Below, piece after piece: positions 1 to 34,707 of a stretch of 34,707 nt of DNA (positions are counted from its first letter, which is position 1; each line of letters starts with the position of its first letter). The notes beneath the pieces are model-generated. The model made no database searches. It was not told where the DNA came from and saw only the letters and a list, made by a program, of their open reading frames with translations. The position numbers were made by a program, and so were the translations under genes. The DNA comes from a virus. The stretch lies in IMG/VR virus record IMGVR_UViG_3300037847_004435, positions 322 to 35,028 of that record; one strand, given 5' to 3'.

Positions 1-2
1 TC

Positions 3-563
3 ATCGAAGGAAAAATATCTGAACTTAAAGAGTGGTCTGAAAAAAGAGACGGTATAGAATTTGAGGATAACAAATTGTTTGCTAATCCTACTAAGATAAT
101 GCAAGGAGACGATATCAAGAAAGAGTATAAAACTCCTAATGAGTATAGAGAAGGAGAATTCAAGATATATTCTAGACAAGATAATCAAATTAATATCGTT
201 ATGAAATTAGGTGATGAGACAATAAACTGGTTAGTAAACATTCAAGATGAAGAAGAACTGTTTGATTTGTTTGGCAAAGCAGGTAAATATCCTGCTGAAG
301 TTGCTAGGTCTTTTGAAAGAGAAAAAATAATTGATTCCGGAGAAGTAGAGTTAGGGGTTCAAACACACGGCTATCACGAATATTTCCTAAAGGGGAACAA
401 GTTTGAAACTAAACTTCATATCCGAGTCATACCTGTTAAGGGTCAAAGAATGTGGTTGGCTTGGACTGGATTTAAGCAAGAACCAGCCGATAAAGATTCA
501 GATAAAGGTATATGGAATATATATGAAGATAAGTTCAAAGGAACCAGAATACCGTCTAAATAG
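3..563 (+). CDS. Edge-truncated protein upstream of the prohead protease (5' end outside window)
   Basis: The frame is open to the left edge, so the first codon lies outside; 186 residues are visible. A TTG at 75 is in frame but has no reason to be the start. The visible part is acidic and charged, with a predicted beta-rich C-terminal half (about residues 70-165) containing DSGEVELGV, YFLKGNKF and MWLAWTGF. The pattern of a D-G turn, then an fxlkGxkf strand, then a WL strand loosely recalls the LigD 3'-phosphoesterase-like domain that some phages carry next to XkdF-type proteases. I could not confirm catalytic histidines, so this is only a suggestion. Its place just before the protease and capsid genes, where a portal or head-morphogenesis gene is usual, points to a role in head assembly. 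Function otherwise unknown. Confidence 0.7.
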   Translation: MEGKISELKEWSEKRDGIEFEDNKLFANPTKIMQGDDIKKEYKTPNEYREGEFKIYSRQDNQINIVMKLGDETINWLVNIQDEEELFDLFGKAGKYPAEVARSFEREKIIDSGEVELGVQTHGYHEYFLKGNKFETKLHIRVIPVKGQRMWLAWTGFKQEPADKDSDKGIWNIYEDKFKGTRIPSK

Positions 564-570
564 TGTGTTC

Positions 571-579
571 TTTATATAG
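571..579 (+). promoter_or_regulatory. Candidate archaeal TATA box for the head/tail operon
   Basis: TTTATATAG lies in the 44-base gap between the first gene and the protease. It matches the archaeal TATA consensus (TTTAWATA). Transcription about 25 bases downstream would start near 600, just before the GAGGAGG ribosome site at 601-607. The upstream BRE position is not purine/A-rich as in strong promoters. It could instead be chance in AT-rich sequence. Confidence 0.35.
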
Positions 580-607
580 TGAGTAATATAACAAGGAGTT
601 GAGGAGG

Positions 608-1828
608 ATGATTTCTGCGGTAGTTAGAAACAATGCTACAGATTTCAGAATTCTAAAAAATCAAGAAGATTTGATGATTGGAGGATATGCAAGCATCGAA
701 ATTGTTGATAAGCAAAATGATTTAATCACACTCAAAGCACTGGAAGAAGCAGTAGAGAAATATATGGAGAATCCAAAATTTAGAAATGTAATGACAAATC
801 ATTCTAATGTTCAAGTAGGAGAAGTAGTAAAATCATATAGAGATTCAAACGGAAAACTATGGAAAACAGAAGTAGATGATGTAGGATTTTTTGTAGTAAT
901 TAAATTAAGAGACGATATAGAAAAAGCCAAAGAAATAGGAAGAGGCGTTAGAAAAGGTTCATTGAGGAGTTTTAGCATAGGAGGACAGGCAATACAGAAA
1001 GTAAAGAAAAGCCACCCCGAACTAGGACAATACAATGAAATAAGCAAACTAGAACTACATGAGGTTACAATCTGTGAAAAAGGAATAAACCCCGAAGCAA
1101 AGTTTGATATTCTTAAACAAGAAAAGGAAGTGAAAAATATGAGCAAAATTGAAAAAGCACTAGAAGAGTTAGATGCGCTAATGGCAGAAGTCAATACTCT
1201 TCGCAAAGAAGAAGACATGGAGAGTATGGATATGTCGGAAGATGAAAAGATGATGAACGAAAAAATGATGGACGAAAAGATGATGGACGAAAAAATGGCT
1301 GACGAAGATGAAAAGATGGCTGAAGAAAAGGGTATGTATAAAGACGATGAAGCAAAAGCAGTCGTTTCAACTCTTGACGGAGCAGGTGTCGAAATCGGTG
1401 AACCAGCAGATAGAGTCATCATTGAGGGAGGAAGGCCAAAACCTTCTGACCTACCAGTTGTAAAAGCATTTGACAATGAAGAACTACAAACTCTTGATTT
1501 GTCTAACGCTAACATCGAGAAAGCATATGAGGCTTTCCGACAAGAACAACTAGAAAAGTTGGCATACGACAACTTGCAGAAATCATTTGAGGCTCGATTT
1601 GCGGCTGAAGTAGCACATAAAGAAAATGTTCTAGCAAAGTCTGAATATGATGCACAAACTGAAATTGCTTCTCTAAAAGAAGAATTTACTGCACTAAGAA
1701 AGTCTCTAACTGCTGAAAAGGAAACAATTCTAAAAGCACAAGAAGAGGCAACAATAACACTCCCAACTATGGAAGAACTAGCCGATATGGACTGGAATGA
1801 TATCCACAAGATGGTAGGAGGCATTTAA
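608..1828 (+). CDS. Prohead maturation protease fused to scaffold (XkdF/S78-like)
   Basis: A 406-residue capsid maturation protease that cleaves scaffold and capsid precursors inside the prohead. Residues 1-175 form the protease: H65 in MTNHSN and the Ser region GSLRSFSIGG (S118-S123) are the expected catalytic His and Ser of the herpes/HK97-like fold, followed by ELHEVTICEKGINPEAKF, the usual end of these domains. Residues 178-406 are a charged, helical scaffold with a low-complexity repeat (about 205-240) and coiled coil (about 300-385). The ATG at 608 is preferred over TTG at 599, which would almost touch its AAGGAG. The capsid gene follows one base after the stop. The start region's SD is dense (AAGGAG, then GAGGAGG), so the exact start is uncertain by a few codons. 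Confidence 0.85.
   Translation: MISAVVRNNATDFRILKNQEDLMIGGYASIEIVDKQNDLITLKALEEAVEKYMENPKFRNVMTNHSNVQVGEVVKSYRDSNGKLWKTEVDDVGFFVVIKLRDDIEKAKEIGRGVRKGSLRSFSIGGQAIQKVKKSHPELGQYNEISKLELHEVTICEKGINPEAKFDILKQEKEVKNMSKIEKALEELDALMAEVNTLRKEEDMESMDMSEDEKMMNEKMMDEKMMDEKMADEDEKMAEEKGMYKDDEAKAVVSTLDGAGVEIGEPADRVIIEGGRPKPSDLPVVKAFDNEELQTLDLSNANIEKAYEAFRQEQLEKLAYDNLQKSFEARFAAEVAHKENVLAKSEYDAQTEIASLKEEFTALRKSLTAEKETILKAQEEATITLPTMEELADMDWNDIHKMVGGI
1139..1828 (+). CDS. Nested scaffold protein from an internal start (lambda Nu3-like arrangement)
   Basis: An in-frame ATG at 1139 (codon 178 of the protease gene) sits exactly where the protease domain ends and the helical scaffold begins (MSKIEKALEELDALM). 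It is preceded by GGAAGTGA at 1126-1133, one mismatch from the strong local ribosome site GGAGGTGA, with a 5-base spacer. This would give a separate 229-residue scaffold without the protease, as in lambda C/Nu3. The signal is seen in the sequence; that it is used is inferred from that precedent. Confidence 0.55.
   Translation: MSKIEKALEELDALMAEVNTLRKEEDMESMDMSEDEKMMNEKMMDEKMMDEKMADEDEKMAEEKGMYKDDEAKAVVSTLDGAGVEIGEPADRVIIEGGRPKPSDLPVVKAFDNEELQTLDLSNANIEKAYEAFRQEQLEKLAYDNLQKSFEARFAAEVAHKENVLAKSEYDAQTEIASLKEEFTALRKSLTAEKETILKAQEEATITLPTMEELADMDWNDIHKMVGGI
1226..1330 (+). repeat. Degenerate 15-base tandem repeat in the scaffold region
   Basis: Imperfect copies of GATGAAAAGATGATG-like units encode EKMMDEKMM-type repeats, an acidic/Met-rich helical stretch joining the protease part to the coiled-coil scaffold part. 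Such repeats are prone to copy-number change. Confidence 0.7.
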
Positions 1829-1829
1829 G

Positions 1830-3224
1830 ATGAGTTACATTAATACAATCGCAGATTTAGAAGCAAGAACATATGGACTAACCGGAGCAACTGGCTTTAA
1901 CAACCAATTGTTGAAGCAAGCGGGAACTGTTGCAGGTATTCATGTTGGTCATGATACCAATGCGGCAAATGTCGCTGGTGGCGTTGGTATTACTGATGTC
2001 GGTGGTCTTTACAACAAGATTTACGGACAAAAAGTTTGGTCAATGCTAAACAGGGAATGTAATGCTCTTTCAGTTATTTCAAAGAGGCCATATACATCTA
2101 GTGGATGGAGAATAATGACAGAAAGACCTGCTGGTGGAAGTGGAAACTCCCTAGCAGTAGCGGCAAACAGTGACGATGGCGTTTCAGCCCCAACTGCTAC
2201 AAATATTGGTTCAACAACTCCAAGAGCAGATACTATTGGTGGTGTTCCAGAAAATGCACGATTAGATAATGCAAGTGATGGACTAGCGGCTATTGCCCCA
2301 ACCTACACTACACTATTTACAAGTCCTAAAACAATTGCACATCAATTTGACTTTAGCGAATTGGCTATGGAAATGGCGGCAATTGACGATGGAATTGGTG
2401 ACATTAGAGCGCAAATGAGAGAAGATATGGGTAAGCACCATGCTGAAACTCAAAACAAAATGCTAGTTATGCCACTTGAATTCTACCTTGGTTCCGGAAG
2501 CAGCGAATCTCTTGATTTGCTAGACAGAAACTATACCTCTCTATTGAAGGTTGTATCTTCTGCGGCTGAAATCACACAAATGGATTCAGATGACTTCTAC
2601 TCTCTAAAGTATGATAACAATTCTGGAACAGATGATGCTGACAATGAACCAATGAAGAGACTTTACGGAACTGTTCGTGGTGCATCCGGTTCAGGATTCC
2701 TAGATGCTCAAGTAGATGATAACGATGATTATTCCGCTACTGGTGGTCGTCAATTAACTTTGACTGTAATTAACAATACTCTAAGACTACTTCGTGAAGC
2801 AGGTGGTTCACCAAAGGTTATTCTAACTGGATATGATACCATTCAAACTCTTGCTGATTTGTTACAAGCACAAGAGAGATTCATGGATAGAAAAGAGATT
2901 GTTCCAACTGTAAACGGTGTTAGGGGAACAAAGGGTGCTGAAGTAGGATTTAGAGTTTCTACATACTACGATATCCCATTGATTCCTGTAGCGGCTATGT
3001 CTAAAACATCTGCAACTGCTAATCCAATTAGTGATATGTTGTTCCTAGATACTGACCACATTTGGCTATCTGTTATGAAACCAACTCAATACTTCGAGGA
3101 TGGTATTGCTAGTGGAAACCCATTCGGTGTCGGAACTCTAGGTAACAAGGCTCTTTACCGAACAATTGCAGAAGTTGGTTGTTCATACTTTAAGGGTCAA
3201 GGCAAGATTACCAACCTATTGTGA
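1830..3224 (+). CDS. Major capsid protein, HK97-like fold
   Basis: The shell-forming protein, 464 residues. Identity rests on position immediately after the protease/scaffold gene, on size, and on the sequence plan: a flexible N-terminal arm (about 1-60), then an alternating alpha/beta core with LYNKIYGQKVWSML near 60-75 and a spine-helix-like region AETQNKMLVMPLEF (about 208-222). The C-terminal half holds conserved-looking strands (LLFLDTDHIWLSVMKPTQYFE, about 400-420, ending with the gene's HK97 P-domain-like strand). GGAGG lies 8 bases before the ATG. Expression is probably high: it uses C-ending codons such as AAC, TTC and TAC more than neighbouring genes. A direct family match was not computed. 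Confidence 0.8.
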   Translation: MSYINTIADLEARTYGLTGATGFNNQLLKQAGTVAGIHVGHDTNAANVAGGVGITDVGGLYNKIYGQKVWSMLNRECNALSVISKRPYTSSGWRIMTERPAGGSGNSLAVAANSDDGVSAPTATNIGSTTPRADTIGGVPENARLDNASDGLAAIAPTYTTLFTSPKTIAHQFDFSELAMEMAAIDDGIGDIRAQMREDMGKHHAETQNKMLVMPLEFYLGSGSSESLDLLDRNYTSLLKVVSSAAEITQMDSDDFYSLKYDNNSGTDDADNEPMKRLYGTVRGASGSGFLDAQVDDNDDYSATGGRQLTLTVINNTLRLLREAGGSPKVILTGYDTIQTLADLLQAQERFMDRKEIVPTVNGVRGTKGAEVGFRVSTYYDIPLIPVAAMSKTSATANPISDMLFLDTDHIWLSVMKPTQYFEDGIASGNPFGVGTLGNKALYRTIAEVGCSYFKGQGKITNLL

Positions 3225-3234
3225 GGTGTTTTAA

Positions 3235-3582
3235 TTGGCACACACAGTAACATTGTTAGCCGACCATAAAGGCTACACTAACCCTAGAGTTGTTGGTGAT
3301 GAATATGTGGTTGATGCTTCTCTTTTGGTAACTACTGCTACTAGTGGAGGAGAAGTTGTAACTGCGGCATCATTGGGATTATCAAGTATTTCTTGTGTAA
3401 CCATAACAGGAAATTCTATCCCGGCTACTCATCAAGTAGATGTAGAAATTTCAGCCGCAGGTGCTTATGAAAGCAGTTCTAGTTTTGCTTTATTGTTTAC
3501 AGCAAATGACGGAACAAACGCTGCCGCAAACGGAAACATCACAGATACTACTGTTAGGGTTAGAGTTTGGGGAAACCTTTGA
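3235..3582 (+). CDS. Small beta-rich protein after capsid, possible decoration protein
   Basis: 115 residues starting at a TTG placed by GAGGTG-ttttaa-TTG, where the capsid stop is fused to the ribosome site. The protein is Ala/Thr/Ser/Val-rich with alternating strands, no charge clusters, no Cys pairs and no membrane segment, ending VRVRVWGNL. Size, composition and place directly after the major capsid gene are typical of capsid decoration or head-stabilising proteins. The function is inferred from context only. Confidence 0.7.
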   Translation: MAHTVTLLADHKGYTNPRVVGDEYVVDASLLVTTATSGGEVVTAASLGLSSISCVTITGNSIPATHQVDVEISAAGAYESSSSFALLFTANDGTNAAANGNITDTTVRVRVWGNL

Positions 3583-3592
3583 GGTGACTTAA

Positions 3593-3937
3593 TTGGTAAC
3601 AGTTATAGTTGCTGAAGGTTGTTCTAGGTTCAATGCAACAGATACACCTGCGGGAAGAATCACAAAGAAGAAATCCGCTAGTGTTTCTGTTCGTTGGGCT
3701 TTAGGAAGACTAAACTCTAGAGATTTGGTATTTACCTTTGAAGAAAAAGATAGGGAAGCGTTGCTATCTTTGTCTCCTAAGCAATTGGTATTAGCGGCTA
3801 AAACAACAGGAGAAGATGTCTCTACTCACAAAGAGTTAGAGGCACTTCTTCTGCCCGTTAAAAAGAAACCTAGAATCTCTAAGCCGAAACCTAAGACTAC
3901 AAAAACAAAGACCGAAACTCCTCAAAAAGAGGAATAA
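3593..3937 (+). CDS. Unknown small protein with lysine-rich tail
   Basis: 114 residues; TTG start set by the TGAGGTGA-cttaa-TTG junction. Residues 1-85 look like a compact domain; residues 88-114 are a Lys/Pro/Thr tail (KKKPRISKPKPKTTKTKT) likely disordered and nucleic-acid or membrane-surface binding. It lies among capsid-accessory genes, so a head-associated role is plausible, but no family is recognised. Confidence 0.65.
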   Translation: MVTVIVAEGCSRFNATDTPAGRITKKKSASVSVRWALGRLNSRDLVFTFEEKDREALLSLSPKQLVLAAKTTGEDVSTHKELEALLLPVKKKPRISKPKPKTTKTKTETPQKEE

Positions 3938-3983
3938 GGTTAAGAAGTAGTTGTAAGGTTGAAAGTTTGACGGAGGACTACCT

Positions 3984-4277
3984 ATGGCTAGTTGTAGAAG
4001 TAGTGGGGTTTTGACTGCAAGCGCAGTCGTTAGTGCTGAAAGATGCAAATTAGTTTCTATTCATGCACAACTAACAGGAACAAACCCTACATTGGTTAGA
4101 GTTTTTGATAATTCTTCTGCCGCAAGTGGTAAAGAATTAGCAAGAATAAATCTAGTTACTTCAAAAACAGATACCATAGAGTTTGACATGCATGGCGTTA
4201 TTGCTAGTAACGGTCTATATCTTGACATAGCAACTGGAACTGGTGTTGGTGCGGCTGTCTCCGTTGAATTTGCTTGA
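3984..4277 (+). CDS. Small beta-sandwich-like head protein
   Basis: 97 residues from ATG with GGAGG six bases upstream. It is a short beta-rich protein (VLTASAVVSAERCKLVSIHA, TLVRVFDNSSAASGKELARI, GLYLDIATGTGVGAAVSVEFA). This layout is common in viral accessory proteins that sit on particles. No family assigned; a capsid or head-fibre role follows only from its neighbours. A 46-base gap before it is the largest space in the head cluster. Confidence 0.7.
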   Translation: MASCRSSGVLTASAVVSAERCKLVSIHAQLTGTNPTLVRVFDNSSAASGKELARINLVTSKTDTIEFDMHGVIASNGLYLDIATGTGVGAAVSVEFA

Positions 4278-4283
4278 GGTTTT

Positions 4284-4670
4284 ATGATGGCAGTTTTGAA
4301 CCAAGATACTAGATTAGTGATGACTATACTCTTTGTTGGCGCATTGAGTGGAGCGAATGTATTTGCTTATGCAACATTTGGAACAGGTTTTCCATATGGG
4401 CCAATAGCGCATTCTGTTCTATTTGGATTAGGAACAATTGGAGCGATTATGGTTATGAAGGCTCTATTTGATTTAGCACTTAATGATAAAATAGAAATGT
4501 GGCTACTTGATAGAAAGATAGCGGCATTTTGGGAAAGAAAGGCTAGAGACGAACAACAGCGTCAAAAGATGCGTGAGAGTGCTAGGCAATACAATACTAG
4601 TTTCTATACCCCGCCAACACAAGAAGATGAAAATACAGTTGGTAATGAGTTTTTAGCGGCCCTACAATAA
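4284..4670 (+). CDS. Two-segment membrane protein
   Basis: 128 residues with two clear hydrophobic segments (about 11-32 and 40-65) followed by a charged helical C-terminal region (WERKARDEQQRQKMRESARQ) that should face one side of the membrane. It starts with ATGATG after TGAGGT. It is the first gene of an unusual block that also contains a second membrane protein and a GTPase. Membrane proteins inside a head-gene cluster are unusual; roles could include virion membrane contact during DNA entry or assembly. No family recognised. Confidence 0.75.
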   Translation: MMAVLNQDTRLVMTILFVGALSGANVFAYATFGTGFPYGPIAHSVLFGLGTIGAIMVMKALFDLALNDKIEMWLLDRKIAAFWERKARDEQQRQKMRESARQYNTSFYTPPTQEDENTVGNEFLAALQ

Positions 4671-4682
4671 GGGGTTGGTTAA

Positions 4683-4901
4683 TTGGTTGTTAGCGATTTG
4701 CTAGGGTTTTCTGATTCTGATTATGCTTATAATCAGTCTAGAGCGCATTCTGCTGATATTTTCTTTTTGAAAATGAGAGCATGGTTTTGGGGAGGGTGTT
4801 CTACTCTTGCTATGTTTCTAATTGGAAATATTATGGGTGTTTTTGATATTAATATAATGGGATGGATTATAGATAGATTAAGTGATTTATGGGGTCATTG
4901 A
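4683..4901 (+). CDS. Small single-pass membrane protein
   Basis: 72 residues from a TTG after GGGGTTGGTTAA. The N-terminal half is soluble (SDSDYAYNQSRAHSADI); a hydrophobic stretch (about 34-60, FWGGCSTLAMFLIGNIMGVF) forms one membrane segment, ending in an amphipathic WIIDRLSDLWGH. Its stop codon is one base from the ATG of the GTPase gene, so the two are probably translationally coupled and may act together. Confidence 0.7.
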   Translation: MVVSDLLGFSDSDYAYNQSRAHSADIFFLKMRAWFWGGCSTLAMFLIGNIMGVFDINIMGWIIDRLSDLWGH

Positions 4902-4902
4902 T

Positions 4903-5571
4903 ATGTCATTGATGACTGGCTTTGCCATATTAGTGGGCGAAGCAATTATTGGTTTTTGGAAGAAAGTTCACGCAATTAACTTTGGAGTGTATGGGGCTAC
5001 CATGGTTGGTAAAACAACTTTAAGTCATCAATTAAGAACAAGAGGAGAAGTCCCTCAAATTAATGAAAGAACTGTTGGTTTACATAGAGCGTCAAGAAAG
5101 AATGTAAAAATAGACGGTGATTCCCACACAATAAAAAGTGCTGATATTGGAGGAGAGGCAGTTTATTGGAAAGAATGGGTAAAAGATATGCAAGGTCGTA
5201 GAGTTAAATATGTTATTTTTATGATTGACCATAGGCATTTAGACAATGAAGCAAATCTAGACCATCAAGTGGCTTGGAAGTTTTTAGTAGATACAATTGT
5301 ATCTAGCAGATGGCCTACTGGTAGAAAGAAAAAGGATTCGGACTACCCCATGGCAGTCGCAATATGGGCTAATAAATATGATATATGGGGAGAAAAATAC
5401 CCATTAGAAAAAGAACAGCCCATTGACAAACATAAAATATTTGAACCTTTTAAGTATGGTATGAGACAACTGAATGATAAAGGCATTCCTTGTTTCAAGT
5501 ATATTGTATCAGCAAAGTCAGACCCCGAAATGGTATATAGAGGCGTAATGACGATGATAAAAGATTATTGA
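4903..5571 (+). CDS. Arf/Ras-like small GTPase with hydrophobic N-terminal helix
   Basis: 222 residues. All G motifs are visible: P-loop GATMVGKT (31-38), switch-I Thr in ERTVG (T57, like the Arf PTIG), DIGGE (81-85, the DxGG of Arf-type switch II), the VIFMID strand (104-109), NKYD (157-160) and SAK (203-205). The usual catalytic Gln after DxGG is Glu here (E85). Residues 3-19 are a hydrophobic helix that could anchor it in a membrane, as the N-terminal helix does in Arf proteins. ATG 4903 is chosen over GTG 4882, which would overlap the previous gene. It is flanked by two membrane-protein genes and a zinc-finger gene, all between capsid and connector genes. GTP binding is well supported; its biological role is unknown. 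Confidence 0.85.
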   Translation: MSLMTGFAILVGEAIIGFWKKVHAINFGVYGATMVGKTTLSHQLRTRGEVPQINERTVGLHRASRKNVKIDGDSHTIKSADIGGEAVYWKEWVKDMQGRRVKYVIFMIDHRHLDNEANLDHQVAWKFLVDTIVSSRWPTGRKKKDSDYPMAVAIWANKYDIWGEKYPLEKEQPIDKHKIFEPFKYGMRQLNDKGIPCFKYIVSAKSDPEMVYRGVMTMIKDY

Positions 5572-5580
5572 GGTAAAAGT

Positions 5581-6261
5581 ATGTATCAGCAACCAAATAT
5601 GATAGGCCAAAATAATATGCAACCGCAAGGTATTGCATATGGAATGACACCGCTACAACACGCAAGAGCGAGTGGTATAGTTCAAGAATACAAGTTTATT
5701 GCACATAAACCAAAAAAACAACAACAAGAATTAATTAAAGTTCTAAAAGCAGAACCTAAAAAGTTTTTATTTCTAAAATATGGAAAAAAATTCAATCTAA
5801 AAGATAGGTGTGTCGTTTGTGGAATGCATCATGTTTGGGAACAAGGAGACTACATGAGGCCACCTATTCCTTTAGATGGCGTTGTTAAGGGTAGGCCGTT
5901 AATGGGAACCTATTGTCCTAAACATGCGGCTCATTTTATGCAATTAGAAATGCTACAACAACAAATACTTGCAGATAAACATGGTTTAGAATTTAAGAAG
6001 TTTATTCCTAAAACACCTAAGTTGCTAAAAAGCGGCCCAATAAAGAATTTAACCAAAGAAGATATTGCTTCCTTAACTGCCGCAGGTTATTTTATTAAGC
6101 CACCCACATTAGGCGATAATAGGTCTGCCACTAATGAAGCAATTGAAATCGTTGGAGAAATAAATATACTAACAGATAGATTAAATTATTTAATGATAAA
6201 TCAAGGAGTTAAAGCCCCTAAGACAGAAAAGAAAACTAAAGAGGAAGTAAAGGAGGAATGA
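5581..6261 (+). CDS. Zinc-finger protein of the GTPase block
   Basis: 226 residues; ATG after TGAGGT. A Gln/Asn-rich N-terminus (1-30) is followed by a basic region (KPKKQQQELIKVLK) and a CVVCGMHH (about 79-86) ... YCPKH (about 112-116) pair, a likely zinc site of C-x2-C / C-x2-H type. The rest is helical with a Lys/Glu-rich tail. It overlaps the next gene's earliest ATG by four bases. Context suggests a partner of the GTPase or a structural linker; no family is recognised. Confidence 0.7.
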   Translation: MYQQPNMIGQNNMQPQGIAYGMTPLQHARASGIVQEYKFIAHKPKKQQQELIKVLKAEPKKFLFLKYGKKFNLKDRCVVCGMHHVWEQGDYMRPPIPLDGVVKGRPLMGTYCPKHAAHFMQLEMLQQQILADKHGLEFKKFIPKTPKLLKSGPIKNLTKEDIASLTAAGYFIKPPTLGDNRSATNEAIEIVGEINILTDRLNYLMINQGVKAPKTEKKTKEEVKEE

Positions 6262-6263
6262 GT

Positions 6264-6914
6264 ATGGGTATATTTGGAACAAGTAATGGAACAGTATTAG
6301 GGGCGGTTCAACAACAAGGCGACCAAAATTTCAAGAATGTAAATAACCTACTTTCACTACAGGAAAATCATGTTGAAGAATTTTTTCAATACCATGGTGA
6401 ACAATTTTTAACTGCTTTAGAACAATTGATGGAGGATGTCATTGAAAGAGTAGTTTCACAAATGTTAGGCAAACTTTCTTTTTCAACATCCGGAGGAAAC
6501 ATTACAATTAATCCCGATGCTATGAGAGAGTTTGAGAGAATAACACAAGAGAATATTGACTTAGATATTCAAAAGATTCTAGGTGCGGCTATCAATACAG
6601 AAGTAGTAATGCAAAGAAAAATGGCTAAACAACAATATCTAGAATCTCAAGGATTTAGCGGAGGAGGTATGCAACAGCCTTCTGCGGCTCAAGCCTTTGC
6701 TAATGTAACAGGTAATACTCAACAATTTAATCAAATGAATAATGCTATGAATAACGGAAGCGGATATCCTGTTCCTCCTAGTGGAACAGACGGATATGGT
6801 AGGCCATATTGGATAGATGCTCAAGGGCAAATGAGTTACGAACCACCACAAAGCGGATTAGGACTAGGTAGTGCTATACAAAAGGGTGCGGCTTGGGCTA
6901 AATGGCTAATGTGA
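6264..6914 (+). CDS. Unknown Q/N-rich structural-type protein
   Basis: 216 residues. ATG 6264 is preferred because AAGGAGG lies seven bases upstream; ATG 6258 would be too close. Residues 1-120 are helical (LLSLQENHVEEFFQYHGEQF, LEQLMEDVIERVVSQML); residues 125-200 are low-complexity Gln/Asn/Gly/Pro; the end is amphipathic (GSAIQKGAAWAKWLM). No catalytic motifs. Probably a virion or assembly protein of the same block as the GTPase. Confidence 0.65.
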   Translation: MGIFGTSNGTVLGAVQQQGDQNFKNVNNLLSLQENHVEEFFQYHGEQFLTALEQLMEDVIERVVSQMLGKLSFSTSGGNITINPDAMREFERITQENIDLDIQKILGAAINTEVVMQRKMAKQQYLESQGFSGGGMQQPSAAQAFANVTGNTQQFNQMNNAMNNGSGYPVPPSGTDGYGRPYWIDAQGQMSYEPPQSGLGLGSAIQKGAAWAKWLM

Positions 6915-6926
6915 GTGTGATTTAAT

Positions 6927-8060
6927 TTGACAATATCATTCACTTGGGGAACCTTACCGAAGGCCTTTCCCGATGATAAAGAAGATATAAAACAAGAATT
7001 AGAACAATATCTTCTCAAGAATGAAGGGTCATTTGTTAGTAAATTAAAATCAGCAAGAAAAGAACCTAGAAGAAATAATCAAGAAAATGAATTTATGGAT
7101 GAAATTCAATCTATATTAGATTCAGTTCTAAGTGCTAACTCATATGATTTTTTATCTGAATCAGAAGGCTTTGCTAGAACTCTAGGAAAAACAGATAAAG
7201 ACAAAGAAGATAATAAAAAAATGATAAAGAGAACTTCTCTAAAAAAGTTAGTAACTGATACTGATATACAAAACAAATTAATTGGTTTTACCTTTATGAA
7301 GTTTGGAAGAGACTTGGAAGAAATTCCAGATTTTGATTATCTTAAAACCTTCAAAGATTATGGTATAGAAACAGAATTTGTTTTAAGACCATCTTTTAAG
7401 GACGGAAAACCCACTGGTAAGTATTCTTATTCTTCTGGAAAAAATACTCAATTGAAAAATGCAAATACCATAATCTATTATCCATCTGTATCTCCGGAAA
7501 GACAAGCAGAAACTAAAGCCAATATAATCAAAGCAAAAGGTGTTAAATCTGCTAGATATATTACAAAAGGGCATTCTAGATTTAAAGCAGCAGAAGCGGT
7601 GTTCTCTTTTCCATTTGAATTAGATAGTTTTGCGGAACTAATACTTGAAACAACCGTGAATCCAGAATCAGTAGCACGATTAAAGACTTCAGAAGAATTT
7701 GAAAAGAAAGTAGAAGAATGGATGAAGACAAATATGAAAAAACTTCTAAAGCCATTAGATGGAGATTTAAAATCTCTACAAACCGTCAAGAGCCTAGAGA
7801 TTGAATGTAAACTAGTGACTACAGAAAGAAAGGGTAAAAAGCAAGCCGCTTCTCATTCTCTTGGAGAACTTAATGAAAAATTCAAAAATGCTTCACTCAA
7901 TTGTGTATATTACATAACAGGGCATGGATATTTTGATTTTAGTCCATATAATGTAGGAGTGGAATCTAGCGGAGTAAATGTGATAATGCAAAAGCACATT
8001 AACGGATTAAAAAAGAGACTTAAAATGTTAAGAAGGCAAGGAGTAACTACGGGAGTGTAA
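6927..8060 (+). CDS. Unknown 377-residue protein before the head-tail connector
   Basis: It starts at TTG in the recurrent GTGTGATTTAAT-TTG setting. The first 110 residues are charged and helical; the middle (about 115-250) mixes strands and helices; a motif-like CVYYITGHGYFDFSPYN near 325-341 precedes a basic helical C-terminus (KKRLKMLRRQG). No nuclease, ATPase or membrane motif is visible. Its place at the end of the GTPase block and just upstream of the connector suggests a head-completion or assembly role, but no family is recognised. Confidence 0.65.
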   Translation: MTISFTWGTLPKAFPDDKEDIKQELEQYLLKNEGSFVSKLKSARKEPRRNNQENEFMDEIQSILDSVLSANSYDFLSESEGFARTLGKTDKDKEDNKKMIKRTSLKKLVTDTDIQNKLIGFTFMKFGRDLEEIPDFDYLKTFKDYGIETEFVLRPSFKDGKPTGKYSYSSGKNTQLKNANTIIYYPSVSPERQAETKANIIKAKGVKSARYITKGHSRFKAAEAVFSFPFELDSFAELILETTVNPESVARLKTSEEFEKKVEEWMKTNMKKLLKPLDGDLKSLQTVKSLEIECKLVTTERKGKKQAASHSLGELNEKFKNASLNCVYYITGHGYFDFSPYNVGVESSGVNVIMQKHINGLKKRLKMLRRQGVTTGV

Positions 8061-8064
8061 GTAA

Positions 8065-9399
8065 ATGGGAATAACTACCTCGCCAAGCGACTATACGGAA
8101 ATAAATCCTAACTATACACAAGGAAGAGGATTTTACACTAATGCAACAGAAGTTGCTAATATGTTACAAATACCCGCCTTTTCTGCTTCTACTTATCCAA
8201 CACTAGCACAAGTTGGTAACATAATAAAGAGAGTAGAAGGAATAGTAGATGATAAGGTAAAGCGTTCCTTTAGGCCAATACTTACTAAACAAGAGTTTCA
8301 CAGTTTTGAATATAGAAACTCTCCGGGCTATACGCTATATGGTGGCTATGTGGGTTTCATCCAACTTACTAAGATGAAAGTTAGAAAGGTTGTTTCTTTA
8401 CAGGTATGGAACGGAAGTAATTATATAGAAATAGCGTCAGCACAAGCAAGAATAACTTTACAGGATGAGTTTAGAAAACTAAAATCAATTACATTACAAC
8501 TTCCCAATGAAGGTGTATCTTTTACTTTGAATGCTGAAAATGATATTACAAACTTAGGTAATGATGAATTTTGCACTACCTTTGGAATTAAGACAACAAA
8601 TTCAGAAATAGAAGCATTGGTTAATGAAGAATATCCAAAGACTTCACAATTTACTAAAGCCACAGCCGCTAAAGAATTAACTTCCTCTAATTTATCTATA
8701 TCCGATTTCTTTTTTGCTCAAAAAGATACACAGGATGGAACTACTGTTTTCTTTTCTTCATTATTATCGGGAGATGACGGGGCTGATTGTGTAATTAAGG
8801 CATCTATAGAAGCCAATACAACAACTGTTGCGGGCGGTTTTCCATCTAATGTGCTTATGTTAGTCGGTAATAATGCACAGAATCAAGCCATTATTAGTAA
8901 TTTAGAGATAGGCATGGAAGTTAGCGGGCCTAATATTATTACTGGAACTACAATTACTAGTATTAATCCGGTAAATAATACAGTTACACTGAGTAATGCT
9001 CATACAGGCCAATCTGAAGCAACAAGAGTATTTACCTCGGCAACAGGTTTTCCTAATATTTGTTCTATTACCCCATTTACAGATAAAGAAACACATGGAA
9101 GATTAAATGATTATTGGCTACTTAATGAAGAGGGCAGAATATTCTTTTTACAAGAATATCCTTATCACCCAAATAACTCAATTATTGTTTCTTATCTAGC
9201 GGGTTCTGGTAGAGTTCCTTCAGCAATACACGAAGCGACCACTAAAATGGTAGCGGCTGAAATAATAAGGCACGATGACCAAAGTATTCTTATTGCTGAA
9301 ACAGGAGCAAACATTTCTACTAAAGAAAAATATGATATTCTTAGAAATGAGGCTATGGCTATTCTTAAGGGCAAAGCAGACCTTGTTTATTTATTGTGA
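8065..9399 (+). CDS. Head-tail connector (adaptor) with inserted beta domain
   Basis: 444 residues. Residues about 45-70 (TLAQVGNIIKRVEGIVDDKV) are the helical signature of gp6/gp15-type adaptor proteins that bind the portal, and the C-terminal helices (about 385-440, IHEATTKMVAAEIIRHDD) complete that fold. Between them lies a long insertion. Part of it (about 292-325, GMEVSGPNIITGTTITSI then TVTLSNA) matches the small beta repeat of the form GMxVSGxxIxxGTTIxSI that recurs in phage virion proteins. Ordinary adaptors are only 100-200 residues, so the insertion is likely surface exposed at the neck. The order connector, terminator-like protein, tube agrees with this role. Confidence 0.7.
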   Translation: MGITTSPSDYTEINPNYTQGRGFYTNATEVANMLQIPAFSASTYPTLAQVGNIIKRVEGIVDDKVKRSFRPILTKQEFHSFEYRNSPGYTLYGGYVGFIQLTKMKVRKVVSLQVWNGSNYIEIASAQARITLQDEFRKLKSITLQLPNEGVSFTLNAENDITNLGNDEFCTTFGIKTTNSEIEALVNEEYPKTSQFTKATAAKELTSSNLSISDFFFAQKDTQDGTTVFFSSLLSGDDGADCVIKASIEANTTTVAGGFPSNVLMLVGNNAQNQAIISNLEIGMEVSGPNIITGTTITSINPVNNTVTLSNAHTGQSEATRVFTSATGFPNICSITPFTDKETHGRLNDYWLLNEEGRIFFLQEYPYHPNNSIIVSYLAGSGRVPSAIHEATTKMVAAEIIRHDDQSILIAETGANISTKEKYDILRNEAMAILKGKADLVYLL

Positions 9400-9404
9400 T
9401 TATT

Positions 9405-9605
9405 ATGGATAAAAAACTATTAGAGATAATCGCTATACAAGAAGAAAGACAATTAGCCATGAAAGAATTATCAGAACAATTAGGAATAGATATATCATTT
9501 AGTGACGAAGAACTAAAGAAATTCATAGAAGAAGAATTTGCGAAATATACAGAATCAAAAATAAAAGAGGAGGTTGAAAAATGGATGAAGTCAGCCTTCT
9601 CATAG
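9405..9605 (+). CDS. Small helical acidic protein
   Basis: 66 residues, nearly all helix and rich in Glu/Lys (KELSEQLGIDISFSDEELKK), no membrane segment. ATG 9405 is preferred to GTG 9396, which overlaps the connector stop. Its 3' end overlaps the next gene by 25 bases, and that gene's GGAGGTTGA lies inside it, indicating translational coupling. Function unknown; its place is where head-closure or neck proteins are usual. Confidence 0.6.
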   Translation: MDKKLLEIIAIQEERQLAMKELSEQLGIDISFSDEELKKFIEEEFAKYTESKIKEEVEKWMKSAFS

Positions 9606-10114
9606 ATATGCTAACAAATACAAATTCGGCTTTAGGTAAAACTTGGAGCCAAGCCACACAGGATTTAGTTAATGAAGGAAAAATAAATGTTGCTCATGCG
9701 ATAACTCCTGATATAATTGATATTAGAACTACTACGGCCAATAAAGGAGTTAGGGTTGATTTAAGCCGTTCTCCTGCTACGATAGTTGTATTTGAGGATT
9801 CACAGAATATCGCTTATCCTACTATTCATTATGATATCAAAAATGAAGTTTATTCGTTTACTTTGCATATTAGAGTTCTTCATGATGAGCGTTCCGGATT
9901 AGATGCCTCTTACGGTAAAAATAGGCTAAGGGCTATATACTTGATATTGGCTAGATTAGTTGAGAGTAACAGGCGGGGTTATACTGCATCAGATGGAAGT
10001 AGATTCACACAGTTCTTTTTAGGTGCAAGAAGCGAAAGTAATGACCGAGCAAAAAGACTCTTTGGATATAAAATAAGTTTAGAAGCGAAAAGATTTGCAG
10101 TTAGCGTTCCCTAG
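9581..10114 (+). CDS. Probable tail terminator / tail-completion protein
   Basis: 177 residues; GGAGGTTGA lies four bases before ATG. An alpha/beta layout with central strands (IHYDIKNEVYSFTLHIRVLH) and a helix of YLILARLVESNR type resembles lambda gpU-like terminators, which cap the tail tube and join it to the head. Its position directly before the tail tube gene is the usual one for this role. The call rests on synteny and secondary-structure pattern, not on a recognised motif. Confidence 0.55.
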   Translation: MDEVSLLIDMLTNTNSALGKTWSQATQDLVNEGKINVAHAITPDIIDIRTTTANKGVRVDLSRSPATIVVFEDSQNIAYPTIHYDIKNEVYSFTLHIRVLHDERSGLDASYGKNRLRAIYLILARLVESNRRGYTASDGSRFTQFFLGARSESNDRAKRLFGYKISLEAKRFAVSVP

Positions 10115-10142
10115 TATGTTAGTTAGGAAGGGGGAGAATTAA

Positions 10143-12155
10143 ATGGTAGCACAAGATATATTTTTAGGAAGTGGAGCAAGCATAACAAAAGTGCCGGAAT
10201 TGGACTTTTATTGTAAAATAACAACTGGAAGCGCAGGGTCAAATAAAACAACCTTTACCTTACATAGTGATATAACCAACAATTTTGCTTTAGTAAATAA
10301 CCTATATGTTGGGTGTATTCTTAAAAGATATAATGTTTCTAATGTTTTTCAGGGAATGCATAGAGTTACCGCCAATACAGATACTACTATCTCCTTTTCT
10401 CCCGCAGTAGCAACATTAGCAAACAACGACTACTTTGTTTTAGAATCATATGGTGCGCCATGTCCTGCTCAAAAAGCGGCTTCGGGAACAACCCATACTG
10501 CGGCTGTAACTGTTATAACTTTTAATTCGGATGTTAAAACAGATTATGATGATACTGCTGTTGTATTTAGAACATTGGCGGCTGATGGCGGTAGTGCTAC
10601 AGAAAGAGCCGTTTTCATTGACCATGATAATAGCGCAACATATACTCAACATACTGGTTCCGGTGTTGTTGCAGAAGCACAAATACATTCTTCGTCAGAT
10701 AATACAAGAGAAGAATATGCCGCTATTTTTGCTATTGCTGTAGATACTTTAGATGATTTAACAGTTACTAGAAACGGAGCAGTTGTTACTGTTACTAATG
10801 ACCACGGAGGGGCAAACGGAATTGCTACAACAATTACAGGATTAGGAGGTTCAGCCACAACAGATACAGGACTTTCAATTACATCAATGACCGTAGGAAC
10901 TACTACTTCAACCGCCACTGGTAAAAGATTACTAGCAGATACATGGCTAGGAATTGTAGAATCAGTAACTTTCCCAACAACAGAAATCGAAATGAAACAA
11001 ACTAATCTTTCACTAGGAAACACTAGAAACTTTACCTATCAATACAAAGGAATAGAAACAGCAGGTGCGGCTGATATTAATTTAGTAGCAAATCACGGAA
11101 CATGGCTATATTATTTCTTAGGAAAATGCACAGATGTAGATATTGGAAATATAGGTGCTGATAATAGCCTTAGCGAAAGTGCGCCTAGTGGTTCAGCCCC
11201 GTCTGACGCTTTCACAGGTGCTTCTAACAAACTTTACATTGATTATAATTCAGTAACCGAAACAGGGCCAATTATTCACAGAAGCGTAGGAACGGTTATG
11301 ACTCCTCCGGTAAATCCTGCAACAGAAACGGTTGGAGACTTAGACCCGTTGGGTGCTTTTTCTTTGAATGGAGGCAAGTTACAAAATGCCATTGAATATA
11401 CCTTTGCAGAACAAGATGGAGATTTACTACCTTCATTTGCTTTAGAACAGGTATTAAGCAAGTTGCCTTCTACTAACACCTTTAGAACAAATACTGCTAA
11501 TGATAATGAAGACACCAACTTCGTTAAGATTGCTAGAGGCTGTAGGGTTAATACTCTAACAATAACTGCTAATGAAAATGAAGAAGTTAAAATGACTGTC
11601 AATGCAAACACTAGAAATGTTCACACATTAGAAAAAACAGAAAGTTATGACGCTAGAAGAGCCGTTACTGATGAAACTTCATTCTTGAATTATGCTTCAA
11701 TACCGGAACTAAGAGAACCATTTTTCTTTTCGGACGGAGTGTTCAAGTGTTTTGGTGAGAGTTTCTTAAAAATAAATACCCTTACTTTAACCATGAATAA
11801 CAATCTACAAGATAGAAGATTCTTGGGAGTCGGTAGTAAGACTATACAAGAGGCTATTCCTGCACAAAGAACATATGAAATATCCTTTACTGGTCATGTT
11901 ACTGATGATTTACTGTATAATGAATTGATTAACAATACTGAAAATTCTGTTGCTAACGGTAATAATAGCACAATTGAATTAGTATTCACTAAATCAACAG
12001 GAGAGAACATAAAACTAAACTTCCAAAACTATTTCTTAACTGCTAATAATTTCCCAATAGCCGATGATAAGGGGCCAATTGTTGTAGAAGCAACTGTCAT
12101 GCCTAGAACTTGCTCGCTTTGTGAAGTAACTACTCATTGGCTATTACAGGGGTGA
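10143..12155 (+). CDS. Major tail tube protein (large, with insertions)
   Basis: 670 residues. The C-terminal half shows tube-protein features: a long run of strands with NTLTITANENEEVKMTVNAN (about 476-495), FKCFGESFLKINTLTLTMNN (about 534-553) and EISFTGHVTDDLLYNEL (about 580-597), the recurring polymerisation-domain pattern of Gram-positive phage tail tubes. The N-terminal 230 residues are Thr/Ala-rich with small beta repeats and probably decorate the tube. It is much longer than typical tubes (150-300 residues). Position between terminator-like and chaperone genes fits. GGGGGAG precedes the ATG. A sheath gene is absent, so a flexible non-contractile tail is expected. Confidence 0.75.
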   Translation: MVAQDIFLGSGASITKVPELDFYCKITTGSAGSNKTTFTLHSDITNNFALVNNLYVGCILKRYNVSNVFQGMHRVTANTDTTISFSPAVATLANNDYFVLESYGAPCPAQKAASGTTHTAAVTVITFNSDVKTDYDDTAVVFRTLAADGGSATERAVFIDHDNSATYTQHTGSGVVAEAQIHSSSDNTREEYAAIFAIAVDTLDDLTVTRNGAVVTVTNDHGGANGIATTITGLGGSATTDTGLSITSMTVGTTTSTATGKRLLADTWLGIVESVTFPTTEIEMKQTNLSLGNTRNFTYQYKGIETAGAADINLVANHGTWLYYFLGKCTDVDIGNIGADNSLSESAPSGSAPSDAFTGASNKLYIDYNSVTETGPIIHRSVGTVMTPPVNPATETVGDLDPLGAFSLNGGKLQNAIEYTFAEQDGDLLPSFALEQVLSKLPSTNTFRTNTANDNEDTNFVKIARGCRVNTLTITANENEEVKMTVNANTRNVHTLEKTESYDARRAVTDETSFLNYASIPELREPFFFSDGVFKCFGESFLKINTLTLTMNNNLQDRRFLGVGSKTIQEAIPAQRTYEISFTGHVTDDLLYNELINNTENSVANGNNSTIELVFTKSTGENIKLNFQNYFLTANNFPIADDKGPIVVEATVMPRTCSLCEVTTHWLLQG

Positions 12156-12160
12156 TTTGT

Positions 12161-12262
12161 TTGCCATCAGCATATGAAAAGAACCAAGAGAAATTAAAGA
12201 AGGCTCTTGAAAAGAGCAAACCAAAGAAAAGAGGTCGCCCAAAAAAGAGCAATAAAAAGTAA
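12161..12262 (+). CDS. AT-hook microprotein (33 residues)
   Basis: It starts at TTG after GGGGTGATTTG, the same junction type as other genes here. The product is almost entirely Lys/Arg/Glu and ends KPKKRGRPKKSNKK; RGRPKK is a canonical AT-hook, which inserts into the minor groove of AT-rich DNA. The first half is a short helix (YEKNQEKLKKALEKS). It is probably a DNA-binding or DNA-packaging-associated peptide. That it is translated is supported by the ribosome site and by filling the gap between tube and chaperone genes. Confidence 0.6.
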   Translation: MPSAYEKNQEKLKKALEKSKPKKRGRPKKSNKK

Positions 12263-12268
12263 TATTCC

Positions 12269-12295
12269 ACCAACACCGTTTGTTTGTTTGTTGGT
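12269..12295 (+). other. Hairpin in the gap before the tail chaperone
   Basis: ACCAACA (12269-12275) pairs with TGTTGGT (12289-12295), a seven-base stem with a 13-base GTTT-rich loop, in the 49-base space between the AT-hook gene and the chaperone start. No U-tract follows, so it is not a normal terminator. It may be an RNA processing or stability element. Confidence 0.35.
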
Positions 12296-12311
12296 ATAAA
12301 AGGTGGATAAC

Positions 12312-12677
12312 ATGGAAAAGAAAATTGTAAGTGATAAGAGTGTGCTATTTGCACTAACCGAACCTACGCTACATTATATTAAAGTAGCACCCGAAAGTGA
12401 AGAATATCTCAAGGTGTGGGTAAAAGAACCTACTTGGCTTGAGGTAGACAAGGCCATGAATAGTATGATGAAAATAGATACTAGAAGGCAAGACATGGAA
12501 TTAGATTTAAATGCCATGTTTAGATTTATGGTAGAAAATTTTGTAGTTAAAACAGAACCAAAACTTTCTGCAATTGATATTCTTAGATTAACTCCTTATA
12601 TTGGAAATCAAATTAAGGAAATCCTCCCTAATCCATTTACGGCTTTTGAGGGGGATGAAGAAAAAAACGAAGAATAA
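12312..12677 (+). CDS. Tail assembly chaperone, short (G-like) form
   Basis: 121 residues, read without frameshift. It lies between the tail tube and tape measure genes, the universal place of tail assembly chaperones that coat the tape measure protein. The start is the ATG with AGGTGG five bases upstream, not GTG 12303. The protein is helical and acidic, ending EGDEEKNEE. It resembles other TAC proteins in size and in the WLEVDKAMNSMMKIDTRRQ and LRLTPYIGNQIKEILPNPF helices. Its end holds the slippery site that produces the longer form. Confidence 0.8.
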   Translation: MEKKIVSDKSVLFALTEPTLHYIKVAPESEEYLKVWVKEPTWLEVDKAMNSMMKIDTRRQDMELDLNAMFRFMVENFVVKTEPKLSAIDILRLTPYIGNQIKEILPNPFTAFEGDEEKNEE

Positions 12678-12901
12678 AGGGAATATTAAGAGGTAAGCAA
12701 GGCGACCCTCAAGATATTTCCTTAGTGATTGTTTACTCGTTATCAAAGGCTTTAGCGATAAGCCCGCTAGAAATATACAAAATGCCCGCAAGTTTAGTAA
12801 TAGATTTATTAAGTGTTCATAGAGTAATGTTGGAATTAGAACAAGAAGAAATGGATAAACTAGATAGGCAAGCAAAGAGTGGAGTAAATAGGTTCAGGTG
12901 A
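12312..12901 (+). CDS. Tail assembly chaperone, -1 frameshift (G-T-like) form
   Basis: Slippage at A AAA AAC (12662-12668) moves ribosomes to the -1 frame. Base 12668 is read twice and translation then runs open for 77 codons to a TGA at 12899-12901, giving 196 residues in total. The extension begins RRIKGILRGKQGDPQD and contains ISPLEIYKMPASLVIDLL, the helix typical of the T-part of phage chaperones. There is no plausible independent start: the first ATG in this frame is near 12,780, in mid-helix, without a ribosome site. The tape measure ribosome site overlaps the extension stop (AGGTGACGGT-ATG). Confidence 0.85.
12662..12668 (+). other. Slippery heptamer A AAA AAC for -1 frameshifting
   Basis: In the zero frame the codons are GAA AAA AAC, so the heptamer is in exactly the X XXY YYZ phase. 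The zero-frame stop follows two codons later at 12675-12677. An eight-base spacer leads to a stem-loop at 12677. Confidence 0.85.
12677..12723 (+). promoter_or_regulatory. Frameshift-stimulating stem-loop
   Basis: AAGGGAATATTAAGAGG (12677-12693) faces CCTCAAGATATTTCCTT (12707-12723): of 17 positions 13 are Watson-Crick, two are G-U and two are an A/A-A/A internal loop; the loop is 13 bases. It starts eight bases after the slippery site, the usual spacing for a stimulatory structure. Paired by eye, not folded by computer. Confidence 0.7.
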
Positions 12902-12905
12902 CGGT

Positions 12906-14570
12906 ATGAGTGCTTTTCTTCGACAACAGAATAGAATGTTAGAAGAAATGAATAAGCGTATGACAGAATTATCTAACACTATGCTAGGTTTTGTTCAACA
13001 ACAGAATACGGCCACCGAAGCCACAAAAAGAGCAGAAAAGGCAGAAAAAGCCTTAAACAAAGAATTAGTTACAAGAGAGGAAGTTCTAAATAAGGCATTT
13101 AAAAAACTAGGAGAAGGTGGACAAGAAGTAAAGAAGTTTGAAATTTTTTCTAAAAAATCATTTGATGCTTTTATTACTAGTGGTGGTAATGCCTTCGATT
13201 TCTTTGACTTGGCTTTATCTAATGCTAATCAAAGAGTAAAAATATTTGGCGTAGAAGCGGCATTGGCAAGAAAAATAATGTATGGTTTCTTACCACCCGG
13301 TATGTTTAGGTTAGTAAATAAACTTTCTACTTCGTTTAGATTTTTAGGAGGTATATTTAGAAAAACCTCCGCAGATGGGGAAAACATAGATAATATCTTT
13401 AAAAAGATGATAAGAGGATTGGTGTCTTTTCCTAAATTATTAAATATGAATAGCAAAGATGTAAAGCAATTTTTTGGTAAATTTAGAGAATTAGACCAGA
13501 AAAGAGTGGCAAAAAATAAACTTTTAGGTTTCGAGGATTATTCTAAAGATGAAATAAAAGCCGCTACTAATCAAGTTAATAAAATTAAAAGAGCCAAAGG
13601 TTATGCTAGTAGTCCCGAAGGTAAAAAAGCCCTAGAAGAAGCAGAAGCAAGTCTTAAACATATGAAAGAAGTTAGAGCAGAAAGAATAAAACAAACGCCA
13701 CGAAATATAAAGGCGGCTAAGTTTCTTAATGCACTAAAAGCCGCACCTAAATTTTTAGGACAAGCACTTATGTTCTTTAGTAAAATGATGCTATATACGG
13801 GCATATTCTTAATGATAGCATATGTTTTATGGAAGACGGTTGGAAAAACTGCTATTGAGACTTTAAGAGAAATAAAACCCGCAATAGAAGTAATGATAGG
13901 ATTTGTTGTAGCATCTTTAGGAATGGTTTGGGATGGAATCTCAAGCATATTTAATGCCTTCTTTGGTGATGGTAATTTAGGAGATGTTATTGATGGGGTG
14001 ATTCAAATTGCTGTGGGACTACTAAGCCTTGCTTTATCTGTAGCGGGAGTGTTGCTTGTTGCTTTAGGAGGATTCGTGGTTAAATTTATTGGATTAGCAG
14101 TTTCTAAAACAATAGCGTTCCTTATAGATTCTTTCACTACCTTTGAAGGCTTTGCTAAAGCAATACCCGTAATATTAGGTATTTCTGCGGCCATACTAGC
14201 ATTTATGATGGGCGCACCTATTTGGTTAGCGGCATTAGCATTTGTAGTTCTATACAAGATAGGTAAGTGGCTCGTAGGGAAAATTAAGGATGCTTTTAGT
14301 TTCAATGCAACAGGTGGACTAGTAAACAATGATATGACTATTGTTGGGGAAAAGGGGCCGGAATTAGTTTCATTACCAAGAGGTTCTAGGGTTCACTCTA
14401 ATAGTAATTCAAAGAGAATGGCAAGAGGTTCGGGAGTCGTTAATAATTTTAATATAACTATTAACGCTAAAGATACTTCTAAAGCAGAAATGAGAAGAAT
14501 AGCAGATGAAATAGGCAGAATGGTATCTTCTAAAATAAATAGAAGGACATCCAATAGGTCTTCGGTGTGA
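12906..14570 (+). CDS. Tape measure protein
   Basis: 554 residues. It sets tail length and is ejected with DNA. Layout: coiled coil (1-60), helical basic region (60-285), four hydrophobic segments (about 288-312, 326-350, 367-400, 417-450) and the classic tape-measure C-terminus GGLVNNDMTIVGEKGPELV followed by SLPRGSRVHSN (about 468-500), then NNFNITINAKDTSKAEM. The conserved VGEKGPELV motif makes the call firm. Located right after the frameshifting chaperone. By the usual relation of about 1.5 angstrom per residue, the tail would be roughly 80 nm, short for a siphovirus. Confidence 0.92.
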   Translation: MSAFLRQQNRMLEEMNKRMTELSNTMLGFVQQQNTATEATKRAEKAEKALNKELVTREEVLNKAFKKLGEGGQEVKKFEIFSKKSFDAFITSGGNAFDFFDLALSNANQRVKIFGVEAALARKIMYGFLPPGMFRLVNKLSTSFRFLGGIFRKTSADGENIDNIFKKMIRGLVSFPKLLNMNSKDVKQFFGKFRELDQKRVAKNKLLGFEDYSKDEIKAATNQVNKIKRAKGYASSPEGKKALEEAEASLKHMKEVRAERIKQTPRNIKAAKFLNALKAAPKFLGQALMFFSKMMLYTGIFLMIAYVLWKTVGKTAIETLREIKPAIEVMIGFVVASLGMVWDGISSIFNAFFGDGNLGDVIDGVIQIAVGLLSLALSVAGVLLVALGGFVVKFIGLAVSKTIAFLIDSFTTFEGFAKAIPVILGISAAILAFMMGAPIWLAALAFVVLYKIGKWLVGKIKDAFSFNATGGLVNNDMTIVGEKGPELVSLPRGSRVHSNSNSKRMARGSGVVNNFNITINAKDTSKAEMRRIADEIGRMVSSKINRRTSNRSSV

Positions 14571-14579
14571 GGTGATTAA

Positions 14580-15239
14580 TTGACGGACTATGTTTATTTG
14601 AAATTACAAAAATTTAGCGGAACTGATTTAGAAATAGACACTATACCTCTAAAGGTGCAAAGTGTTAGTATTTCTGTGGATAAGACAGTTCCTAATATTA
14701 GTATTCCTTTTGCCGGATTAGCCACAGGTGAGTCGGAAAATATAGCATTGGATTTAGGTATGTCTTCAAAAAGACTAACATTAACCGGATTTATAGTAGA
14801 TACAGTAATTAAGCGAAGCCACACAGAAACGGGCAACCCTGCTATACCCATAGCATTAGAATTTACTGCTCAAGAAATAGCACAGTTGATTGCTTCCGGT
14901 GTAGACGCTACAGGGCTAAGCCGCTATCAAGCATTTAACGAATTAGTAGTTTATATGGATTCTAAAGTAAATGAAAACTATCAAGATAGAGGACAGGCGG
15001 CAGATAACAGCGTTACAGAATTAGGAACAGTTGTGGCACAAATACCTCTAACATTTACGGCTAGAGGTGATGCATTTAGTAAAGATAATACTAATATTGC
15101 CATACCCACTTCTTTTCCTAGTGCGGGTTCGACAAATGGAGTTAAAGGATTCGTTTCGTCATTTAGTTATGATTTGAATGCAGAAACAACAGAAATTACT
15201 TTCAATATGGAATTTTCAATAGCCACAGTATTGCCTTGA
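14580..15239 (+). CDS. Distal-tail-like minor tail protein
   Basis: 219 residues from a TTG set by TGAGGTGATTAA-TTG. Beta-rich with a helix-rich middle (about 95-140), strands such as LKVQSVSISVDKTVPNISIP, and a C-terminal domain ending TTEITFNMEFSIATVLP. Its place between tape measure and tail-tip genes is that of distal tail (Dit) proteins that join tube and hub. Family not confirmed by motif; synteny supports it. Confidence 0.6.
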   Translation: MTDYVYLKLQKFSGTDLEIDTIPLKVQSVSISVDKTVPNISIPFAGLATGESENIALDLGMSSKRLTLTGFIVDTVIKRSHTETGNPAIPIALEFTAQEIAQLIASGVDATGLSRYQAFNELVVYMDSKVNENYQDRGQAADNSVTELGTVVAQIPLTFTARGDAFSKDNTNIAIPTSFPSAGSTNGVKGFVSSFSYDLNAETTEITFNMEFSIATVLP

Positions 15240-15248
15240 GGTGAATAG

Positions 15249-16481
15249 ATGTCATACAGTATATTTGCAGGAAAACAAAAAAGTTTGGTGTTTCCCGTAA
15301 TGTGTAATGGTTTCTTAACAATTGATTATGCAAAGAATGTTCCCGATGCTACAACATCAGCAGATACTAGTGATGATATTCCTTATGGTATTTGGGCGCA
15401 TCAAGGTTCATTTACATTCGAGGCTATGGTAACGCCATATGATATTAACGGGTCGGGAGCATATACTGCTAATCAAAGTCATATTTCTATACTTGACTCA
15501 AAAAAAATATTTCCCGATTTAGGACATGGGGGCCAAATAGCCGAAGGCGACAGATATTATATGGAAAAATCCACTAGGCTAACACATAGAATGGCAATAT
15601 TTTATAGCCCGACCTTCCAAGTATTTCTACAGAATGTATCTAAGCATAACTATAGAAATCCGGCAGAATATAAAATAGTAGTAAAACTAAAATTAGGTAA
15701 TAATTCTATTGAAACATTTACTAGTCCTATAGCAATACAAGCAACGACAGACAGTTATGTAAAATATTCATCTTCCGATAGTTTCAATGGATTAGATGCA
15801 AATGGCAGAACTGCATTTATAAAATTAGGAGATTCTACTGCGGGTTCTTTTACTTATACTTCAGGAAATATAAATGGAACATTTGTAGTGCATAATAGTG
15901 CATTTCCTGTTAATTCTCCTAATTTTGGGGCGCAGGATGTATTTGTTAAGGATGGAGATTCTTATATTCAAATAGGAACACTAAAGAGTCTCGCCACTAC
16001 TTTTCTTTCTGTTCATGTTGGTAGTGGGCCAATTACAGACTATACTTCTCTATTAAATAGTGGAGCAGAAATATTTATTGAAGCGGAAAAAGATGGTGCA
16101 TATGTGAATAATATGTTTCATATTGCCTGTTCTTATGATGATACCGATAAGAGAATAAATATATTTTTAGACGGCAGTTTAATATTTACAGGCACTAGTT
16201 CTAATACAGAAACATTTGAGTTTTTAAGAGAAAATATGTATATTGGTGCTAATGCTACTGGAACGCATGGTGGTGCTTTTGATGCTAATTTAGAAAATAG
16301 GGGGTCAATTGGAAATCACCTCTCGTTAGAAAGTGCTGTAGATAATGAACAATTTATGGGGGAATTACATGAGATGTCTTTTCTAAATATAGTTAGGAAT
16401 GAATTTTCTAGTATAACCAATCTTACACCCAACTACGCTAATACTTTATTTTACCTTAGATTTGAGGAGGTTGATGTCTAA
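15249..16481 (+). CDS. Tail-tip protein with LamG/concanavalin-like lectin domain
   Basis: 410 residues. Residues about 289-330 (FHIACSYDDTDKRINIFLDG then SLIFTGT and MYIGAN) carry the jelly-roll signature of LamG-type domains, where a strand-turn-strand with FLDGxL is diagnostic. An earlier half (about 45-65, GIWAHQGSFTFEAMVTP) supplies the opposite sheet, so the domain is interrupted by about 200 residues. Such domains bind glycans and fit recognition of an archaeal glycosylated S-layer. ATG follows TGAGGTGAATAG; its TAA overlaps the ATG of the giant hub gene (TAATG). Confidence 0.75.
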   Translation: MSYSIFAGKQKSLVFPVMCNGFLTIDYAKNVPDATTSADTSDDIPYGIWAHQGSFTFEAMVTPYDINGSGAYTANQSHISILDSKKIFPDLGHGGQIAEGDRYYMEKSTRLTHRMAIFYSPTFQVFLQNVSKHNYRNPAEYKIVVKLKLGNNSIETFTSPIAIQATTDSYVKYSSSDSFNGLDANGRTAFIKLGDSTAGSFTYTSGNINGTFVVHNSAFPVNSPNFGAQDVFVKDGDSYIQIGTLKSLATTFLSVHVGSGPITDYTSLLNSGAEIFIEAEKDGAYVNNMFHIACSYDDTDKRINIFLDGSLIFTGTSSNTETFEFLRENMYIGANATGTHGGAFDANLENRGSIGNHLSLESAVDNEQFMGELHEMSFLNIVRNEFSSITNLTPNYANTLFYLRFEEVDV

Positions 16482-19400
16482 TGGCTATAGATGTAAGCCC
16501 TAATACACAGGCTAACAGGGATGAGTCTCCAACAAATCCTAAATTCGCAGATTCATCAATCAGTAATGGAGATTTAATGGCTGTTATAATTCAAACACAT
16601 CCAAGCGGAAATCCTACCTTTACTATAGGTAGTGAAGTCTCTAACCAAGCAAATACTAAAGGATTTAGAATTAAACACGATACGGATGGCAGTAATTTAT
16701 TAACTCTATCTTCTTTCGGAACAATTGATTATTTTGTTTTAATACATTCGGATGACCCTGCTAAACATCATTTTGCTAAAATAACTAATCTAGTAGTAGA
16801 AGATAATGGAAACGGAACAACCACAGGAGATGCCTTTGAGTTTGAACCGAGAATAGGTAATGAAATACCAAAAGGAACAAAATATAGAGTTATTACCGGA
16901 GTAAATAACGATTCAATAGTAGCATTATCAATTGGGCTAAAACAAGAAAGCACTTATAATCTAAAAAATAATATTGTTTGTGCAAGACCGCATTTTTATT
17001 TTTATAATAATAAAGAAATTTCGTTTGGTCATGGTAAATTGGATAAGAAAAACGAGTTAAATCACAATAAAAAATATATGGCTCATATAAATTCTAGGAC
17101 TGGAAGCGGAACAATAGAAATGGGGCCGCATGTTCCTGTATTTTCAGAAACAGGAACTACAGGGATAGTATTTAGAACACAACAAGATTTTGGTAAAAGA
17201 ATCATTGATTATAGTAAGTTTGGATTGACCGTAACAATGACTGATGTATTGAGAAATATAGACGAAGATGGTTTTGGCACAACTGCTTCGGGGACTACAT
17301 TATTAAATTTCACTTTCAATGGTGCAAATTCTATTACCACAGATTATACAGATTATTTATTAGCCTATCCAAACGCTAGAAGAGACGGTGGTAATAGTAT
17401 TGACTTAACTTGGATTCAAACAGGCCCAACTAAATATTTACACTACGATACTTCTCCAAAAAGTGCTAATTTGATTACTGGTGTTTCTCAACATGAGACA
17501 GAAGATTCAATAGAACAGGGTAGTTTTTCGGAAACTAGAATTATAGATAATGCTAGAATTATGCGAAAAAAGATAGAGGAACATACTCTATACCAAACAA
17601 AGCAATTAGTTCACATTGGTAACTTAAACGACTTTGTTGATTTAAAGGCCACTTATTCTTCTACTTCATCCACAAATGTATTTGTTTTTGATACTGAATA
17701 TAACTTACAGACAGTATTAGAAGTCGGAGAAGAAATAAGATTAGGAACTACAATTATGTTAGTAGAGACTGTTAGCGGTTCTTCAATAACAGTAAGAGCA
17801 GAAAAAAGAGAAGCGGGAAAGAATACATTTACTTCTGTCGCCTTTACTCCAACTGTAGGAGATACCCTACAAAGAAGGGCTTTAGATTATACAAACCAAA
17901 GAATATTTACAACTATGGATTTAAGTGGCGGAGTTGATAAACTAGAAATACTTTTTACATCCGGAAATCTTAGAAATTTATTCGGAGAAGTCACGGCAAA
18001 AAATATTGACCAATCAACTTTAACTTTTAATGGTCTTTTAGATAATAGTGACTTTAAAAGTTATTATGGGGCAGAAGCAGTTAAGTTTGCTAAAGGAGAA
18101 TATAGAGTATTTTCTACAAGATTCACTGGAGAGGTAGAAGAGATTAATCAAGTAAAAGAAGAAGGTCAAACCTTTTTAGATATAAAAGGAAGAGACTCGA
18201 TGAATAAACTTCTTTCTCCTGTAGTGAATAAAAATACAGTATTTAGTGAAGATATAATTTATTCTACTAGTAGTCCTTATAATAAAATAGGAAATATAAA
18301 GAATGGAAATACATATACTCTAGCACTGGGCGCAACTACTCTCGATACTAATATATTAGATGGTGCAAATAATACATTAAATGGTTCTAATTTTGATAAC
18401 TACCCTACTGTCGGTAGTCATTTATTTACTGAAAATGGATATATAGGTAGAGTAACTGCTGTTGATGTCCATAATACGGATAAGGCGAGATTCACAATAA
18501 ACGGAGCATTGACTAGAGTTAATAACGAAGCAATTTATGTAGAAACTGAAAAGAACTATGTATTTACAAAAGCGTTGGGTTCTTCTCATATTGCTCAATC
18601 TTCTGCTACTTCATTGGTGGGTTCTTCGGGGAAAGGTGCTATTATTACTGCCGGAAACTCTAATGGGGGTCTTTCTTCTAATGGTTCGGAAGGAAACACA
18701 TTAGTTGGCACTTCTTCTTTTAATTCCGATAAGGCTATTGGTTATCAAATACATCAACCGTCGGGTATAGCGAATGATAATTCATTTCAAACTAGATTGA
18801 AAGATGAAATAGGAAATAATGGTGAAAGCACATTTGATACTGTTAATACTTTAATTGATTTTGAAGTGGTAAATACTAGTAAAAAAGACAATAAAGCATT
18901 AATAGAATTAGCACCATATATTCCTATAACTTTGGGTAGAAGAATTACATATGAAGGCTCTAATGATGAAAGAATTGAAACTGAATATACTCAAGCCGCA
19001 GTTTGCACAACTAATCAAACAGCAGGTATAGCGGTGTTTGTTACTAGTTCTTTATCTTCTAGTGTTAATATTGGCGACCCCTTATACGCTGACCAATTCG
19101 ACGGAACTACTGAAACAAAGGGATTCATAGGATATGTTTTAGATGTTGAAACATTACAGGCCACTCAAAGCCTTTACTCTAGTGGAAACCCATCTGCTAA
19201 TCAAACTACAATTAGTGTTCTTTTAGACCGAACAGAAACTCCTTCGGGTAGCACTGTAGATTATGATGTAGGTGATGTTATTTTCTTTTCTACTAGAAAA
19301 AGACATCATATTAATGTTGTAAATTCTGCACATTTATGGGGAGGTAAAATACAAACCATTCCTCATTTAAATTTCTCTTCGGAAATAAAAGATGGCAATA

Positions 19401-22400
19401 CTGCTGTAGGCATTGTTCCTTTTAATTTAAATATATCAACAGAAGACTATAATAAGAGATATGGTATGCCATATTATAAATCATTTAATATTGATGATAA
19501 AAGACTAGGAAGTGAATTAGTCACTTTAACTAGTTCGCCATTTTTAACCTCTTGTAGTCTATATGATGTAAGAGGAAATAACTTTCATAAAAATTTAACT
19601 TCCTATAAATTTAAACCTAATAAAGCATCTGTTTTAACTACTAATCTAATAGAAGAAGGAAAAACAGATTCATTGAGAAGCATGCCTTATGATATTAGAG
19701 GACATACTTCTGCAAAGGGGTCTAATATTACGCAATCTCAAAGAATGCGTAGAGGATTAGAAACTCTATCTGTTCCTAGAGAAACTACAGTCGCAAATTA
19801 TGGGAGAATAAAAACTAGAAGTGCATTCGCAAACAAATATTTTGATACAGTTGATATGTCTTTTCCTAGATTATTTTTCTACATAGTCTCCGATTTATTA
19901 CCATATTCGGGTCAAAGACCGGATAGTATTTTTCATACCTCCGGTGGTGTCAAAACTAAAAACATTAACAATTATAAACTTTTTATGATAGAAAATAAAG
20001 ATAAAACTTCTTCAAACAATTTAATTCTTGAAGATTCTAACTTTCAAAGTATTTCTTTCACTACAGAAACAGACATAACTTCTCTCAAAAGATTTGGATT
20101 GATGAGATTAACAGAATGTGTTTTTGATGAACATTTTAATTTAATTAATCCTGAAAAACCTGTAAATGAAATAGATATAGAAACCGTAGTAGGGGCTGAT
20201 ATAATATCTAGGAAACAAGCCCTACTACATACCGATGGAACAGGAATAAATACTGTAGATATATTTGTAGATAATAGTGGAACTCCAAAAATACAATTTA
20301 ATCAATCTATAACCTTAACAGCAGAAGATGAAATATATACAGATACAGGGCAATTTATAGGAAAAATAGCAAATACAGGAACTGGCGTTCAACATGCTTG
20401 TAGCAATCTAGTATTTACTCCCGACTTTTCTGTAGCGCATAGTAATGTATATCGTTTAACGAAAACATTGGTGGCAGGATTTGGCGGAAGAGAAGGTCAA
20501 GATAGTATAGATACTGACGGAAATGGAACATATCATCCACTAAAAGGAGCAATAGTTCCAAAAGAAACATCAACTTCTTCTAGATATGATTATGGTGAGT
20601 TTGGTTCTAGTTCAACTAATTCCCAACACTATGCTTTTGATAGAAATGGAGGTAACCCTATAGTTTTGATGGATAATGCGGAAGTGGTGCTTCCTAAAAT
20701 ATATGGTTCAACATATACTAATCCTACAGCATATAGTATATCTTGGAATGTTGCTAATCATAAAGTAGTCGGAAAAGCAGTAACTACTGATGCTTTCGGC
20801 AATCCTAACTATGCAAATGCCGGAAATCCATTTGGAGGAACTATAGGAGTTATATTAGATAGATATTCCATAGAAGACGGAGATGGTAAATTAGAAACAG
20901 GTGATTGCACAGGTGTTTTGGGAACTCATACAGACAATATTAAATTTTTTGGAACAAAAATAGGAGCAAGAGAAATAACGACAGTTGGTGCTTTAAATCA
21001 TTATAAACATTTTTTACAAACTAATTCTACAAGTCTTCATGATTATGGTGTTGCTAATGTATCTAGTCCTGCTGATGGAGCATTCATAGGTTTTAAATTA
21101 AGATTGTATTATACTAGTAACGCTAATGGCATGGGTTCTTTTTCATCAGTTAAGACTTCTAACGGTAATGCACAACAAGTTACAATAATACCAAAACAAG
21201 CAGGATATAGTTCTTGGTTAGAGTTTGTGGATTTAACAGGGTGCTATTTAAGAGTCGAGCATATTGCAGGTTCTCAAGCCAATCAAGTCGGTGGATTAGT
21301 AGCAGGAGGAGAACCTAGACAGCCCATTTATGTATATTCTCACGATATAAATGCCGCAGGACAAGCAACATTAACATTAAGTGAAGCCCTCCAAGACGGT
21401 AGAGCATATAGGATTCTGCAACCTAATCCTATATGTATGTATGATTTTTCTCCTGCTGATATAGAATTTAATGTTTTAAAACCAGAATATACTAAAAAAC
21501 CAAATAATGATGAAATGTATGGGAATAGAAAAAACAACTACTTTTTTGGCGAAGGCGGGCAACGGCATTTAACCACAGGAGAATCAGTTTTATCCATGTA
21601 TGTCATGTTAGATTTAGATAAGCAAAGCACATCTAGCAGTATATTGGCGAGCCAAACATTAGAGGTTTTACCTATAGGCGATTACTCTTTATTTTTTAGT
21701 GATGGCAAGAATTCCATAAAGACTAATTGTATATCTAAAAGAAACTCTAGCACTAAACATGGTTTTAGTATTGAAGAAAGAAAAACACTAAAAGGCGTTG
21801 TGTCAGTTTCGGAAACCTTTGTCGTGGATTCTTTAGAAGAATTGAAAATAAATCCAACTAGAGCATGTATTGGTTCTACCGTTACAATAGCCGACGAAAC
21901 AGAATCTCTTATTAATGAGATATTTGAAGAAGAAGGAATAGAGTTCACTAATTCTACTATAACATATCCTTTGTTTATTGCACCGGAGTTTAGAGGTGTT
22001 TCTGCTTTTACTGCTATTAATTTCTTACTTAAGAGAAAGGACTTAAGGTTATTAGAAACAGACGGTGTATTTTCTGTAGTTCCTCATAGTGATTCTAGTC
22101 TAGTAACAAACATACTTATTGATGATGATAAATTAATAGAATTCCAATCTACTAAAACAACTTTTGATTTCTATAATGAAATTATTGTTTATGGTGCGTC
22201 GCATAAGGGCATAAAAAGAAATCTAAACAGTATAAAGAAAATAGGTAGAAAAACCTTAGAAGAAGTAGATTCTAGTTTAGTAACCCAACAAGATGTAGAT
22301 GAACAGGCTTCTAGACTTTTAGACTTACACGGTAATCTAAACATAAAGCACAAAATAAAGGTAATACCAACAGGTATAGAACAAGTAAAAGCAGGGGATA

Positions 22401-22777
22401 TAATACAGTTTGAATCTAAGCAAGAGAATATCGGACTATCTAATTTCTTAGTATTGAATGTAAATCACGAATTGTTCGGTTTTGTTACTTTAGAAATAGG
22501 AAGATACTCTAAAAGATTGGAAGATGTATTTTCAGAATTATTGCTTAAAACACAGAACAATGCAAACAAAAACAGGTCACAAGATTATATATCAAAAACT
22601 CCTTCTTTGGACTTTTTAGAAAAAATTAAGGTTAAGCCAATCTCTCTAACCATTAGAAAAAGAGTAACTACAGGAGCAACACTAGGTTTTACAACAACAC
22701 TAAATACAAATACAGTGCCACTAGGTATAGGTGGTTCTAGCACAACAACCTTGCTGAAAGAGGAGGACTTGATATGA
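16481..22777 (+). CDS. Giant tail hub / tail-tip protein
   Basis: 2098 residues, 18% of the window. Two separated pieces match hub proteins of the gp27/Mu gp44 kind: about 547-575 (GEVEEINQVKEEGQTFLDI and GRDSMNKLL) and a C-terminal part from about 1830 to 2040 (VSAFTAINFLLKRKDLRLLE, KVIPTGIEQVKAGDIIQFES, FLVLNVNHELFG then TLEIGRYSKRLEDVF). Between them lies over a thousand residues of beta-rich sequence with Ser/Thr/Asn/Gly composition, likely an outward-facing host-binding or needle elaboration. GAGGAGG precedes the ATG, and the end overlaps the next start as ATGA. No peptidase or lysozyme motif was recognised. Confidence 0.8.
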   Translation: MAIDVSPNTQANRDESPTNPKFADSSISNGDLMAVIIQTHPSGNPTFTIGSEVSNQANTKGFRIKHDTDGSNLLTLSSFGTIDYFVLIHSDDPAKHHFAKITNLVVEDNGNGTTTGDAFEFEPRIGNEIPKGTKYRVITGVNNDSIVALSIGLKQESTYNLKNNIVCARPHFYFYNNKEISFGHGKLDKKNELNHNKKYMAHINSRTGSGTIEMGPHVPVFSETGTTGIVFRTQQDFGKRIIDYSKFGLTVTMTDVLRNIDEDGFGTTASGTTLLNFTFNGANSITTDYTDYLLAYPNARRDGGNSIDLTWIQTGPTKYLHYDTSPKSANLITGVSQHETEDSIEQGSFSETRIIDNARIMRKKIEEHTLYQTKQLVHIGNLNDFVDLKATYSSTSSTNVFVFDTEYNLQTVLEVGEEIRLGTTIMLVETVSGSSITVRAEKREAGKNTFTSVAFTPTVGDTLQRRALDYTNQRIFTTMDLSGGVDKLEILFTSGNLRNLFGEVTAKNIDQSTLTFNGLLDNSDFKSYYGAEAVKFAKGEYRVFSTRFTGEVEEINQVKEEGQTFLDIKGRDSMNKLLSPVVNKNTVFSEDIIYSTSSPYNKIGNIKNGNTYTLALGATTLDTNILDGANNTLNGSNFDNYPTVGSHLFTENGYIGRVTAVDVHNTDKARFTINGALTRVNNEAIYVETEKNYVFTKALGSSHIAQSSATSLVGSSGKGAIITAGNSNGGLSSNGSEGNTLVGTSSFNSDKAIGYQIHQPSGIANDNSFQTRLKDEIGNNGESTFDTVNTLIDFEVVNTSKKDNKALIELAPYIPITLGRRITYEGSNDERIETEYTQAAVCTTNQTAGIAVFVTSSLSSSVNIGDPLYADQFDGTTETKGFIGYVLDVETLQATQSLYSSGNPSANQTTISVLLDRTETPSGSTVDYDVGDVIFFSTRKRHHINVVNSAHLWGGKIQTIPHLNFSSEIKDGNTAVGIVPFNLNISTEDYNKRYGMPYYKSFNIDDKRLGSELVTLTSSPFLTSCSLYDVRGNNFHKNLTSYKFKPNKASVLTTNLIEEGKTDSLRSMPYDIRGHTSAKGSNITQSQRMRRGLETLSVPRETTVANYGRIKTRSAFANKYFDTVDMSFPRLFFYIVSDLLPYSGQRPDSIFHTSGGVKTKNINNYKLFMIENKDKTSSNNLILEDSNFQSISFTTETDITSLKRFGLMRLTECVFDEHFNLINPEKPVNEIDIETVVGADIISRKQALLHTDGTGINTVDIFVDNSGTPKIQFNQSITLTAEDEIYTDTGQFIGKIANTGTGVQHACSNLVFTPDFSVAHSNVYRLTKTLVAGFGGREGQDSIDTDGNGTYHPLKGAIVPKETSTSSRYDYGEFGSSSTNSQHYAFDRNGGNPIVLMDNAEVVLPKIYGSTYTNPTAYSISWNVANHKVVGKAVTTDAFGNPNYANAGNPFGGTIGVILDRYSIEDGDGKLETGDCTGVLGTHTDNIKFFGTKIGAREITTVGALNHYKHFLQTNSTSLHDYGVANVSSPADGAFIGFKLRLYYTSNANGMGSFSSVKTSNGNAQQVTIIPKQAGYSSWLEFVDLTGCYLRVEHIAGSQANQVGGLVAGGEPRQPIYVYSHDINAAGQATLTLSEALQDGRAYRILQPNPICMYDFSPADIEFNVLKPEYTKKPNNDEMYGNRKNNYFFGEGGQRHLTTGESVLSMYVMLDLDKQSTSSSILASQTLEVLPIGDYSLFFSDGKNSIKTNCISKRNSSTKHGFSIEERKTLKGVVSVSETFVVDSLEELKINPTRACIGSTVTIADETESLINEIFEEEGIEFTNSTITYPLFIAPEFRGVSAFTAINFLLKRKDLRLLETDGVFSVVPHSDSSLVTNILIDDDKLIEFQSTKTTFDFYNEIIVYGASHKGIKRNLNSIKKIGRKTLEEVDSSLVTQQDVDEQASRLLDLHGNLNIKHKIKVIPTGIEQVKAGDIIQFESKQENIGLSNFLVLNVNHELFGFVTLEIGRYSKRLEDVFSELLLKTQNNANKNRSQDYISKTPSLDFLEKIKVKPISLTIRKRVTTGATLGFTTTLNTNTVPLGIGGSSTTTLLKEEDLI

Positions 22778-23115
22778 TAACAGAAAAAATGAGAGAATTT
22801 ATCGCTACACAATTGAACACCGCATTAACTAGTGGTTCGGGGGCTGTCGGACAAGGAGGGAACTCAACGAATCCGACTAACAACACATTAGATGTTCCTA
22901 TTATAACAGGACTTTCGACAACAGTTAGTCAAACCGGAGGAGTCATAGATGTTAAATTAACAGTTTCCGGTTCTACATTAAGTGGAAAAACAATTAGAGA
23001 AGTTGGTCTTTTTAATTCTACACCCGATATGCTTCAAAGAATTAATTTTGATGCAGTTGGGCCGATAACAAATAGTGAAACTCTTGAAATTTTTATAACG
23101 ATGGAGGTAGAGTAG
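22774..23115 (+). CDS. Tail fibre-associated small protein
   Basis: 113 residues starting in an ATGA overlap with the hub gene and a GAGGAGG site. Residues 25-45 are Gly/Ser/Asn-rich linker; the C-terminal part TIREVGLFNSTPDMLQRINF then ETLEIFITMEVE matches the strand-turn-strand pattern IREvGLfn...mlqRi that recurs in phage tail fibre/collar proteins. It probably links the hub to the fibre that follows. Confidence 0.7.
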   Translation: MITEKMREFIATQLNTALTSGSGAVGQGGNSTNPTNNTLDVPIITGLSTTVSQTGGVIDVKLTVSGSTLSGKTIREVGLFNSTPDMLQRINFDAVGPITNSETLEIFITMEVE

Positions 23116-23116
23116 A

Positions 23117-24349
23117 ATGGTAAATAACCCTAATTTTTTCAGCACATCAAGTAGTGCAAGCCCGCTTAATCAAATAAAAGACGCAATAGATTTTCCTCAT
23201 AGCGGACTAATTAAATCATTAAACGGGGTTATGTCGGATAGATTTCTAATTAGCGGTTGTAATATTACTGTGGGTTCATCACCCCATACTGCTTTTACTG
23301 TAACAACAGGGGTGGCAATAATAGAGGGAAAAAAACAGGCTATAAGTGGTGCTACAATTAATTTAACAAACACACAAACAAATGGTTTTCATTTGATTGT
23401 TGCTCCTAAGCCCTCAAATAACACTTCTACTGTAGTATTTAGAGAATCAACAGGTAATGCCACTAATACTATTCCGGACATAACAGCAGGAGATACTATA
23501 ATAGCAGTGGTTAAATATTTAGGAAGTGGAACTGCACCGGAAATACAATACTTAACTGCCGATAAAAAATCCAGCAGTTTGAGTATTGCTAGAGAAGACG
23601 GTAATAATGCGTATGAACAAACTCTATCAATTGTCGGTGAAGCCGCAAATACACAAATAACTTCAGAAAAAAATTCTGTTACATTAAAATTAAACGGTGA
23701 TACTTCTTCTAGTTTATTTCAAATTACAGATGACGCAAATCAACTACAATTTGCCGTTAAAGGAGATGGAACATTAACAACAGATGTTACTGCTAGTAGA
23801 GCATTAGTAACAGATGCCAATAAAAACATTACAGCGAGTGCGGTAACTTCTACTGAATTAGGACTATTAAGCGGTGCGGCTTTTGGTATTGGTAATGGCA
23901 ACATATTGAGGGCTAATGCTAATTTAGCAGATGATGATTTTTTAAGAGTAGATGGAACACAAATAGAAGGTAGAACTGCGGCTCAAACATTATCGGATAT
24001 TGCCGCTATGCCATTAGCAGGTGGAACATTTACAGGAGCAGTTACAGTTGATACAGGTCAAACATTTAGAACTCCTAGATTACCTATTGTTGGTGTATCA
24101 AGCCCTACCACTTTAACAGAAGCAACTCACGCAGGAGCGTATTTATTTTGTGTAGCAAATGTAACTTTACCTGCTACTTCTAATCCGGGTGAACATTATA
24201 CAATTCTAAATATATCAACTGGTAATATTACTGTTGCTAGAAATGGTAATAATATTAATGATGCGGCTTCCGATATTACAGTTGCTACACATAATGGTGT
24301 GACTTGTATCGCTATCGGTCAAAATAGTTGGATTGCATTAGGAGTTTGA
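23117..24349 (+). CDS. Tail fibre protein
   Basis: 410 residues; GGAGGT precedes ATG 23117. The N-terminal half (1-160) is beta-rich with ITVGSSPHTAFTVTTGVAII-type strands; about 225-250 ALVTDANKNITASAVTSTEL and about 295 MPLAGGTFTGAVTVDTGQTF are common fibre repeats, here leading into a C-terminal beta domain (TLPATSNPGEHYTILNISTG) ending NSWIALGV, of the kind that forms receptor-binding knobs. It should form an elongated trimer at the tail tip. Confidence 0.75.
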   Translation: MVNNPNFFSTSSSASPLNQIKDAIDFPHSGLIKSLNGVMSDRFLISGCNITVGSSPHTAFTVTTGVAIIEGKKQAISGATINLTNTQTNGFHLIVAPKPSNNTSTVVFRESTGNATNTIPDITAGDTIIAVVKYLGSGTAPEIQYLTADKKSSSLSIAREDGNNAYEQTLSIVGEAANTQITSEKNSVTLKLNGDTSSSLFQITDDANQLQFAVKGDGTLTTDVTASRALVTDANKNITASAVTSTELGLLSGAAFGIGNGNILRANANLADDDFLRVDGTQIEGRTAAQTLSDIAAMPLAGGTFTGAVTVDTGQTFRTPRLPIVGVSSPTTLTEATHAGAYLFCVANVTLPATSNPGEHYTILNISTGNITVARNGNNINDAASDITVATHNGVTCIAIGQNSWIALGV

Positions 24350-24354
24350 TTACT

Positions 24355-25158
24355 TTGTATAACGCTATTGCAGGTTCTTGTGCTGAACAAGAGGCTAATG
24401 CCGGAGGCGGTGGAGGTGGAGGTGGTGGAGGCCTTATCACTTTAAACGGGGCTTATTTTTCCGATAGCGCAGTAAGTGGCGCACAAGCAGGAGTTAATGC
24501 TCATATACTTAGAAATGTAGGATTTGTTAATCAAAGTGGAAGTGGCCCACCTTTTCCAACACAATCTATGATAGGAACATTTTTGACAGGATTAAGTTCT
24601 CCAACTATATCATTAGTTGCTGCTGATGAAACAAAAAGTGATTATACTTTACCCGCTTCTACTCTTAATGCGTTTTTTAATGCTGCACTAGTAGGGCAAA
24701 CAGACCCATTTACAGGAAAGAACCGAAGAGAAGATGTATTTTTTAATATAGGCTGTTTCCTACAAACTCCTAATGGATTAAGTCAATTAGACGATTATAG
24801 AATAATTAATGCAGCAACCACTTGGTCGGGAGTATTTACAAATTTTGCCGTATCTGCCGTTGTTGGAGCAAATTGGCCGCTACAAGATTCTTTGGCTATA
24901 AGTAATACCTATCCTCAACCACCGTTTTTCTTCCAACAAGCAACAACCGGAGATTGGGGAGTATGTGGAACAGGGCAATTACAAATAATACAATCTGCAC
25001 CAGCGTTAAGTCATGTTCGGCTGGTTGATTTTAGAGCATTAGCAGGAGTTAATCCATCAGCAGGTCAAACTTTTACTATAAAATATAGATGCACTATTCT
25101 AAATGCGGCAGGACAGGCGGAAAAGAACTTTCATACAGTAGTTATAACATTAACATGA
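24355..25158 (+). CDS. Adhesin candidate with poly-glycine hinge
   Basis: 267 residues. TTG 24355 is preferred because GGAG with a TGAT spacer precedes it, like other TTG starts here; TTG 24328 would lie inside the fibre gene and TTG 24346 is too near the ribosome site. A 16-residue N-terminus is followed by ten consecutive glycines (17-26) and then a beta-rich domain with FFFQQATTGDWGVCGTGQLQ and a C-terminal Ig-like strand set (TFTIKYRCTILNAAGQAEKN). It probably carries receptor-binding specificity at the fibre tip; family not recognised. Confidence 0.65.
   Translation: MYNAIAGSCAEQEANAGGGGGGGGGGLITLNGAYFSDSAVSGAQAGVNAHILRNVGFVNQSGSGPPFPTQSMIGTFLTGLSSPTISLVAADETKSDYTLPASTLNAFFNAALVGQTDPFTGKNRREDVFFNIGCFLQTPNGLSQLDDYRIINAATTWSGVFTNFAVSAVVGANWPLQDSLAISNTYPQPPFFFQQATTGDWGVCGTGQLQIIQSAPALSHVRLVDFRALAGVNPSAGQTFTIKYRCTILNAAGQAEKNFHTVVITLT
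24403..24432 (+). repeat. Ten-codon glycine run
   Basis: Ten consecutive GGN codons (GGA/GGC/GGT mixed) make a flexible hinge. Repetitive G-rich DNA of this kind can change length by slippage, giving a possible way to vary the adhesin. Confidence 0.8.
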
Positions 25159-25167
25159 GGTGATAAA

Positions 25168-25674
25168 ATGTTAGGAATAAATATACCAGAAGATGAACAA
25201 GGCGACTGGAAAGTAGAGATGGATAACGGAGAATGCTCTCTAGTTAAATTAAGTTTAGGTTTTTCTATTATGAAAGACAGCCAATACGAATATGACGCAC
25301 ATCAATGGTTATGGGATAACGCAACAGGAGATATATTCATTGGTGGTTTAGGAATAGGTTTTCTAAACAAAGAACTTATTGATAATCACAATTTTAATTC
25401 TGTTACTATCATAGAAAACTCACAGGATGTAATAGATTTGGTTTGGCCTTATTGTGCGAGAGATAGCAGATTTAATTTGATAAAAGCAGATATAGAAACT
25501 TGGAATATTCCCGCAGGTTCGCATTGGGATGTAGGTTGGTTTGACACATATCTAGGTGACAACCCTCTAAGTATCAACGGCTATTTTTCTGCTATGAAAA
25601 CCAAATATGGGCCGTTTTGTGATAAAATGGGGACGAGGTTACTTAATGCTGATTTACATAATCTTGTTGTTTAG
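25168..25674 (+). CDS. SAM-dependent methyltransferase-like (Rossmann) protein
   Basis: 168 residues; ATG after TGAGGTGATAAA. Residues about 54-62 (DIFIGGLGIGF) form a glycine-rich motif I, about 75-80 (VTIIEN) the acidic end of strand 2, about 103-109 (IKADIETW) a motif III-like turn, and about 119-127 (WDVGWFDTY) a motif IV-like strand, as in spermidine-synthase-type methyltransferases that occur as short proteins in marine phages. The usual last strands are short, so the protein may be a minimal or degenerate enzyme. The substrate is unknown. It sits at the end of the tail genes and overlaps the next gene. Confidence 0.6.
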   Translation: MLGINIPEDEQGDWKVEMDNGECSLVKLSLGFSIMKDSQYEYDAHQWLWDNATGDIFIGGLGIGFLNKELIDNHNFNSVTIIENSQDVIDLVWPYCARDSRFNLIKADIETWNIPAGSHWDVGWFDTYLGDNPLSINGYFSAMKTKYGPFCDKMGTRLLNADLHNLVV

Positions 25675-25819
25675 CCTTAGTTTCGCTATTGGCTATGTGA
25701 TTATGTCATTAGCATTAAAAGATAATCAAACAACGGGGATTATATTGCTTAAAAGCGGAAACCCTGATTTTTACCTATTAGAAAAAAATGTAACGGAAAA
25801 AAGACCAAAAAAAAAGTGA
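25646..25819 (+). CDS. Small membrane protein at end of tail operon (holin-like candidate)
   Basis: 57 residues; ATG 25646 has GAGGT six bases upstream and lies within the end of the methyltransferase-like gene. One strong N-terminal membrane segment (about 2-24, LIYIILLFSLSFAIGYVIMS) and a basic tail (EKRPKKK). Size and topology would suit a holin or spanin-like role, but no lysis cassette is recognised around it, and archaeal tailed-virus lysis is poorly known. Its stop codon lies at the terminator hairpin. Confidence 0.6.
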   Translation: MLIYIILLFSLSFAIGYVIMSLALKDNQTTGIILLKSGNPDFYLLEKNVTEKRPKKK

Positions 25820-25849
25820 GGAGGCCGAAGCCCCCTCAAATTGTTTTTT
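25807..25849. terminator. Bidirectional hairpin terminator between the two operons
   Basis: GAGGAGGC (25818-25825) pairs with GCCCCCTC (25830-25837) with one A/C mismatch around a four-base loop. On the plus side it is followed by AAATTGTTTTTT (25838-25849). Read on the minus strand the loop is a C(UUCG)G tetraloop and the hairpin is followed by nine U (25807-25815). Each arm therefore has its own U-tract. Archaeal termination depends mainly on the U-tract, and the hairpin may add RNA stability. Confidence 0.75.
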
Positions 25850-25979
25850 CTGACCAAATTCCATTACAAGCCCTACACTCCCACAATTTTACTTGTTCGG
25901 GAGAACCTACATAGAAGCCCAATAGCCTTTTAGCAACTGTAAGTTCCTTACAATAAGGACACACCTGTTTTAATTTCAT
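25836..25979 (-). CDS. Zinc-ribbon microprotein
   Basis: 47 residues on the minus strand. Two Cys pairs, CPYC (7-10) and CRAC (35-38), spaced as in a zinc ribbon. It starts in a TGATG overlap with the membrane microprotein upstream and its TGA lies inside the terminator stem, so it is the last gene of the replication operon. It probably binds nucleic acid or a protein partner; no family assigned. Confidence 0.65.
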   Translation of the reverse strand: MKLKQVCPYCKELTVAKRLLGFYVGSPEQVKLWECRACNGIWSEKTI

Positions 25980-26128
25980 CAATTTCCGCCTTTATCTTCA
26001 TTCATCAGACGCTTCATATATTCTTCAACGCTTTCATCGGTGATATTAGTTCCACCAAAAGCGGCAAAGAAAAGAAGCATCAAGATGGTAATGAAAATAA
26101 ACAAGCCGAACCATTCCCAACCAGTCAT
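25979..26128 (-). CDS. Small membrane protein
   Basis: 49 residues. A single hydrophobic segment (about 8-25, LFIFITILMLLFFAAFGG) with an amphipathic charged tail (SVEEYMKRLMNEDK). It starts in a TAATG overlap with the exonuclease stop, preceded by GGAGGTGA. Function unknown. Confidence 0.65.
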   Translation of the reverse strand: MTGWEWFGLFIFITILMLLFFAAFGGTNITDESVEEYMKRLMNEDKGGN

Positions 26129-26721
26129 TACCACTTCACCTCCAATTCTTTAAATTCTCCTTCTTCTATAGAAAAAGCCTTGACAAATCCATTATCTTGA
26201 CCATATTTCCAAAGGTCATATACTAACTGTGTGTCTTTCATACAGTATTCTACTACTTCATCATATTGACCCATTTTCCACAACTTAGGAGCATCAGCAC
26301 TATCCATTAATTTATAATCATTCATAGTGCATTTAACTAAGTTCTTTAGTTGGAATCTCTCTTTAAATTCTTTTAAAAGAATTTTAGAAGTATCAATATA
26401 TTGTTTTTCATTTATATATTTATTAATACAATAGATATCCATTGAGTCCCTTAGTATCGGTAGGTCAAAAGCGGCAATATTATGTCCTAATAATAATCCT
26501 CCTTTTTCAAAATGCTCATCCAAATCATATTTTAATTCGCTAAGAGATTTAATTATATGACCCGATTTAGCAAAGGAATCAACAGACTCATCTACATAAA
26601 CTGTTCCTGTATTACCATCCCATGTAGCGACAGTAGATACTTGAAACATATGTGTATTAGAGAACCCGCCAATATCATAAGACATATTCTTGGTTTCTAA
26701 GTCAATTGCCAAGACTGACAT
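26128..26721 (-). CDS. DEDDy-type 3'-5' exonuclease
   Basis: 197 residues from ATG 26721, with AAGGA nine bases upstream; ATGs 26727 and 26730 are too close to it. Exo I is AIDLET (D7, E9), Exo II GHNIAAFD (N81, D86) and Exo III YCMKD (Y159, D163), the four acids plus Tyr of the RNase H-like proofreading family. It stands alone, without a polymerase domain. It may proofread or trim ends in the viral replisome, perhaps complementing the split family B polymerase, whose N-terminal region is outside the window. It overlaps the DUF4177-like gene upstream. Confidence 0.85.
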   Translation of the reverse strand: MSVLAIDLETKNMSYDIGGFSNTHMFQVSTVATWDGNTGTVYVDESVDSFAKSGHIIKSLSELKYDLDEHFEKGGLLLGHNIAAFDLPILRDSMDIYCINKYINEKQYIDTSKILLKEFKERFQLKNLVKCTMNDYKLMDSADAPKLWKMGQYDEVVEYCMKDTQLVYDLWKYGQDNGFVKAFSIEEGEFKELEVKW

Positions 26722-26726
26722 TAACA

Positions 26727-26957
26727 TCATTCCTTAGATGGACTAGCCCAAAGTTTTGCTACCTTAGCCTCTTCTTTATCCACCTTTGGCTCCTCAACAT
26801 CTGTTCTCCTCTTTAGAAAACAAACGATTTGAGAACCTGCAACGATTAATTGAGAACAACATTCCCAACCATCATTACCATAGGTGTTTAAGGTATCAAT
26901 AATTACTTTCGGCCCTTTTGCTACTTCAAATACTAGGTATGTATTTTCCCACTTCAT
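26727..26957 (-). CDS. DUF4177-like small protein
   Basis: 76 residues. Residues 5-50 (KVIIDTLNTYGNDGWECCSQ with flanking strands) match the DUF4177 pattern: strand, helix, then an LNxYGxxGWE turn, then strand. The tail is charged. GGAGTGAT lies six bases before the ATG and the gene starts in an ATGA overlap with the helicase-like stop. Function of the family is unknown. Confidence 0.7.
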   Translation of the reverse strand: MKWENTYLVFEVAKGPKVIIDTLNTYGNDGWECCSQLIVAGSQIVCFLKRRTDVEEPKVDKEEAKVAKLWASPSKE

Positions 26958-28417
26958 TCTTCATCACTCCTGTTATATTTTACATATACGCTTCTTCCAA
27001 TTCGCATCTCATCAAATTTATGTCTAATTACTTCGTAGTGGCGGTATATTTGTGCTTGAGATTTCTTGGCTTTGTTTCTTACTTCCTTCAAAAATAAACT
27101 CTTATTGACATATCCCTCGTCATCTTTATTCATTTTATCATAAACATTAGCAAAGACCATTTCTAACGAATTTTCCGTTATGCTTTGCCTTCTCACTCTT
27201 AGGCTTCGTTCTAACCAGTCTACCAATGTCATATAACATTGTCGGACGATGGTAGCGGCCTGTCTAACATTGTGACCACCCACCTTGAAGCGGTCTTCCT
27301 TTTTCTTAATCGAAGGAGCAGAAGCAACGCTACATAATACTGACATCTTAATTAGAATCTTCATCAAACGGGTTGTAAAGTTAGAAGCAATAGCCGCAAC
27401 ATCGGGTCTTGTATTCTGTAGATATGCTCTCATATTCTCATATTCTAATTGAAGAACATCATTAAAGTCCGGAGTAAATGTCATAGTTTTGATAGGGTCG
27501 CCACCTACTTCATCAAATCTTTCTTTTGTGATTTGGTATAATTTGATAAACGCATTTACATATTGGTCAATTGGTGAGGTTACTTCCTCTATAGTTCCTG
27601 CTTTCGAGTTCTGTTCTGTTCTCATTTTGTGTTGTATAAACTCCGGAACTTCCCAAACATATAGAAGCATTCTTTGTAGAACACCTTTTTCTGCCATAAT
27701 AGAGTTAAGATTGCTTGGTGGATAAGTCATAGCCAAAACAGAACGCTCACAATAACATTCCATAACTTGATTATCATAAGAAGTTAGAGCCTTAGAAATA
27801 ATCCAAGATTCACCAGATAAACTGTTCATTAGAGTATTTAGATATACAATTGAGTTTTCTTTATGCTGGCTTTGTTTGAAAATACCGGAGTATTCAAACT
27901 CATCCCAATGGGCTAACCCGCTTCCTTCTAGAAGACCCGGTTTTCTTTCCCAAGTAGTTTCCCCGTCATCATCAGTATCTTTTGAGTAATTACCAATCAA
28001 CACTGAATCGGTATAATCTGTTACACCAAAAGTATTGAAAGTCCTTGTCATCGGTATTCCATCTTTGTTAATAAAAGCAGGATGGGAGTTTAGTTCGTTG
28101 ATTTTCTTAAATGTTTTATTGGCTACTGGCCCAACAAAATTCCACAGTGTTGATTTTCCTGTTCCCGAAGTTTGAACCCAACAAAAATGAACCCTAGAAT
28201 CTTCATGATTTCTACCATTCGGTATGATAATGAAGTCCTTTACTATCTGACCTAGTATAGTAAAGAAACTGATTCCTGCGGGTATATCATTGTAATGAGA
28301 TACTTCTACTGCTGATTTTTGAAAGTCTTTAACGACTCTCGGTAGTGCTTCTTTGAAAACCCCTGCGTTTGTTTCTAGGGATTCCATGTATTTTTCTTCG
28401 TCATAATTTTCATTCAT
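26954..28417 (-). CDS. P-loop replicative helicase-like ATPase
   Basis: 487 residues. Walker A TSGTGKST (83-90) and Walker B LAHWDEFE (168-175, D172/E173) are clear; a sensor-like strand (VLAMTYPPSNL) and an arginine-finger-like GVLQRMLLYV follow, an arrangement like MCM or DUF3987 ring ATPases. The C-terminal region (about 425-485, SLFLKEVRNKAKKSQAQIYR then VKYNR) looks like a winged helix that would bind DNA. It lies in an operon with primase, exonuclease and polymerase, so it is probably the replicative helicase. The exact clade is not resolved. ATG follows GGTGAAA. Confidence 0.75.
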   Translation of the reverse strand: MNENYDEEKYMESLETNAGVFKEALPRVVKDFQKSAVEVSHYNDIPAGISFFTILGQIVKDFIIIPNGRNHEDSRVHFCWVQTSGTGKSTLWNFVGPVANKTFKKINELNSHPAFINKDGIPMTRTFNTFGVTDYTDSVLIGNYSKDTDDDGETTWERKPGLLEGSGLAHWDEFEYSGIFKQSQHKENSIVYLNTLMNSLSGESWIISKALTSYDNQVMECYCERSVLAMTYPPSNLNSIMAEKGVLQRMLLYVWEVPEFIQHKMRTEQNSKAGTIEEVTSPIDQYVNAFIKLYQITKERFDEVGGDPIKTMTFTPDFNDVLQLEYENMRAYLQNTRPDVAAIASNFTTRLMKILIKMSVLCSVASAPSIKKKEDRFKVGGHNVRQAATIVRQCYMTLVDWLERSLRVRRQSITENSLEMVFANVYDKMNKDDEGYVNKSLFLKEVRNKAKKSQAQIYRHYEVIRHKFDEMRIGRSVYVKYNRSDEE

Positions 28418-29103
28418 ATTTTCACCTTCTCTTCTGAGTTTAATGTGGAGATTATTCTTTTGGCCAAGGTTTCTCCAATTCCTTCAATGGCTTGTAATTC
28501 ATATTCTGAACACTCACCTATTTCCATAATAGAGCCATATTGTTTGATTAATTCTTTTGCTTTTTTAATTGATACTCCTTTGATACTGCTTAATAGGTCT
28601 AATCTTAAATCGTCTGTTGTTAATCTTTTGAATACTTGGGGTGCTATTGTGTTTCTTTCTACTGGTTTCATTTTACTTACTGCTGTTATTATTAGTGCGG
28701 CTTCTTCTTCTGTTTGAACCCAAAAGGGCTTTATGTCTGTATCTAATACTATTCTCCCTATTGCTCCAAGAAATTTATTATTTAACATAATACTTCTAGT
28801 TCCTATTGGCATTTTACTGGGAGAATTTGAAATTATATTGTGGATTGCTTCATCGAGTTCACCATAAATAATGACTACATTTGTTTGATAGTGCCTATCC
28901 ATATTATCGAGTTGAGTCCACAATCTTTTAGTCATGACAGAACCTAAAAAATCTGTCGCTGACTTTGCCTCAAAGCAAACATCATCGTAGACATAATCAC
29001 CAATCTCAATCCATCTTTTTTCGCATGGTATTCTGAGTGCTTTGGCTTTCTGCATAACTAACTTATACAGTTTGGATTTTTCTCTAGAATCAATTATCAG
29101 CAC
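28414..29103 (-). CDS. XPF/Mus81-like (ERCC4) structure-specific nuclease
   Basis: 229 residues from GTG 29103, which has GGAGGT six bases upstream; ATG 29130 has no good site. The nuclease core shows D5, R7, GDY (35-37) and FEAKSATD (E45, K47, D51), the variant of the family ERKxxxD. A C-terminal helix-hairpin-helix pair (about 165-225, GVSIKKAKELIKQYGS and AIEGIGETLAKRI) binds branched DNA. It should cut forks or flaps. It overlaps the primase gene by 14 bases and ends in an ATGA overlap with the helicase-like gene. In archaea XPF works with PCNA; no clamp gene is in the window. Confidence 0.85.
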   Translation of the reverse strand: MLIIDSREKSKLYKLVMQKAKALRIPCEKRWIEIGDYVYDDVCFEAKSATDFLGSVMTKRLWTQLDNMDRHYQTNVVIIYGELDEAIHNIISNSPSKMPIGTRSIMLNNKFLGAIGRIVLDTDIKPFWVQTEEEAALIITAVSKMKPVERNTIAPQVFKRLTTDDLRLDLLSSIKGVSIKKAKELIKQYGSIMEIGECSEYELQAIEGIGETLAKRIISTLNSEEKVKI

Positions 29104-30130
29104 TAGGAAACCTCCAACATTTACCAACACAAAATCCTTCGCTAATTAACTTGTCACAGTGAGGAGCATTGTAATTATTGAATACTGTAAACTTCGCATG
29201 TTTCTTTGTGGTATTTTTGTCCCAATCTAACCATGTCGAGTCTGAATCAGCAAACACTCTTTCTAATTCCTCGACAACTAAGTTTAGAGTCTTTTCCTTA
29301 TCATCCAATGTCTGCAAGTCTTGATAGCCCGAAATCAAATCTCGATACCAAGATACTAGATAGGCTCTCGCTATATGGGAAGGATTCTCGACCATGACCG
29401 CATTATACAGGCATGGTAGCATAGGCAATTTACCAACATTAGAAGGCACAGAAACCTCACCTTTCATGGCCTCAATAGGGGGTGCTTTTGGAAAAATTAC
29501 CTTCGTATTTCCGCACTTTTTGAAGGGTATCATTCTTTGCCGTTGCGCTAAAAGTAGTATATCGCTAAGTTCATTGTTTAAGTCTTCTTTGACTAACGGT
29601 ATGCAAAAATAGGGATTTCCTTCTTTATCAGATGATGCCATATTAACAGTATTAGGAACTCTACGCAATCTAGTATGTTGTCCTACTCTATCATCAAGAG
29701 AATTATCTTTGCCAACTTTAGAAACCAAATACTCTTTTATCTCTTTGAAAAAGGTTTGAATGTTTCTCATATCTTTGGTTTCTTCTCCAAAGATAAAAAC
29801 ATGAAATCCTCTTCCAGAAAAAAAGAAAGTATGTTCATAATCTCTTTGATGAATCAAATCCATTACTATTTTTAAATCACGCCAAGCCATATCTAAATTA
29901 TCTTCATGTGCATCAAAGTCTAAAAAGATTCTATCTCTTATTACAGAAGAATCTATTTTTGCTTTTTCAGAAAACTCTCTAAAATCATAGACTGTTGTAT
30001 ATACATTAGTTCTATTGTTTTGTGCGTGAACAAAATCAGCATAGGCTTGTCTAGTTAGAACTATCTTTCTCGCCATCTGAGGAGCGTTCTTGATTTGACT
30101 TCCCGCCCAAACTTCTCTCGGATATCTCAT
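29090..30130 (-). CDS. Archaeal PriS-like primase (AEP superfamily)
   Basis: 346 residues from ATG 30130, which has GGAGGT seven bases upstream; the earlier ATG 30145 overlaps that site. LDFDAHED (D71, D73) is the metal motif, FSGRGFHVF (S105, G106, H110) the SxGxH motif, and LRRVPNTVN (157-163) the R-x-P-N region of AEP primases. The C-terminus has HCDKLISEGFC and GKC (C325, C334, C338), a Cys cluster like those of iron-sulphur or zinc primase tails. It makes primers for the family B polymerase. It overlaps the upstream gene by 80 bases. Confidence 0.85.
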   Translation of the reverse strand: MRYPREVWAGSQIKNAPQMARKIVLTRQAYADFVHAQNNRTNVYTTVYDFREFSEKAKIDSSVIRDRIFLDFDAHEDNLDMAWRDLKIVMDLIHQRDYEHTFFFSGRGFHVFIFGEETKDMRNIQTFFKEIKEYLVSKVGKDNSLDDRVGQHTRLRRVPNTVNMASSDKEGNPYFCIPLVKEDLNNELSDILLLAQRQRMIPFKKCGNTKVIFPKAPPIEAMKGEVSVPSNVGKLPMLPCLYNAVMVENPSHIARAYLVSWYRDLISGYQDLQTLDDKEKTLNLVVEELERVFADSDSTWLDWDKNTTKKHAKFTVFNNYNAPHCDKLISEGFCVGKCWRFPSADN

Positions 30131-30416
30131 TGTTATTACCTCCAAAATTAACTGTGGCTGTGCTTAACATTTGCTTAATTACTTCTGCTACATCAGCCTG
30201 TATTTGTATTAGTCCAATATCTCTAAATATGTCCTCGAAGGGTCTACCTAGCATATTATCATTTATTCTTATTTCTCTTACCAAGTTAAATCTTTCAGTA
30301 AGTGAAAGTTCAATGTATATTTCTTTGGCTAATATGCCAATAGAATTTGCTAAATCACTAACTTCTGAAAAAGACCAATTCTTGGATAATACTTTTTGTT
30401 TAATTATATCCTTCAT
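30051..30416 (-). CDS. Unknown protein overlapping the primase gene
   Basis: 121 residues; ATG has GGTGACGGC just upstream and begins in an ATGA overlap with the previous gene. Residues 1-88 form a compact helical domain (KNWSFSEVSDLANSIGILAK, MLGRPFEDIFRDIGLIQIQA); residues 90-121 are low-complexity Asn/Ser/Gly/Lys and share 80 bases with the primase start. No family recognised; likely a replication accessory. Confidence 0.65.
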   Translation of the reverse strand: MKDIIKQKVLSKNWSFSEVSDLANSIGILAKEIYIELSLTERFNLVREIRINDNMLGRPFEDIFRDIGLIQIQADVAEVIKQMLSTATVNFGGNNNEISERSLGGKSNQERSSDGEKDSSN

Positions 30417-30667
30417 GCCGTCACCTCTACACCATAATTTTCCAAAACATTAAGAAAATCTGTAACATAATCATGACCATAGTAAACTGTCATTCCTTCA
30501 AGTAATTTTATGATGTCCTTGTATCTTTTTGTCTCCGTTATAGAATCATACCCTACATGCAAGTTGTATATCCAATCAGCCGCTTGCCCCGCTACCCCTG
30601 TATAACCAAATAAATAGGCGGCAAAGTTCTTTATTTCTCTACTCCAAACTATATCTTTTTCATCCAT
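30413..30667 (-). CDS. Unknown small acidic protein
   Basis: 84 residues from ATG 30667, which has AAAGGAGG five bases upstream; an ATG at 30688 would place that site inside the gene. The sequence is helical (REIKNFAAYLFGYTGVAGQA, YKDIIKLLEGMTVYYGHDYV). Ends in ATGA overlap with the following gene. No family recognised. Confidence 0.65.
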   Translation of the reverse strand: MDEKDIVWSREIKNFAAYLFGYTGVAGQAADWIYNLHVGYDSITETKRYKDIIKLLEGMTVYYGHDYVTDFLNVLENYGVEVTA

Positions 30668-30890
30668 ATCTATTCCTCCTTTTTGCATAATCTGTTTGTT
30701 TATTCATATGAAAATATTCAGACTCTCCTTCTTGTAAGGCTTTATTTTTTTCCTGTGTGGATTTTATTTTGTTTAATCTCTTTCTTAATTTCTTAATTGT
30801 TTTTTTCAGTTTGTGTTCTGAACCTTCTCCTTTTTCAAGTTTAGAACTAAAAATAGAGATTTCATTTTCTAATGCTATTATTTCTTTCAT
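30660..30890 (-). CDS. Coiled-coil basic microprotein
   Basis: 76 residues, almost entirely charged helix (LEKGEGSEHKLKKTIKKLRK) with heptad spacing. AGGAGG precedes the ATG by about seven bases. The basic C-terminus (YAKRRNRYG) could touch nucleic acid. Function unknown. Confidence 0.65.
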   Translation of the reverse strand: MKEIIALENEISIFSSKLEKGEGSEHKLKKTIKKLRKRLNKIKSTQEKNKALQEGESEYFHMNKQTDYAKRRNRYG

Positions 30891-31075
30891 ACATTTTCCT
30901 CCTGAAATCTTTTATATTTATAGATACCAAGTCTTGTAGGAATAACTACTTCGTTGTTGCATTTGTCACAACATCTTCCCCTTTTTACAGGTTCAGCATT
31001 ATGGCCACTATCCCAATACATTTTTCCATTATGGTATTTCTTTTCTATTTGCTTTTTACATATACTGCATTTCAT
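30887..31075 (-). CDS. Zinc-ribbon microprotein
   Basis: 62 residues from ATG 31075, immediately after the Cas4-like stop with GGTGTGAT as ribosome site. Cys pairs CSIC (3-6) and CCDKC (about 35-39) form a zinc-ribbon-like site. Typical of many tiny phage zinc proteins; target unknown. Confidence 0.65.
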   Translation of the reverse strand: MKCSICKKQIEKKYHNGKMYWDSGHNAEPVKRGRCCDKCNNEVVIPTRLGIYKYKRFQEENV

Positions 31076-31079
31076 AATA

Positions 31080-31985
31080 TCACACCCATGTATCTGCACC
31101 TGCCGCATCACAAAGACCAAAATAACTACAATGAGAACAGGTTTTGTAGAACCACTTAGTAGGGAATTCTTTTTCTATGTATGCTGAAATAAGCCTAGCA
31201 ATATTATCTCTTACTGATGTCATTGAGCGAGTCTTGATAGGCTCAACTTGAACATGGTTAGAAACAGGATAATACCAACCCCAGTGGCTTACTTCCATAT
31301 CTCTTGTTAATCCATTTTTTTCAAGAACTTCATCACTAGCATTTTCAATCAGCAGTTGATAGAAAGCCATTTCCTTTCTCATACCGCTTGCTTTGTAATC
31401 TTTCCATGCTCCCGTTTTATACTCAAAGGGAATAAGTTTACCATCCTCAATAAAAATACGGTCAATGATTCCTTGAATGTGAATTACATAGTCTCTATCT
31501 AGTGGGAACTTTTTAGAATAATCCGCAGGTATTGTTATTTCTGCATCAAATAGTCCTTCGTTTACAATCGGAAGATACTCACTGGTTTTTTCTTCAGACC
31601 TAGATTCAATGAATCTTTGAGCCTCAAAAGCGGCCACAGTTAAGGAAACATCATAGTAATCATCTACAGGCATTAGACTTGTAGCATATTCTAGAACTTC
31701 TGCGTTGTTCATTGATTCTGCTTTCTTAACATCAAAGTCATGAAAGAAGGCTTCTCTATGATTATGTAAAACAGTTCCCTTTCTCATGGCTTCGGTTTGG
31801 TCTTGCGGTCTTCTTTCAATATAATTAAATTCATATTTCTTAGGACACCAATCAAAAGAACCAAGTGAAGATTTAGTAATTTTTAGTATTGGCTTAGAAG
31901 GGTCATCATAGTTTTCCGGTTGCCATTGATAACTGTAGTCTTTCATTGAATCAATTCTTGCTTTGTATTTTTCATCTGTATTCAT
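31080..31985 (-). CDS. Cas4/RecB-like PD-(D/E)XK nuclease with Fe-S cysteines
   Basis: 301 residues. Order: C47 in DWCPKK, H74 in GTVLH, D175 in GIIDRI, E188-x-K190 in FEYKTG, then a C-terminal CSHCSYFGLC (C283, C286, C292). One early Cys and three late Cys hold a 4Fe-4S cluster in Cas4 and AddB-type enzymes, and H-D-ExK is the catalytic set. It probably resects DNA ends in replication or recombination. No CRISPR array or other cas gene is near, so this is a viral recombination nuclease, not a CRISPR component. GGGGGAA precedes the ATG. Confidence 0.85.
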   Translation of the reverse strand: MNTDEKYKARIDSMKDYSYQWQPENYDDPSKPILKITKSSLGSFDWCPKKYEFNYIERRPQDQTEAMRKGTVLHNHREAFFHDFDVKKAESMNNAEVLEYATSLMPVDDYYDVSLTVAAFEAQRFIESRSEEKTSEYLPIVNEGLFDAEITIPADYSKKFPLDRDYVIHIQGIIDRIFIEDGKLIPFEYKTGAWKDYKASGMRKEMAFYQLLIENASDEVLEKNGLTRDMEVSHWGWYYPVSNHVQVEPIKTRSMTSVRDNIARLISAYIEKEFPTKWFYKTCSHCSYFGLCDAAGADTWV

Positions 31986-32158
31986 CTTTTATTCCCCCAT
32001 CTAAGGTCATTGATTTCATGTTCTAAGAAATCAATTGTCGCAATAAGATGGTCTAAAAATGAGTAGACTCCTAAAGTTCCATCTTTATCATTAATCAACA
32101 TTCTTTCATAGTGTTGCATCAGTTCTTTTTTCTTCATTTCTATTTCTTCTCTATTCAT
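31982..32158 (-). CDS. Small helical protein
   Basis: 58 residues from ATG 32158 with GGTGAT upstream; GTG 32167 and ATG 32164 lie within that site. Charged helices (NREEIEMKKKELMQHYERML, FLDHLIATIDFLEHEINDLR), no Cys pairs. ATGA overlap with the Cas4-like gene. Function unknown. Confidence 0.6.
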   Translation of the reverse strand: MNREEIEMKKKELMQHYERMLINDKDGTLGVYSFLDHLIATIDFLEHEINDLRWGNKR

Positions 32159-32357
32159 TTTCATCACCTTTCATTTTTCTCAACTCCCTTTCCATCGCAC
32201 TAATCAATGCTTGATATTCGCCATCTATCATATCTACATACCAAAGAAGAAACTCCTCAAAAGACATATCTTCTTGAACAGTTAATTGAAACTTACCAAA
32301 TTCATAAGTCCATTTTTCTCTTATCTTATCTAATTGTTGTTTACTTTTTTCGTTCAA
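32151..32357 (-). CDS. Small helical protein coupled to polymerase C-part
   Basis: 68 residues from TTG 32357 in a TTGA overlap with the polymerase C-part stop; GGAGG lies seven bases upstream. The ATG just before it touches the ribosome site. Acidic helix-rich protein (KSKQQLDKIREKWTYEFGKF, EEFLLWYVDMIDGEYQALIS) with basic/acid tail. Unknown function. Confidence 0.6.
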   Translation of the reverse strand: MNEKSKQQLDKIREKWTYEFGKFQLTVQEDMSFEEFLLWYVDMIDGEYQALISAMERELRKMKGDENE

Positions 32358-33268
32358 AACCATTCCTCCAAACTCTTCTGTATTCTTCCTGTTCTTATTG
32401 CTGATAAATCCCAACCCATAGATTCGTAAACAGGCTTTGCTTTGTCTATGACTTGTTGTGCGTAGTGTTCCCAATCCGGTGTAAAATCTTTAAAATCAGC
32501 AAAGATAGTTCCCGATATAAACTCAGCAGGTTTTACTTCTTTAGTTAAGGGATTTACATAAGTCATATTTGAATTCTTGACTTTTAAGAATACATAACTA
32601 TCATCGAAGTTAGTGCTGTTATTTTGCCAAGCGTTAATTACACCCGCTACACCCGAACCAATAGTAGCCTTTTTTCCTTCCACAGTAGTAAAAGAAGAGA
32701 CGGGTTCACCACACTTATGAATCCCATTCTTACCCTCATTCTGACCGCAAACTGTAATTTTTGTCAATTCTTTTAGATTATATTTTCTACTACAATCCGG
32801 GCATTTTACGGTAAATCTTTCCGGTCTTAGGCGAGTTCTCTTAACTAACTTCTTGAAATCGTAGTTACCATTTTTTACGCTCACATATGTTCTGTGCAAA
32901 TAGGCATTTATTTTCTCCATCGGTTCTTTGTTAGCCCACATTTTCAAGACTTTGGTTTGGACTTCTTTAGCCATTTTAGTTTCGCTAACCCTCTTGGCAA
33001 TAAATCCAGTCATGGTAAATTTAGGCTCATCTAACCATTCACCATCTTCCCAAGTAATCATACCTGCATTTCTATTTTTAACTGTCCCTACACCTAGAGC
33101 ATCAAAATACTTCTCAAACTCTAATACTACAGGGTGTTCTTGTAGACCCAAGATATTAGGGAAGTGTTCTCTAACACTTGCTTCTATATCTTTGATAGCC
33201 TCTTGTGCCTTTTCAACTGAATCTATTTGCACATAGATTGAATCTGTATGCCCGTAAACTACTTTCAT
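32354..33268 (-). CDS. Family B DNA polymerase, C-terminal part (motif C and thumb)
   Basis: 304 residues, starting at ATG 33268 right after the upstream stop (TAAG-ATG); TTG 33277 is an alternative. It begins with motif C as YGHTDSIYV, where the first Asp of the usual YGDTDS is His and the second, catalytic Asp remains. Then follow the palm end, KNRNAGM in the KKxY region, and a thumb with a Cys cluster CPDC ... CGQ ... HKCG (about 170-210), probably zinc-binding. It must pair with the N-terminal part encoded at 34128-34707 to make an active enzyme; five microgenes lie between. Such splits are known for Methanothermobacter PolB and some T4-like phages. Confidence 0.85.
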   Translation of the reverse strand: MKVVYGHTDSIYVQIDSVEKAQEAIKDIEASVREHFPNILGLQEHPVVLEFEKYFDALGVGTVKNRNAGMITWEDGEWLDEPKFTMTGFIAKRVSETKMAKEVQTKVLKMWANKEPMEKINAYLHRTYVSVKNGNYDFKKLVKRTRLRPERFTVKCPDCSRKYNLKELTKITVCGQNEGKNGIHKCGEPVSSFTTVEGKKATIGSGVAGVINAWQNNSTNFDDSYVFLKVKNSNMTYVNPLTKEVKPAEFISGTIFADFKDFTPDWEHYAQQVIDKAKPVYESMGWDLSAIRTGRIQKSLEEWF

Positions 33269-33269
33269 C

Positions 33270-33416
33270 TTAACCAATCCTTTGATGTGTAATAATTCCT
33301 ATTCTTTTTCCATTGACATATAATGAGACTACATCATTATGAATCATAATAGTAGTAACATCGTCTACATATCTTTTAGCCCAACCAATGAGTTCTTGTT
33401 GAGTTTTTTTATTCAT
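33270..33416 (-). CDS. Microgene 5 of polymerase gap
   Basis: 48 residues. ATGA overlap with the coiled-coil gene upstream; ends one base before the polymerase C-part ATG, so the two are probably coupled. The sequence is alpha/beta (QQELIGWAKRYVDDVTTIMI then VVSLYVNGKRIGII), possibly a tiny folded domain. Function unknown. Confidence 0.6.
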   Translation of the reverse strand: MNKKTQQELIGWAKRYVDDVTTIMIHNDVVSLYVNGKRIGIITHQRIG

Positions 33417-33628
33417 GACATTCCCACCATAGTTGGTGCTTTTATTAAATTAATAGGATAAAAGTCACCCTTATCTCTAAGATATTCTTGTATCTCACAT
33501 ACTGCTCTTGCCAATTTAGTATTATCTATCTCAAATAATATATCTAAGTCTTTTTCTAATCCTTTGATTTTTTGTTCTAATTCAATTGCCTTATCTTGTA
33601 ATTGTTTTATTTCTTCTTCCATACTCAT
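33413..33628 (-). CDS. Microgene 4 of polymerase gap, coiled coil
   Basis: 71 residues from ATG 33628 with GGTGAT upstream. Residues 1-32 are coiled coil (EEEIKQLQDKAIELEQKIKG); the rest is a short helix-loop domain. It overlaps the membrane microgene. Function unknown. Confidence 0.6.
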   Translation of the reverse strand: MSMEEEIKQLQDKAIELEQKIKGLEKDLDILFEIDNTKLARAVCEIQEYLRDKGDFYPINLIKAPTMVGMS

Positions 33629-33756
33629 ACTATCACCGTTACTATAGTTATGATGGTTGCTATGTTTACGATATTTACCATCATCAATATCTTGTTACTT
33701 CTTGCTATCATAGCGAGCAATTCTTCTAATAACTCGTTAGTCCTATCCATCATCAT
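33625..33756 (-). CDS. Microgene 3 of polymerase gap, membrane peptide
   Basis: 43 residues if the first of three consecutive ATGs (33756, 33753, 33750) is used; the ribosome site is weak. The N-terminal half is helical (MDRTNELLEELLAMIARSNK); the C-terminal half is hydrophobic (ILMMVNIVNIATIITIVTVI), a tail anchor-like segment. Overlaps both neighbours. Confidence 0.5.
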   Translation of the reverse strand: MMMDRTNELLEELLAMIARSNKILMMVNIVNIATIITIVTVIV

Positions 33757-33961
33757 TAAAATCCAATCCTATATCTTTAGCAGTTAGGTTTAATGAACCT
33801 ACATCAATAGTTCCATTGGCACCTTGTTCAATATCAATAATAACAGCATTACGCTTCAAATTATTCATCATTTGGAATATCTCTTCTACTTCTTGTAAAG
33901 TAATATCCCATGTTTCTTCTGTGTCGTAGTTTACTTTTACCGTTACATATTTTGTTTTCAC
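33743..33961 (-). CDS. Microgene 2 of polymerase gap
   Basis: 72 residues from GTG 33961, in a GTGA overlap with the zinc microgene; GGAG lies eight bases upstream. Beta-strands (KYVTVKVNYDTEETWDITLQ), one helix and an end rich in Asp. No family recognised. Confidence 0.6.
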   Translation of the reverse strand: MKTKYVTVKVNYDTEETWDITLQEVEEIFQMMNNLKRNAVIIDIEQGANGTIDVGSLNLTAKDIGLDFNDDG

Positions 33962-34131
33962 AATTCCAACTCCTTGCATTTACATAGTGCTTCTTTCGTT
34001 TCTTTAGTATAAATTAAAGCATGAGTCCAATGCCAATATCCTTTATCGGAAATCATACAATAGTTGCATCTAGGCGAAAAGGTTGTTTTATCAAAGTTTA
34101 TTACTCCTTCTTGTTGTAATATATTATTCAT
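33958..34131 (-). CDS. Microgene 1 of polymerase gap, zinc-binding
   Basis: 57 residues. It starts in an ATGA overlap with the end of the polymerase N-part, using GGAGTTGGAA as ribosome site inside the polymerase coding end. CNYC (22-25) and CKC (50-52), with HWTH between, suggest zinc binding. The gene ends CKELEL, much like the polymerase N-part end AKELEI, because both junctions carry the same 12-base element. Confidence 0.65.
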   Translation of the reverse strand: MNNILQQEGVINFDKTTFSPRCNYCMISDKGYWHWTHALIYTKETKEALCKCKELEL

Positions 34132-34707
34132 ATTTCCAACTCCTTTGCTTTAAATGCGGCTAATCTAATTGCTTCTCTAGCACTAGCAGTAATACTAGCG
34201 GCTAGTTTTGGATTAGCCCAACTAAACCCTGTAAATCCAATTATGCCGTAGAAAGATGCAGATAGGCGTTTTACTGCCATTTGATTATTATACCATTTCA
34301 TATACTCACCGTTTGGTTTTCCTCTAGCCTCTTTCATTTTGGCTTTGTATTCATTTCTTAGTTCTTTAAGTTCTAATACTGCTCTAGGTAATAGTCCCAA
34401 CTTATCTGTTTTGAAGTAAATCATATCTTCACCTACAGGTTCACTGAAATCTCTAGGAGTTAGAATATTAACGCCAAACTCCGTAGGCTCATCAGAAATA
34501 GTTTCCCAACTAATATTTCTAGCAATCATCATACTAGGATATAGACCTGCAAAATCAAAAGCGGCTACATTAAGATGTAATCCGTTTGTTCCTTCGCTAA
34601 GTGGGTCATATATCATAGCCCCTTGATATGCTTGTTTCTTTTCTTTCTTGTTTCCTGTTGGTGCTTTCCACCAAGCATTTCTCATGAAGTAAATACTACC
34701 CATGTGA
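34128..34707 (-). CDS. Family B DNA polymerase, N-terminal part (motifs A and B; runs off right edge)
   Basis: At least 193 codons are visible; the frame is open past the right edge, so the ATG at 34703 is not the start and the exonuclease and N-terminal domains lie outside. Motif A is FDFAGLYPSMM, with the metal Asp in the palm, and motif B is MAVKRLSASFYGIIGF, the fingers helix with its Lys and Tyr-Gly. The gene stops after AREAIRLAAFKAKELEI, just where an intact polymerase would continue into motif C. The missing C-terminal part is encoded at 32354-33268. No intein fragment is seen at either end. Confidence 0.9.
   Translation of the reverse strand, partial: HMGSIYFMRNAWWKAPTGNKKEKKQAYQGAMIYDPLSEGTNGLHLNVAAFDFAGLYPSMMIARNISWETISDEPTEFGVNILTPRDFSEPVGEDMIYFKTDKLGLLPRAVLELKELRNEYKAKMKEARGKPNGEYMKWYNNQMAVKRLSASFYGIIGFTGFSWANPKLAASITASAREAIRLAAFKAKELEI

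Follow-up and report, generated by a model that had tools for sequence, protein, structure and literature searches.

A predicted Arf-like small GTPase is a core gene of magroviruses

Small GTPases of the Arf family (PF00025; Arf1, Sar1 and Arl8) are switch proteins of the kind that shapes membranes in our own cells, and a T-x-G switch I and a Trp seven residues after the switch-II Gln are typical of Arf, Sar1 and G-alpha and not of Ras, Rab or MglA. The nearest characterized archaeal analogue is ArvA (HVO_3014/OapA) of Haloferax volcanii, a single-domain Arf-like GTPase of fewer than 250 aa with an N-terminal helix. It is needed for vesicle formation and is encoded with ArvB (DUF2073) and the zinc-ribbon protein ArvC (DUF2072), which is proposed as a GAP and whose loss increases vesicles (PMC10927574). 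SR-beta (PF09439) is a further membrane-linked GTPase, and virus-encoded small GTPases of the Rab/Ras type occur in giant viruses of eukaryotes, although they are not known to be part of a head operon. Among tailed viruses of archaea, halovirus HVTV-1 (Druskaviridae) offers a head module with which the locus studied here can be compared gene by gene.

In this study, we analyzed a 34,707-nucleotide stretch of viral DNA (hereafter the window), which is part of a 43-kb IMG/VR contig. A sequence-only reading of this DNA had pointed to an Arf-like small GTPase at positions 4903-5571, inside a head-gene cluster and directly after two membrane proteins. The features of the window that are relevant to the present analysis are as follows (all on the + strand).
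599..1828 (+), head maturation protease (S78), homologous to HVTV-1 gp119
1830..3224 (+), major capsid protein (HK97 fold), homologous to HVTV-1 gp120
3984..4277 (+), 97-aa conserved small head-module protein (possible decoration protein, inferred), first gene of the constant block
4284..4670 (+), 128-aa protein with two predicted TM segments and a charged C-terminal tail, conserved in order in all groups
4683..4901 (+), 72-aa protein with one predicted TM segment and an invariant RAHSAD motif, directly upstream of the GTPase gene in all groups
4903..5571 (+), Arf/SR-beta-like small GTPase, 222 aa: alpha0 helix (residues 3-22), P-loop 31-39, switch I T57-x-G59, switch II D81-x-G-G-E85 with W92, NKxD 157-160, SAK 203-205
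5581..6261 (+), 226-aa protein with a conserved CxxC...CxxH (putative zinc-binding) motif, directly downstream of the GTPase gene
6258..6914 (+), 218-aa helical protein with a conserved N-terminus (FKxxNNLLxLQxNHVExFFQYHG) and a C-terminal AWAKWL tail, last gene of the constant block
6927..8060 (+), variable single-gene slot between the constant block and the connector gene
8065..9399 (+), head-tail connector-like protein (role inferred from position), homologous to HVTV-1 gp125
10143..12155 (+), tail tube protein, homologous to HVTV-1 gp128

The observation made from the sequence alone was confirmed. The gene runs from the ATG at 4903 to the stop codon at 5569-5571 and encodes 222 aa without internal stops. 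The automatically called ORF begins at GTG 4882, but homologs align from the ATG at 4903, which follows the stop of the upstream gene by one base. All five G motifs are present (G31-ATMVGKT-T39, T57 in RTVG, D81-IGG-E85, N157-KY-D160 and S203-AK), as is the helix preceding the P-loop, and the two preceding genes encode predicted membrane proteins with about two and one TM segments, as judged by a simple hydropathy scan. The cluster is a head module, with an S78-type protease and an SU10/HK97-type major capsid protein upstream and connector-like, tail tube and tape-measure-like genes downstream. The tail region also contains a 2098-aa ORF (16481-22777). One qualification concerns the Glu that replaces Gln at position 85, which is natural E/Q variation rather than a universal loss.

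With regard to the virus itself, a replication module with a family B DNA polymerase lies on the opposite strand. The polymerase (32354-34703, - strand) is split into two ORFs with two short ORFs between them, and its motif C region reads YGHTDS instead of YGDTDS. All 14 examined relatives of 92-97 kb encode Cpn60, and one relative that was analyzed in more detail has an HMG-CoA-lyase-like gene, a terminase and a portal. In this relative (locus L107, 7233-13502), a PAP2-type phosphatase and the HMGL-like lyase lie next to the terminase, together with two ORFs with HExxH motifs. Together, the head and replication modules of the window and the Cpn60 gene, the length of about 92 kb and the lyase-like gene, the last three observed in relatives only, match the published description of Aoguangviridae, clade B of the magroviruses, which are tailed viruses associated with Poseidoniales/Marine Group II archaea (PMC10768690, PMC12999244). 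The host assignment rests on that literature.

Scans of viral contigs with three queries reported at least 234, 123 and 274 relatives, in overlapping sets. From 233 loci, we extracted 179 unique full-length proteins, which are at least 62% identical to the window protein. The motifs GxxxxGKTT, DxGG, NKxD and SAK, as well as a Trp seven residues after the switch-II Gln/Glu, are present in 179 of 179, whereas position 85 is Glu in 150 and Gln in 29. T57 and G59 of switch I are invariant in a 55-member alignment, so the occurrence of these motifs is not due to chance. The idea that Glu85 marks a dead enzyme was rejected as a family rule, since Gln occurs at the same place in 29 members, and Glu at the catalytic Gln position need not mean inactivity (a Gln-to-Glu change in Ras is reported to still permit hydrolysis). 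A maximum-likelihood tree divides the family into two fully supported clades (100/100): clade I+II, whose tested members carry Cpn60, and clade III, whose tested members do not; all Gln-containing representatives in the tree are in clade III. The division between groups I and II used in the counts is a convenience and not a clade. Strong purifying selection is evident, since dN to window relatives is 0.03-0.10 while synonymous sites are near saturation. One copy (L101, 8001-8372) is cut by a stop after about 124 residues, which reflects a sequencing error or a broken gene. To reach other magrovirus clades, a search through a mixed capsid alignment was unsuccessful, whereas a PolB-motif DNA pattern worked.

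In every group, the order 97-aa protein, 128-aa protein, 72-aa protein, GTPase, 226-aa protein and 218-aa protein is kept at nearly constant distances, and the GTPase is the most conserved gene of the head module (group I: median 85% versus 66% for capsid and 75% for protease; group III: 62% versus 58% and 54%). It is single copy in 29 of 29 long contigs. Such a single copy and fixed order rule out the idea of a passing moron gene. One contig of twice the usual genome length (IMGVR_UViG_3300021958_000021, 184,733 bases; loci L037 and L103) holds two different GTPase copies about 92 kb apart and is probably two magrovirus genomes joined in assembly. Immediately after the constant block, the slot that corresponds to 6927-8060 usually holds one long ORF in 177 loci (slot length 1.0-3.8 kb, median 1.7 kb), but its products fall into at least eight clusters without detectable similarity, indicating a hypervariable gene inside an otherwise rigid head module. 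Profile comparison with HVTV-1 found counterparts of the protease, capsid, connector and tail tube proteins in the same order, but none of the 97-, 128-, 72-, 226- and 218-aa proteins or the GTPase. HVTV-1, HCTV-1 and a third distant 104-kb contig lack the GTPase, while the seven contigs with a close capsid match all have it.

A structure prediction showing a non-GTPase fold had been named beforehand as something that would overturn the assignment. A first AlphaFold run with 52 near-identical sequences gave a poor model (pLDDT 54) and low TM-scores. When divergent homologs were added, AlphaFold2 gave a model with pLDDT 75.3 and pTM 0.75, showing the strand-helix order of a small GTPase preceded by an N-terminal helix at residues 3-22 (alpha0-b1-a1-b2-b3-a2-b4-a3-b5-a4-b6-a5). 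The listed PDB matches, which include Arf1, Rab and G-alpha, are all small GTPases or G-alpha, with E-values down to 3.6e-9, and Arf1 on membrane tubules (8s5c) has a TM-score of 0.76 normalized to the target. The closest viral folds in the listed BFVD hits are Rab/Ras proteins of giant viruses of eukaryotes. At the sequence level, 55 of 55 representatives hit MMR_HSR1, 49 Roc, 44 SR-beta, 34 Ras and 20 Arf at E-values up to 0.1, and the best MMR_HSR1 (1.2e-5), Arf (6.5e-5) and SRPRB (8e-5) hits are significant. Several Gln85 members have Arf as the leading Pfam hit, and one tested member, L250 of clade III, passes the Pfam Arf cut-off (22.9 versus 22.3), whereas the window protein itself passes no Pfam cut-off. 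A single-sequence hhalign comparison with approximate reference sequences of Arf1, Sar1, Ras, Ypt1 and MglA scored Ras best, above Arf1 and Sar1. Sequence places the protein nearest Arf/SR-beta/Roc-type GTPases without assigning it to one subfamily.

The N-terminal helix seems better described as an Arf/Sar1-like reversible membrane-binding helix than as a transmembrane anchor, although membrane association is inferred only from helix composition. It contains an invariant Glu13, and in one clade none of 63 members scores as TM. In clade III, the helix is more amphipathic (mean moment 0.31 and mean hydrophobicity 0.31, against 0.32 and 0.30 for Sar1).

A gene of this type is unusual for tailed viruses of prokaryotes. 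It has no PHROG family, and tblastn of the protein against 50,697 phage records gave no match. A scan of GTDB genomes with the family profile found only one contig (L082), a magrovirus fragment binned with a Maricaulis (bacterial) MAG, which represents contamination. In the literature searched, no paper was found that mentions a GTPase in magroviruses, although an earlier annotation as "GTPase" in the supplements of the original magrovirus papers (Philosof 2017, Zhou 2023, Prabhu 2025) cannot be excluded. As far as we could find, what is new is the context, a core gene of a tailed-virus head module, while the protein itself is a divergent branch of a known superfamily.

The interpretation offered by the sequence-only reading was partly supported. 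A small Ras/Arf-type GTPase, an archaeal tailed-virus head operon, adjacent membrane proteins and the rarity of such a gene in tailed viruses were all borne out, whereas strict Arf membership is no more than tentative, with only one tested member passing the Pfam Arf cut-off and the window protein passing none, and action in virion-membrane contact, genome delivery or remodeling of the archaeal membrane remains inference. Our best explanation, which we hold tentatively and as somewhat less likely than not, is that the gene encodes a GTP-binding and probably GTP-hydrolyzing Arf/SR-beta-type GTPase, made late together with head proteins, which would cycle between a GDP form with its N-terminal helix tucked away and a GTP form in which the helix inserts into the host cytoplasmic membrane. 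There it would work with the two small TM proteins encoded just upstream, and possibly with the CxxC/CxxH protein as a regulator, to remodel or mark the membrane for head assembly at the membrane or for release, as a viral counterpart of ArvA. Computation shows the predicted fold, the motifs, their conservation, the single copy and the strict gene order; GTP binding, hydrolysis and cycling, late expression, membrane binding, the partners and the process served are inferred, without biochemical data. The alpha0 helix, the two TM genes in fixed order in every group and the precedent of ArvA in Haloferax favor this view. On the other hand, the place of the gene among head genes could equally mean a virion component, and magroviruses are thought to be lytic (PMC10768690), so vesiculation as such is not expected. 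In its boldest form, also tentative, magroviruses would have a dedicated membrane machine, an Arf-like GTPase switch plus two TM proteins and a zinc protein, that reshapes or perforates the archaeal membrane in a GTP-dependent way for virion assembly, exit or genome entry. To our knowledge, it would be the first GTPase-driven membrane step in a tailed virus of prokaryotes.

The main rival, which is less likely but not separated from the above by the data, is a virion-borne entry complex. In this view, the GTPase, the two TM proteins, the 226- and 218-aa proteins and perhaps the variable large protein are packaged in the head or at the portal and ejected with the DNA to form a channel in the host membrane, and the GTPase gates or powers DNA entry with cytoplasmic GTP. 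The fixed position between capsid and connector genes, several membrane-active neighbors, the single large fast-changing gene in the adjacent slot, and the 218-aa protein, which looks helical with a conserved C-terminal tail and has a weak virion structural PHROG hit (E 0.0077), are in agreement with this possibility. However, no sequence match to known ejection proteins was found, no ejection complex is known to use a GTPase, and HVTV-1, with homologous head proteins, has no such block. It is also unlikely that the GTPase is merely a morphogenesis switch or chaperone that times prohead assembly or maturation, with the membrane proteins acting as an assembly site and without membrane remodeling. 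Its location next to protease and capsid genes, very high conservation and single copy would fit, but related haloviruses assemble heads without it, and no GTPase is known to be needed for HK97-type assembly. More doubtful still is a host-signaling mimic that interferes with a pathway such as ArvA-driven vesicle formation or cell polarity, its place in the operon only setting late expression. Archaeal hosts may encode ArvA-type GTPases, as ArvA is found in 14 archaeal phyla (PMC10927574), but the neighbors are strictly fixed in 233 loci, no lineage was seen with the gene elsewhere, no close cellular relative was found, and profile matches are only weak. Finally, a degenerate or different P-loop protein is very unlikely: although the window protein alone scores below all Pfam cut-offs and by alignment has Thr at the Ras Gly12 position and Glu at the Gln61 position, the NKxD and SAK base-recognition motifs are invariant in 179 of 179, the predicted fold is that of a GTPase, and L250 passes the Arf cut-off.

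Magroviruses are very abundant and among the commonest viruses of surface-ocean archaea, and a single-copy, strictly syntenic and highly conserved Arf-like GTPase beside two membrane proteins provides a concrete, testable entry point to the largely unknown way in which archaeal tailed viruses cross or break the host membrane. It also adds a viral branch to the debate on where Arf-type membrane GTPases come from, alongside ArvA and Asgard GTPases.

Compared with the Arf family, the viral protein shares the predicted fold with an N-terminal helix, the T-x-G switch I, the D-x-G-G switch II, the Trp seven residues later and NKxD, but it has Glu instead of Gln in most members, SAK instead of CAT, an extra loop around residues 134-146 and no N-terminal Gly2 for myristoylation, and it is encoded by a tailed virus. 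The block offers a loose parallel to the ArvA system, namely a GTPase with an N-terminal helix, an adjacent Cys/His protein and membrane partners; however, the 226- and 218-aa neighbors do not match DUF2073 or DUF2072, and the gene is flanked by TM proteins and head genes, so that it is not classified as an ArvA system. Compared with SR-beta, hits remain below the curated cut-off where scores were shown, the motif is DxGG rather than the D-x-P-G of SR-beta, and there is no signal-recognition pathway context. The Rab/Ras GTPases of giant viruses are likewise virus-encoded, but they belong to viruses of eukaryotes and show 10-20% identity. The head module of HVTV-1 is homologous and co-linear in its protease, capsid, connector and tail tube proteins, and it is the block around the GTPase that is missing from it.
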